Source: an uncultured Lachnospiraceae bacterium
Lineage (GTDB): Bacteria; Bacillota; Clostridia; Lachnospirales; Lachnospiraceae
Direction of reading: 5' to 3'
Assembly: GCA_902797025.1 (NCBI GenBank)
Contig: CADBRN010000039.1
Location: forward strand, 1 to 51,485
Length of the DNA: 51,485 nt
The notes under the pieces were generated by a model. That model made no database searches and had not been told where the DNA came from. It worked only from the letters and a program-made list of their open reading frames with translations. This document shows, piece after piece, positions 1 through 51,485 of this stretch. The position numbers and the translations under genes were made by a program. How positions within the stretch are numbered: the stretch's first letter is position 1; each line of letters starts with the position of its first letter.

Positions 1-71
1 GGTGACAGGATTCGAACCTGCGGCTTCCTGGTCCCAAACCAGGCGCTCTAGCCAAACTGAGCCACACCCCG
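1..71 (-). tRNA. tRNA-Pro(TGG), 3' end cut by window edge
   Basis: Read on the minus strand this folds as a cloverleaf. The acceptor strand CGGGGTG is at 71-65, and the anticodon stem CCTGG/CCAGG encloses the loop TTTGGGA, giving anticodon TGG (proline). The T arm is GCAGG-TTCGAAT-CCTGT. The last three acceptor bases and the discriminator lie outside the window. Confidence 0.95.
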
Positions 72-184
72 CTTTGAGGAGGATGTTCCAGTTCCCCTCG
101 TTCCGCCGCTCCCGCATCCGGCTTCGGCGGTCCGCATCATCCGGACGTTGAACGGAATGTATCCCCGTCGCATGACGCTTGATT

Positions 185-213
185 ATTATATAATTAATTT
201 TTTGTATTGTCCA
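185..213 (-). promoter_or_regulatory. Promoter for tRNA-Pro
   Basis: On the minus strand TGGACA (213-208) is followed after 17 bases by a perfect TATAAT (190-185). Transcription would start near 178 and give about 105 bases of leader before the tRNA. The block also lies just downstream of the phosphoesterase stop codon, so the tRNA does not depend on read-through. Confidence 0.75.
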
Positions 214-241
214 GTGTTATTTTTCTTTTTTTTCTATTTTT

Positions 242-724
242 TTAATCAATCTGTTCGATGCGGAAGCCCGGCATGTGGTTTTCGTCAATCTCAATCAGCC
301 CGTACGTCGGTTTTTTCCCGATCTGGCGGGGATAGGCGATCGAACCGGGATTCATCATCGTGACGTTATTTTTCTTAAAAAGCGTCGGACGGTGCGTGTG
401 GCCGAAGATGCAGATGTCCGCTCTGCGCACCTCCGCCTCGGCGAGCAGGCGCTCTGTGCCGAGCGAAACACCGTAACGGTTGCCGTGTGTCAGGAAGATC
501 CGGAAATCGTCGATGCGGAACGTCAGCTCCCGTTTCAGTCCGGATCCCCAGTCATTGTTTCCCGCAACCATAAAAAGCGGGCAGTCAAAAATATTCCGGA
601 TATAATCCTCCTGGCCCTCGATATCGCCGGCATGAATCAGAACATCGACAGAGCCTGTCCTGTCTCTGACGGTCAGCAGACGTTCGGCGTATCCATGCGT
701 ATCGCTTACAACAAGTATTTTCAT
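242..724 (-). CDS. YfcE/MJ0936-family metallophosphoesterase
   Basis: A 160-residue cytosolic metallophosphoesterase of the YfcE/MJ0936 type, which hydrolyse phosphodiesters with a two-metal centre; the physiological substrate is not known. The full metal-ligand set is visible in order: DTHG near residue 8, HAGD near 31, GNND near 55, THGN near 79 and GHTH near 107. The length is normal for the family and the start is the first ATG. It is the last gene of a run transcribed from 2520, 18 bases downstream of rdgB; this yfcE-after-rdgB order is common in Firmicutes. The gene looks intact. Broad family assignment is secure, substrate unknown. Confidence 0.9.
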   Translation of the reverse strand: MKILVVSDTHGYAERLLTVRDRTGSVDVLIHAGDIEGQEDYIRNIFDCPLFMVAGNNDWGSGLKRELTFRIDDFRIFLTHGNRYGVSLGTERLLAEAEVRRADICIFGHTHRPTLFKKNNVTMMNPGSIAYPRQIGKKPTYGLIEIDENHMPGFRIEQID

Positions 725-742
725 AACCGTCTCCCCGGAATG

Positions 743-1366
743 TCACAAGAGTCCCCGTCTCTGCAGCTCTTCTCTCGCCGCCCGAAGGGCCTTTCCCCTG
801 TGGCTGATCTTATTTTTCTCGTCCATCGGCAGCTCGGCGGTCGTGCGCGACAGATCCGGAAGATAAAAAATCGGATCGTAGCCGAAACCGTTCTCTCCCC
901 GCTCCTCGTACCCGATCTTTCCCTCGATTGTGCCGCGGACAGTGAATGTTTCGCCGTCCGGCAGGACCGCCGCGATCTCACAGACGAAGCGTGCGGTACG
1001 TTTTTCCGGCGGAACGCCTTTGAGTCTTCGGATCAGTTCGGCATTTTTGATGTGGTACGAGGTATCTCTTCCCATATAACGGGCGGAGCATACACCGGGC
1101 TCTTTTCCGAGTGCGTCAATCTCAAGACCGGAATCATCCGCGAGAATAATCGTGTTCTCCGGGTCGAGCTTCGTTCCCGGAACAGCTGCGGCCGCTGCCC
1201 TCGCCTTGATCATCGCATTTTCCGAGAACGTAGTGCCGTTTTCCTCCGGATCGGCCGTGATCCCCGCCTCTTTCATCGACAGAACACGGCAGGGAAGGCC
1301 ATCTAAAATTTCCCGTATCTCTCTCATTTTTCCGGAATTGCCGGTTGCAAATACGATTGTCTTCAT
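743..1366 (-). CDS. rdgB: RdgB/HAM1 non-canonical purine NTP pyrophosphatase
   Basis: A 207-residue house-cleaning pyrophosphatase that hydrolyses dITP, ITP and XTP to the monophosphate and diphosphate, keeping deaminated purines out of DNA and RNA. Hallmarks are present in order: ATGNSGK at residues 7-13 (nucleotide binding), DDSGLEIDAL near 76 (catalytic acids), SARY near 94, GFGYDPIF near 160, and SHRGKA near 187. Length matches the family. It sits 9 bases downstream of the THUMP methyltransferase and 18 bases upstream of the phosphoesterase, so the three are probably one operon. The product assignment is based on motifs and is firm. Confidence 0.96.
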   Translation of the reverse strand: MKTIVFATGNSGKMREIREILDGLPCRVLSMKEAGITADPEENGTTFSENAMIKARAAAAAVPGTKLDPENTIILADDSGLEIDALGKEPGVCSARYMGRDTSYHIKNAELIRRLKGVPPEKRTARFVCEIAAVLPDGETFTVRGTIEGKIGYEERGENGFGYDPIFYLPDLSRTTAELPMDEKNKISHRGKALRAAREELQRRGLL

Positions 1367-1374
1367 AAATCTCC

Positions 1375-2520
1375 TCAGCTTCGCTTCGGCGGGCGCGGAC
1401 CCGGATATTGGTAAAAATACGTCTTGATCATCCCGTTGTAAATCTTACGGTTCTTCGCAGCTTTCCGTCCGAAGCAGCGCTCCACGTCGTCAAATGCGGT
1501 GATCAAATACAGCGACCATGTGTCGAGGAGGCCAAACCGTTCACCGAGTGTCCTGTACAGTTCCGGGAGTTTCTCCTTTTCCTCCAGCCTCTCGCCGTAC
1601 GGCGGGTTCGTCACGATAAACCCGTAAGAACCGCTGTGCGAAAGCATCGATACCGGCCGTCTCTGCAGATGAATCAGTCCCGTCACGCCGGCCCGTTCTG
1701 CATTTCCCCGTGCGGCTTCCAGAACCTCTCCGTCGATATCATACCCCTGAATATCCGTCCGTACGGAACGATCCACGAGGTCCTCCGCTTCCTCACGCGC
1801 ATTGTTCCAACACGAAGGTTCGATCAGATTTTTCCATTCTTCACCGAGGAACGACCGCTTCATTCCCGGAGCCATATGGCAGGCCATCATCGCCGCCTCG
1901 ATCGGAAAAGTCCCGCTTCCGCAGAATGGATCGACCAGAATCCGGCTTCCGCTCCAGGGCGTCAGCATCAGAAGTGCCGCCGCCAGTGTCTCGCTGATCG
2001 GAGCTTTTGCAGTCTGGCGCCGATAGCCGCGTTTATGCAGCGACACGCCGGTCGTATCAAGACTGACCGTCACCCGGTCTTTCAAAATCGAAACGCGGAT
2101 CGGGTAGGACGCTCCTGTTTCTTCAAACCAGCTGATGCCGTATACCGACTGAAGCCGGCTTACAATCGCCTTTTTCATGATGGATTGAATATCGGACGGA
2201 CTGAACAGTCTGCTCTTGATCGAATTTGCCTTCGCGACCCAGAACTTTCCGTCCTTCGGGATGTACCGCTCCCACGGAATCGCACGCGTCTGTTCAAACA
2301 ATTCATCGAATGTCACCGCGGTAAATTCTCCCGTCTTCAGAAGGATCCTCTCTGTCGTCCGTAAAAACAGATTTGCATCGGCGATCGCCTGCGCATCTCC
2401 TGCAAAAGTGACCTTTCCGTCTTCTACGTGCGTCACATCATAGCCGAGATCCGTGACTTCACGCTTCATCACCGATTCCAGTCCGAAATGGCACGGTGCG
2501 ATCAATTCAAATTGTTCCAT
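1375..2520 (-). CDS. THUMP-domain class I SAM-dependent RNA methyltransferase (YpsC/RlmL-like)
   Basis: A 381-residue putative rRNA methyltransferase. An N-terminal ferredoxin-like/THUMP part (about residues 1-165) binds RNA, and the C-terminal Rossmann methyltransferase (about 170-375) carries LVDPFCGSGTFPIEAA (SAM site) and NPPYGERL (the N-P-P-Y catalytic motif of N6-adenine and N2-guanine methyltransferases). The closest family is Bacillus YpsC and the N-terminal half of E. coli RlmL (23S rRNA m2G2445). The exact base modified cannot be read from the sequence. The start ATG at 2520 follows GGAGATGAT. It is the first gene of the run with rdgB and the phosphoesterase. Confidence 0.9.
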   Translation of the reverse strand: MEQFELIAPCHFGLESVMKREVTDLGYDVTHVEDGKVTFAGDAQAIADANLFLRTTERILLKTGEFTAVTFDELFEQTRAIPWERYIPKDGKFWVAKANSIKSRLFSPSDIQSIMKKAIVSRLQSVYGISWFEETGASYPIRVSILKDRVTVSLDTTGVSLHKRGYRRQTAKAPISETLAAALLMLTPWSGSRILVDPFCGSGTFPIEAAMMACHMAPGMKRSFLGEEWKNLIEPSCWNNAREEAEDLVDRSVRTDIQGYDIDGEVLEAARGNAERAGVTGLIHLQRRPVSMLSHSGSYGFIVTNPPYGERLEEKEKLPELYRTLGERFGLLDTWSLYLITAFDDVERCFGRKAAKNRKIYNGMIKTYFYQYPGPRPPKRS

Positions 2521-2565
2521 ATCATCTCCGTAAAATTATACCGTCTTTCATCACTTTCACGTCAC

Positions 2566-2571
2566 ATTATA
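2566..2571 (-). promoter_or_regulatory. Possible -10 box for the methyltransferase-rdgB-phosphoesterase operon
   Basis: A perfect TATAAT lies about 45 bases upstream of the methyltransferase start on the minus strand. No convincing -35 box is placed 16-18 bases further upstream. A second TATAAT at 2540-2535 would leave almost no leader, so the upstream copy is preferred. Confidence 0.35.
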
Positions 2572-2590
2572 TCAGACTGCCTCCGGGAAG

Positions 2591-2620
2591 AAAACCGCCC
2601 TGAAAAAAAACAGGGCGGTT
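2591..2620 (-). terminator. Intrinsic terminator after the DUF5648/sortase-like gene
   Basis: On the minus strand a perfect 10-bp stem (AACCGCCCTG, 2620-2611, with CAGGGCGGTT, 2602-2593) closes an eight-T loop and is followed by a T-rich tail. It lies about 40 bases after the stop codon at 2662. Confidence 0.85.
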
Positions 2621-2661
2621 CGCTTCGTATCGTTATATCTTATCTAATTCTTAATCGTTGC

Positions 2662-3660
2662 TCACGCGGCATTCCACTCTGTGATCCACACTCCGCCGCC
2701 CTCAGATACGGTCTGGCAGGTGTAAATCACAAGATCACTCACATGGTCTGTCGTTACATTCTTCCCGGATGCGGTGAGCAGCGCTGACCCGGTGTTTTTT
2801 CCTGCTTCGACCAGGACGCAGCGGTATCGAACCGTATTCCCGTCCCTTGTCACGTAGCAGTACTGGCCGCTGCAGTTTTTCAGCTGCCTGAAATTGCTCT
2901 GGTAATTGTGATCCGCGATGACAGGCTGTGCCCAGCCTTCCAGATAGGCTGCGGAATTCTCACGGTCAACGATTGCCTGTGCATCGCCGTTTGAATTCAA
3001 AGCGACATCCGTCCCGATCGCCGGAATCGCGAGATTGCCCGCATCGCCGAGATTGGACACATTCCGGCTCTGTCCGGAAACAGCCTGCGATGAAGCATCC
3101 GGAACCTCGTTCGAAGAACCGGTATTCCCTGCGCCCGCAGCTGCCTTCGCGTACCACGCGATATCTTCGTCCTTCCAGCCCGCCTGAACCAGCTCATTCT
3201 TTTCACTGACCGAAGTCGTGAAATTGTGTGAGCCGCTCTTCGCGTTCGGATTGTACTGACGATAGACCGGACAGCTTTTGTCCGCATCGGAATACCAGCA
3301 GATGCCTTCATACTTCCAACCTGCGCCGGTAAGGCTGTCCCGCTCAGACGAATCATCCGTGTAGAAATGATCCCCCGCGTTCGCATTATAAAGCCGGTAG
3401 ACCGGAACCCCTGATTCCGGAGCGATCCAGCCGACCCCTTCATAATTCCATCCGGCTGTCACGAGCGTATTTCTCTCACCGGAATTTGCGGTATAAAAAT
3501 GCTCGCCGCTGTTCGGATTGTAGAGGCGGTACATATCGACTTCCCCTGTACGCGGAAACGATCCGTTCTCTGCACGGACCTGCCCGTCTGCATAGGCTGT
3601 AGAGATACCTGCAGTCAGGCAGCACAATAAACCAGTTACAATTATAAGTTTCTTCTGCAT
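2662..3660 (-). CDS. Secreted DUF5648-repeat protein with C-terminal sortase-like domain
   Basis: A 332-residue exported protein. Residues 1-25 form a signal peptide ending in AYADG. Residues 41-171 hold three tandem repeats of about 44 residues, each with YRLYNPN-type start, a H/N-F-Y/T pair, an E-(R/K) site and a closing AGW..EG..W block, as in the DUF5648 family of extracellular proteins. A low-complexity linker (172-205) leads to a domain of about 125 residues that reads like a sortase: LAIPAIGTDV at 210, a candidate catalytic His in IADHN (H251), and LVIYTC ending in Cys315. The Arg expected after the Cys is not apparent: the end reads VWITEWN. It could be a divergent sortase or an inactive relative. 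The start follows a strong AAGGGGG site seven bases upstream. Confidence 0.75.
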   Translation of the reverse strand: MQKKLIIVTGLLCCLTAGISTAYADGQVRAENGSFPRTGEVDMYRLYNPNSGEHFYTANSGERNTLVTAGWNYEGVGWIAPESGVPVYRLYNANAGDHFYTDDSSERDSLTGAGWKYEGICWYSDADKSCPVYRQYNPNAKSGSHNFTTSVSEKNELVQAGWKDEDIAWYAKAAAGAGNTGSSNEVPDASSQAVSGQSRNVSNLGDAGNLAIPAIGTDVALNSNGDAQAIVDRENSAAYLEGWAQPVIADHNYQSNFRQLKNCSGQYCYVTRDGNTVRYRCVLVEAGKNTGSALLTASGKNVTTDHVSDLVIYTCQTVSEGGGVWITEWNAA

Positions 3661-3739
3661 AATAAGTCCCCCTTTGTTTATAAAAACAAAATATTATGCA
3701 AAGATATAACGATAACTGCTTTATTAAATTTTTCTTAAT

Positions 3740-3766
3740 TTTATACCATCGCAGGCTAAAGATCAA
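3740..3766 (-). promoter_or_regulatory. Possible promoter of the DUF5648/sortase-like gene
   Basis: On the minus strand an extended -10, TGG-TATAAA (TATAAA at 3745-3740), is preceded by TTGATC (3766-3761) at a short 15-base spacing, or 17 if TAAAAT is taken as the -10. Initiation would give about 70 bases of leader. Confidence 0.5.
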
Positions 3767-3797
3767 CAGGCATTTTTTTACTGTTTTTGTACAGTGA

Positions 3798-3828
3798 AAC
3801 ACCCCGGCAGGGGAGCTGCCGGGGTGTT
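3798..3828 (-). terminator. Perfect 13-bp GC-rich hairpin, probable terminator
   Basis: AACACCCCGGCAG (3798-3810) pairs perfectly with CTGCCGGGGTGTT (3816-3828) around a 5-base loop. Reading the minus strand it follows murF by about 200 bases and precedes the DUF5648 gene. The tail is only TTTCACTG, so it is a weak intrinsic terminator by the U-tract rule. On the plus strand there is no U-tract. Confidence 0.55.
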
Positions 3829-3903
3829 CCGAGGGGAGTATAAATAATTAATAAGGGGTTATTAATTGTAAAAAAAATTTTTTGAAGGGTAAATTCTTTT
3901 TAC
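3798..3903 (-). ncRNA. Candidate small RNA or structured leader
   Basis: A promoter with perfect TATAAT at 3915-3910 would start a transcript near 3903. The next 105 bases contain no ORF. They contain a perfect 9-bp AT stem with a four-base loop (3846-3854 with 3859-3867), a T-rich/A-rich pairing region around 3868-3900, and end in the 13-bp GC hairpin at 3828-3798. This promoter, structure and hairpin order fits a short RNA or an attenuator ahead of the DUF5648 gene. No known RNA family was recognised. Confidence 0.35.
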
Positions 3904-3909
3904 AAACAG

Positions 3910-3938
3910 ATTATATACCACTATCTGAAGAAAATCAA
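3910..3938 (-). promoter_or_regulatory. Strong promoter in the murF-DUF5648 intergenic region
   Basis: On the minus strand TTGATT (3938-3933), a 17-base spacer and TATAAT (3915-3910). It lies between murF and the next gene and points at the structured region ending at the 3828-3798 hairpin. Confidence 0.6.
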
Positions 3939-4025
3939 CAAGAATTTCCGCTGTATATGGGGTAAATCCTGTGACTTTTTACGGGAACCGCCTCTCTCCC
4001 TCCACTTGCGGACCATTTCGTACGA

Positions 4026-5396
4026 TCATGCCTCGCGCAATGTATCTACAATCCTGTTAAACTGCATAAAATGCGAGGCTTTTATAAGAATTGTGTCTCC
4101 ATCTTTCAGCACTTCGCGAAGATGTATCATCAGATCTTCGCGTGAAGCAAAGCACCGGATCTCCATCTGCTCCGGCGCGGTCTTTTTGGCACCGGCCGCG
4201 ATATTCTCCGAAAGCGGTCCCACACAGAGGAGTGCGTCGATCTTCATGGCGCCTGCCGCTTCTCCGACTTCTTCATGCAGACGCACTTCATCCGCGCCAA
4301 GTTCTCCCATGTCTCCGAGTATCGCAACCTTTCTCCCGCTTCCGGACTGGAGCACTTCAAGGGAAGCCTTCATTGAGGCGGGATTCGCGTTGTAGCAGTC
4401 GTCAACGATTGTAAAACGTCCCGTACGGATAATATTGAATCTTCCGGCGAGTGTTCTGCAATTCCCGATTCCGCGGCGGATCTCATCGATCGACAGCCCG
4501 TATGTAAGGCCGACCGCAGCACCCGCGAGTGCATTATACACCATATGCTTTCCGGGGATCCGGATCGTTGCGTCAAAGCTGCCCTCATCGGTATGAATGG
4601 TACAGGAAGTTCCGTCGAATCCGTGAGGAACGATCGCGTCCGCATATACATCGTTGGAAGGATCCAGTCCGAACCGGACTGGATCATGACCGTTCGGGCG
4701 GACCGTTCGCAGCTTGTCATCATCTCCATTCAAAATGACATGACCGTCTTCCCTGAGATAATCAAAGATTTCTGACTTCGCCCTGAGAATCCCGTCCCGC
4801 GTTCCGAGATTTTCCAGATGTGCCCATCCGATGTTCGTCATCACGCAGGTGTCCGGCCGGGCGATCTTCGCAAGACGGTGCATCTCGCCAAAATGACTGA
4901 TCCCCATCTCAAGCACCGCGATTTCATCCCCCTCCCGAAGCCGGAACACGGTGAGCGGAAGCCCGAGCTCATTGTTGAAATTGCCCTCGGTCTTCAGAAC
5001 TCTGTACTTTTCTCCGAGAACCGAGGCGATCATCTCCTTCGTGCTCGTTTTGCCCACGGATCCTGTGACGCCGACAACCGGAATATTCAGCTGCTTCAGA
5101 TAAAACTCCGCGATCGCTTTCAGTGCGCCGAGCGTAGAGTCCGTCTGAATGAACGGCCGGTTCTTCCATCCGAGATCGACCTCGGAAAGCACGCATGCGG
5201 CTCCGTTCTCCATCACCTGATCCGCAAATTGATGTCCGTCAACTCTTTCTCCTCTGATTGCGGCAAACAGACAGCCGTCGATTACCGTACGGCTGTCTGT
5301 CGTAATCGCAGTGACTTCAAAATCAGCAGAAGAAAGATCCCCCTTCAGTGCCCCGCCGCAGCACGCGGCGATGTTTTTCAGTGTCAGATTTTTCAT
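4026..5396 (-). CDS. murF: UDP-N-acetylmuramoyl-tripeptide--D-alanyl-D-alanine ligase MurF
   Basis: A 456-residue cytosolic ATP-dependent ligase that adds D-Ala-D-Ala to the UDP-MurNAc-tripeptide, completing the peptidoglycan precursor. It has the three Mur-ligase domains: an N-terminal UDP-binding part (about 1-100), a central ATPase with GVTGSVGKTSTKEMI near residue 108, and a C-terminal domain starting near 310 with DDCYNANPASMKAS. Length is normal and nothing is missing. It lies 15 bases downstream of ddl, whose product it consumes, and is the last gene of the L,D-transpeptidase-ddl-murF operon. Confidence 0.97.
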   Translation of the reverse strand: MKNLTLKNIAACCGGALKGDLSSADFEVTAITTDSRTVIDGCLFAAIRGERVDGHQFADQVMENGAACVLSEVDLGWKNRPFIQTDSTLGALKAIAEFYLKQLNIPVVGVTGSVGKTSTKEMIASVLGEKYRVLKTEGNFNNELGLPLTVFRLREGDEIAVLEMGISHFGEMHRLAKIARPDTCVMTNIGWAHLENLGTRDGILRAKSEIFDYLREDGHVILNGDDDKLRTVRPNGHDPVRFGLDPSNDVYADAIVPHGFDGTSCTIHTDEGSFDATIRIPGKHMVYNALAGAAVGLTYGLSIDEIRRGIGNCRTLAGRFNIIRTGRFTIVDDCYNANPASMKASLEVLQSGSGRKVAILGDMGELGADEVRLHEEVGEAAGAMKIDALLCVGPLSENIAAGAKKTAPEQMEIRCFASREDLMIHLREVLKDGDTILIKASHFMQFNRIVDTLREA

Positions 5397-5411
5397 CAGT
5401 CCTGCCCCATA

Positions 5412-6485
5412 TTATTTTTCATATTTTTTCATCGAAATAGCGATCAATTTCTCGCAGAGCTCCGGATAGCTGATTCCGAGAACCGCTGCCTCCTGCGGAA
5501 TCAGGCTCGTCGGCGTCATGCCCGGAAGCGTATTGGCTTCCAGGACGAAGAGTTCTCCGTCCTCTCTCATAAGAAAATCAAGTCTGCAGTAATCCGTGAT
5601 ACCCAGGGCCGCCGCGGCACGCACCGCGATGTCCTGCATTTCTGCGGTTTTCTCACCGGTCAGATCCGCCGGACACGTCTCCACCGTCGAGCCTGCCGAA
5701 TATTTGTTTTTATAATCGTAAAAACCACATTTCGGCGCGATCTCAATCACAGGATACGCTTCCTTGTCGATAACGGCGACGGAAAACTCACGGCCCGTGA
5801 TAAACTCTTCGACCACTGCCTCGCCTTCGAGTTCAAACGCCGTATCCATCGCGGACCGATACCCGCTGATATCGCGGGCGATCGTCACACCCACGCTGGA
5901 ACCGCCGCAGCACGGCTTGACGATAACCGGGTAGGAGAGGCCGTTTATTTCCGGGTTCGGATAGACCGGCTTTCCGTCCGCCTCTTCCAGTTCATCCCGG
6001 ACAACTGAGAAGCCTTTCGGGGTCGGGATGCTGTGTGCCAGAAACGCCTGTTTCGACATCGTCTTATCCATCGCGAGGGCGCTGCTCAGATGACCGGTTC
6101 CCGTGTACGGGATGCCGAAAAGATCAAACGACGCCTGCACTTTGCCGTCCTCGCCGTTCGCGCCGTGCAGTGCCAAAAAAACAACGTCCGCTTTCAGGCA
6201 GATCTCCAGCACATTCGGCCCGAAGAACCCCCGCCGGGTCCGCTCCGTCTCCTTTAAGAGCGGGTTCCGTGCGCGGATCGAATCCGCCGCACGTTCGGCA
6301 TCGTACTCTTCCGGGAACAGATCATCGAAGTCCGCATCCTCCTGTCCGAAATAAACATCAAGCAGAATCGCACGGTGGCCGCGGCTGCGGAGTGCACCGC
6401 AAACACCCGTTCCGGATACAATCGAAACATCCCGCTCCGTGCTCGTGCCGCCACAGAGCACAACAATATTCATCGGTTTCTTCAT
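5412..6485 (-). CDS. ddl: D-alanine--D-alanine ligase
   Basis: A 357-residue ATP-grasp enzyme that joins two D-Ala molecules for peptidoglycan. The N-terminal domain has GGTSTERDVSI and LHGANGEDG; the ATP-grasp part has KPCCGGSSVGV, and the C-terminal catalytic loop reads LEANTLPGMTPTSLIPQ. The ATG at 6485 (MKKPMNIVV) is preferred because AGGAAG lies ten bases upstream; the 32 residues a longer reading would add do not resemble Ddl and run into the previous gene. It starts 31 bases after the L,D-transpeptidase stop and is followed closely by murF. Confidence 0.96.
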   Translation of the reverse strand: MKKPMNIVVLCGGTSTERDVSIVSGTGVCGALRSRGHRAILLDVYFGQEDADFDDLFPEEYDAERAADSIRARNPLLKETERTRRGFFGPNVLEICLKADVVFLALHGANGEDGKVQASFDLFGIPYTGTGHLSSALAMDKTMSKQAFLAHSIPTPKGFSVVRDELEEADGKPVYPNPEINGLSYPVIVKPCCGGSSVGVTIARDISGYRSAMDTAFELEGEAVVEEFITGREFSVAVIDKEAYPVIEIAPKCGFYDYKNKYSAGSTVETCPADLTGEKTAEMQDIAVRAAAALGITDYCRLDFLMREDGELFVLEANTLPGMTPTSLIPQEAAVLGISYPELCEKLIAISMKKYEK

Positions 6486-6516
6486 GATTGAGTCTTCCTC
6501 TTCCTTAAATATTTGA

Positions 6517-7956
6517 TCAGCCGGCTGTAACCGTTCCGGTCGGTTTCGGTCCGACGACCTGATCAACACTGTAATATACAACGACCGGATATCCGATCTT
6601 CATCACCTCGAAGATTTTTCCCGCTGCGTCGTGCGGTGTGTTGACGCACCCGTGGGATCCGTTCGTTTTATAAATCGTCCCGCCGTACTGAGATCTCCAG
6701 CTCGCGTCATGAATTCCGCATCCGTCATTGAACGGAAGCCAGTAATCCACCTTGACGCCCGAAGACTCAAAGTTCGCATTCGCCTCTTTCGCATCGATCG
6801 CCCAGACCGATCCGGAAGGGGTACACGTTCCGCGAGCCTCATTTCCGGTAACGACCGGAGTATCGGCGATCAGCTGCCCGTCTTTATAGCACCACATCCG
6901 CTGCAGCGAGATATTGACTTCACAGTACGTATTCCCGATATCATTCGTAGAACGATCCGTTCCCTTATAGCGATAGACCGGTTCAATCGTCTCGGTCTTA
7001 CCCTCTTTCAGATCCGCAAGCAGCTGCTGCGTCGTCGCATCGCGGGCGATCAGCCATCCGTAATCGCCGCCTGCAGCAAGCTGAATCGTCTCGCCGGTCG
7101 AGGTCGTGAACGAATGCGCAAGCCCGAACGTGTCCGTATCGCGGGCCATCTGCACAACCCAGTCCGATACAGCATTTTCATCGAGCGCGTAATTGCCGTC
7201 CGCATCCTTTTTGATCCAGCCGCGAATCACAGAAGCGTCGACAACCTTTGTACGGTCTTTGAAATCATATGTGATGCTGGCTTTCAGCATCGTATTCAGC
7301 GTATCGCACTGCTTTTGAAGTTCTTCACTGTCAGCCGTCGTCTCCGGATTTTCATAGAGGCCAGCGGCATCCAGATCTAGTGTGGTATCCCCGTTTTTGA
7401 CCGCATCCTCGATCGCGGTCTTTGTCTTGTCGCGGTTCAGTTTCGTACCCTGCTGCGCTTCAACGACTGTGAAGGTGTCGCCGCTCTCATCAATATGCGC
7501 ATCCTCGGGCTCTGTCACATTGGATTCCTGGAAACAATCAAGATTGTCCATGATCGTATCGACCGTCGTCTCATCGTACGTAAAACCTGTGCTCACCGCA
7601 AGCTTCTTGTCTTTTGCAAGTTCAACGAGCCAGAGTTTTTTATTCTGATCTGCGAGAAGCCTGTCGATGCTCCCGTCGTCCGCGTACTGCATATACAGCT
7701 GATCTCCGGTGATTTTTTCCGAAGCGCCTCCGCGTTCCTGAAGCGTCAGAGTATATTCCCGGATTTTATCCTGAAGTGCATAACGCACTTCATCCGCTGT
7801 TTTATCCGATACGTCAACCCCGTTGATCGTCGTGTTCGGCAGAAAACGTTTCGAATAATACCAGTTACCGATAAAAAAGATCGCAACGAGCGCGCCGACC
7901 AGAATGACAAGCAGAACAATAATCAGAATCAGATTTTTTGTTTTCTTTCTTTTCAT
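6517..7956 (-). CDS. Membrane-anchored YkuD L,D-transpeptidase with PG_binding_4-like domain
   Basis: A 479-residue wall cross-linking enzyme. A lysine-rich N-terminus and one hydrophobic helix (about residues 8-32) anchor it, then FLPNTTINGVDVSDKTADE starts a peptidoglycan-binding-4-like region repeated to about residue 330. The YkuD catalytic domain (about 340-470) has CGIHDASW and the signature SHGCVNTP, whose Cys is the nucleophile making 3-3 cross-links between meso-diaminopimelate residues. All key residues are present. It is the first gene of the operon with ddl and murF, behind a strong promoter. Whether it acts as transpeptidase or carboxypeptidase cannot be decided here. Confidence 0.92.
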   Translation of the reverse strand: MKRKKTKNLILIIVLLVILVGALVAIFFIGNWYYSKRFLPNTTINGVDVSDKTADEVRYALQDKIREYTLTLQERGGASEKITGDQLYMQYADDGSIDRLLADQNKKLWLVELAKDKKLAVSTGFTYDETTVDTIMDNLDCFQESNVTEPEDAHIDESGDTFTVVEAQQGTKLNRDKTKTAIEDAVKNGDTTLDLDAAGLYENPETTADSEELQKQCDTLNTMLKASITYDFKDRTKVVDASVIRGWIKKDADGNYALDENAVSDWVVQMARDTDTFGLAHSFTTSTGETIQLAAGGDYGWLIARDATTQQLLADLKEGKTETIEPVYRYKGTDRSTNDIGNTYCEVNISLQRMWCYKDGQLIADTPVVTGNEARGTCTPSGSVWAIDAKEANANFESSGVKVDYWLPFNDGCGIHDASWRSQYGGTIYKTNGSHGCVNTPHDAAGKIFEVMKIGYPVVVYYSVDQVVGPKPTGTVTAG

Positions 7957-7982
7957 ATTTTCGAATGTACTCCTGTCCGAAC

Positions 7983-8011
7983 ATTGTAATATGGATCCTT
8001 TTGTCCGTCAA
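7983..8011 (-). promoter_or_regulatory. Promoter of the L,D-transpeptidase-ddl-murF operon
   Basis: On the minus strand TTGACG (8011-8006), a 17-base spacer and TACAAT (7988-7983). It lies 27 bases upstream of the L,D-transpeptidase start codon; an AGGAG ribosome site follows the predicted start point. Confidence 0.8.
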
Positions 8012-8112
8012 GAAACCCGGACCGACCGATCTTTTCTGTGAACGGTCCGCCGGTGCCCCGCGCAGAAGCTCAGCCCATGATCCGGACCCTGCTGCTGTGC
8101 CGTATGAAATCG

Positions 8113-8985
8113 TTAATTCGAAACAGGCCCTGCGGACCATCTTCCGGATGCTCCGCAGGGAAGCACGAGGCCCGTAGAACGGACGGGAAGTCCGATCTCG
8201 GAAGATTCCACTCTGCCTCCGCGCCCCTTTAGGGCAGTCCGGATCATATAGGTCAAAACCGCCGGCGCAAGTCCCGTCGTATAGGAATTTACAAGGAAAA
8301 AGAGCGGCTGATCCGAGAGCAGCTTCGCCGCGAGTGAGATCAGATCGAAGATGCAGTCCTCAATCTTCCAGATCTCTCCCTTCGGTCCCCGCCCGTAGGA
8401 GGGCGGATCCATGATCACTGCCTCATACTGCCTGTTCCTGCGTATCTCCCGCTCGACGAATTTCGTGCAGTCGTCGACAAGCCAGCGGACCGGACGGTCA
8501 GACAGCCCGGAACACTCCGCATTCTCCCTCGCCCAATGTACCATTCCCTTCGATGCATCGACATGCGTCACGTGCGCGCCCGCCTCCGCGGCGGCAAGTG
8601 TCGCGCCGCCGGTGTATGCGAATAAATTCAGCACGCGGACCGGACGGTCCGCCCTCCGGATCAGATCTGAGAACCAGTCCCAGTTCACGGCCTGCTCCGG
8701 AAATAATCCCGTGTGCTTGAAGCTGAAGGGTTTTAACTGAAACTTGAGATTCCGGTATTGAATCGTCCACTGCTCCGGAAGATCAAAAAATTCCCATTCT
8801 CCGCCGCCTTTTTTGCTTCTGTGATAATGGGCATTCGGATGTCTCCAGCCGGGGGCCTTTTTTTCGGTATTCCAGATCACCTGCGGATCCGGACGGATCA
8901 GCGTATAACCGCCCCAGCGCTCCAGTTTTTCGCCGGAGGATGTATCGAGCACCTCATAATCTTCCCATCGGTCCGCAATCCACAT
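8113..8985 (-). CDS. Class I SAM-dependent methyltransferase, RlmI-like
   Basis: A 290-residue methyltransferase. The N-terminal part (1-100) contains the WEFFDLPEQW and LKPFSFKHTGLFPEQ blocks found in the family. The Rossmann domain has VLNLFAYTGGATLAAA (SAM binding), VDASKGM, and MDPPSYGRGPKGE, a DPP motif typical of the RlmI/RlmK group of RNA methyltransferases. It lacks an obvious PUA domain at the N-terminus, so the target is uncertain. The ATG at 8985 (MWIADRWED) follows AAAGGAG; a ten-residue extension would run into the upstream terminator. It begins just after the tRNA-Gly terminator, and no separate promoter is evident. Confidence 0.8.
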   Translation of the reverse strand: MWIADRWEDYEVLDTSSGEKLERWGGYTLIRPDPQVIWNTEKKAPGWRHPNAHYHRSKKGGGEWEFFDLPEQWTIQYRNLKFQLKPFSFKHTGLFPEQAVNWDWFSDLIRRADRPVRVLNLFAYTGGATLAAAEAGAHVTHVDASKGMVHWARENAECSGLSDRPVRWLVDDCTKFVEREIRRNRQYEAVIMDPPSYGRGPKGEIWKIEDCIFDLISLAAKLLSDQPLFFLVNSYTTGLAPAVLTYMIRTALKGRGGRVESSEIGLPVRSTGLVLPCGASGRWSAGPVSN

Positions 8986-9017
8986 AGACACTCCTTTTCG
9001 TTTGCAGCTGAACATAA

Positions 9018-9059
9018 AAAAAGACCGGAACCCCTGCAGGACAATTCTCCGATCTTTTT
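9018..9059 (-). terminator. Terminator after tRNA-Gly
   Basis: On the minus strand AAAAAGATCGGA (9059-9048) pairs with TCCGGTCTTTTT (9029-9018) with one G-T wobble. The stem is 12 bp and ends in a T run. It lies eight bases after the tRNA and directly before the methyltransferase start. Confidence 0.75.
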
Positions 9060-9066
9060 AACTCGA

Positions 9067-9137
9067 AGCAGGATACGGGAATCGAACCCGCCTCTCCAGC
9101 TTGGGAAGCTGGCGTTCTACCAATGAACTAATCCTGC
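9067..9137 (-). tRNA. tRNA-Gly(CCC)
   Basis: The minus strand gives a full cloverleaf. Acceptor GCAGGAT pairs with ATCCTGC with a T discriminator as expected for glycine. The anticodon stem CCAGC/GCTGG encloses TTCCCAA, giving anticodon CCC. The T loop is TTCGATT. No CCA is encoded. Confidence 0.95.
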
Positions 9138-9178
9138 ACACCCGGCAATGCCATCTCACAGCGACCGGTCTGTTACCT

Positions 9179-9207
9179 ATAATATAACATCTGCGTTTTC
9201 CGGTCAA
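9179..9207 (-). promoter_or_regulatory. Promoter of tRNA-Gly
   Basis: On the minus strand TTGACC (9207-9202), a 17-base spacer and TATTAT (9184-9179). It lies about 40 bases upstream of the tRNA. Confidence 0.75.
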
Positions 9208-9218
9208 GATATTTTTCT

Positions 9219-9425
9219 TCATCTGATGGTACTTGAACCACCCGTCGTACCGTCGCTTGATCTCTTATTTTTAATGGCAAATTCCATGTCCGTCTTACCA
9301 TCGCTGCTTTCATTTATAAATGTGACGGTAAAATCATGGTTCCGCGTACCAGCACGAATCGGATTTACAATCGATGAAAGGCATTGGAAGCCCTCGTTTC
9401 GAATTACTTCATGATGTTTGTACAA
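9219..9425 (-). CDS. Small unrecognised ORF or gene remnant, 68 codons
   Basis: Starting at TTG, this reading frame encodes 68 residues with a natural-looking composition (for example FTVTFINESSDGKTDMEF). The sequence is more AT-rich than its neighbours. There is no good ribosome binding site and a stop lies just upstream, so it may be the tail of a lost gene. I do not recognise the family. The 408-base stretch 9138-9545 otherwise holds only the tRNA-Gly promoter and the antiporter promoter. Confidence 0.2.
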   Translation of the reverse strand: MYKHHEVIRNEGFQCLSSIVNPIRAGTRNHDFTVTFINESSDGKTDMEFAIKNKRSSDGTTGGSSTIR

Positions 9426-9449
9426 ATTTTCGACATTTCAAGGATTTGT

Positions 9450-9478
9450 TTGCTTTTTCCCCTTTCACAGTATATGAT
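9450..9478 (+). promoter_or_regulatory. Possible promoter of the antiporter gene
   Basis: TTGCTT (9450-9455), a 17-base spacer and TATGAT (9473-9478). The gene start at 9546 has a strong AGGAGG site seven bases upstream. Confidence 0.5.
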
Positions 9479-9545
9479 AGTAAAGTTTCAAAGAATGAGG
9501 TTACTGATCCATGTGATTGGTTAAAGAGGGACAGGAGGCTTTTTT

Positions 9546-10775
9546 ATGGACACTCTGGAACTGATCCGTAGTCTTGCAATTATTATTATCTTCGCGAAGT
9601 TTTTCGGGCTGGTTGCGCGGAAACTTCACGCGCCTCAGGTCGCGGGCGAGATCGTAGCCGGTCTGCTGATTGGTCCGAGCCTTCTGAACTGGGTTCAGGA
9701 TGCCGATGTCATCAAGGCGCTTGCCGAGATCGGCGTCATCCTGCTGATGTTCAGCGCAGGCCTCGGAACGGACCTCAAACAGCTCCGGAAAACCGGAGCG
9801 AAGGCGACAGTGATCGCCTGCTGCGGCGTTTTCGTTCCGCTCGTACTTGGTACGATCCTGTATATGTGCTTTTACGGATGGTCCGCCGTCGGTACGGAAG
9901 AGTTCTACCGTGCGCTGTTCATCGGTACAATCATGACCGCCACGAGTGTTTCGATCACGGTTCAGGCGCTCCGCGAGCTCGGCAAACTGACCGGTCTGGT
10001 CGGAACAACGATCGTCGGTGCAGCGATTATTGATGATGTGATCGGCATCCTGGTTCTCACATTTGTAATCGGCTTGAAGGACCCGTCCTCGAATATCGCC
10101 CTCGTCGCTCTCCGGACTGTACTGTTTTTCGCGTTTGCGGTCGGCGTCGGTTTTATCTGCTTCAAGGTTTTCAAAGCGCTCGACAAACGTTACCCGCATA
10201 CGCGGCGTATCCCGATCGCCGGTCTTGCACTCTGCTTCGGGCTTTCCTATATCGCGGACCGCTACTTCGGCGTCGCTGATATCACCGGTGCTTATGTAGC
10301 AGGTGTCATTCTCTGTTCACTGGATGATTCCGATTACATCGCACGGAAGATGGACATCAACAGTTATATGCTGTTCGGTCCGGTATTCTTCTGCTCAATC
10401 GGCCTTCAGACGAACGTCCGCACGCTGGACATGAGTATTCTGTGGTTCTCTCTCGCATTCGTCGCCATCGCAATGATCGGCAAAATCATCGGATGCGGCG
10501 GTGTCGCGAAGCTTCTCGGTTTCACGGGAGAAGACAGTCTGAAGATCGGCGCCGGTATGATGACACGCGGTGAGGTCGCTCTGATCGTCGCGCAGAAGGG
10601 TCTGCAAGTCGGAATGCTGGAGTCAAAATACTTCACGTCCGTCATCCTGTTGATCATCATCAGTTCGATCCTGACTCCGATTATCCTCAAATCGCTCTAC
10701 TCCAAGAGGGATGAGGCGGATTACACGGATTTCAAACATCCGGTGAAAGCTCCGCTTGGCGGCGCAAAATCTTAA
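9546..10775 (+). CDS. CPA2-family cation/proton antiporter
   Basis: A 409-residue integral membrane exchanger of the monovalent cation:proton antiporter-2 family (KefB/NapA type without the C-terminal RCK domain). About 12 membrane helices are visible. The family pattern is present: AGEIVAGLLIGPS in helix 2, a central polar block VGAAIIDDVIGILVL with the paired aspartates that bind the ion, and GMMTRGEVALIVAQKGL near residue 340. The exchanged ion, sodium or potassium, cannot be deduced. It is a single-gene unit with its own promoter and a strong terminator and is oriented opposite to both neighbours. Confidence 0.92.
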   Translation: MDTLELIRSLAIIIIFAKFFGLVARKLHAPQVAGEIVAGLLIGPSLLNWVQDADVIKALAEIGVILLMFSAGLGTDLKQLRKTGAKATVIACCGVFVPLVLGTILYMCFYGWSAVGTEEFYRALFIGTIMTATSVSITVQALRELGKLTGLVGTTIVGAAIIDDVIGILVLTFVIGLKDPSSNIALVALRTVLFFAFAVGVGFICFKVFKALDKRYPHTRRIPIAGLALCFGLSYIADRYFGVADITGAYVAGVILCSLDDSDYIARKMDINSYMLFGPVFFCSIGLQTNVRTLDMSILWFSLAFVAIAMIGKIIGCGGVAKLLGFTGEDSLKIGAGMMTRGEVALIVAQKGLQVGMLESKYFTSVILLIIISSILTPIILKSLYSKRDEADYTDFKHPVKAPLGGAKS

Positions 10776-10810
10776 CTTTGCAATTACCCAATATCTGGTT
10801 TTTTACTGCA

Positions 10811-10846
10811 AAAAGGGCCGGCGCCGAAATGGCGCCGGTCCCTTTT
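10811..10846 (+). terminator. Terminator after the antiporter gene (bidirectional)
   Basis: AAAAGGGCCGGCGCC, a five-base loop and GGCGCCGGTCCCTTTTT form a long GC-rich stem followed by a T run on the plus strand. The A run before the stem gives T residues on the minus strand, so it could also end transcription of the permease remnant. Confidence 0.85.
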
Positions 10847-10892
10847 TACACGGATTCTGGAACGACCTGTCCCGATCTTTGCTCCCGAAGAT

Positions 10893-11429
10893 CTACTCCG
10901 CCAGCATATTCGGAAGCCAGTAGATCAGCTGATTTGGGAACAGAATGCAGAGCACCACAACCGCGACGATGATCGCGATAAACGGAATTACACCCTTATA
11001 TATATCTTTCATCTTCACGGTATCCGGCACGATTCCCTTGATGTAGAACAGCGCAAATCCGAACGGCGGTGTCATAAAGCAGGTCTGGAGCATCACCGCG
11101 GTGATCGCGACGATGAACAGACGGTCGAAGCCGAACTGATCCATAAGTGGCAGGAAGATCGGAAATACGATCATCACGATCCCGAGCCAGTCGATGAACA
11201 TACCAAGGATAAAAACGATCAGGAGCATGATCGCCAGAGCTCCCCATTTGCCGATTCCGATGCCGAGCACCCAGTCCGAGATGATCTGGTCACCGTCGAG
11301 CGACAGGAAGACACCGGTAAATGCGGAGGCGCCAAACAAAATGATAAATACCATGGCCGTCGTTTTCGCGGTGTCAAGGAGTGAATCCTTCAGCATCTGC
11401 AAGTTGAACTGTTTATAAAATATCGTCAT
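10893..11429 (-). pseudogene. TRAP transporter large permease (DctM), C-terminal remnant
   Basis: The 178 codons match the last part of the DctM large subunit of TRAP transporters, whose full length is about 430 residues: LLETAKTT-like start (LLDTAKTTAMVFIILFG), the FIDWLGIVMIVFPIFLPL block, and TPPFGFALFYIKG. About 250 N-terminal residues are missing. Upstream in frame a TAG lies eight codons before the ATG and no DctM-like sequence continues. The partner genes dctP and dctQ are absent. The remaining part has no frameshifts, so the loss may be recent. The product could not transport by itself on current knowledge of the family. Confidence 0.8.
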
Positions 11430-11506
11430 AACAAAATCGAATTTATTTGGCTATAATGTAGCATTAAATTTCATTTTATCATGTTTTATTGTGCTTTCTG
11501 ACTATA

Positions 11507-11542
11507 TAAAAAGACACGCGACGGATAACTCATCGCGTGTCT
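11507..11542 (-). terminator. Terminator of the Fe-ADH-sbcD-sbcC operon
   Basis: On the minus strand AGACACGCGA (11542-11533) pairs perfectly with TCGCGTGTCT (11521-11512), followed by TTTTTATATAG. It lies about 27 bases after the sbcC stop codon. Confidence 0.85.
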
Positions 11543-11568
11543 GCTTATGTAAATTTCAATAAATGTTC

Positions 11569-14500
11569 TTAACTGATCTGCCACTTTACATGGCTTCCCC
11601 TGTCATTTTTCGTAACAATCAGCTGATCTTCCATCTCCTGCCTCAGCTCGGAGACGTGGGAAATGATCCCGATCAGCTTTGAACCCCCCGCCATCTTCCG
11701 CAGGGTGCGGACAGCCTGATCGAGTGACCGGTCATCCAGGGTTCCGAATCCTTCATCGATGAACATCATATCAAGATGGATCGAGGACCGGCCCGCAGTG
11801 ATCTGATCCGCCATTCCGAGCGCAAGCGACAGTGCCGCCAGGAAGGATTCCCCCCCGGAGAGCGTCCGGACCTCCCGCTCCCGGCCGGTCACATAGGAAT
11901 AGACCGAAAGATCCAGTCCGCGGTTTCTGCCCTCGCCGGCCCGGTCCAGATCGACCATCCGCAGTTCAAACTGTCCCATCGACATCTCGCGGAATCTCGC
12001 ATTCGCGTTGACAAGAATCTGTTCCAGATAATATCGCTGTACGAAGGTTTCAATATCCATTCTGGAGCCGGAAACCTTCCCGGCGAGTACGGAATAGAGA
12101 TACGAAAGATGCTCCTCCAGGCGGATCGATTCTGCCCCTTCTTTTAATTTTTCCTGCAGCGTGGAAAGAACCGTCCGGTCCGTCTGCCAGAACCGGTCCG
12201 CCGTTTCCGCTTCTTTTGCAGCCGTCTGATAGAGATCCTCTGTCCTTCGCCGTTCTTTCTCAAGGACCTCCAGATCCGGCTTTTCCTGTGTTCCGATCGT
12301 TTCTTTCGCGGCGGTCTTCAGCCGTTCCGCGCTGCTTTTCTTCTCCCGGAACGACCCGATCTCATCCAGAAGCCGGCCTCTGGCTGCTTTTTCATCGGGA
12401 TACTCTTTCGTAATTCGCATCCACCCGCTCTCGGACAGACCCCGGCTTTCCATCCCCTCCCGATACGTCAGAAGATCCCGTTCGAACTGTTCTGTTAACT
12501 TGGGAAGCGCCTTTTTCCGGTCCGCGAGAAGCGCCTGTGCCCGGTCCCTTTCCGATTTTCGGTTTTGTTCCTCAGAGATTGCAGATTGATACCCGCTTTC
12601 CGCACGAGCGGAACGTTCTCCCGCCGCGTGAAGCGCCAGGTCCGCTTCCTCCTCCGAGTGAAATTCCGGTGCAGTCTTCGAGAGATTTTCCAGAACCGCC
12701 GCGCTTCGTTCCGCCTCCGTCGCCGACTGCGCCGCCGCTTCCCGGAGCTGCCGGTCCTCGTCCGCGAGCCGTTCTTTTTGCTTTCTGCACTCCTCCGCCT
12801 CTGCGATTGCAGCGGAGCGTTCTGTCCCCGCTTGTTCCAGACGGACTATTTCCTTCCGGACTCTTTTGGCCTCCTTCCGGATAGCGGAGGCTGCCTCCCC
12901 GATCCGGCGCCGGATTGTTTCCGGATCCTCGGAAATCTCTCCGGAAAATACTTCGTCACGCCCGATTCCTGCCGTCCCGGCTGCATCCCGAAGCAGCCCC
13001 GCAACTTCCTCATGCAGGACTTTTGCCTGTTCCTCATAAACAGCCCGGGCGGAACCAGCCTCCTCCGAAAGCCTGCGCTGCGTCTCGCCCAGCGCGTCGG
13101 ACTCCTTCTCAAGACGTGTCAGCTCTTCCTCTGTGACCAGCCGCTCCTTCTTTTGTATCGCCGGATGCGGATGGATGGCAGATCCGCAGACAGGGCAGGG
13201 TGCCCCGTCTTTCAGATCGGAAGCAATTACTCCGGCGATGTTGTCAAAAAACACGCTTCGCCTCTCCCGGTACAGAAACAGCGCCTCACCGTACTGTTTC
13301 CCTGCCTCGAAGTATCGTCTCTGAAGACCGGCCGACCGCGCGCCGGCGCGTTCCGTCTCCGCCGCCGCCTTCTGCAGGTCAGCCACCCGATTTTCAAGTT
13401 TTTCCACCTGCGAAAACTGTACTTTCATCTTCTCCAGAAGGACCGGGATCTCCGAACGCTCTTCCGCCCTTTTCCGCGCATCGTTCTCTCTTTCCTCGAA
13501 CTTTGTGATCCGTTCCCGTGATTCTTCCACCCGGGCCGCAGCCTCCGCCGCCTTCCGTTTTGCCGCTTCCGCTTTTTTTCCGGCGCTGCGGATCTCGCGC
13601 AGCACGTTTCGCGCCCGGTCCGCCTTTTCCTTCACGGCAGAGAATTCCGAAAGTGCAGCATCTCTCAAATTTCCTGCATCGGCTGCCCTTTTTTCCGCGG
13701 CGGCGTGTTGTTCTTCCAGTTCCGGAAGTTTCTCTTCCAGATCACGGATCTTCCCGGCCGTTTCCTCCGCCGACTTTTTTGATTCATCTGCGGTCCGCTT
13801 CATGGCAAGCAGCTCAAAGGATTGTTCGATAAGGGAAATGAGCTTCTGTTTCCGCCTGATCTCATCTTCCTGTTCACCGCACCGCGCAAGCGTCTGTTCC
13901 GCCTCAGCGAGCTGGCGATATGCGGACGCGAGGCTTTCCGCCCGGGTCAGCGCATCCCTCGCATCATCCCTTTTCCGGATCGCGGCTTCACGTCGGCCGT
14001 CTGCGGTTTCCTTCGCTGCCTGCAGCTTTGCATCCAGAGATGCGAGATCTTCTGTGAAGCCGTTGAACCGTTTCAGAGAGAAGCGCTCCGTTTTCCGAAT
14101 CTCATCCCGCTCTTCCCGCATCCGGGCCGCAAGATCATCCTCATTCTCCGGTATTACACACTGCTGCACGGCGGATCTGCACACCTCGAGAAGTCCCAGA
14201 TTTTTTTCCCGAACCCCTTTTAGCCTTTCGGCGGCCTCGTCCGTGATTTTCCGATAGATTCCGGTATTGAACAGGCGGCTGAAGATTTTTTTCCGTTCCT
14301 CCGTGCTGCTTCGCAGCATTTCCATGAATTTACCCTGCTCGATCATCACGACCTGCGTAAACTGTTCCCTGGAAAGGCCGACGATCTCAATAATCTTTCG
14401 GTTGATCTCCCCCATGGTCCGGGCGACGGGGATCCCCTCCTCCGAATCGGAAGCGGGCAGCTGAAGCATCGTGACCGATTCCGATTCGACGCGGATCCCC

Positions 14501-14853
14501 TCCGGGTTCGATTTGCTTTTCCGGAGGAGGCGTCTCTCATGCTGGGGGATCCTTGTCACGACATAGTACCGTTCCTGCTCTCCCTCACGTTCCGAAAATC
14601 TCAGCTCGACAAAGGGTGTCACATCTTTCCCGACATACTGGCTCTGAAAATCCATACCCGTCCGTCCGGATTTCCCCGCCTTGTCGGATCCTCTTCCGTA
14701 CAGCGCGAAAACGATCGCCTCAAAGATTGTCGTCTTCCCGGATCCGGTGTCCCCCGTCACGAGAAAGAGATTCTGATTTGGTCTTGTAAAATCGATGACC
14801 GTCCGTCCGCCATAGGAGCCGAAAGCCTGCATCGTCAGCCGCAGTGGTCTCAT
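11569..14853 (-). CDS. sbcC: SbcC, ATPase subunit of the SbcCD nuclease
   Basis: A 1094-residue SMC-like ATPase that with SbcD forms the bacterial Mre11-Rad50 complex, which opens hairpins and processes blocked DNA ends. The N-terminal ATPase half has the Walker A GDTGSGKTTIFEAIVF near residue 35. Two long coiled coils rich in Glu, Lys, Arg and Ala flank the zinc hook CPVCGS near residue 554. The C-terminal half has the ABC signature LSGGESFLAALSLALG and Walker B LDMMFIDEGFGTLDD. All parts are intact. It starts 32 bases after sbcD and ends before a strong terminator. Confidence 0.97.
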   Translation of the reverse strand: MRPLRLTMQAFGSYGGRTVIDFTRPNQNLFLVTGDTGSGKTTIFEAIVFALYGRGSDKAGKSGRTGMDFQSQYVGKDVTPFVELRFSEREGEQERYYVVTRIPQHERRLLRKSKSNPEGIRVESESVTMLQLPASDSEEGIPVARTMGEINRKIIEIVGLSREQFTQVVMIEQGKFMEMLRSSTEERKKIFSRLFNTGIYRKITDEAAERLKGVREKNLGLLEVCRSAVQQCVIPENEDDLAARMREERDEIRKTERFSLKRFNGFTEDLASLDAKLQAAKETADGRREAAIRKRDDARDALTRAESLASAYRQLAEAEQTLARCGEQEDEIRRKQKLISLIEQSFELLAMKRTADESKKSAEETAGKIRDLEEKLPELEEQHAAAEKRAADAGNLRDAALSEFSAVKEKADRARNVLREIRSAGKKAEAAKRKAAEAAARVEESRERITKFEERENDARKRAEERSEIPVLLEKMKVQFSQVEKLENRVADLQKAAAETERAGARSAGLQRRYFEAGKQYGEALFLYRERRSVFFDNIAGVIASDLKDGAPCPVCGSAIHPHPAIQKKERLVTEEELTRLEKESDALGETQRRLSEEAGSARAVYEEQAKVLHEEVAGLLRDAAGTAGIGRDEVFSGEISEDPETIRRRIGEAASAIRKEAKRVRKEIVRLEQAGTERSAAIAEAEECRKQKERLADEDRQLREAAAQSATEAERSAAVLENLSKTAPEFHSEEEADLALHAAGERSARAESGYQSAISEEQNRKSERDRAQALLADRKKALPKLTEQFERDLLTYREGMESRGLSESGWMRITKEYPDEKAARGRLLDEIGSFREKKSSAERLKTAAKETIGTQEKPDLEVLEKERRRTEDLYQTAAKEAETADRFWQTDRTVLSTLQEKLKEGAESIRLEEHLSYLYSVLAGKVSGSRMDIETFVQRYYLEQILVNANARFREMSMGQFELRMVDLDRAGEGRNRGLDLSVYSYVTGREREVRTLSGGESFLAALSLALGMADQITAGRSSIHLDMMFIDEGFGTLDDRSLDQAVRTLRKMAGGSKLIGIISHVSELRQEMEDQLIVTKNDRGSHVKWQIS

Positions 14854-14884
14854 ATCTATTCTCCAGAATTGAAAAACGGGCGCA

Positions 14885-16039
14885 TCAGACGCCCTTTACA
14901 TGGTTTACAATCTCGCGCAGCAGCGCATACTCCTCTTCATCCGTCTCTTCCGGCAGAAACGCCCTGCACAGGCTGTATGGATCGGTCCTTTCATCCGAAA
15001 CCGCACGTGCGCCTGCAGCGTAATCGGCGGAAAAAGGAACCACCCGGCGGATTTCCAGAAGATTCGGAAATACCGTCCGGAGCATATCCTGCAGATCCGT
15101 CTCCCCCTCGCCCGCGGTGCCGGTCAGATCAATGCGGACATAATCATCCGTTCCGTTCTCGAAAACCTCCTCCGGTGTTCCGGAGATCACACGCATCTTC
15201 CGGCGCGGGGACAGGGGAAGGGCCTTAACCGAAACCGTTCCCTTCTCCCCGAGTTCCACCTCGAGAACCGCCTTCTGCTGGTCCGCCTCTCCGAACGAAC
15301 AGGGAATCGGCGTCCCGCAGTACCGGAACGCTTCACTTCCGACCCGCATCGGCTTGTGAATATGGCCGAGTGCAGCGTAATCAAACGGAGAAAGTATATC
15401 CGCGCCGACCTGATCGATGTTGCCTACGGTAACGATCTCCGACTCCATCCGCTCGACTGCATTCGCATCCGTCCCTTTCGGAAGATAAAACTGATGACTC
15501 ACGATGACATTCCGTTCGGATTCATCGATTTCCTCCCTCGCCAGCAGCCGGCGCAGCGATTCATCGTACGAGCAGCTGTTTCCGTTTTCATCCGTCCCTA
15601 CGATGGGACGGACCATCGACGGGCGGACGAAGGGGAGAAGAAAAAAATTGACCGGTCCATGCTCATCGAACAGGGTCGTACGGAAAATATGCTCGTCCTC
15701 TTTCATCGGCGGAATCCCGATCATGAAGATCTTTTCTTCCGAAAGGATGTCCCGAAAGAGATTGATCCGCGCGGGGCTGTCGTGATTTCCGCTGATCGCC
15801 ATGACCGTACACTCCGGGAGAGAACGCGTAAGTCCGGTCAGAAACGAATCAAACAACTCCACCGCCTCTGCCGACGGAATCGCCCGGTCGTAGATGTCTC
15901 CCGCGATCAGGATCACATCCGGCTTCCTCTGAACAGCCAGCTCCCGGATCTCATCCAGAATATACCGCTGATCGTCCGCCATGTCCCGGTTGTACAGCTT
16001 CAGGCCGATATGCAGATCTGATAAATGAAAAAGTTTCAT
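14885..16039 (-). CDS. sbcD: SbcD, nuclease subunit of the SbcCD complex
   Basis: A 384-residue Mre11-type metallophosphoesterase and the nuclease partner of SbcC. The two-metal motifs are clear: HLSDLHIG at residue 5, AGDIYDRAIPS near 46, SGNHDSP near 84, SHQFY near 186 and ALGHIHKP near 226. A C-terminal capping region runs from about 280 to 384. It starts eight bases after the Fe-ADH stop and directly precedes sbcC, the usual order. Confidence 0.97.
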   Translation of the reverse strand: MKLFHLSDLHIGLKLYNRDMADDQRYILDEIRELAVQRKPDVILIAGDIYDRAIPSAEAVELFDSFLTGLTRSLPECTVMAISGNHDSPARINLFRDILSEEKIFMIGIPPMKEDEHIFRTTLFDEHGPVNFFLLPFVRPSMVRPIVGTDENGNSCSYDESLRRLLAREEIDESERNVIVSHQFYLPKGTDANAVERMESEIVTVGNIDQVGADILSPFDYAALGHIHKPMRVGSEAFRYCGTPIPCSFGEADQQKAVLEVELGEKGTVSVKALPLSPRRKMRVISGTPEEVFENGTDDYVRIDLTGTAGEGETDLQDMLRTVFPNLLEIRRVVPFSADYAAGARAVSDERTDPYSLCRAFLPEETDEEEYALLREIVNHVKGV

Positions 16040-16047
16040 CCTTCCCC

Positions 16048-17130
16048 TTACTTTCCGAAGGCGATCCGGTGCAGCACCTCCCGGTCACAGAAAAATGTCG
16101 GAACCGCAAGACGCTTTTCCTGCGACGCGATCGCTTCATAGGTGCGGGTCATCACAGAATCCGGGATTTCCCATTTCCCGCAGACCGCCTCATAAAAATC
16201 ATGCAGCTCCGAAAGATCCCGGAACCCGGAAAGTGCCAGGAGCGTCTCCCGGTCTTTTTCGTCCGCCTCCCTGAGATACCCTTCCTGAAAATATCCGATC
16301 GCCGCGCCGTGGGGCATATGCAGATCGTACGTCAGAATGTAAGAGAGGCCGTGCGGGATCGCGGTTCCCGTATGCGCGATCGCCATCCCGGCGTAGCAGG
16401 ACGCAAGCAGCATCCGGTCAAAATCCTCACGCTCCGGCTTCTTTTTCCCGAGAAGCACTTCTTTTGTCTGCTTCCAGACGCGCAGACCCTCCCGGACAAA
16501 CATCCGGCTGAATTCCGTCGCATTTCCATTGATCCAGCTCTCGTACATATGCCCGAGCGCATCGACCGCGGTATTGCGAAGCACCGATTCCGGCGCCGCA
16601 GCCAGATATTTCCCGTCGAGCAGCGCGAGGTCCGCGAAAATTTTGTGTGGGAGCGACATTTTTGTCTTTTTGTCATGACGCGTCAGCACCGATGCTCCCG
16701 TCACCTCCGAACCGGTACCGCAGGTCGTCGGAATCAGAACGAGCGGAACCGATGAGCAGTCCGCATCCGCCCGGTACAGATCCTCCCACGTATAGTCGGT
16801 ATGGCGGATCAGCATTCCGATCGCTTTCGCGGCGTCCATCGGCGAACCGCCGCCGATTCCGATCACAAAATCGTCACCCGCCTCCCTTCCCGCTTTTACC
16901 GCTTTCATCACAGTCTCGACTGACGGGTTCTCTTCGATCTCATCGAACAAATCAAAGAGAATCCCGTTCTTCGCGAGCGCCGCCTCGACGTCCGCCTGCG
17001 AACCGTTTTTCTTCGCGGAATGGCGTCCGGTCACAATGAGTGCCCGCTTTCCCAGCGATCCGATCTCCTTTGCATGATGGATCACGCATTCTTCTTCCTG
17101 ATACACCGTAACCGGCATAAAAAATTCCAT
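16048..17130 (-). CDS. Iron-containing alcohol dehydrogenase
   Basis: A 360-residue NAD(P)-dependent oxidoreductase of the group III Fe-ADH family. The Rossmann part has GIGGGSPMDAAKAIG near residue 98 for the dinucleotide, and PTTCGTGSE near 140. Metal ligands appear in order: the Asp and His of DALGHMYES, the His of HTGTAIPHG, and MPHGAAIG. The substrate, an alcohol or aldehyde, cannot be fixed from the sequence. The ATG at 17130 is chosen because GGGGAGG lies nine bases upstream; 29 extra residues in a longer frame cover the ribosome site and look non-coding. It is the first gene of an operon with sbcD and sbcC, a functionally mixed arrangement. Confidence 0.9.
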   Translation of the reverse strand: MEFFMPVTVYQEEECVIHHAKEIGSLGKRALIVTGRHSAKKNGSQADVEAALAKNGILFDLFDEIEENPSVETVMKAVKAGREAGDDFVIGIGGGSPMDAAKAIGMLIRHTDYTWEDLYRADADCSSVPLVLIPTTCGTGSEVTGASVLTRHDKKTKMSLPHKIFADLALLDGKYLAAAPESVLRNTAVDALGHMYESWINGNATEFSRMFVREGLRVWKQTKEVLLGKKKPEREDFDRMLLASCYAGMAIAHTGTAIPHGLSYILTYDLHMPHGAAIGYFQEGYLREADEKDRETLLALSGFRDLSELHDFYEAVCGKWEIPDSVMTRTYEAIASQEKRLAVPTFFCDREVLHRIAFGK

Positions 17131-17187
17131 TTGATTCAGCCTCCCCGGAACAAAACGTTTCCAATCTGTTTCAAATAATCCGTTTCT

Positions 17188-17217
17188 ATTATAATGGCAC
17201 GCCTGCGGGTCGCGCAA
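17188..17217 (-). promoter_or_regulatory. Promoter of the Fe-ADH-sbcD-sbcC operon
   Basis: On the minus strand TTGCGC (17217-17212), an 18-base spacer and a perfect TATAAT (17193-17188). The predicted leader is about 50 bases. Confidence 0.65.
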
Positions 17218-17241
17218 GAGACGGATCCGTCCGTATTCTTA

Positions 17242-17271
17242 TTGCAAAACGATATCCCGGTCATGTACAAT
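17242..17271 (+). promoter_or_regulatory. Possible promoter of the PsiE-like gene
   Basis: TTGCAA (17242-17247), an 18-base spacer and TACAAT (17266-17271) on the plus strand, back to back with the Fe-ADH promoter. It would start about 40 bases ahead of the ATG. Confidence 0.6.
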
Positions 17272-17317
17272 AAAAAACGGCACTGGAAATTTATGATAGA
17301 ACTGACGTGGAGGCAGC

Positions 17318-17848
17318 ATGAAGAAAAGGGACCACCGGAATTTTGACCATTCCAATCCGGATAATGATAAGAAGTTGAATGATTTTTTAAAACGATTTGC
17401 TCACCGCGTCGAGCGCGGAGTCGAATTCGGGATGGCAGTGATCGTGATCATCGCAGTCGCACTGGAAATCTTTCACCTTATCCCGATGATCGGAGCACTG
17501 GCGAACGCGCCGACCGGAGCAGGCCTCTACGATGAATTTCTCGGATACGTTCTCGACATCGTCATCGGCGTCGAGTTTTTCCGTCTTCTCGCCGCCCCGG
17601 ATCTCAAAGTGGTTCTTGAGGTTATGATGTTCGCGGTGACGCGCCACATGATCGTCGAAGAAACGACCTCCCTCGAAAACCTGCTGACCATCATCGGCAT
17701 CGGGATCCTCGCTTATCTGCAGTACTTTCTCTCGGTCTCCGAGAAAAAACATTCCTTCTTTCTTCATCTGAAGAACCGGCACCGGGCAGGTAAAGAGGAT
17801 TCCGTTTCCGGCGAGGCCGATCCGGACAGGAAAGACGCCGATTCATAA
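17318..17848 (+). CDS. PsiE-like small integral membrane protein
   Basis: A 176-residue protein with a charged N-terminus (about 1-38), four likely membrane helices (about 38-58, 70-92, 98-115 and 122-140), and a hydrophilic acidic and basic tail. The segment with FRLLAAPDLKVVLEVMMFAVTRHMIVEE resembles the phosphate-starvation-inducible PsiE family; its short conserved parts are VTRHMIVEE and LENLLTIIGIGIL. The molecular function of that family is unknown. It is a single gene read toward the pilus locus and its end lies 31 bases from the end of pilO. The start ATG follows GTGGAGG. Confidence 0.65.
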   Translation: MKKRDHRNFDHSNPDNDKKLNDFLKRFAHRVERGVEFGMAVIVIIAVALEIFHLIPMIGALANAPTGAGLYDEFLGYVLDIVIGVEFFRLLAAPDLKVVLEVMMFAVTRHMIVEETTSLENLLTIIGIGILAYLQYFLSVSEKKHSFFLHLKNRHRAGKEDSVSGEADPDRKDADS

Positions 17849-17879
17849 ATAACGGATACTGCAGGAAATTTCTGATTCG

Positions 17880-18545
17880 TCAGTCCGCGGAAGACGAGGA
17901 GGATGAGGCCGCATCGGACGCGGCCTGTTCTTTTTGATACTCATCCTGGGTGACAAGATTTCCGGAATCATCCAGAACCATGAGACCGCTCAGATCCGTT
18001 GCGCCGACGGTCGTCTCAAAAAACGTGACCGATACATCCGCCGTAACCGGGCCGTTCTGCAGACTTTCGGAACCGTCCGCATCCTCAAGTGTCATATTTC
18101 CGATCAGAAGACGGTATTTGCAGCCATACAGCTGACTGATGACACTCTCCGCCGCAGACAGATTTGCGGCGGTAAACGTCAGATCAATATCCCTGCGGAC
18201 CGTCGTGCCCTGCATATACGGATCCTTGAAATCAAAATTAAACGAGGTTGTGCCGCTGACAATCGTGTTCAGCTCATTGATCTCATTCGTCAGATTATCA
18301 TACGACGCAATCTCGCCGACCGAAATCGCCTGATTGTTTTCGACCGCCTCCTGCATCTTTTTGATCTGCTCCGCCTTTGCCTGTTCCTGCGCGATCTGCG
18401 CTTCCACATCGGTCGTATCATAGGAAGCCAGTTCATCCTGGAGCGGAATATATACGACGCGCCAGTAAAACAGCGCGATCAAAAGCGCCGCACCGATGAG
18501 CAGCAGAATCAATTCCCTTTTCGTAAACGCACGGTTCAGCTTCAA
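17880..18545 (-). CDS. pilO: PilO-like type IV pilus alignment protein
   Basis: A 221-residue bitopic membrane protein. A short basic N-terminus (AFTKRELIL) leads to one membrane helix (about residues 11-30), then a coiled coil rich in Glu, Gln and Lys (about 35-75) and a ferredoxin-like periplasm-type domain (85-190). The tail is serine-rich. This layout and its place after pilN and pilM match PilO, which with PilN and PilM links the pilus motor to the envelope. Sequence identity to known PilO is not obvious by eye, so the name rests on layout and position. Start overlaps pilN by four bases (ATGA type). It is the last gene of the run. Confidence 0.75.
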   Translation of the reverse strand: MKLNRAFTKRELILLLIGAALLIALFYWRVVYIPLQDELASYDTTDVEAQIAQEQAKAEQIKKMQEAVENNQAISVGEIASYDNLTNEINELNTIVSGTTSFNFDFKDPYMQGTTVRRDIDLTFTAANLSAAESVISQLYGCKYRLLIGNMTLEDADGSESLQNGPVTADVSVTFFETTVGATDLSGLMVLDDSGNLVTQDEYQKEQAASDAASSSSSSAD

Positions 18546-19279
18546 TTTCCCATCCCCTCCGTTTCCGTCTGTAGCTTCCGCTCCGCCATCTGATCGGACA
18601 GCGATTGTTTTTCCTCTTCCGTCGTTTCATCCTTTCCCGACGGCGATTTGAACGTCACACCGATCTGTGCGGTCACCGTTCCGTCGTTCTCTTCGTTCGT
18701 CGCAGTTGACGGAGAGACGTATGAGACGATATCCGACTGACGCAGCGCCGCGACGACGCCGGCGACTTCCGAGAGGGTCGTCCGGTCGATAAGCAGCGTG
18801 GCGGTATTATCCTCGATCGAGATACTCTGGATTCCTGAATTCACGACGACGTACTGATCGATCACTTGCATTATTTTCGCCCGGTCCTGCCGCGCACTCT
18901 CCTCGTCCGTCAGATCCCCGTCGCCGTAATGAACATACTTCGAATTGACATCGTTGTAGACATTGTTCGCGTCACGTAGCTGCTTCAGCGTATCCTCCTC
19001 GCGGTTGTACGCACTCTCTGCGACATTTACCTTCCGGATCTGATCGATCACCAGAAACTTCGTCGCGACTGCAAGCACGACGAGGAAAAGACCAAATACG
19101 ACCAGTTCAAATACGGTCCGTGCCGGGTCCTTTTCCTGCTGCAGAAGATTGATCGCGTTTTTTTTCGGATCGTTCGACTTCAATCCTCGTATCCCGGCTG
19201 ACAATCGTTTTTTTAAATCCGGCAATGTCCGTCCCTCCTTCATTGCGGTAGATTCTGTCAATGGCATCCGCTCTTTCAC
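18542..19279 (-). CDS. pilN: PilN-like type IV pilus assembly protein
   Basis: A 245-residue protein with a cytoplasmic N-terminus containing NAINLLQQEKDP, which resembles the INLL-P motif of PilN that docks into PilM. One membrane helix (about 58-82) follows, then a coiled coil and a ferredoxin-like domain ending near 220. A GTG at 19279 overlaps the pilM stop codon; an ATG four codons later (19267) or one twelve codons later (19243) may be used instead. It sits between pilM and pilO with overlapping ends, which suggests translational coupling. Confidence 0.82.
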   Translation of the reverse strand: MKERMPLTESTAMKEGRTLPDLKKRLSAGIRGLKSNDPKKNAINLLQQEKDPARTVFELVVFGLFLVVLAVATKFLVIDQIRKVNVAESAYNREEDTLKQLRDANNVYNDVNSKYVHYGDGDLTDEESARQDRAKIMQVIDQYVVVNSGIQSISIEDNTATLLIDRTTLSEVAGVVAALRQSDIVSYVSPSTATNEENDGTVTAQIGVTFKSPSGKDETTEEEKQSLSDQMAERKLQTETEGMGN

Positions 19280-20280
19280 GGCAGCAGCACTGCGCCCGCC
19301 GCGGCGCCGATGCGGGTCCGCTCCTCTCTTGCCAAAGCCGATCCCTCCATCAGCTCCGCGAGATCCACCAGCGGCATCTCAATATTGCTTCTCAGCTCAT
19401 CCATCAGCCCCTGGAAGCAGCTTCCGCCTCCGCAGTAATAGACCCGGTCCAGATTGTTATCCGGATTATTGAAACTGTAAAAGTTCAGCACCCGCATCAC
19501 CTGCATCGCCATATTTCCGTAAATCGTCTCGAGATCCTGCAGATCATCCGTTCCGCTCTCTCCGGTGGAATGCTCTTTTCGCATCATGACGGTGTGTTCG
19601 TCCTGCCCGGTCGCGTTTGAAATCGCCGTGATCAGCTGATTACAGCCCGGTTCAAGGGACCGCGTGACCTCGTAGATGCCGCGCCGGTAGAAATGAACTT
19701 TCAGGGATCCGTGTCCGAGATCGAGAATCACATAATCCTTCTCCCCCGGTGTCATGGCCTGCTTCACCTCATGATTGCGGAGGAGCCTTCCATAACAGAG
19801 TTCTTCCGGAACGATCGCACGGAGCTTCAGATGTGCCCTCCGGAACATCTGCCTGTACGCATCCAGCATCTTCTTCTTCGCTGCGGCGAGCAGCAGATCC
19901 AGATTTCTGTCATCGCTTCCGAGCACCGCGTAGTCATAAAAATACGATCCGATGTCCTCCGTGATAAACTCATGAAACTCATACGGGATATTCACCGCCA
20001 GCTGTTTCGCCGTCATTTTCGGCATCGTCGACCGGCGGATGTAGCATCCGTCCGCAGGCAGAGCTGCCGCGCAGGTCTTCGTATGGATCTCGTTTGCCTT
20101 TATCTGCTCGCTGATAAAATCCGCCATCGCGCCATACGACATAATCCGGCCGTCCTTCACCAGATGATCCGGCATCTTCACGCACACCGCGAAAGAAGGA
20201 ATCCCGTCTTCACAAAGCGCTATTTTCAGATATCCGGACCCGATATCAAAACCGAGCATTCTCTGATTTGCCATTTTCAT
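19276..20280 (-). CDS. pilM: PilM, actin-like type IV pilus assembly protein
   Basis: A 334-residue cytosolic actin-fold protein related to FtsA. Visible parts are LGFDIGSGYLKIAL (phosphate 1), VILDLGHGSLKVHFY (phosphate 2, near residue 185) and VYYCGGGSCFQGLMDEL (adenosine site, near 285). It binds the N-terminal tail of PilN and, in Gram-negative systems, connects to PilB. Order pilM-pilN-pilO is conserved here, whereas pilP and pilQ are missing, as expected in a cell with no outer membrane. Confidence 0.93.
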   Translation of the reverse strand: MKMANQRMLGFDIGSGYLKIALCEDGIPSFAVCVKMPDHLVKDGRIMSYGAMADFISEQIKANEIHTKTCAAALPADGCYIRRSTMPKMTAKQLAVNIPYEFHEFITEDIGSYFYDYAVLGSDDRNLDLLLAAAKKKMLDAYRQMFRRAHLKLRAIVPEELCYGRLLRNHEVKQAMTPGEKDYVILDLGHGSLKVHFYRRGIYEVTRSLEPGCNQLITAISNATGQDEHTVMMRKEHSTGESGTDDLQDLETIYGNMAMQVMRVLNFYSFNNPDNNLDRVYYCGGGSCFQGLMDELRSNIEMPLVDLAELMEGSALAREERTRIGAAAGAVLLP

Positions 20281-20328
20281 ACCTCTAAATCAAACACGAT
20301 CCCGTCCAAAACCGGATTCTCCCATCGC

Positions 20329-21129
20329 TTATCCGATACCGGCAAGACGTAGATACCACCTCAGAAACGCGCCGCCGAACAGAAGACACACATATGCGGA
20401 AAGCGATATCGCAGGTCCGAACGGAATCTTCTTTTTCCTGAGAAAAGCGGTCATCAGCAGGCCCGTCACACAGGAAAGGATCAAATGAAACAGCCCGATC
20501 CACGGTCCGAGATACAGCCCGGAGGCGAACAGCAGCTTGATGTCGCCGCCGCCCATCCCGGCAGTCTTCCGGATCCGTTCGAAGATCAGATCGATCACCA
20601 GGACGCCTCCGCCGATGAGCAGACCGCCTGCAAGACCGCGAAGCGCACAGCCTTTCGGATCACCGGATAAAAGAAGAAACGGGACCCACCAGATCAGCAT
20701 TGCTGCGATAAATCCGTCCGGTATCACCATCGCCATCCGGTCCACGAAAGAGAGACCGAGAAGGATCGCAGAAAGCACCATGCACGTCAGTGTCTCCGCA
20801 TCGAATCCGAACCGGAGAAACGCGCCGAGCCATGCAGACCCCAGAAGGATCTCCGCCGTGACGGAATCCGCCGGGATCTTCGCGCCGCAGTATCGGCATC
20901 TGCCTTTCAGAAACACGTATCCGAGAACCGGAACGAGATCCGCGGCGCCCAGGACATGACCGCACGCGTCGCAGTGGCTCCTGCCCGACAGGACGCTCTC
21001 ATGGTGCACGGTGCGCCACGCGAGGCAGTCGATGAAACTGCCGAACGCGCTGCCAAGCACGAACGTCAGAAAGCCACTCCATATCACAAAGGCAGGTGTA
21101 AAATGATTCCACATCCATTCAACCGTCAT
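20329..21129 (-). CDS. pilD: Prepilin peptidase (PilD-type)
   Basis: A 266-residue membrane aspartyl protease that cleaves prepilins after the conserved Gly and, in bifunctional members, N-methylates the new N-terminus. About eight helices are seen. The cytoplasmic zinc-binding loop carries two CxxC pairs, CDACG (near residue 53) and CRYCG (near 78). The two catalytic aspartates are in SFVDRMAMVIPD and MGGGDIKLL. The zinc loop suggests it keeps both protease and methylase activity. It lies 13 bases after pilC and should process the five prepilin-like proteins in this window. Confidence 0.95.
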   Translation of the reverse strand: MTVEWMWNHFTPAFVIWSGFLTFVLGSAFGSFIDCLAWRTVHHESVLSGRSHCDACGHVLGAADLVPVLGYVFLKGRCRYCGAKIPADSVTAEILLGSAWLGAFLRFGFDAETLTCMVLSAILLGLSFVDRMAMVIPDGFIAAMLIWWVPFLLLSGDPKGCALRGLAGGLLIGGGVLVIDLIFERIRKTAGMGGGDIKLLFASGLYLGPWIGLFHLILSCVTGLLMTAFLRKKKIPFGPAISLSAYVCLLFGGAFLRWYLRLAGIG

Positions 21130-21142
21130 AGTACATCACGCC

Positions 21143-22360
21143 TCAGAAAAGATTGTACATCGTAAACATCGGCAGATAAATCGAGATGACGATAAAGCCG
21201 GCGAAGAACGCGAGAAAAATCAGGATCGTCGGTTCAAGCCGGTTCAGCGCCTGCTTCGTCAGATGATCCGCTTCGTTGTCGAAATAGTCGCCGATGACGC
21301 GGAGGGTCTCGTCGAGATCACCGGTCTCCTCGCCGATGCCGGTCATCTGCCGGAGCGTATCCGGAAACTCCTCAACCTGCCGGATACAGTCTTTCAGTGA
21401 ACGGCCCGCCTCGATCATTCCCCGCATCTTGCGGACCTCATCCCGCAGCACTGCATTATTCAGAACATTCGCGGTCACTTCGATCGCGCGATTTACCGTT
21501 AGTCCCGATCCGAGCATGACGGACATCGTATCCGCAAACTGCGCCGCGCCCAGCGCGACATGAATTTTTCCGAGAACCGGCAGTTTCATGTCAAGCCTGC
21601 CCTTTGCCATTGCACCTTTTTCCGTGCGGAAATAGACCCGGAATCCGATCACTGCTCCGAGGATCACGAGAATAATCAGGATCCACCATTTCGAGAAAAA
21701 ATCCGACATGGCGATCATCGCCCGGGTAAGCGACGGGAGCTGTCCGTCCATCGAAGAAAACACCTGCGCAAGCGTCGGGATAACCTTCGCCATCACGATG
21801 ATCAGAACCACCGCTGCTACGGCCAGGACGAAGACCGGATACGTCATCGCCTGCTGAAGCTTCTCCCGGTTCTTCGCGGACTTGTCGTAATAATGGTGCA
21901 TACGCGTGAACGTATCCTCCAGGGTTCCTGCCTCCTCGCCGGCCCGGATCGATTCCGTGAAGGTCACGGGAAACACACCGTTTCCGTTCCGCTCGAATGC
22001 GGAAGCCACCGTGCTTCCCTCGGAGACATCCTCCGCGACCTCAGAGAGGATCTTCGCGATCTTTTTATTCTGCGTCTGTTCGGCGATCATGCTGACGCAG
22101 CGCGCGACCGGCATGCCTGCCTGAAGCATGATCTCAAACTGAGAACAGAGGATCGAAAGATCCCCGTCTTTCATTTTCGGTTTCCGGCTGATCTCCATCG
22201 TCAGAAACGAGCCGGTCTGTTCCTTCACCGGATTGATCGCGGTGATGACCGGACACGTCTCTTTGATTTTCTGCACCGCGGTCATCTCGTCCTGCGCGCG
22301 GACGACTCCCCGCACCGCTTTTCCGTCCGGTCCGATCGCCCTGTACTGAAACGTAATCAT
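21143..22360 (-). CDS. pilC: PilC, type IV pilus inner membrane platform protein
   Basis: A 405-residue GspF-family polytopic protein that forms the platform on which pilin is stacked. It begins with FQYRAIGPDGK, carries two copies of the GspF domain (about residues 65-190 and 270-395) and three membrane helices (about 168-190, 220-240 and 378-400). The typical LxQQ-MTYPVF block is present. The gene lies between pilT and the peptidase gene at 12- and 13-base spacings. Confidence 0.95.
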   Translation of the reverse strand: MITFQYRAIGPDGKAVRGVVRAQDEMTAVQKIKETCPVITAINPVKEQTGSFLTMEISRKPKMKDGDLSILCSQFEIMLQAGMPVARCVSMIAEQTQNKKIAKILSEVAEDVSEGSTVASAFERNGNGVFPVTFTESIRAGEEAGTLEDTFTRMHHYYDKSAKNREKLQQAMTYPVFVLAVAAVVLIIVMAKVIPTLAQVFSSMDGQLPSLTRAMIAMSDFFSKWWILIILVILGAVIGFRVYFRTEKGAMAKGRLDMKLPVLGKIHVALGAAQFADTMSVMLGSGLTVNRAIEVTANVLNNAVLRDEVRKMRGMIEAGRSLKDCIRQVEEFPDTLRQMTGIGEETGDLDETLRVIGDYFDNEADHLTKQALNRLEPTILIFLAFFAGFIVISIYLPMFTMYNLF

Positions 22361-22372
22361 ACCGATTTACTC

Positions 22373-23434
22373 CTAAAAAATCATTTTCCGCCTGAGCAGC
22401 TCCTGATCATTTCCCGCCTCAAGCGCCGTATCCGGTTTGATCAGCCCCCGGGAAGCGAGATCGATCAGACAATGATCCATCGTGACGCAGCCATCCTTCG
22501 CGGAAGTCTGAAGCGCATTCTGCATCTGAGGCGTCTTTCCTTCGCGGATCAGATTCCGTATTCCGGGGGTCACGATCATAATCTCACTTGCAAGAACCCT
22601 TCCCTTCCCCGAAGCTTTCGGGAGAAGCTGCTGGGAAACTACGGCGCGCAGCGTCGTTGAAAGCTGCATACGGATCTCACTCTGGCGCTCCGCCGGGAAA
22701 ACGCCCACCAGTCGATCGACGGAATCCACGGCTGAGTTTGTGTGCAGCGTCGCAAATACCAGATGCCCGGTCTCCGCTGCGACGAGCGCAGTCTCGATCG
22801 TGACATTGTCCCGCATCTCGCCGATCAGTATGATATCCGGATCCTCCCGGAGGATCGCCCGGAGTCCGTCCGGATACGATTCCGTATCCTTCCCGATCTC
22901 CCGCTGATTGATGAGACACAGATCCGGTTCATAGACATACTCGATCGGATCCTCCAGCGTGATAATATGCTCACGCCGCGTGTGATTGATCGCATCCAGA
23001 ATCGCGGCAAGCGTCGTAGACTTACCGCTTCCGGTCTCGCCGGTGATCAGAACAATCCCCTTATTGTAGCACGGAAACTGCATCGCGGCTTCCGGCAGGC
23101 CCAGCGTCTCGATCTCCGGGATATGGCTGCTCAGGATCCGGATCGCGGCCGCCAGAGCCCCCCGGGAGCGATAAAGATTGATGCGGACCCGCTCGCCGGC
23201 GATCGTCCGCGCCAGGTCCCACTCCCCGGTTTCTCCGATCTCATTCCTCTGCTCCCCGGCAAGCGACTTCGCAAGTTTCTCACAGTCCTCCGCGGTCAGA
23301 ATATCGCCGCAGAGATCACTGAGTTCCCCGTCGATCCGCACTTTCGGCGGGAGGCCGCAGGTAAGATGAATATCCGACGCTCCCATCGCGGCGGCGCTCT
23401 CCACGAGCATTTCCACATTCAAAGAGATTGCCAT
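22373..23434 (-). CDS. pilT: PilT, pilus retraction ATPase
   Basis: A 353-residue hexameric secretion ATPase that depolymerises the pilus. Walker A is GETGSGKSTT near residue 134, the Asp box is EDPIEY, Walker B is DIILIGEMRD, and the His box is ATLHTNSAVDS. The C-terminal IRNLIREGK motif separates PilT from PilB and is needed for retraction in known systems. Presence of this gene suggests a dynamic pilus able to pull, as in twitching, rather than a fixed fibre. It starts 40 bases after pilB. Confidence 0.96.
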   Translation of the reverse strand: MAISLNVEMLVESAAAMGASDIHLTCGLPPKVRIDGELSDLCGDILTAEDCEKLAKSLAGEQRNEIGETGEWDLARTIAGERVRINLYRSRGALAAAIRILSSHIPEIETLGLPEAAMQFPCYNKGIVLITGETGSGKSTTLAAILDAINHTRREHIITLEDPIEYVYEPDLCLINQREIGKDTESYPDGLRAILREDPDIILIGEMRDNVTIETALVAAETGHLVFATLHTNSAVDSVDRLVGVFPAERQSEIRMQLSTTLRAVVSQQLLPKASGKGRVLASEIMIVTPGIRNLIREGKTPQMQNALQTSAKDGCVTMDHCLIDLASRGLIKPDTALEAGNDQELLRRKMIF

Positions 23435-23474
23435 TTGCCTTTCCTTTCAAACACCTGACCGAAACCGGCAGGAT

Positions 23475-25145
23475 TTATTCTGTCCGCAGCGTCCGGATGA
23501 TCTCTTCGAGGGTCGTCGTTCCTTCTTCCGCCATCCGGTCCGCGTTCACGATCATCGGGGTGAAATCCGTCTCACCCGCAAGACGGCGAAACTCCTCCTT
23601 GTCGCCGCCGGAGGTGATGCAGTGCCGCAGCGCATTGTTCATCACCAGAATCTCGAACACACCGGTCCTGCCGCGGTAGCCCGTGTGGAAGCAGTAGTCG
23701 CACCCTTTTCCCCGGTAATAGTTCCTGCCGGGGAAATCTCTAACTTTTGCGAGACTGATTTCCGAAGGATCCGGCACATACTCCTCCCTGCAATGCGGGC
23801 AGATCCTGCGAAGCAGACGCTGTGAGATAATCCCGCGCAGGCCGCCGGCGATCAGATACGGTTCAACGCCCATATCCCGCAGACGGTCGATGGCAGAGAC
23901 CGCATCCTCCGTATGAATCGTCGAGATCACGAGATGTCCGGTCATCGCCGCACGCATCGCGATTTCCGCCGTCTCGCCGTCGCGGATCTCACCGACACAG
24001 ATGATGTCCGGGTCCTGACGCAAGATTGCCCGAAGCCCCGATGCGAAGGTAAGTCCGACCTTTTCGTTGATCTCCACCTGGACCGCACCGTCGATATGGT
24101 ATTCGACCGGATCCTCCAGCGTGATCAGATTCGTCTCCTCGGAAAGAAGCTCCCGCATGAGCGCGTACATCGTAGATGATTTTCCGCTTCCGGTCGGTCC
24201 GACGATGAGAATCACACCGCTCGAGAGCGACATCAGACGATCCAGTTTCTCATTCTCGCCGGCAGGAATGCCGATCCCGACTCTCGTAAGCTCTGTATCA
24301 CCGGCTCCCAGGAGACGGAGAACGATCTTCTCTCCGTAGATCGTCGGCAGCGTGGAGATTCGCAGATCCACTTCTTTTTCCCGCACCTGCAGCACCGCGC
24401 GGCCGTCCTGCGGCATCCGTCTCTCCACGATATCCATCTTTCCCATGACCTTCAGCCTTGAAATAACCGGTTCGATCAGATCCGACGGAACGGCCATAAT
24501 CCGATGCAGCCGCCCGTCGATCCTCATACGGATGATCATATCGCCTCCGGTCGGCTCAAAATGGATGTCGGAGGCCTTTTCCGTGACACCGCGCCCGATG
24601 ATCGAATTCACAAGCCGGATCGTCGGCGCATCCGCTTCATGCGCCTCCTCGTCGTTCACTGCGTCGTTCGAGATGCCTGCTTCCTCGCGCATCTGCTGCA
24701 TCGCCTCAGCGGCGCCCTCATTTCCGTATAGCACACTGATCGCGTGGCTCACAGCCGAACCTGCAGCGATCATCGGTACGATTCTTTTTCCGGAGGTATC
24801 CCGGGCGTACTCGATCGCCATAAAGTTCAGAGGGTCCTCCATCGCAAGAAACAGCGTATCCTTCGACATACGGACCGGTACAATGGAATATTTCTTCGCG
24901 CCATGCGCCGGAATCAGCCGGGACATCGAAGGATCAATATCAATCTTCGAGAGATCGATATAATCGATGCCGAGCTGAATCCGAAGTGTCTCGATCAGCT
25001 GACGTTCCGTGATGAATCCGTCGCCGACCAGTACCTCGCCCAGACGCTTGTGTTCCTCTTTCTGTTTTTCGAGTGCCTGCTGTAGCTGCTCCCTGTTGAT
25101 CACGCCCTGCTGAATCAGCATATCACCCAAACGTTTATTTTTCAT
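23475..25145 (-). CDS. pilB: PilB, pilus extension ATPase with N-terminal MshEN domain
   Basis: A 556-residue assembly motor. Residues 1-60 carry two 24-residue motifs, each starting RLGxxL and containing G-x-I then L-x-x-x-L-x-x-Q: 5-28 (RLGDMLIQQG...) and 34-57 (RLGEVLVGDG...), separated by five residues. This is the layout of the MshEN c-di-GMP-binding domain. The ATPase core has SDIHFEP near 192, Walker A GPTGSGKSS at 316-324, EDPVEY, DIICVGEIRDGET and TIHTEDAVS. A four-cysteine zinc site (CPHC near 444, CDYC near 476) is present, as is usual for PilB. The motor is therefore likely to be controlled directly by c-di-GMP. It is preceded by a 133-base gap after the cyclase gene. Confidence 0.95.
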   Translation of the reverse strand: MKNKRLGDMLIQQGVINREQLQQALEKQKEEHKRLGEVLVGDGFITERQLIETLRIQLGIDYIDLSKIDIDPSMSRLIPAHGAKKYSIVPVRMSKDTLFLAMEDPLNFMAIEYARDTSGKRIVPMIAAGSAVSHAISVLYGNEGAAEAMQQMREEAGISNDAVNDEEAHEADAPTIRLVNSIIGRGVTEKASDIHFEPTGGDMIIRMRIDGRLHRIMAVPSDLIEPVISRLKVMGKMDIVERRMPQDGRAVLQVREKEVDLRISTLPTIYGEKIVLRLLGAGDTELTRVGIGIPAGENEKLDRLMSLSSGVILIVGPTGSGKSSTMYALMRELLSEETNLITLEDPVEYHIDGAVQVEINEKVGLTFASGLRAILRQDPDIICVGEIRDGETAEIAMRAAMTGHLVISTIHTEDAVSAIDRLRDMGVEPYLIAGGLRGIISQRLLRRICPHCREEYVPDPSEISLAKVRDFPGRNYYRGKGCDYCFHTGYRGRTGVFEILVMNNALRHCITSGGDKEEFRRLAGETDFTPMIVNADRMAEEGTTTLEEIIRTLRTE

Positions 25146-25278
25146 AAAAGATCCCTGTCCCGAACAATCTTCCCATCCTCCGCAGAAAGCAAAGCGGCGG
25201 CACGTTTAATTTCTGACAATCAGCTCTATTCTAGACTCAAAACTCAATGCTGTCCATAGATCTCCCACGAAAAGCTCT

Positions 25279-26352
25279 TCAGCCGCCGATACAGTACCGG
25301 TTTTTCCCGTTTTTTTTGGCCTGATACTGGACCGCGTCCGCTGCAGTGTAAATCTCGCTGTAGTCCTTATAATTTCCCCGGTTGATTACACAGCCGATGC
25401 TGACACTGACGCAGTCCTGATTCTCCTCGGAAAGAACGATGTCCTGAATCTCCTCCCTGATCTCTTCCAGTCTTTTCCGGATGATCGTTTCGTCCTGAAG
25501 ATTTCTCGCATAGACGACAAACTCATCGCCGCCCATACGCATCACCACATCATCGGATCGGAAGATCGCACCCACGACCGCGGCGACGCTCTGCAGCACG
25601 AGATCTCCGGTGTGATGTCCGTACGTGTCATTGATATGCTTGAAATTATCCACATCAATCAGCAGGAACGCACCGCCCTCGCCCCTCTTCAGGCAGCTGT
25701 TGATCGTGACTTCTCCGCCTCTCCGGTTCAGAATCCATGTCAGCCCGTCGTGTTCAGCCGTATCGAGTGTATTGCGGTTCTGGCGGATCAGGTCGATCTG
25801 GATACCGGACATATGGACACTTCCGATTGCCGAAAGGACATTGACGAGTATCAGCCGGATCAGATCCGACATAAACACTTCTCCGTCAAAGTACACCATA
25901 GACAGCGCCACATAAACAACGGACGCCGCTGTGGTGAAAAGGATGACCCGGAACGGAGCGTCAAGAATACTGCAGGGCAGTGCGAGGAGGAGGATCATGA
26001 AAATCACTCCCATCCGGTTCGGCTCCACCGCCGTTTCAAACACGGCGTCCGCGGTCAGGATCATTCCGGTCCACACGTAAAACGAGACCGTCTCCCTCTC
26101 CCGTATCCGGCGGCGGATGCCAAACCAAATCGCCATGGAGAGCGCGATCACCACGAACAGAAAAATCGTCTCATCAAACAGCTCGGTCTTTCGGAACAGC
26201 ATCTGCATCAGAATCGCCATCCCCATCGCGGCCAGACACGCGATCTGTTCCCGTTCCATGGTGGATTCGTTTCTCCGGCTGATCTCCCGCCGGTATTTCT
26301 TCAGATCACTTTGCAAAAGCCGGTCTTTCAACCGGATAACCATCTGATTCAT
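25279..26352 (-). CDS. Membrane diguanylate cyclase (GGDEF) with I-site
   Basis: A 357-residue enzyme making c-di-GMP from two GTP. About six membrane helices occupy residues 37-185 and form the input part. The GGDEF domain (about 200-355) has the intact signature MGGDEF at 273-278, and the metal site in LIDVDNFKHIND. Residues 265-268 are RSDD, an RxxD five residues ahead of the signature, i.e. a product-inhibition site. The gene lies between the giant prepilin (51-base gap) and pilB (133-base gap), so it is probably part of the pilus operon and could supply c-di-GMP close to the PilB motor. Confidence 0.92.
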   Translation of the reverse strand: MNQMVIRLKDRLLQSDLKKYRREISRRNESTMEREQIACLAAMGMAILMQMLFRKTELFDETIFLFVVIALSMAIWFGIRRRIRERETVSFYVWTGMILTADAVFETAVEPNRMGVIFMILLLALPCSILDAPFRVILFTTAASVVYVALSMVYFDGEVFMSDLIRLILVNVLSAIGSVHMSGIQIDLIRQNRNTLDTAEHDGLTWILNRRGGEVTINSCLKRGEGGAFLLIDVDNFKHINDTYGHHTGDLVLQSVAAVVGAIFRSDDVVMRMGGDEFVVYARNLQDETIIRKRLEEIREEIQDIVLSEENQDCVSVSIGCVINRGNYKDYSEIYTAADAVQYQAKKNGKNRYCIGG

Positions 26353-26403
26353 CTATCTCATTCTTTCTTCCCATCTTGTTCAGCGGGGATATCAGAAGAA
26401 TTT

Positions 26404-29400
26404 TCAACTACCATATTCAATTTGCGCGGACAGCGAGCTCAATGTTCCGTCTTCCCCCTCATTCAGGGTGTATGAAAACGTGAACATCCTTGCCTCGTCC
26501 GTGCTTCGCATATCATTGTAGTCGCTCTGGAAAACATAGGTGTGGGTTGCCGGATCATACGATACAATCTTTGCCCCCTTCACACCGGTAATCGTTCCGT
26601 TAAACACGGCGGTGCAGGTCCAGATCCCTTCATCCTGCTGATCATTATATATCGTGACCGAGCAGTAGCGGTAATTGTTCCATAATTCGTACCCCGTCCG
26701 CAGTTCGGTTGTGCCATCCGATGACGTGTCGAGGCTGATCCCGTACTCATCGTGATACAGATCATTCGTCCGTGAATCCGACGTTCCAGGCGCGTACCAG
26801 TCTCCGAAGTACGCCTGGGCATCCCCCGTTTTCCCCACGGAGGAATTGCCATAGATATACTGGCATGGCACGCCATACGGATTCGCACCGCCGCCGGCCG
26901 GGATGAAGGTGTAGTACGGATGCGTCTCACCGGCCGCCGTGAATCCTCCGCTTGTGACCATGGCGGTTCCAAGTTCGTCCGCCCGGTATGCTTTCACATA
27001 ATCGCGGTACGGATTCCCATATTTCTTCGTGTTCGCCGTGGCCAGATACCCGCAGTTCTGAATCGCATTGTACCCGGTGATGCTGCGGCAGAAGGCATAA
27101 TTCTCGAACGTTCCACGGTCGGATTCGCCGTTCATCGCCCAGACCGCGCTATAATTCGAATCAACCGTACAATTATTTCCGATCGTATCCGCGAATCCGC
27201 TCATCACTGAGTTCGCAGAATCATCCGTTGCGGCAAGCAGAACGCCGGTCACATAATTATATCGCACCGCCGTATTATCGATTGCCGACGCAAATCCGGA
27301 TACGAAATCATCACGATTTCCGGTGTTCCACACCCAGTCCCCGGACTTTGTTCCGGCCCGGATGACGACATTCGCGTAATTTCCCTCGATCGTCCCCGAG
27401 GTACTTGTCACCGCAAAACCGGCCGTCTTCCACTCTGAAGCGATGGTTGCCGTGATGCTGCATCCGTAAATGCTGCCCGCATTCTGATTCACGAAACCTC
27501 CGATGGTATAATTCGAGCTGTCGAGCAGATCCGATGTTTTCGGCTTATAGCCGACCGTCGTCATGCTGTAAAGATTGTACTGTGCGCCATAAGTGCCTCC
27601 GAAATCGGCGGTACCTTCGAGTTTGAAGTAAACCCGATCCGCAAGTCCGTCTTCATAAACAGCCCGGTCCGCGTAAATATGATTGTCGACGAGCAGCCCG
27701 TTGTACGAGTTTGTCCGCACGAAACCCGAACCTCCGATCTTCGCGTTCACGATCGACGTCCCTGTGATGATTCCGCTGTTTTCGTTCACGATTCCGTTGC
27801 CGCTGATATAGGCATTTTTCACCGTGCAGCCGCTGATCGTACAGTTCTGCGAATGTTTTTCGGCGATGCCGCAGCTGCTGAAGTCCGCATCATCGACCGC
27901 AACATCCGAGAGATTGCCGCGGTTATCCGCTGCCACACCGTTCACCGCCCGGAGATGATCGATCCGGACGTTCCGGATCGTGCCGCTTTCTCCACTTCCG
28001 GTTCCGTTTGTCGTCACGATCCCGTTCCCGTCCGAAAAATCGCAGTTTTGAATCGTGACATCGGAAATCGTTCCCTGATTTCCCGTACAGATTCCGTTCA
28101 CCGCGTTCTGATTCCGGCGGTTATTCGCATCAAGATCCCGGTCGGCCGTCACATGATCCAGCGTGACATTCGTGATCGACGAGCCATTATAATCATGAAC
28201 GAGAACACTGCCGCTGAAGCTGCCCCCGGAAATCACAACATTTGTGATCTCGGCCGTCTGCCCTCCGTTCGTCTGGAGATTGTCAAAAAGGCTCCGCCCC
28301 TTCGTATTTGAAAGCGTTACATTTTTGAAAACGCCATAGTTGTTCTTTCCGAACAGATTGTCCGAATAATCTGTCTCAATGGCGTTGATCCGATGATTTC
28401 GCCCGTCAAACGTGCAGTTGAAATTGTCCCTCGTAAACGGCTGCATCCGATAGGTTGCGCTGCCCGCGCTGTATCCGGTTGTGAACGTCTTCGTAAAATC
28501 GATGTCCATGGTCTGGCTGATCTGATACGAAGATTGCTGCAGATAATTGATCGTATTCGCCTGGTTCGCCTGAAACAGATTTGCCAGCTGCCCCGCGCTC
28601 CGGATCTGGATCTTTCCGGCCAGACGATCGTCCAGACCGGTCTGACTCGACGAGACGCCGTCGGCGGAATACGGGCTGACGAAAAACTGGGCGCAGCGGA
28701 CGTACTTCCAATCCTCCTGCTTCTGCCTTACCGCGAGATAGAAATGGAAGTCCGAACTGTTCCAGCAATTCGTCATCGCGGACGGATCTTTGATCACGTA
28801 AGCATCGTAATTTCCGCCGATATTCAGCCTGTTGCTGCCCAGCAGATCATCATTCTTCTGTGCAGACTCAGCCAGGGACATCCCGTTATTGATCATGCCC
28901 CAGTCATAACCGAAATATGTGTTGCGATCCGTAAGGGCATCTCCGTTCAGCGCGGCATCTCTGTTCAGAAGGATGACATATCCGTCCTCCACCACATACT
29001 CGCCGCTTTTTTCCGTGATCGGATCTCCGTCGGTCATCGGTTTGATCTTGAAATCCGAGGCGGTATCCACGGAAAAATCGTTCGTCACACTGTTCGTCAC
29101 GCTCTCCCAGTAACCATGATACGTATAGTAGGAAGAGCCGTCTTCTCTTTCGACTTTCTCATAGTAGAGAAGTCCGATATCCCCCGTATCCTCCGGCGAC
29201 GGAACCGGCCAGTCGCCGACGTGCTTCATGCCGCCGACACCGCCGTAATCATACGTCCTCTGGTTCAGCGTGCTGTCATACGGTGCGGCCTCTGCGCCGT
29301 TGCCTGCAAAAACGCCTTCGCCTCTGGCAAGAAGAACGATGCCCGCAGGATCCGCGTCTCTGTTTCCAGCCAGCTTCATGCTGTTCGCGTTGACATTCTT

Positions 29401-31962
29401 CAGCGCGCTGCAGTTCTCATACGATGCACGGTCACCTGAAACACCGGCAAAAACACCTTTCAAGGCATTTTCATCCTCCGCCGTCACGAGGCCCGTGCAG
29501 TAAACCTGCTTCAATGTCATTTTCCCGGAAGAATCACCGACAAAACCGCCGGCAGACGACGATTCCCCCTTCGGATTCCGGATACCGCCGGATCCAAGGC
29601 AGACCGATGCCGTCGTGTAGCTGTCCGTCACCGTCAGGTCTCCGGCATTTCTTCCGATAAAACCGCCCGCGTGGCCGTCCATGGCATTGAGCACATTCTT
29701 GTTATAAATAGCATTGCTGTCATCCGGGTCGGCGCCGTAGGTGCCTCCTGTCGTTCTTCCGGCAACATAACTGCTGTTTACCGAGACGGTTCCTCCGGCA
29801 ACATTGCCGATGAAACCGCCCGCGCTGCAGACGGAAGCGCCGTCCGAAGAGGTCTTGACCTGACCGATCTGTCCGACACTGACGTACGTTTTTTCGACCG
29901 ATACGGTGCCGTCCTCCACCCGGGCGATGATGCCGCCGGCGTCGTCTCCGAGGCTGGTGATCCTTCCATGATCCGATTGCACATGGCAGTGATTGATCTT
30001 CAGTTCCCTGACACGGGTGACCAGGCCGATCAATCCGCCGGATAAATGATCTGCTTCGGTTCCGCTCCCGATCACGGTCTCCGCACGATTACTCTCAAAA
30101 TACGAATCCGAAACCGAAACCGATGCCGAATGATCGATGCGCCCGATCAGACCGCCTTCCTCACCGGCTCCTCCTCCTAAAACCGAGTCGGTCACGGCAG
30201 AGTGATCCACGGTCAGAGAAGCATTTTTCGCGGTCACACCCACAAGGCCGCCGGCGCTGTCCGCCCGGCCGTCAATTGTCAGACCGGAAACATTGACATT
30301 GCCTGCCGTATAATTGTATTGTTCCGACGCCCGGCCCAGCAGCGCACCTGCTCCGCCTATTCGGTTCTTACTTCCGTCGAGTTCAAAATTCTTCAGGGTC
30401 AGATTGCGCAGACTGGCATCGTGCCCGATCCGGCTGAACAGCCCCGCGTCGTTATTTCCTTCGCGTCCGCCCGCCCCGATCCGGAAATCGGAAAGCTCAG
30501 CGCCGCTCTCAGCGGACACATCGCTGAGGGAATCACTGCGGATCCCATAAAAGGTATACGCTTCGGGCGATTTTTTGCCGTCTGCGAAATAAACCGTATC
30601 GGTGTCCGTACCGGTCTTTTTAAAGCCGCAGGCACCATTTTCCGCGGCGATTTTCTCGAAGAAATCGTTGTCGCCGGAATTGTCCGAATGCCACGTGATG
30701 CGGTTCGTGATCACCGCCTGACTGACCGCGGCGCCGGATCCGCTGATCTCTTTGGAAAGATTCGCGAGATGTCTGGCGTTTCCGATCCGCGCGGTCCGGA
30801 CCGTATGATCCGACGCGCCGCCTGTGGCCGTACCGTCCGCGTACAGACTGTTCGCGATATTCGAGACCCGGGACCTGGAAAGCTCCTTCACGCCGGTTCC
30901 GTAGGAAACCGTCGCCTTCGCCGCGATGTTCCTGCCGGCGAGCGCCTTCAGAGAGGAATTCTGAATCTCAGAAAGATGTCTTCCGGCGTCCACCACACTG
31001 TCCAGGATGTAATACCGCGTATACTCGGGATACCCTTCCTTCGTGACCCATTTCGTAGATTCGGAATCCGGATCCACATTCAGTTCAGCCCTGGTGCCTG
31101 GATTTTCCGCATCGTACAGTTCGACCCGGAGACGGACATGGTCGGCGATCCCGTAACTCTTCCGTTTTGCAAGCAGTTTCCCGTTATCGGCGTAGGTGAT
31201 CTTCAGGATCAGCCGCTCCTCATTGAGCAATTCAATCTGCGGCGCGATCACGTCATTGTCTGCCGATGAATTCGCCTGCTGTTTTCTCGCCGCTGCGCCC
31301 CCGTAGTAACCGATCTGATATTGATTCTCATAATTGATCCGGTTCTTCCGGTCGTCGCGGCCTCCGGCCATCTTGTCGAGCGACGTGACATCCTTTTCGG
31401 AAAAGGACGGATCCTGATCGGTGTAAAAAACGCCGTAGACCTGTGCGGTATAGGCATCATATTCGATGACATACGTCCCGCCGGAACGAACCGTTTCATC
31501 GATCGAACCGATCGGAAGAAACAGACTCAGTGCGGTATCCTTCAGTCTGTCCGCGGCATTATCCGCGTTCACCGTGATGGTGCGCAGATCGTGTTTCCCC
31601 GAATCCTTCAGATCGGTCAGATACGGTTCCGAAGACGCATCCAGCCGGCCGCCGAACCAGGTTCCGCCCCCGCTGCTCTTCTTATCGTATTCGGTACCCC
31701 AGGCTCCCGACGCTGCTGCGGCGGTCAGATGATTCTGCGCGCCTTCATAGATTTCCCGGGCGATGTTGTCGTTTTCCGTCAGCTTCAGATTCCGCCGATG
31801 CTGCATCAGCGCCACAAATCCGAAGGCCGCAAGGACGCCGATGATCGCGACGACAGCCAGAAGCTCCACCATCGTAAAGCCCTGATTCTTTCTTTTTCTT
31901 TCTACCATACTCATCACCCGCTGTTCTCTCATCTCGTTAGCATACGCCCGTCCGCGGCTCAC
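26404..31962 (-). CDS. Giant type IV prepilin with GLUG/beta-helix repeats, putative tip adhesin
   Basis: An 1852-residue prepilin, about ten times the usual length. The N-terminus has a textbook prepilin site: basic leader, G28, then FTMVELLAVVAIIGVLAAFG with Glu at mature position 5, and a pilin helix to about residue 75. A spacer region follows to about 480. Residues 480-830 contain a series of GLUG-like turns (GGLVGV, GGLIGR, GGLIGL, GGFIGN, GGFIGR, GGFVGD, each followed by a strand and a SY/NC-type step). Residues 1170-1600 carry a second repetitive, N-rich beta-helix-like region. The end (about 1740-1852) looks like an Ig-type domain. Codons start with GTG at 31962 overlapping the upstream stop, or ATG at 31914. 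An adhesin role at the pilus tip is inference. Confidence 0.85.
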   Translation of the reverse strand: MSRGRAYANEMREQRVMSMVERKRKNQGFTMVELLAVVAIIGVLAAFGFVALMQHRRNLKLTENDNIAREIYEGAQNHLTAAAASGAWGTEYDKKSSGGGTWFGGRLDASSEPYLTDLKDSGKHDLRTITVNADNAADRLKDTALSLFLPIGSIDETVRSGGTYVIEYDAYTAQVYGVFYTDQDPSFSEKDVTSLDKMAGGRDDRKNRINYENQYQIGYYGGAAARKQQANSSADNDVIAPQIELLNEERLILKITYADNGKLLAKRKSYGIADHVRLRVELYDAENPGTRAELNVDPDSESTKWVTKEGYPEYTRYYILDSVVDAGRHLSEIQNSSLKALAGRNIAAKATVSYGTGVKELSRSRVSNIANSLYADGTATGGASDHTVRTARIGNARHLANLSKEISGSGAAVSQAVITNRITWHSDNSGDNDFFEKIAAENGACGFKKTGTDTDTVYFADGKKSPEAYTFYGIRSDSLSDVSAESGAELSDFRIGAGGREGNNDAGLFSRIGHDASLRNLTLKNFELDGSKNRIGGAGALLGRASEQYNYTAGNVNVSGLTIDGRADSAGGLVGVTAKNASLTVDHSAVTDSVLGGGAGEEGGLIGRIDHSASVSVSDSYFESNRAETVIGSGTEADHLSGGLIGLVTRVRELKINHCHVQSDHGRITSLGDDAGGIIARVEDGTVSVEKTYVSVGQIGQVKTSSDGASVCSAGGFIGNVAGGTVSVNSSYVAGRTTGGTYGADPDDSNAIYNKNVLNAMDGHAGGFIGRNAGDLTVTDSYTTASVCLGSGGIRNPKGESSSAGGFVGDSSGKMTLKQVYCTGLVTAEDENALKGVFAGVSGDRASYENCSALKNVNANSMKLAGNRDADPAGIVLLARGEGVFAGNGAEAAPYDSTLNQRTYDYGGVGGMKHVGDWPVPSPEDTGDIGLLYYEKVEREDGSSYYTYHGYWESVTNSVTNDFSVDTASDFKIKPMTDGDPITEKSGEYVVEDGYVILLNRDAALNGDALTDRNTYFGYDWGMINNGMSLAESAQKNDDLLGSNRLNIGGNYDAYVIKDPSAMTNCWNSSDFHFYLAVRQKQEDWKYVRCAQFFVSPYSADGVSSSQTGLDDRLAGKIQIRSAGQLANLFQANQANTINYLQQSSYQISQTMDIDFTKTFTTGYSAGSATYRMQPFTRDNFNCTFDGRNHRINAIETDYSDNLFGKNNYGVFKNVTLSNTKGRSLFDNLQTNGGQTAEITNVVISGGSFSGSVLVHDYNGSSITNVTLDHVTADRDLDANNRRNQNAVNGICTGNQGTISDVTIQNCDFSDGNGIVTTNGTGSGESGTIRNVRIDHLRAVNGVAADNRGNLSDVAVDDADFSSCGIAEKHSQNCTISGCTVKNAYISGNGIVNENSGIITGTSIVNAKIGGSGFVRTNSYNGLLVDNHIYADRAVYEDGLADRVYFKLEGTADFGGTYGAQYNLYSMTTVGYKPKTSDLLDSSNYTIGGFVNQNAGSIYGCSITATIASEWKTAGFAVTSTSGTIEGNYANVVIRAGTKSGDWVWNTGNRDDFVSGFASAIDNTAVRYNYVTGVLLAATDDSANSVMSGFADTIGNNCTVDSNYSAVWAMNGESDRGTFENYAFCRSITGYNAIQNCGYLATANTKKYGNPYRDYVKAYRADELGTAMVTSGGFTAAGETHPYYTFIPAGGGANPYGVPCQYIYGNSSVGKTGDAQAYFGDWYAPGTSDSRTNDLYHDEYGISLDTSSDGTTELRTGYELWNNYRYCSVTIYNDQQDEGIWTCTAVFNGTITGVKGAKIVSYDPATHTYVFQSDYNDMRSTDEARMFTFSYTLNEGEDGTLSSLSAQIEYGS

Positions 31963-32582
31963 ACCGTCAGTGCATGTGCATACGCGGTCTGTCCCGTGAC
32001 CGGCTTACCGGCACCTCCGTCCCCCAAACGGTACACGGTTACGGTAAACCGAAAACAATGCCTGCCCTCATCGTACTGAAAATTCTTCTCATCGATCACC
32101 GCATACAGATCCAGAGACTGGGTCTTTGCTGCGACCGCCGGATCGGCCGAATCCGCGTCTTCCGAATCCTCCGGACTGCCGGAATAATAATTTTTTGTGA
32201 TTACGGTTTTCCCGCTGTTCTCTCCTGTCTTCCCGGACTGCGTCTTCCCTGTGCCTTCGTTCGTAAAGGTTTCATTGTACCCGAGCGACGCATTATAGAA
32301 ATACTTCACCGGGGAAAAACCGCCGTCGGATGGAATGACCGCCGTGGAGGCTTCCGTCACAACATCCGATGCATTGTACAGATCCTCACTGACCGCGAGA
32401 ATCGCCGTCGAGAGAAGGGTCTGGGCGTCGGCCTGCTCCCTCACCTTTTTATAGACCCGGTAAGAAGCGGCAGAACCTGCCGTGACCGCCAGAAGAACGA
32501 CCGAAAAGATCAGCACCGTAACGAGAGTCTCTGCAAGACTCATGCCTCTTGTGTTCGCCAGCTTTTTCATACTCTGCCTCAC
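31959..32582 (-). CDS. Minor prepilin, GspJ/PilW-like
   Basis: A 207-residue prepilin. The leader MKKLANTRG is followed by MSLAETLVTVLIFSVVLLAV, with the cleavage Gly, Glu at mature position 5 and the E-x-L-V-x-x-x-I-F pattern of GspJ/PilW proteins. A globular domain of about 150 residues includes repeated Asp/Ser-rich stretches. A GTG at 32582 overlaps the previous stop; an ATG at 32570 has GAGG six bases upstream and may be the true start. It overlaps the next gene by four bases, so its translation is probably coupled to that of the giant prepilin. Confidence 0.8.
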   Translation of the reverse strand: MRQSMKKLANTRGMSLAETLVTVLIFSVVLLAVTAGSAASYRVYKKVREQADAQTLLSTAILAVSEDLYNASDVVTEASTAVIPSDGGFSPVKYFYNASLGYNETFTNEGTGKTQSGKTGENSGKTVITKNYYSGSPEDSEDADSADPAVAAKTQSLDLYAVIDEKNFQYDEGRHCFRFTVTVYRLGDGGAGKPVTGQTAYAHALTV

Positions 32583-33004
32583 GGATCCTGATAACCTATA
32601 ACCGTTTTCTTTCCCGTCGCTTCATTTGTGTCTGACTGCTTCCTGACCGGGATCTTTGTGATACTGTCCCGGTTCGATGCACCGCCGGTTCCTCCGAAGG
32701 AAAAGGAAGCGTCGGAATCATCCTTCGATCCCGCATCCTGCAGCCTGCCGTTTTGTACCGTCACATGACTGTCTTCCTCATCAAGAGGGACCGTGGCTGC
32801 CGTGTCTCCGCTGTCCGCTCCGCCGTACTCGGCGGAATTTTTCACCTGCATATTTGTGGCAAAAACCTCGCCGGATTTTTTTACGAGACGCTGCGCGGCT
32901 GTCAGCATACTGACCAGAAGCACCAGCGCCAGCGCCGCCACGAGCGCCGCCACCAGCACTTCTGTGATCGTCTCGCCTTTTGAACTTTTCAATTTTCTGA
33001 TCAT
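32579..33004 (-). CDS. Minor prepilin, GspI/PilV-like
   Basis: A 141-residue prepilin. The basic leader MIRKLKSSKG is followed by ETITEVLVAALVAALALVLL: cleavage after Gly10, Glu at mature position 5 and the EVLVA block typical of GspI/PilV. The first residue of the mature protein would be Glu rather than the more usual Phe. The globular part is short and hydrophilic and has no Cys pair. The start ATG overlaps the previous stop (ATGA) behind GGGAGG. Confidence 0.8.
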   Translation of the reverse strand: MIRKLKSSKGETITEVLVAALVAALALVLLVSMLTAAQRLVKKSGEVFATNMQVKNSAEYGGADSGDTAATVPLDEEDSHVTVQNGRLQDAGSKDDSDASFSFGGTGGASNRDSITKIPVRKQSDTNEATGKKTVIGYQDP

Positions 33005-34095
33005 GATCCGCCTCCCGAAAGCTGCAGGATCCCCTCATCCCAGCAGATATTTACCGTCACGTTCCGTGCATCGGTATAATGACGCCGGATATTTGCAGGA
33101 GATCCGGCATCTCCCGCGATCTCCTCCCGGCTGTTTTCCGACACCGACGAAGTGCAGGAGACAGCGGCATCCTTCGCCCGGAATACCAGTTCTCTTTCAT
33201 TCGTCTTCGTCCCGTCTTTGTCCCTCGTATAGAGATCGACCGTCAGGAGAAAATTTTTGTCCATGGAAAATTCCGCATAGACCGCCGGAAAATTGTCTTC
33301 ATTTTCCAGACGGATCTCAAAAGGCGATGCCTCATCGGTGCCGATCGAATAATCTCCGGCATTCTCCACCGCCTGACTCCAGGGCATACTGCCCTGCGCC
33401 ACACCGTCCCAGGGATCGGAAGACGCTCCGCCTCCGCCGGAGGTTCCTCCCGCATCACCGCCGGATGAGCCCCCTCCGGAAGGATCCGTGACCGTATCCC
33501 AGTAATGACGATATACTGCGTAAGCCATCATATCCCTGAGGAGAGGAAACGTGTCCGCGCCCGTCGTTCCCGCCTGACGGATCTCATGCTGATTCTTCTG
33601 ATTAAAAGTCAGATAGTTCCTGAGATCTACACTTTTTTCGTCTGATATCCCACTTCCGTCATTTTTCTCTTCCGAGACCTGATACGACCAGCCCGGATTG
33701 TCACCGGACCAGGCGGTATCATCGAGGCCCATCAGCCATCGACTGCCGGAATCCAGTGTGACGTCTCCGGAGGTCATCGACCCGTCCGGATTCGTCTTAT
33801 AATCATCCTGTGTGTAATGAACCGTCCAGCTCTGCTCCGCCTCCATGCCGTTCATCCTGTTCATTTCCGTCCGGATCATGGACGCCGCGTCGTTGACCGC
33901 ATATCTTCCGATGCTGCCGCTGTCTTTGATCCCGGAGACCCGTCCGGAGGTTGTATTCGCCGCCGCCAGTATGACAGCGCCGACACAGGCACAGACAAGA
34001 AAAAGCAGAAGCGCCACGCTCAGAGTGGCCCCCTCTTCCGATTTCAGTTTTCTGTACAGGGTTCTGTTCGTCTTCATAATCGGCGTCTTTTTCAT
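33001..34095 (-). CDS. Minor pilin, GspK/PilX-like, lacking Glu5
   Basis: A 364-residue pilin-like protein. The leader of about 20 residues ends in KSEEG, followed by ATLSVALLLFLVCACVG: a prepilin-type helix, but with Val in place of Glu at mature position 5. Absence of Glu5 is a mark of GspK-type pseudopilins and of some PilX proteins, which cap the tip. A Gly/Ser-rich stretch near residue 255 (GGSSGGDAGGTSGGGG) separates two parts of the globular region. The ATG at 34095 is preferred over longer frames because it lies 20 bases after the phosphodiesterase stop, with AAAGGG upstream. It overlaps the next gene by four bases. Confidence 0.75.
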   Translation of the reverse strand: MKKTPIMKTNRTLYRKLKSEEGATLSVALLLFLVCACVGAVILAAANTTSGRVSGIKDSGSIGRYAVNDAASMIRTEMNRMNGMEAEQSWTVHYTQDDYKTNPDGSMTSGDVTLDSGSRWLMGLDDTAWSGDNPGWSYQVSEEKNDGSGISDEKSVDLRNYLTFNQKNQHEIRQAGTTGADTFPLLRDMMAYAVYRHYWDTVTDPSGGGSSGGDAGGTSGGGGASSDPWDGVAQGSMPWSQAVENAGDYSIGTDEASPFEIRLENEDNFPAVYAEFSMDKNFLLTVDLYTRDKDGTKTNERELVFRAKDAAVSCTSSVSENSREEIAGDAGSPANIRRHYTDARNVTVNICWDEGILQLSGGGS

Positions 34096-34114
34096 AAAAC
34101 CAATTGCATCCCTT

Positions 34115-35692
34115 TCACGATTCGGTGGGTTCCGCATTTTTGATACAGGATAGAACCTTCTCCGATCCCGGGATAAGCAGAAGGTTGAATTCATTCCAGC
34201 GGTAACTGCCTTTCGCATCGCCTGCAGGAATCAGCACCCGGAAATAACCCCGCAGAACCCCGTCGGACGTCTTCTTCAGCCGCCCGATCATCGTATCCGC
34301 ATCGGCAAAGGATCGATACCGTTCCTGATCCTCCGGGTATATCATATGATCGCAGAAGAACTGCAGGCCGGCGCGAAGCCGGTCATGATCGATCAGTCCC
34401 GCATTAATACCGAGGTTATTGATCAGATTGTCCGCAGTGTCCGCCTCCGGGTTGAGAAGGTGCACATCGTCAAACAGCAGAACCAGATCCGCCAGGGACT
34501 TGTCAAGATTCTTTCCGATCTTTTCATTGCGGTCCTTCGTGACATTGACGATCGATGTCACGAAAATACAGCGGTCTTCCCTGCTGGCGGCCAGCCTGCT
34601 TGAGGTCCGGACAAAACAGGAATTATCCATGGCATACATCGTGACGGATTCCCCCGTCCGGTACACCCGCTCTAAATACTCCTCCACATTTGCGTGCAGC
34701 GGATCATCCCTGTTATTCAGGACAAACTCCGAGTCAGCGACAGTGGTGCGGCCCAGACTCCGCAGCTGTTCCTTTTCGCTTTGATTCAGGAACAGAAAAT
34801 GGAGTTGATCGGTCTTTCTGTGATACTCCATGACGGCGCGGGGCGTATCGCTGTTGATCACATAAGCATCCGCCCGGTCATAGAATCCGGTCCATTCGAT
34901 CGTCTCCGCCTCCATGTCCCGCCGTTCAATAAATTCCGGCAGGCTCCCTGCCGGAAATGGTTTCGTATAATAATACCCCTGCATCATATCACAGCCGATT
35001 TCCTTCAGAAACCGGACCTGTTCTTCCGTCTCGACGCCCTCCGCCAGTGTCCGGATGCCGAGTTTCTTGGCCATGTCCACGGCGCTTCTCATGATCGTCC
35101 TGGATGTATGGGTGAAGGATCTGAGAAATCCCATGTCAAGTTTAATCAGATCCAGCGTATAGTCGTTCAGAAAAATAAGAGAGGAATAGCCGCTTCCGAA
35201 ATCATCCATCCAGATCTGAAATCCGTCTGACCGCAGTTCCTTTACGATCCGGACCATCCGCTCTTTATTCTGCACCAGCAGACTTTCTGTGAGTTCGATC
35301 GCGATCAGATCCTTCCGGATACCGAAGCGATCGATCTGCCGCTGTACGAACGCCGCCACATCCACCGTCTCGAAATCCTGCCTCGAAAGATTGACAGAAA
35401 TCCTCCCCACCGGCAGTCCGGCATCGATCCGCTCCTTTTGTAACCGCATCGTCTCCGTCACCATAAAGCAGTCAACCTTCCAGATCAGACCCTCTCTTTC
35501 CAGTACCGGTACAAACATGTCCGGCATGATCATACCCAGGGTCGGATCGGCCCAGCGTGCCAGCGCCTCCGCGCCCGAATACGAATCGGTGATGGTGCGG
35601 ACGAGGGGCTGTAGATATAGTTTGATCCATCCCTGCTCCAGTGCCGTATCCAGATGCGAAACAATATATCGCTCCATTTCGTGTTTATTCAT
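34115..35692 (-). CDS. EAL-domain c-di-GMP phosphodiesterase, first gene of the minor-pilin operon
   Basis: A 525-residue cytosolic protein that should hydrolyse c-di-GMP to pGpG. Unusually it begins directly with the EAL domain (about 8-265). All catalytic positions are seen: EAL at 42-44, N101, ELTE at 133-136, DDFGSGYSS at 163-171, K184, AEGVE at 217-221 and Q238. The rest (about 270-520) is two PAS-like modules similar to those in the two large GGDEF-EAL proteins nearby. No membrane helix. The ATG at 35692 has AAGGA eight bases upstream, and lies downstream of a strong promoter. It ends 20 bases before the minor pilin, so phosphodiesterase and pilins are likely one transcript. Confidence 0.92.
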   Translation of the reverse strand: MNKHEMERYIVSHLDTALEQGWIKLYLQPLVRTITDSYSGAEALARWADPTLGMIMPDMFVPVLEREGLIWKVDCFMVTETMRLQKERIDAGLPVGRISVNLSRQDFETVDVAAFVQRQIDRFGIRKDLIAIELTESLLVQNKERMVRIVKELRSDGFQIWMDDFGSGYSSLIFLNDYTLDLIKLDMGFLRSFTHTSRTIMRSAVDMAKKLGIRTLAEGVETEEQVRFLKEIGCDMMQGYYYTKPFPAGSLPEFIERRDMEAETIEWTGFYDRADAYVINSDTPRAVMEYHRKTDQLHFLFLNQSEKEQLRSLGRTTVADSEFVLNNRDDPLHANVEEYLERVYRTGESVTMYAMDNSCFVRTSSRLAASREDRCIFVTSIVNVTKDRNEKIGKNLDKSLADLVLLFDDVHLLNPEADTADNLINNLGINAGLIDHDRLRAGLQFFCDHMIYPEDQERYRSFADADTMIGRLKKTSDGVLRGYFRVLIPAGDAKGSYRWNEFNLLLIPGSEKVLSCIKNAEPTES

Positions 35693-35744
35693 TCGGGCCG
35701 TCCTTGTCGCTGAGTAATCATACTGATAAATTGAATGAAGGTGC

Positions 35745-35758
35745 ATAGAATATTCTAT
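35745..35758. promoter_or_regulatory. Perfect 14-bp palindrome on the -10 box, candidate operator
   Basis: ATAGAATATTCTAT is a perfect palindrome. It covers most of the -10 box of the promoter that drives the phosphodiesterase-minor-pilin operon and would place a bound dimeric regulator on the RNA polymerase site. No regulator gene is seen beside it. Confidence 0.4.
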
Positions 35759-35782
35759 ACTATACTACCATCTCCCCGTCAA
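35754..35782 (-). promoter_or_regulatory. Promoter of the EAL-minor pilin-giant pilin operon
   Basis: On the minus strand TTGACG (35782-35777), a 17-base spacer and TATAGA (35759-35754). The leader to the ATG at 35692 would be about 55 bases. A second TATAGT lies five bases upstream of the -10 but at a poor spacing. Confidence 0.75.
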
Positions 35783-35868
35783 TAAATCGAAATGTTTTTC
35801 ATATGTGTAGGAATGCATCCCGCATACCGATTTTATTGTACCACTGCGGCACAATGCCCGGAAAATTC

Positions 35869-35897
35869 TTGACACTGCTTTTTAAATGTCCTACGCT
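35869..35897 (+). promoter_or_regulatory. Promoter of the Cache-GGDEF-PAS gene
   Basis: A perfect TTGACA (35869-35874), a 17-base spacer and TACGCT (35892-35897). It falls inside the longer reading frame beginning at 35803, which supports the downstream ATG at 35971 as the true start. Confidence 0.65.
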
Positions 35898-35970
35898 TAA
35901 CGATAGTCACTTTTATAATCCGACAACGTTTCTGAATACCCGTTCATCCGGTAAAACACGAAAGCTGAAA

Positions 35971-37668
35971 ATGAAAAATCCATTCTCTGTTTTTCAAAAA
36001 AACAAATTTCCTAAACGCCGTTCTGTCCTCATCGTCCTCATTGTCCTGCTGGAACTGAACGGTGTTTTCTTTATCAGTTCCCGGCTCTTTATCCAGAAAA
36101 GCGCCCGGACCATACACCAACAGCTGCTGGAAGTAGAGCAAGAAACCCTGAAATCTTCCGTCGACAATATCATCCGGGATATCGGGATCACCAAAATTCA
36201 TCTGCAGCAGCAGGGTAAATCCGAATACGAAATCAGTAATATGCTTTTCCGGGAGCTTTATGAAAAGGTTCACCGCTACGAATATTCGAACGGGCGATAT
36301 ATCTGGGTCAATGAAATCATTAATTACGGAGGGGGCGATAACTATGCCATGCGCCTGATTCATCCGAATCCCACCTCTTCTGAAGGAATGATGCTTTCAA
36401 CAAAGACAAAGGATGCAGCCGGCAACACCCCGTATCAGGAAGAGCTGGATCTGATCAACAAATCCGGCGGCGGTTTCTACAGCTACTACTATCAGCCGGA
36501 TGCCGATTCCGATCCGGTCATCAGGATCTCCTACTGCGCTCTTTACAAGGACTATAACTGGGTCATTTGTGAGGGCGAAGATATCAGCAGCATCAGAGAG
36601 AATGAATCGTCGATTCAGAAAGATCTGCGCCCCTTCCTCTTATATACCGATCTGATCCTTTCCGTCGTCGGCGCGCTGATCACAGGCATCACAGCATGGA
36701 TCCTCACCAGAAACTATACGAAGGATCTGGCCCGGCGGAATGAAGAATTGAACGAAGCGGTCTTTACGGATTCCCTGACCGGAATCCTCAACCGCACGGG
36801 TCTGATCGCGGAATTCGACCGTTTCCTTCATGACCGCATCTATAAAGAGATGACCGGCATTTATCTCGATATCGACGACTTTAAGCTCATCAATGATATC
36901 TACGGCCACAATGCCGGCGACGCGGCTCTGCGCCATCTCGCCGGATTTCTCCGCGACGCGTTTCCGGGCGCCCTTGTCGGAAGAAACGGCGGCGATGAAT
37001 TCTGCGTCATTCTCTGTGATCCGTCTCCGGAAGTGCGCGCGAAGCAGATCGAAAAAGCCTTTTCCGGAGTCAAATCCTTCCTGTATGATGGCAGGCATAT
37101 CACCTATACCATCTCGGGAGGATATGCGGATTATCCGTCCCAGGCCGTCACCCGTGAGGAAATGATGACGGTGATGGACCATGCGCTCTACGCGGCAAAA
37201 ATGGATGGAAAACATACCGCAAAACAGTACAGTCCTGCCATGAAGAATATCAAACGGGATCGACTCGGCTTCAGCTTCCGGAACATGACCGCCGGAATTT
37301 CCGGAGGCGTGCTCGTATATCAGGAAGAAAACGAAAAGATTCTCTTTGCAAATGACTATCTGATCGCCTTGTTTGAATGTGAGAATTTCGATGATTTTCT
37401 GAACTATACCCATTCCACATTCCGGAACGTCGTTTATAAAGAAGATCTTGATGAAGTCGAGCGGTCGATCTGCTCCCAGATCGATCGGGCGAAAATCAGT
37501 CCGGATTCTTCGATGATCCGCTTAGAAGACTATGTAGAATATCGGATCCTGACAAAAAGCGGAAAACTGCGGGAGGTCATCGACTTCGGCAGCCTGGTCC
37601 ACGACCAGCACTACGGAAACATCTTCTACGTTTTCATTCAGGAAAAGAAGAAACAGAACGCCGACTGA
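35971..37668 (+). CDS. Membrane sensor diguanylate cyclase, Cache-GGDEF-PAS
   Basis: A 565-residue sensor cyclase. Two membrane helices (about 18-40 and 225-245) flank an extracytoplasmic Cache-type domain with RYIWVNEIINYGGGDNYAMR-like core (short form: YIWVNEI and IHPNPTSSEG), as in sCache_2 ligand sensors. The GGDEF domain (about 265-425) has the intact signature NGGDEF and the metal site in IYLDIDDFKLIND; no RxxD inhibition site is present. A PAS domain closes the protein. The start at 35971 (MKNPFSVFQ) is preferred because a promoter lies between it and earlier start codons. It is the only plus-strand gene in the pilus and signalling region and is divergent from the phosphodiesterase operon. 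Confidence 0.9.
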   Translation: MKNPFSVFQKNKFPKRRSVLIVLIVLLELNGVFFISSRLFIQKSARTIHQQLLEVEQETLKSSVDNIIRDIGITKIHLQQQGKSEYEISNMLFRELYEKVHRYEYSNGRYIWVNEIINYGGGDNYAMRLIHPNPTSSEGMMLSTKTKDAAGNTPYQEELDLINKSGGGFYSYYYQPDADSDPVIRISYCALYKDYNWVICEGEDISSIRENESSIQKDLRPFLLYTDLILSVVGALITGITAWILTRNYTKDLARRNEELNEAVFTDSLTGILNRTGLIAEFDRFLHDRIYKEMTGIYLDIDDFKLINDIYGHNAGDAALRHLAGFLRDAFPGALVGRNGGDEFCVILCDPSPEVRAKQIEKAFSGVKSFLYDGRHITYTISGGYADYPSQAVTREEMMTVMDHALYAAKMDGKHTAKQYSPAMKNIKRDRLGFSFRNMTAGISGGVLVYQEENEKILFANDYLIALFECENFDDFLNYTHSTFRNVVYKEDLDEVERSICSQIDRAKISPDSSMIRLEDYVEYRILTKSGKLREVIDFGSLVHDQHYGNIFYVFIQEKKKQNAD

Positions 37669-37690
37669 CTTTCTGTTTCTTCCCGCATCA

Positions 37691-39034
37691 TTAAAATTTC
37701 TGTATCTCCCGCCGGTAATACTCTGCCTTCGCCGCGTACATCCGCTTATCCGCCATCTGAATCGCCCGGATGATCTCTCTGCTGTCCTCGCACCAGTTGA
37801 AACCGAACGCGATATGATACGCATCATTTTCCCCGTTTTGCACCGGCAGTTTCCTGCACGCGGAAGCAAATTCTTCTTTTTTTATGTCGGGCAGCAAAAC
37901 CACAAATTCATCTCCGCCCGCCCGATACACATTTCCACTCTGAAAAACCGAAGTGAGCAGATTTGCGGTGTAGCGCAGGGCCTCATCTCCGGCAAAATGG
38001 CCCTGGTGATCGTTGATCCGTTTCAGACCGTTTATATCCGCATAGACCAGTCCCACCGGAATCATCTGATTTGACAGCTCCCCCGTTTTTTTGATCAAAG
38101 CATTGCGGTTGTGAACCCCCGTAAGGTTGTCGATGTAACTCATACGGTCCAGTTCATTCAGAAGCCGGTGATTGACGATCTTTGCGCCGATAAAATAGGA
38201 GATCGTCTCCAGTACCAGCTTCGTATTCACAAAGTCATTCAGCTCGTAATTATCCACCCCGAGAAAACCGATGATCTTCCCGTTATTATAAAACGGCGCA
38301 TTAATCACGCGGCGAATCCCCTGTCGCCTCAGATTTTCATAATCCACCGGATCGTCGTCCTTCAGTTCTTCGATATCGGGAATCACGACACTGGTGTCTT
38401 TCTCGAGATATTTCTCCCATCCGCCTACGTAATCCTGATAATCGAGATTTTGCAGCGTGTCGATCTCGGCGGTAACACCCCCGGCGCACCATTCAAATGT
38501 GTTGCTGATCGTCCGGCCGTCTGTCTCCAGAATATAAAGCCGGTCCGGATGAATGACCTGACTGAGCTCCGCGAGCGTATGATCCATACAGACATTGAAC
38601 GTCTCTTCATTATTCAGGATCTTCGAGATCCGCAGGATAATGCTGCTCGTTATCCGCTCACGTTTCTCTTTGTTGATCGCATCATCGAAATCGACAAAAA
38701 TGAACGAGACCGTATCCTTCTGCGTCCCTCTTTTGACCGTAAAGTCCAGCCAGTGACCGGTTTCATTCGAATAGAAGCAGTCATGCACCGGCGCATTCTT
38801 CTCCAGCGCCTCCATGCAGTACGGAAACCACCGGGATTCTCCCGGATAAACCTCCATAAACCGTCTGCCGATCAGCGCTTCCTTATCAATTCCCGCCATC
38901 CTGCAGTACGCTTCATTCACATAAATATACCGGGTATCTTTCACCTGCAAACCGGAATCGAATATCACCTCAAAGACTGCAAACGGAACCGGTATGTCAC
39001 GATAAAAATCCATTGGTTTCTCATCTCTGTTCAT
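37691..39034 (-). CDS. PAS-GAF-GGDEF diguanylate cyclase
   Basis: A 447-residue cytosolic cyclase. A PAS domain (about 12-125) with YVNEAYCRMAGID is followed by a GAF domain (about 140-285) and a GGDEF domain (about 290-445). The signature AGGDEF and the metal site VYADINGLKRIND are intact, so it is probably active. No RxxD inhibition site precedes the signature. It ends 22 bases from the end of the convergent Cache-GGDEF gene. It is 101 bases downstream of the next signalling gene and may be the last of that operon. Confidence 0.9.
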   Translation of the reverse strand: MNRDEKPMDFYRDIPVPFAVFEVIFDSGLQVKDTRYIYVNEAYCRMAGIDKEALIGRRFMEVYPGESRWFPYCMEALEKNAPVHDCFYSNETGHWLDFTVKRGTQKDTVSFIFVDFDDAINKEKRERITSSIILRISKILNNEETFNVCMDHTLAELSQVIHPDRLYILETDGRTISNTFEWCAGGVTAEIDTLQNLDYQDYVGGWEKYLEKDTSVVIPDIEELKDDDPVDYENLRRQGIRRVINAPFYNNGKIIGFLGVDNYELNDFVNTKLVLETISYFIGAKIVNHRLLNELDRMSYIDNLTGVHNRNALIKKTGELSNQMIPVGLVYADINGLKRINDHQGHFAGDEALRYTANLLTSVFQSGNVYRAGGDEFVVLLPDIKKEEFASACRKLPVQNGENDAYHIAFGFNWCEDSREIIRAIQMADKRMYAAKAEYYRREIQKF

Positions 39035-39135
39035 AATCGTTCATTCTTCCTCATTCAATTTTTTCGATACGTATCCCATGTTTAACTGAGATACACTCAG
39101 CTGTGATTCCGGAAACGAAATTGCCCTCGCGGTTC

Positions 39136-41520
39136 CTATTCAGTTGCGAGGAAGAAATCGGAAAGGTGCAGGACAAATGCGGTCTTTCCGCACCCCGGAT
39201 TTTCCGCGAGTCCGGCGATCTGTCCATACAGTCTGCGGTTTTTCAGATCCATCCGGAAATCGACGGGGCGGCCGCGCTTTTCCGCCTCTTCCGCTGCATT
39301 TTTCAGGACCGTCACAACGACGGAGTTTTCATCGAGCACGTATCCGGATCGGTTTTCTCTCACGACATCTCCAAGATACGCTTTCATCTGGTCGTTCATC
39401 CGGAGTATGCGCAGTTTATCTCCGCATTCAAGAACAGCGCTTCCGAAGAAAGCCGGACTTCCATCCCGGATGTAGAATTCCGGTTGATAGGCAAGTGACA
39501 GATTTGCTTCTACTGCCGCCCGGTAATACTGGTCCGTATTTTCATCTGTCTGATTCCGGACGAAGGAACTGTTCATCAGTTCTTCGAATGGGAGCGGTTT
39601 GCTGTGATAATATCCCTGAATGAAATTGACACCCCACTGCTGCGCGCATCGTTCCTGTTCCCGGTTCTCAATACCTTCGGCGATGATCATGCAATGAGTC
39701 TCATGACTGAGATCGATCACACTCCGGATAATAATCTGCGTTCTGGGATTTTCGATGTCCGCGAAAAACGACTGATCCAGCTTGACTCCTTTGATTTGAT
39801 CGCTTCGTAATGTCGACAGGGACGATTCGCCTACGCCGAAATCGTCCATCCAGATCCGGAATCCATCCTTCTGAAGCTTATTCAACGCGTCCCCGAGGAT
39901 TCTCGAATCCGCAAATGCGGACTCCGTGATCTCCAGCTGGATCTGGCCGGCCGCGATGCCATATTTCGAGACGATCCGGCGGATCGCCTCCGGTATATCG
40001 GCAAACTGAAAATCCGTCTGGGAAAGATTGATGTTTACAAAGATTTTATCCGAAAACTGCTCCCTGTGATCATGGATATTCCGGCATACCTGCTCCAGAA
40101 TCTCGAGATCCAGCCGGTACACCTCACCGGTTTTTTCCAGATACGGGATATACTCCCCCGGAGTAATCATTCCTTTTTCCGGATCGATCCAGCGGCTCAG
40201 CGCCTCGTAACCACACGTCATTCCGCTCAGTGACCCGACGACCGGCTGATAATACGGAACAATCTGTCCGGAGGTGAGTGCAGCGCGGAACCTTTCCTGA
40301 AGAAACCGCTCTTTCCTTCTCTGAACATCCTCTTCAACAGAATCAACGGACCGATGCGGGCCGGCTGTGATTACCCCGACGGATCCCCGGATCCTGTTTT
40401 CGTACTCGCTCTTTGCCTGGTACAGATAATCGTCCGCAATTTTAATCAGTCCCCGGAGTTCCCGCTCCGAATGCGGAATTCCCATACAGAATCCGATACT
40501 GCAAGGCGTCCGCATACCATCCTGTTCACCGTCGCAGAGTTTCCGGAATTCGGACAGCTTGGCCCGAAACCCCTCCGGATCTCCTTTTATGGACAAAACC
40601 AGAAACTCGTCTCCGCCATAGCGATAGCAGCGGTCTGTCATTTCGCTGAAACTCTCTTGTAATCTGCTTCCGGTCAGTCTGAGAATTTCATCGCCGCGGT
40701 CATGACCAAACGTATCGTTGTACTGTTTGAAGGAATCCAGATCAAGCATGGCGACGCATACCTGTCTGCCCAGAAACATCAAAAAGTCACTTCGAAGTCC
40801 TGTACGGTTCATCAGGCCGGTCAGACCGTCCGTACGGCTGTCATGATAATACTCGTCCTTCTCTTTCTCGATCAGAAATTTATTTGTCTCCGAACGGAGA
40901 AAACTAAGCCACCTCACCCAGTTGACTAATCCGCAGATGATAAAAAGCGTGATCATATCCACAACATCCTGCCAGGCGATCATCCGGTGAAAGGAGTGCA
41001 GAACCAGGACCACGGAAAGGGCATTGATCAACCCGCTCCACAAAAACGTCTTAAATTCCGTATTCGGAACGATAAGGATCGTGATCGTCACAAGAATGTA
41101 CTCAAAGAAGAAGCTGCTGTTTGCCTGTGTCGTATAAAAAGTCAGGCTGGCCAGCACCATATTGGCACTGAGAAAACCCGTGTAGATCATCCGCGTCCGC
41201 TTCTCTCCGACTATCCGGAGGCGCTTCGTCTCCCTGTAAAGCAGTAAAATGAAGATGGCATTTGTGAGAAAAATCGCGAAATAAACAGCGGTTGCGTTGA
41301 TTCCCCGAAGCACAAATCCCTCGGAATACGGCGCGAATGTCCCGATCAGTCCGATTAACGAAAGCATGCAGATCAGGATTCCGGCGGTGATGGCAAACGG
41401 CAGATTGGACGCATAATAATCCGCCCTGACCTGCGGATCCTTTTCCGAAATATTCAGGCCGCTTCTTGTAAAAATCTGAAAAAAGTCATGCAATTTTCTG
41501 ATCATCTCACTCATGGTCAT
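39136..41520 (-). CDS. Membrane GGDEF-EAL dual-domain protein
   Basis: A protein of about 794 residues. Six membrane helices (about 25-200) form the input region, followed by a GGDEF domain with intact YGGDEF and metal site MLDLDSFKQYND. The EAL domain has YEALSRW, the Asn of INLS, EITES, DDFGVGESS (the usual GY is GE), VKLD, AEGIEN and IQGYY, so most catalytic residues are kept. A PAS-like part closes the protein. Both synthesis and hydrolysis are possible. The ATG at 41520 (MTMSEMIRK) has AGGGGA upstream and overlaps the end of the previous gene by 14 bases. A longer frame would overlap it by 150 bases and is not credible. Confidence 0.9.
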   Translation of the reverse strand: MTMSEMIRKLHDFFQIFTRSGLNISEKDPQVRADYYASNLPFAITAGILICMLSLIGLIGTFAPYSEGFVLRGINATAVYFAIFLTNAIFILLLYRETKRLRIVGEKRTRMIYTGFLSANMVLASLTFYTTQANSSFFFEYILVTITILIVPNTEFKTFLWSGLINALSVVLVLHSFHRMIAWQDVVDMITLFIICGLVNWVRWLSFLRSETNKFLIEKEKDEYYHDSRTDGLTGLMNRTGLRSDFLMFLGRQVCVAMLDLDSFKQYNDTFGHDRGDEILRLTGSRLQESFSEMTDRCYRYGGDEFLVLSIKGDPEGFRAKLSEFRKLCDGEQDGMRTPCSIGFCMGIPHSERELRGLIKIADDYLYQAKSEYENRIRGSVGVITAGPHRSVDSVEEDVQRRKERFLQERFRAALTSGQIVPYYQPVVGSLSGMTCGYEALSRWIDPEKGMITPGEYIPYLEKTGEVYRLDLEILEQVCRNIHDHREQFSDKIFVNINLSQTDFQFADIPEAIRRIVSKYGIAAGQIQLEITESAFADSRILGDALNKLQKDGFRIWMDDFGVGESSLSTLRSDQIKGVKLDQSFFADIENPRTQIIIRSVIDLSHETHCMIIAEGIENREQERCAQQWGVNFIQGYYHSKPLPFEELMNSSFVRNQTDENTDQYYRAAVEANLSLAYQPEFYIRDGSPAFFGSAVLECGDKLRILRMNDQMKAYLGDVVRENRSGYVLDENSVVVTVLKNAAEEAEKRGRPVDFRMDLKNRRLYGQIAGLAENPGCGKTAFVLHLSDFFLATE

Positions 41521-44500
41521 GCCATCCCCTGCGATAACTCTGCCCCTTGTCCTTATACATATTGAAATCCGCCTTTGTGAGCAGGGCGTCGAAGTCCGCC
41601 CCGGTCTCCCGGCTGCACACGAATCCGATGGCCATGTTGATTCCGTTGATCTTCGCACTCTCGCGCATATGCCGGATCATCAGACGGATGTCTCCTTCTT
41701 CCATATCGTTCGTCACTACGACGAATTCATCCCCTCCGGTCCGGAATACGCAGTCCGCCCCCGCGCATTCCCTGAGAATTCTCACGGTTTCACAGAGCAG
41801 GATATCTCCGGCGTGATGCCCGGCCGTATCATTTATATTCTTCAGGCCGTTCAGATCGATCGAAATCACCCCGAGCACGCCGTCACTGCTCCGGTCCCGG
41901 AGTTTACGTTCGAGAGCCCTCCTGTTCCCCGCGCCGGTCAGCTGATCCGTCATACTCTGTTCCTCCAGCCTGTGCAGGCTGTTTCGGTTCCGGATCATGA
42001 TCGTGATGAAATCCGTCAGCGTAGAGAGCAGCAGACTTGCAATCCGGAACGTATCCTGGGTCGGATTGATCACCATTGTAAATCCCTCGATCCGTCCGTG
42101 AAGGTTCAACTGGCCAGACACGAAACTCCGGACTCCCCGGATCCTGAGATTAAAATCCGGATGCCTGTCCTGAAACTCTGCCATATCGCCGACCAGAACC
42201 ACGTGCTGCGTGGTGAACATCGAATACAACACCCGCAGTTCCGTCTTCGGAATACACTGAAGCTCTGTCTTGAGTGAAAGAACGCCCGGCGCCGTCCATT
42301 CGTAAGTGGCGTTAACCGTATTGTCGTTCTGTTCCTCAAATATCAGAAACCGTTCCGGCTTCAGATTCCCGGAGATGCATTCTATGACACGGTCGATGCC
42401 ACGGTCCGGATCTTCCTCTGACATTCCGATCGAAATCGCCTCATTCGCCCGCATTTCCTGATAAATCAGTTCATGATCCTTTGCCATCGTACTAAAGTAC
42501 TCCCCGGGATCTGTGGCGATCGTGAGTTTCAGCGTTCGTTCCGCCCATGGAATCAAGACGGAGCGGAGCAGAAGCTTGTTCCCGGTCTTGTGGCACACAT
42601 GAGTCTCCGAATACGTACGGTCCCTGCGAAGCAACAGATTCGGACAGTTGCCGCAGGGCGCGTCGAATCCCTCCAGCTCTTTGTAGCAGAGTTTTCCGGT
42701 CAGAGGAGCTTCACCATCGATACCCAGATCCTTCCGCACCGCCTCATTCAGATAAATGAACTCGTACGTCTTCGGATCACTGATCACCACACGCTCGGGC
42801 AGCGTATCCAGAGCCTCCTTCCGGATCACGACACGATCCCCCGTATACGGACGGTTTCCGTAAATCTGTTTCTCCGCGTTGTTCATCCTCCGCATCAGAA
42901 GCTGCAGCAGATCATCGAGACTTTCCGCCTCGGATCCGTATGCAACCGCTCTGGCCAAAACCGGAACCGTCTGAATATTCTGATTCTGCCAGAACAGGGG
43001 CAGCCGGTCGGACAAAGACTCCAGCTCTTCTTCAAAATCTCCGGCATTTTTCCTTGAGCGGAAGCAGAGGAAACTGCAAAGTCCGATCCGTCCGACCGCC
43101 CAGCCGGAGGAAAGCATCTTCCTGAGCGAATCCGAAATTTCACGAAGAATTCCTGTTTCTCTGCCCGGATATTTCCGGGCCACGTCCGAATATGCGGGAA
43201 TATCGATCAAAACCGCAATATAATCGGACTTTTTCAGCCGAAACTGATCCGCATAAAAAAGTCCGGCTTCGATCGCTCCCCGGAAACTCAGAAGTCCTGT
43301 CGCAGGATCATCCAGACCGAGACGGGTTTCCTCATTTCCGTCCGGCCGTTCGATGCTCATCATCCCCAGTGTCCCGGCAATTTCTTTTTCCAGATACCAG
43401 GGAGCCCATGTCATATGGATATCCTGAAGCTTTCCGCCAATCACGATCCGCTCATCCCTCTCTGCCAGCTGAGCGCCCTCATGCAGAACCATGTTCTCCG
43501 CAGGATCCGGAACGGTCCGGCCGCGGAGTTCCGATGTCCTTTTCCACGCACTGCTCGCTCCGAGCAGCTCACCCTCCCGGCTCTTCCAGAAAAAAGGATA
43601 CGGGGATGCGTCACAGAGTGCGCGAAACAATTCACTCTCCCCGGTCGCATCAGACGGTCCGGCGCTGCATCCGGTCACTCCGAAGGAACGGCAGAACACG
43701 GGAAGGACGACGTCCCGGTCGCTCTTTTTCTCCCAGATATCCTCACGTTCGCAGAGCAGGATGTTTTTTGACGGACTTTTAAAAAGCACGAGGGACTCAA
43801 AGACGGTCCATCTGTACGTACCGTCCGTCTGACGGATACGGACGACTTCCTCCCTCGATGTCACCTTTTTCGCATACGCTTTCCTCCCGACATGAACCGG
43901 AGTAAAAAGTCTGCGGAACCGTTCGCGATCATCCGGATAAACCATGCTTCCCGCAAAAGAACCGGCAAAAGACCGGATCGGACGGACGATCTCTTCGGCG
44001 TCGAACTGCTCATGGCAGGACCGGAGAATCCGTACCTCCTCTTTTCCCCAGTCAATCAGATAAAATCCGGTATACAGCTGATAGAGATTCCGAAGAATAT
44101 TGTCGAGATTTTGTACAAACTGGTGCTCCGCATTGCTGCTGATATTAAGAATCCGCGCCACACCGACCCAGTGCACTTTCTCTCCTGCGATCCATCTGGC
44201 GGCAAGCCGGATATACTGACCGTTGTCCACATACATCAGCGTCTCTTCCGCCCGGGTCTTCTGTACTTTTTTCAGAAACTGACGGAATCTTGCAGAAAGC
44301 GGATAATCTGCATCCGCAAGATTTGCATTTGCCTCCGACAGACTCTGGGTTCCGGTGCTCCGCAATTCCCTTTGATACGCGTCGTTTTCGACGAGCAGCG
44401 TGATGTTTGATCCGTCGAAGGAAAAGATCGCTACCGGCGAGTCCGACGCGATGTTGATTTCTTCCGCCGCGCCGATCATATGAGCCTCGTCCGGATCCTC

Positions 44501-46162
44501 CCATCTCAGATTTCGCCCGCGCACGAACGCAAGTACATCCTCATACATCATGGGACAGCCGTAATAGTATCCCTGGATCCGGCCGCAGCCGATTTTTCTC
44601 AGGAACGCAAGCTGCTCCTGTGTCTCCACGCCTTCCGCCAGCGTCTGAACCCCGAGCTTTTTCGCCATTGTGACGACCGATTCGATGATCTTCCGGCTTC
44701 GGTCGTCAAAATGACTGAAAAATCCCATATCAATCTTGATCACATCAAAATGATAATTGTGCAGAGAATTCAGCGAGGAGTACTCATTTCCGAAATCATC
44801 CATCCAGATCTGGTATCCGGCATCCTGAAACTGCCGGATCGTCGTGACCATGCTGAAATGATTCCGGAGCATGACGCGTTCCGTGATCTCAAAGCAAAGA
44901 AGATTCCGCGGAACCTGATATTTCCGGACCATTTTATCTATGGTATCCAGCGGATTCGCCACTTCAAAATCGTATGCGGACAGGTTCATAGAGACCGGAA
45001 GCAGCGACATCCCGTTGTCCATCCGATCGCGGATCGATCCGAGAACCCGCTCCAGTACGTAGCGGTCCAGACGATTGATCAGCTGCGCATCTTCCAGCAC
45101 GGGGATAAAAACGCCCGGCATGATCATGCCAAGAGCCGGATCCTCCCAGCGGGCCAGCGCTTCAAATCCGCTGACACATCCTGTCATGGTCCGGATGACC
45201 GGCTGATAATACACCCGGATGTAATGCTTTTCCAACGCTTCCGCGAAATGGCGCAGGATATACGTCCGGTTCGCGATGATTTTTCCCATTGCGGGGTGGT
45301 AGAATACAACGCTCCGGTTTCCGTCCTGCTTGATCGTGTCGCAGGCAATTTTCGCCATATCAAACGAATGTCTCAGATCATCGATCGAATCCTTCTCCGA
45401 AGCCGGATAAACTCCGGCCTTGATCCGGATCCCGTCGTCGCCGATGAAACGGTTCACCTCATTGCAGACGTATTCAAGTTTTTCCCTCAGATTCTTTTCC
45501 GGAAGAAGGGCGACAAAATGATCCGCCGTAAGATGGCCCGCAAGAGATCCCGGGAAGCATCCCGTGATCGTTTCGGCGATCTTCTCCAGGCACTGATCCC
45601 CCTGACTCATACCGTACAGGCGGTTATATTCCTTGAAATTTGTGACATCGAAACTGACCGGGCAGAAGGAACTTGCCTGATGAAGCCGCATCTGTTCCTT
45701 CATCCGGAACAGCGCCTCCCCAAAGAACTGATGCATCCCCGGCAACCCCGTTTTACCGTCTGCCGTGCGGTCGCTCGAAATCTGCTCCGAAGAAAAGATC
45801 TGAATCACATAGGCCATCCCGAACGAAGTGTTCTTCAACGACCCTGCACATTCCGTCTTTCTGAAATGATTCTCCTTTGTCTGGTAGTGAAAACTGAAGT
45901 AGAAGTGTTCCGGATGATCTTTTGCGATCCCGGCAAGGGGTTTATAGTCCTCCGGAACCATCATATTCCGGAAGGAGGAAGAAATCAGATTCAGAAACTC
46001 CTCCTCATCCCCGCACTCATAGAGCACGGCGGTCGGATTGCTGGCAAAAGCGACCCGTTCGGTTCCGTCCGCAAGAACGATGCAGACGCCCCCTTCAAGA
46101 AGATCGAAATACCGGTGATATCGATCCCGAATACGAATTTCTTCCTCTGTTTTCACGTTCAT
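41507..46162 (-). CDS. 1551-residue multidomain c-di-GMP protein (PAS, GGDEF-like, EAL, PAS, GGDEF-like, PAS, GAF, GGDEF)
   Basis: A cytosolic signalling protein. In order: PAS-like (about 15-125); a degenerate GGDEF (about 140-300, signature replaced by TADHF); EAL (about 305-560, with FEALARW, Asn of MNLS, EITER, DDFGNEYSS, IKID, AEGVET, IQGYY); two PAS-like modules (560-880); a second degenerate GGDEF (about 1000-1140, RIGLCSF in the signature place); a PAS with PCGNC (about 1170-1260); a GAF (about 1270-1390); and a C-terminal GGDEF with intact TGGDEF. Likely active modules are one EAL and the last GGDEF. ATG at 46162 has its GAGGAAG site too close; a GTG at 46156 has better spacing. Confidence 0.88.
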   Translation of the reverse strand: MNVKTEEEIRIRDRYHRYFDLLEGGVCIVLADGTERVAFASNPTAVLYECGDEEEFLNLISSSFRNMMVPEDYKPLAGIAKDHPEHFYFSFHYQTKENHFRKTECAGSLKNTSFGMAYVIQIFSSEQISSDRTADGKTGLPGMHQFFGEALFRMKEQMRLHQASSFCPVSFDVTNFKEYNRLYGMSQGDQCLEKIAETITGCFPGSLAGHLTADHFVALLPEKNLREKLEYVCNEVNRFIGDDGIRIKAGVYPASEKDSIDDLRHSFDMAKIACDTIKQDGNRSVVFYHPAMGKIIANRTYILRHFAEALEKHYIRVYYQPVIRTMTGCVSGFEALARWEDPALGMIMPGVFIPVLEDAQLINRLDRYVLERVLGSIRDRMDNGMSLLPVSMNLSAYDFEVANPLDTIDKMVRKYQVPRNLLCFEITERVMLRNHFSMVTTIRQFQDAGYQIWMDDFGNEYSSLNSLHNYHFDVIKIDMGFFSHFDDRSRKIIESVVTMAKKLGVQTLAEGVETQEQLAFLRKIGCGRIQGYYYGCPMMYEDVLAFVRGRNLRWEDPDEAHMIGAAEEINIASDSPVAIFSFDGSNITLLVENDAYQRELRSTGTQSLSEANANLADADYPLSARFRQFLKKVQKTRAEETLMYVDNGQYIRLAARWIAGEKVHWVGVARILNISSNAEHQFVQNLDNILRNLYQLYTGFYLIDWGKEEVRILRSCHEQFDAEEIVRPIRSFAGSFAGSMVYPDDRERFRRLFTPVHVGRKAYAKKVTSREEVVRIRQTDGTYRWTVFESLVLFKSPSKNILLCEREDIWEKKSDRDVVLPVFCRSFGVTGCSAGPSDATGESELFRALCDASPYPFFWKSREGELLGASSAWKRTSELRGRTVPDPAENMVLHEGAQLAERDERIVIGGKLQDIHMTWAPWYLEKEIAGTLGMMSIERPDGNEETRLGLDDPATGLLSFRGAIEAGLFYADQFRLKKSDYIAVLIDIPAYSDVARKYPGRETGILREISDSLRKMLSSGWAVGRIGLCSFLCFRSRKNAGDFEEELESLSDRLPLFWQNQNIQTVPVLARAVAYGSEAESLDDLLQLLMRRMNNAEKQIYGNRPYTGDRVVIRKEALDTLPERVVISDPKTYEFIYLNEAVRKDLGIDGEAPLTGKLCYKELEGFDAPCGNCPNLLLRRDRTYSETHVCHKTGNKLLLRSVLIPWAERTLKLTIATDPGEYFSTMAKDHELIYQEMRANEAISIGMSEEDPDRGIDRVIECISGNLKPERFLIFEEQNDNTVNATYEWTAPGVLSLKTELQCIPKTELRVLYSMFTTQHVVLVGDMAEFQDRHPDFNLRIRGVRSFVSGQLNLHGRIEGFTMVINPTQDTFRIASLLLSTLTDFITIMIRNRNSLHRLEEQSMTDQLTGAGNRRALERKLRDRSSDGVLGVISIDLNGLKNINDTAGHHAGDILLCETVRILRECAGADCVFRTGGDEFVVVTNDMEEGDIRLMIRHMRESAKINGINMAIGFVCSRETGADFDALLTKADFNMYKDKGQSYRRGWHDHE

Positions 46163-46218
46163 CTTCCTCTTTCTGTTATGATCTCCGCAGAAAAATCAAG
46201 ATTTTCCGGGCGATTATT

Positions 46219-49200
46219 TCAAAGCTCCTCGCGATTTTTATCGTTCAGGATCATACCGGACAGACTGACCATATAAGAACTTTTACCTTCTCTTACATGA
46301 TCCGAGTAGGCAGCCGTGATCACCGCGCTGCAGTTTCCGCTCCACTGACCGGCTCTTCTCATAGATTCGATGGCGTTCCGGATTTTTTTCGCGACATTTC
46401 GCACATCCTCCCTTCTGCTGTAGTGCATCAGGATGTAAAATAAGCTGCCCTGGACCCTTCCAATCACACAGCCTGTACCCGCACAGTTTTTCAGGGCCGC
46501 ACCGATTTTCAAAAGCAGACTGTCTCCCGATCCGTTCCCGTAGAGTTTTACGACCTCGCTGTATTCGGGAACGTACACCTCCATGATCGAAAAGTCCATA
46601 CCGGTGCGCCAGCTTGTACTCAGATAGGAATGGATGCTGCCCGACAGGCCACGGTCATTGGCTAAGCCCGTGAGCGGATCCACAGAATTCCGTACCGTGA
46701 TGTCCGAGAAAAACTGCTCTTCTTCTTCCTCATCAAACACCGTACCCAGAATCCCGATGATCCTGCCGCCGCGGTACACCGGGATCTTGCTCGCGATGAT
46801 TTCGCGGTTGATTCCATTCACGATACAGTTTCCACGTCTCAGATAAACTTTCCGCCCGTTTCTGAGTACTTCTTCCTCATCGCTCTTAAACGGCCCGGGA
46901 TCGATATGCCACCCCATATCTTCGTCCGTCTTTCCTGCGATCTCCTTCATCGAAGAAAAGCCGAAGTATTGAAGAAAGCTTTTGCTCGCTCCGAGAAATC
47001 TCCTGTCCGTGTCCTTCCAGAAATACATACGCTTCGCATTCAGAATCATGTTTTCCCAGAGCAATTGATCGGTGATCCCGACGCTCTTCTGCCCCGATAC
47101 GGCATCACTCATCGAAGACGCGATCCGTATGATATCGGATTCATTCAGTCTGACCTTGAATGTGACGTGCAGCGCTTTTTTGAAATCGGATCTCTGCACC
47201 GGGACGATCAGATGGAGGAACCACTGATATTCGCCTGATGCGGTAAGGCTCCGGAACATTCCCGAGAGGACTCCGTTTTCGCTGTTCTCCAGGCGGGACT
47301 TTAAAGTCAGTATCTCCATAAATTCCGCAAACCGGTCCTGATCCGGAAGATAACAGTAATTCAATTTCCAGGTATTTATCACGGAGGACACACTTTTCAG
47401 TTTCATTCCCACGCCGATCGGCTGATCAGAAAGGGAGGATTTGATTCCCTCCACGGTATCGTTTTCCAGATCGTAGATGGCGATATCATTGCAAAGGTAG
47501 TACAGATCGCTCATTGTCTCAAAGCCGGTCTGCCGGAAATTCTCCGCGTTGATTTCCACATACTGGATATGGATGGTGTACAGGTCATGCTCATCCTGCA
47601 TCGCCGCCACGGATCCTGTCAGCATCATATAGTGATCGCCGGAAGGATACGCCGCGCTCTGCGGACCTTTCTGCTTCCTCAGCTGCTGATCGGCATACTG
47701 CCTGTGAAAGATGTGAATCGGATCCCCGGGCGTGTTGATTTTATTCTCCCACTCCTTCAAATCACGCACATGATCCCGCTGCAGCACCTCTCTATAGGCC
47801 CGGTTGGCAAACAGAATATTCAACCGGACCCCGTCGTCATCAACGACGCAGAGAGGTGTGTCCGTGAGATAGTCGATGCGGCTCAGCTTCGTAAAATAAG
47901 CTCTCCATTTTGCCGGCTCCAGACCCAACCCTCTGCGCTTCAGATACGGCAAAATCTCCCCGAACGGCATCGGGCGGGCAAAATAATAACCCTGTATCTT
48001 CTCACATCCGATTTCTCTTAAGAACGCATACTGTTCCTCTGTCTCCACGCCTTCTGCCAGAGTCGAAACATCCAGTTTCTTCGCCATCCTCACGATGGCG
48101 GTGATAATCTTCCTGGATCTCTCGTCAAAATTTCTGAGGAAGGACATGTCCAGTTTCAGTTCATCAAAGAAATAATTTTTCAGAACTCCGAGCGAGGAAT
48201 ATCCGGACCCGAAATCATCCATCCATACCTTGTAACCCATCTTGCGGAAGCGCCGGATAATCGGATCCACTTTATCGATGTTCTTCACGAAGGCGCTCTC
48301 CGTGATCTCCAGATTGGTGAATTCTCTCGGGATTCCGTATTTTTGTGAAATCCGGTCGATGTCATCCGGAAGGTTGTCATGCAGAAAGTCCTTGCGGGAA
48401 AGATTCACGGACACCGGGACCGGATCCCTTCCCGATTGTTTTACGAACCCGTGATTTTTACACACCTGTTCAAATACGTAGAGATCCAGCCGGTATATCT
48501 GACCGCTCTCTTCCAGAACCGGGATAAACTTACTCGGCGAAATCATGCCGTATCCGGGATCCATCCATCTTACGAGTGCCTCGGCGCTGCACACCGTTTT
48601 TGTCATCGTTCGGATAACGGGCTGGTACCAGACCTGGATCCATCCGGCCTTCAGCGCCTTATCGAAATTCCGCAGGATGTAATATTTCAAGGCGGTGCTT
48701 CCCATAATCCTGTCATCCACCCAGGCAAATGCGGAGACACCTGTCTCCGAAATCGATTCGCATGCGATCCTTGCCCGGTCACAGGCATCCGTCAGCCGCA
48801 TCCCGCTTTTTTCGAGCCTGGAAATTCCGGCTTTCACCGCCAGATTGTTCCCTCCGCCCTGTTCTTTCATCTCGGAAAAGAGTTCCCTCAGTCTCTCTTC
48901 AATCTGGCTGTTTTCTGAATAGACCACAAAATGATCGCTCTCAAAACGGGAGGACCGTTCCTTACCGAAATACTTTCCGATCAGTTCGGAAAGAAGGAGG
49001 ATCTGATCATCCCCGGCCTTCAGTCCATATCGGCTGTTGTACTTTTTCAGGTCGCACAGATCGAAATACAGCACGACAGGAATCTCGCCCTTATCCCGGA
49101 TTTTTCCGATGCCCGCCATCGAATAATCAAGAAAATGCGTCATATTCTGCAATCCGGTCAGACCATCGTAATACTTTACGTATTCCATGCTGTCAGAGGA

Positions 49201-49641
49201 GGAATACTCGTCCTTTTCCGCAGCAGGGGCCGGCTTGATGAGCCGGGCGCTGTCCGCACCTGCCGTCAAATCGGTGTACGTGATGAAAGCCATATTTACA
49301 CCGTCTACCGTACTGTGCTTTCCCGTCCCATGAATCAGGTGATAATCAGACTGGTCTTTCCGTTTGTTTCGGAAGGTGATGTCGTAGACACCCTCCCCTG
49401 CCGCAAACCGGTAGGAATAATTTTCCATTCTGGAAATGTCATCCGGGTGTACATTTCTGTACAGATCTGTTCCCAGGCCGTATACGGCCTCCTGCGTGCT
49501 GCTGTATCCGAACAGTTCAACGTATGCCTTTGATACAAGGAGCGGCTTGATCTGATCATTCACGTACTGATACACTGCCAGCGGGATCGGGATATTTTCA
49601 AGAAACGTCCGTGTGTCAGCGGAAAATTCATAAGTTTTCAT
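46219..49641 (-). CDS. 1140-residue GGDEF-EAL protein with two degenerate GGDEF domains
   Basis: A cytosolic protein similar in plan to its downstream neighbour. In order: PAS (about 10-125); degenerate GGDEF (about 155-310, ESDHF in the signature place); EAL (about 325-575) with all catalytic residues (AEALVRW, Asn of VNLS, EITES, DDFGSGYSS, LKLD, AEGVET, IQGYY); two PAS-like modules (585-860); a further PAS (about 870-970); and a C-terminal degenerate GGDEF (VQGSLF). It should therefore be a phosphodiesterase only. An AGGGGG site lies upstream of the ATG. It starts 44 bases after the cyclase pseudogene and is followed by the 1551-residue protein after 56 bases. Confidence 0.9.
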   Translation of the reverse strand: MKTYEFSADTRTFLENIPIPLAVYQYVNDQIKPLLVSKAYVELFGYSSTQEAVYGLGTDLYRNVHPDDISRMENYSYRFAAGEGVYDITFRNKRKDQSDYHLIHGTGKHSTVDGVNMAFITYTDLTAGADSARLIKPAPAAEKDEYSSSDSMEYVKYYDGLTGLQNMTHFLDYSMAGIGKIRDKGEIPVVLYFDLCDLKKYNSRYGLKAGDDQILLLSELIGKYFGKERSSRFESDHFVVYSENSQIEERLRELFSEMKEQGGGNNLAVKAGISRLEKSGMRLTDACDRARIACESISETGVSAFAWVDDRIMGSTALKYYILRNFDKALKAGWIQVWYQPVIRTMTKTVCSAEALVRWMDPGYGMISPSKFIPVLEESGQIYRLDLYVFEQVCKNHGFVKQSGRDPVPVSVNLSRKDFLHDNLPDDIDRISQKYGIPREFTNLEITESAFVKNIDKVDPIIRRFRKMGYKVWMDDFGSGYSSLGVLKNYFFDELKLDMSFLRNFDERSRKIITAIVRMAKKLDVSTLAEGVETEEQYAFLREIGCEKIQGYYFARPMPFGEILPYLKRRGLGLEPAKWRAYFTKLSRIDYLTDTPLCVVDDDGVRLNILFANRAYREVLQRDHVRDLKEWENKINTPGDPIHIFHRQYADQQLRKQKGPQSAAYPSGDHYMMLTGSVAAMQDEHDLYTIHIQYVEINAENFRQTGFETMSDLYYLCNDIAIYDLENDTVEGIKSSLSDQPIGVGMKLKSVSSVINTWKLNYCYLPDQDRFAEFMEILTLKSRLENSENGVLSGMFRSLTASGEYQWFLHLIVPVQRSDFKKALHVTFKVRLNESDIIRIASSMSDAVSGQKSVGITDQLLWENMILNAKRMYFWKDTDRRFLGASKSFLQYFGFSSMKEIAGKTDEDMGWHIDPGPFKSDEEEVLRNGRKVYLRRGNCIVNGINREIIASKIPVYRGGRIIGILGTVFDEEEEEQFFSDITVRNSVDPLTGLANDRGLSGSIHSYLSTSWRTGMDFSIMEVYVPEYSEVVKLYGNGSGDSLLLKIGAALKNCAGTGCVIGRVQGSLFYILMHYSRREDVRNVAKKIRNAIESMRRAGQWSGNCSAVITAAYSDHVREGKSSYMVSLSGMILNDKNREEL

Positions 49642-49684
49642 ATTCTCTGCTACCCCCTGAAAAATTATGCACGGTATGAAACAC

Positions 49685-50314
49685 TCAAAACACCTCTTTC
49701 AGGTGATCTGTCTCATTCACTCTCTTCTTCCTGTCTTCTGTTCTGATGAAACAGATACGGTTCCTTCCGTCCTTTTTCGCCTCATACAGAGCTTCGTCCG
49801 CAATCTTATGAACCGCCCGGGCACTCATGCCTTGCGTGATCGGTACACACCCGGCTGAACAGGTGAGCCTGCCTTCGTCCGGAGCCGATACATTGATCTC
49901 CCGTCTGATGTCCCGCGCGATCATTGATCTCCTTGAAGTGATCGATGTCAAACACGGCAAAAACAAGATTTCCGGTCCTCCCACTCTCCAGAATGTGCTC
50001 CACCTCCCCGAAAAAACACTGGTGTTTGAGAAGATACGAGCTGAGATCGAAAATCAGCATATAGCCAAACTCAAACAGCATCAGCTTTCAGAGCGGATAA
50101 TTGAGAAACAGGGCGGCCAGCGTCTGCATGACGAGAAAGGGGAACCGATATCAATGCCGGCTTCCCGGATATTCTTCGGATCTCTGTGATGCGGCATCCG
50201 GAACAAGACCTCCACGAGCACCGTGTAGATCAAAGAAATGAGATAATATAAAAAAAAGGAACGGCGGATCACATTCTGCAGAGACAGAATTACATACACG
50301 CTCATCATGTCCAC
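49685..50314 (-). pseudogene. Diguanylate cyclase pseudogene with deleted GGDEF core
   Basis: Three consecutive reading frames together read as a membrane diguanylate cyclase. Helices are seen at 50314-50200 (MSVYVILSLQNVIRR, FFLYYLISLIYTVLVEVLF), continuing in a second frame (FLVMQTLAALFLNYPL), then 50080-49905 carries FGYMLIFDLSSYLL and VFAVFDIDHFKEINDRAGH. The frame changes near 49910, after which the C-terminal end continues (LTCSAGCVPITQGMSARAV, ADEALYEAKKDGRNRICF). The roughly 65 residues normally between these parts, including the GGDEF signature, are missing. It thus has a core deletion plus at least two frameshifts and cannot make an active enzyme. Confidence 0.8.
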
Positions 50315-50347
50315 CTTGTGCCTGATCCATTCGATTTTCGGAATCCG

Positions 50348-50824
50348 TTACTTCACCTTCGGGTCGGTCTGCCAGGGTTTGATCAATGAAGCCAATGAGG
50401 CGCCTGTCGGGTTTCCGGCCGAATCAAATCCGATCGCCAGCGCATACCTTCCGGGAGTTTTATTATCCCTGACATTTTTCAGCAATGACGGAAGCCTGCT
50501 GCCCAGCCCGCTCCAGTTATTCTGACTCCGGCTTTTAATATCGACGATCACATCGATCGCATCCACATATCCTTTTCCCCGATTATGGTTGATCCATACA
50601 TGATGTACGCTGTCAGAAGTCCAGTGACTGCCGGAGAGATCCTCCGTCATGTAGGCATCCAATGCTTCCGCATAGGCGCTGCGGATATTCGCGACTGATA
50701 CCGCGTCCCTGCTCTTTTCCAGGTGCCGGCTGAAGATCAGAATGCTGATGGCCACAAGCACTCCGATGATAGCGACCACGATCAGGAGTTCCGCAAGGGT
50801 GAAGCCTTTTCTGTTTTTTCGCAT
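50348..50824 (-). CDS. pilA: PilA-like major type IV pilin
   Basis: A 158-residue prepilin with the short leader MRKNRKG and the mature N-terminus FTLAELLIVVAIIGVLVAI, with Glu at position 5. A small globular domain of about 110 residues follows, with no Cys pair and with two predicted Asn/Trp/Ser-rich loops. Size and signature match a major pilin. The ATG at 50824 is chosen because AGAGAGGTG lies six bases upstream; a GTG three codons earlier overlaps that site. It stands alone, 15 kb from the pilus operon and upstream of the signalling genes on the same strand. No clear -35/-10 pair was found, although TACAAT lies about 40 bases upstream. Confidence 0.88.
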   Translation of the reverse strand: MRKNRKGFTLAELLIVVAIIGVLVAISILIFSRHLEKSRDAVSVANIRSAYAEALDAYMTEDLSGSHWTSDSVHHVWINHNRGKGYVDAIDVIVDIKSRSQNNWSGLGSRLPSLLKNVRDNKTPGRYALAIGFDSAGNPTGASLASLIKPWQTDPKVK

Positions 50825-51388
50825 AGCGATCACCTCTCTGTAAACGATTTAATAATATTGTACACCAATATCCGTTCGGTGGAACATCGACTTCCATCCG
50901 TTTCGTTCTTTTCTCGTACCGGCAAAAACTTCCCATATGCATCCCGATTTCTGCAGGTTGGAGGAGAATTTCCGGATCGGCGTACCGTTGCGCACTTACT
51001 TTTCGATATCAAATGGCACGTTTTACGTTCGATTACCGTCGCAAAATCACTTATCCTGATTTATTCACGAAGCATAGATTTCTCCATTCCCATGAAAGAT
51101 TTCTTTGAAATTCTACATTGGCGCTATGCTTTCTCCTGAGCCACTGCAAAAATGGCGGATTTGAAAGTCAAAGCACGCATCTGGCGGCATGGCCGCAAGT
51201 TGACAGCTGCTATTCCATCAATGGAGCAGCTCCCAGCTTTTTGATATTGGCGAGGGTTTCAACGAACTCTTCCTTGTAAGGACAGCTGCTACAGAATTTG
51301 ACTTGTAATCTAAAGAATCAGCACCGAAAAAGCGATGCAGGTATTCATCCCGCACCGCCTTATAGCTGTCTCATGCAATAGATTTTCT
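50825..51388 (-). other. Eroded region without an intact gene
   Basis: About 560 bases without a convincing gene. On the minus strand two short frames look like parts of one broken gene: 51375-51305 (SYKAVRDEYLHRFFGADSLD) and 51317-51210 in another frame (KFCSSCPYKEEFVETLANIKKLG...stop). Joined by a one- or two-base frameshift they would form the C-terminal end of an unrecognised protein, lying just downstream of the PIN-domain gene. The rest (50825-51200) holds the pilA leader and nothing that I can recognise. Confidence 0.3.
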
Positions 51389-51484
51389 TCATTGTATGTT
51401 CAAAAAGTCACTTACGCTGATAATTCTTGGGTCCGTAACAGAAGACTCCAAAAAGTCTTTGTCACCGGTTAAGAACAGATCAGC
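51389..51484 (-). CDS. PIN-domain protein, C-terminal end only
   Basis: The last 31 codons of a gene running off the right edge of the window, on the minus strand. The residues include LFLTGDKDFLE and DPRIISVSDFLN, which match the last part of PIN-domain toxins of the COG1569/VapC type: the Asp in TGDKDFL is a metal ligand and the IIS-x-x-x-FL end is typical. PIN domains are RNases, usually paired with an antitoxin gene; that partner would lie outside the window. Nothing is known of the rest of the gene. Confidence 0.7.
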   Translation of the reverse strand, partial: ADLFLTGDKDFLESSVTDPRIISVSDFLNIQ

Positions 51485-51485
51485 A

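Follow-up and report, generated by a model that had tools for sequence, protein, structure and literature searches.

The window, by which we mean the whole stretch of 51,485 nucleotides analysed here from an uncultured Lachnospiraceae bacterium, holds a gene for a prepilin of 1852 residues within a type IV pilus (T4P) operon. An earlier note had read the protein as a pilin N-terminus fused to two long repeat regions and a C-terminal Ig-like part, taking the combined place of FimU and PilY1 as a covalent tip adhesin. Its reading frame is confirmed as a single open one, and it lies on the minus strand, which the note had not given (Table 1). Pfam analysis of the N-terminus reports the N_methyl family (PF07963; 28.4 bits, cut-off 21.2), TIGR02532 is likewise matched above its cut-off (28.1 bits), and all the elements of a class III signal are found, namely a basic leader, Gly at -1, Glu at +5 and a hydrophobic stretch. 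Residues 28-33 read G-FTMVE, the dash standing for the cleavage site, which makes residue 5 of the mature protein a glutamate, and the canonical prepilin signal claimed for this protein is therefore real. Its numbering from G28 is conditional on the chosen start, since Met11, Met17 or Met19 are also possible starts and would leave a shorter leader; the GTG start overlaps the stop codon of the preceding gene.

Table 1. Features of the giant prepilin, its operon and a further prepilin in the window
Feature	Position in the window	Strand	Basis or remark
Giant prepilin gene, 1852 aa	26404..31962	minus	One open frame; begins at GTG 31962 or at an ATG inside the gene, at most 54 bases further on
Class III prepilin signal and hydrophobic alpha1-N, residues 22-49	31816..31899	minus	N_methyl; predicted cleavage after Gly28, giving Glu at mature +5
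Pilin head, residues 50-445, RHLxNL motif near its end	30628..31815	minus	Profile matches 54/396 other genomes of the family
Repeat module 1, residues 446-925, GLUG-like, closing HVGDWP cap at 914-919	29188..30627	minus	Repeat profile, PDB profile match, cap
Linking module, residues 926-1125, LLYYEK motif	28588..29187	minus	Also after GDW caps in some relatives; no Pfam match
Repeat region 2, residues 1126-1715	26818..28587	minus	Not GLUG; weak solenoid-coil signal
C-terminal domain, residues 1718-1852, begins at second GDW (residue 1720)	26407..26811	minus	No Pfam or PDB match
K-type minor pilin without Glu5	33001..34218	minus	True start probably downstream of 34218; no family match
I-type minor pilin with Glu5	32579..33004	minus	XpsI match far below cut-off
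J-type minor pilin with Glu5	31959..32582	minus	Itself only a weak PilV match; relatives ComGF-like
GGDEF diguanylate cyclase	25279..26352	minus	Family profile
Extension ATPase PilB with MshEN c-di-GMP-binding domain	23475..25145	minus	Family profiles
Retraction ATPase PilT	22373..23434	minus	Family profiles
Platform protein PilC	21143..22360	minus	Family profiles
Prepilin peptidase PilD	20329..21129	minus	Family profile
PilM	19276..20280	minus	Family profiles
Gene in the PilN place	18542..19279	minus	No family match above cut-off
Gene in the PilO place	17880..18545	minus	T2SSM-like, below cut-off
Small prepilin, 161 aa, major-pilin candidate	50348..50833	minus	N_methyl search

In the order of transcription, the K-, I- and J-type pilin genes are followed by the giant, the GGDEF gene, PilB, PilT, PilC, PilD, PilM and the genes in the PilN and PilO places. 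The three pilin genes lie directly upstream of the giant, with 4 bases of overlap between each of them and the gene that follows. The earlier note had named them GspK/PilX-like, PilV-like and PilW-like: a pilin lacking Glu at +5, as GspK and PilX do, followed by two pilins that possess it, is indeed what the operon contains, but the K-type pilin matches no GspK/PilX family profile and the PilV match, that of the J-type pilin, is only weak (18.7 bits, cut-off 52.2). An N_methyl search of the genome at E values up to 10 returns five sites, which are the giant, the J and I pilins, and two small proteins resembling major pilins. These two prepilins, similar to each other and located outside the operon (one in the window, Table 1, the other on a separate contig, G000:C71:1-330), are likely major pilins. 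The same search leaves over no separate FimU-like pilin in the genome, with a sensitivity limited to the extent that the K pilin was missed as well. On the upstream side, the gene before that of the K pilin codes for an EAL protein, and more EAL and GGDEF genes lie farther away; genes for EAL, GGDEF and mixed EAL-GGDEF proteins adjoin the pilus operon in a row at window positions 34115-49641. A c-di-GMP riboswitch was also considered and discarded, the window holding two tRNAs only at Rfam gathering scores. The presence of a PilT retraction ATPase gene beside that of PilB bears on the kind of filament involved. HIJK sets are common to T4P and type II secretion systems (PMC10191384), so that the giant might belong to a type II-like pseudopilin, a short filament moving it as cargo or pushing other proteins out, but retraction by PilT is a T4aP trait, and we regard such a pseudopilin as very unlikely.

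Among the relatives compared, the conservation of the head extends to the RHLxNL motif. Compared with GspH/FimU families and structures, this head returns only weak matches of its N-terminal signal (gspH, 16 bits for a cut-off of 80), and because it resembles none of them, the FimU role proposed for it is read from gene order: the protein does stand beside I, J and K genes, as a GspH/FimU pilin should. The window protein does not match the beta-propeller family of PilY1 (PF05567) either, and PilY1-family searches returned no match in 150 genomes of the family, the positive controls of that search also giving none. What is supported of the role first proposed is a prepilin onto which a large repeat module is grafted, encoded next to K-, I- and J-type pilins and a T4P assembly set; the FimU place holds by position and fails by family or sequence match. 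The covalent tip adhesin of the earlier note is plausible, and the giant might replace PilY1.

The module that follows the head was examined with a GLUG-like repeat profile derived from 37 of the 38 aligned family members, the window protein being left out. Six repeats are reported in residues 400-915, three of them at 6 bits or more, with a total of 41.5 bits that none of 200 shuffles reaches. The profile of the whole 38-member alignment, headed by window residues 22-900, matches pilins of the PDB at its N-terminus and, at profile positions 432-646, PDB entry 3n6z (E 5.6e-5), a solved GLUG-type protein named putative IgA1 protease. This match links the first region, at the level of sequence, to GLUG repeats, for which a beta-helix had been suggested. 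The direct Pfam search (PF07581) put forward as a check of that suggestion does not bear it out for the window protein itself, which stays below the gathering score, so the GLUG identity of module 1 comes via the relatives. Pfam GLUG is found at E values of 0.01 or below in 17 of the 38 aligned members, the window protein not being among them, and the cut-off of 20.5 bits is passed by the relatives L018 (31.2 bits) and L019 (23.7 bits) and missed by L020 (17.8 bits) and L022 (13.3 bits). We take IPR011493 to be GLUG, and the architecture IPR012902-IPR011493 to be a pilin followed by GLUG. The plain form of the giant's family, of 730-980 residues, probably falls under this architecture in the catalogue of modular pilins, where the module is read as a predicted M26 peptidase and where no giants are described in the portion of that paper drawn on here (PMC8179133). 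A peptidase of the M26 kind would agree with the name of 3n6z and with the match of one of the 38 relatives to Peptidase_M26_N, but no catalytic M26 family is matched, and the HExxH zinc motif is absent from the window protein and from all 38 aligned members, its letters occurring in one of 100 longer sequences (G400:C3:92531). An M26 peptidase was dropped as a candidate on the lack of HExxH in the aligned members, and we hold this function to be extremely unlikely.

The end of module 1 is marked by a short cap. Out of 33 complete named relatives of up to 1000 residues, 29 stop within 45 residues after a GDW cap, which mostly reads HYGDWPAPE, and a near variant of the cap is seen in two of the four that do not follow this rule. 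The window protein displays HVGDWP at residues 914-919, where the short relatives stop, and continues for 933 residues beyond it; therefore its residues 1-925 resemble a full-length protein of the common form, and the other 927 an extension. Within this extension, repeat region 2 contains no GLUG repeat according to the profile used for module 1. It returns a weak coil signal of 8.4 bits, which none of 200 shuffles equals (6.7 bits for the top one), no autocorrelation or periodicity above the 95% level of shuffles, and nothing useful against the relatives by phmmer. A GLUG nature of region 2 is excluded by the absence of both repeats and periodicity above that level, and of the two long repeat regions first described, one is thus retained with its six repeats and the other is left with a weak coil signal. 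Neither Pfam nor the PDB supports an Ig-like fold for the C-terminal domain, contrary to what had been proposed, and a carbohydrate-binding module was considered and found unsupported. Outside the genus, a single match to this domain is returned among 199 relatives, a weak one to a surface protein.

At locus L134 the repeat module occurs three times in tandem, the second and third copies sharing 40% and 37% identity with the first, and growth by module addition is shown there, as judged from these copies. In the Clostridium fessum protein (G263), a second match to the later portion of the head profile lies downstream (E 1e-10), and BLASTP reports no similarity between the two parts at E 1e-3. 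Nor does BLASTP find similarity at that threshold between one half of the window protein and the other; in this protein, internal duplication is unsupported by the comparison and growth by module addition is only suggested.

The relatives also tell how widespread this pilin family is and whether its prepilin signal is kept. A search with the whole protein gives matches in 10 of 98 genomes, and a profile of the head (residues 50-445 and equivalents, the prepilin signal being left out) gives matches in 55 of 397 genomes of the family, taken to be Lachnospiraceae, and in 6 of 398 genomes of the phylum, three of these six being outside the family; each count includes the window's own genome. Within the genus, three of the four other species searched return no match, one of them being also devoid of any N_methyl match, which indicates that the pilin system is not fixed in the genus. 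The fourth species of the genus has, at a contig end (G002:C112:5240-5424), the last residues of the same protein, with 64% identity over about 42 residues; next to them, a 356-residue ORF stands in place of the window's GGDEF gene. Isolates with named loci include Clostridium vitabionis, Emergencia timonensis, Granulicatella balaenopterae, Eubacterium pyruvativorans and Clostridium fessum. Of the 50 whole-genome relatives, 42 measure at least 1000 residues, 37 at least 2000 and 21 at least 3000, these being lower bounds as some are incomplete. One relative of 2451 residues (L024:1988-9343, G081) returns a borderline CBM_5_12 hit (21.8 bits, cut-off 26.2, residues 1877-1918). At least two GLUG-like repeats are found in 64 of 103 protein entries, which include fragments and double entries, and in none of their 103 shuffled copies; this census was run without the HMMER composition correction and with a higher cut per repeat, an earlier figure of 47/103 having been judged unfair to long repetitive proteins.

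The prepilin signal is present in all 50 whole-genome relatives (48 found by the head alone and 2 by the whole protein), a count outside which stand 11 weaker head-profile loci (G354, G220:C25, G221, G252, G167, G157, G213, G008, G332, G348 and G248). It is also present in all 50 named loci retained from 142 pattern matches when a closer head alignment was scanned against genome contigs. A constant lack of the pilin signal in homologues, which would have spoken against the earlier reading, is thus contradicted, since neither set holds one without it. These 100 relatives amount to about 94 distinct ones, since five genes occur twice (L107/L067, L108/L016, L110/L077, L141/L079 and L149/L093) and L118/L119 form a twin pair with the same protein length and the same neighbours. 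This conservation weighs on another reading of the giant, that of a pilin-like membrane adhesin whose N-terminal helix is no more than an anchor in the cytoplasmic membrane, while the repeats cross the wall and no filament is entered. The size of the protein does make assembly hard to picture, nothing so large having been shown to assemble, and the working tip modules of Streptococcus sanguinis sit on pilins of about 50 kDa (PMC8179133, PMC9934059). Against a mere anchor speak the signal kept in 100 of 100 relatives, about 94 of them distinct, the retained Glu5 of the mature protein, and a gene embedded with those of PilD, PilB, PilT, PilC, PilM and the K-I-J pilins; we find a membrane adhesin unlikely. 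As for other anchors, no LPxTG motif occurs in the last 60 residues of any of the 103 protein entries (uninformative for the 15 truncated at the 3' end), so no other anchor is visible, and the sole C-terminal hydrophobic stretch among these entries sits in a cut fragment.

If the giant is instead a minor pilin, its association with the other minor pilins should recur in related genomes, a comparison that the earlier note had proposed. K, I and J pilins are found directly beside the giant in 58 of 99 loci with enough room (34 times upstream, as in the window, and 24 times downstream), these loci including the window, five genes counted twice and the twin pair L118/L119. As a control, such a triplet adjoins 27 of 497 other ORFs of at least 300 residues, taken on both strands in most of the same loci. 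Class III N-termini, sorted by rule into those with Glu5 and those lacking it, were the basis for scoring adjacency; relaxing the demand to I and J only gives 64 of 99 loci, and the 35 failures that remain may be due partly to the strict rule and to cut contigs, and may partly be real. Among 19 aligned J-type pilins, 12 match ComGF, 8 ComGE and 8 ComGD, while none of 19 K-type pilins matches any pilin family.

The same loci reveal further large proteins. An ORF of at least 900 residues lies upstream of the pilin in 22 of the 50 named loci, two of them clearly encoding something else (L131, helicase-like by reading, and L141, another pilin of the family). In relatives from the ruminant gut, a second giant protein is located upstream of the K pilin (L160:5019-18611, L162:6719-17869, L113, L134 and others). 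Four of the upstream giants were read further, with lengths of 3716, 4530, at least 5056 and at least 6074 residues; the first two are complete, start with what reads as a Sec signal and return a SpaA match near their end. No LPxTG motif is found in the ends of second giants examined. Beside the same minor pilins, the second giant could fill a PilY1-like place in a number of ruminant-gut relatives, and it might be thought that the tip adhesin is in general a separate secreted giant of this kind, which the GLUG pilin would only hold. The frequency of upstream ORFs and the two complete examples with a Sec start speak for it; the window's pilins have EAL and GGDEF genes next to them and no such giant, none is encoded in the 12 kb that precede the pilin of Clostridium vitabionis, and we judge this arrangement to be quite improbable.

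The longest relative is a pilin itself, a 7664-residue open frame with a prepilin signal (G220:C19:310580-333571, minus strand; loci L101 and L102), adjoining ORFs interpreted as PilB, PilT and a small pilin. Pfam analysis of its end reports an NlpC/P60 domain (E 1e-15) and a Hydrolase_2 domain (E 3.3e-14), both above cut-off, and this end also matches NlpC/P60 enzymes and a spore cortex-lytic enzyme in the PDB. Such domains are found neither by motif in the other entries examined nor by Pfam in the last 900 residues of nine other giants, and the hydrolase-ended giant comes from one genome, G220, estimated to be 7% contaminated. This pilin may carry wall-cutting enzymes at its far end, which fits a tip that must cross the wall.

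Returning to the window protein, it carries a prepilin signal, a head shared with its relatives, a GLUG-type module complete to its usual end and about 930 more residues, and its gene belongs to a T4P operon with K-I-J neighbours. We consider it probable that this protein is a giant modular minor pilin, assembled with the K, I and J pilins and displayed at the tip as the adhesive end of a retractable T4P. PilD, encoded in the same operon, would cleave the giant prepilin, which would then enter the filament-initiating complex together with the K-I-J pilins. Its display at the pilus tip would follow from an extracellular part far too large for the shaft, the argument being the same as for Thermus ComZ and S. 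sanguinis PilB/PilC (PMC6561018, PMC8179133, PMC9934059). It would thus constitute the adhesive end of a pilus extended by PilB and retracted by PilT. An MshEN domain in PilB, together with EAL and GGDEF genes surrounding the operon, suggests that the timing of pilus production is set by c-di-GMP.

The window protein would be an instance of the published modular pilins, of which S. sanguinis PilB/PilC and Thermus thermophilus ComZ are representatives. These pilins comprise more than 1200 proteins in 264 architectures, the most extreme multi-domain case reaching 860 residues (PMC8179133), and a covalent tip adhesin in monoderms has already been proposed in print (PMC8179133, PMC9934059). Similar to the window protein, S. 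sanguinis PilB and PilC are class III prepilins of a monoderm with an adhesive module behind a small pilin part, a proposed location at the tip and no PilY1 (PMC8179133, PMC9934059). S. sanguinis PilB is about 50 kDa and bears vWA or lectin modules (PMC8179133, PMC9934059), whereas the window protein is nearly four times longer, possesses GLUG repeats and returns no vWA or lectin family match. ComZ is a pilin bearing a large beta-solenoid for which, it is argued, there is room at the tip alone; this solenoid of ~380 residues is inserted in the pilin fold, is close to an ice-binding protein and belongs to a DNA receptor (PMC6561018), while the window protein presents a module of GLUG type, by its sequence, C-terminal to the head and then further modules. 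The PilY1/PilC tip protein is likewise a large tip adhesin tied to H-I-J-K minor pilins, but it is a separate non-pilin with a beta-propeller (PMC10191384), in contrast to the module of the window protein, which is part of a pilin and matches no propeller family. The open-licence literature yielded no description of pilins of such size and no paper on GLUG together with type IV pilins; what is new is the size class, the tandem modules in relatives and the 7664-residue prepilin ending in two peptidoglycan hydrolases. PilFind limited its candidates to under 350 residues (PMC3244431), and a length-limited pilin finder of this sort would therefore miss the giants.

More broadly, and as a tentative idea whose chances we put clearly short of even, giant pilins of hundreds to thousands of residues may be the covalent tip of T4P in Lachnospiraceae and other monoderm Clostridia. 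The pilin in the H place would have taken over the job of PilY1 and grown by modules, with its working domains at the far end, the first to leave the cell; in the largest, that of G220, the two peptidoglycan hydrolases would be found there, as if the tip cuts through the wall. The even larger related genes suggest that such bacteria build a working pilus tip from a single giant protein. How pili adhere in bacteria devoid of an outer membrane, and how they pass through a thick wall, are both made testable by pilins with giant modules, the family being also present in the cultured Clostridium fessum, Clostridium vitabionis and Emergencia timonensis.
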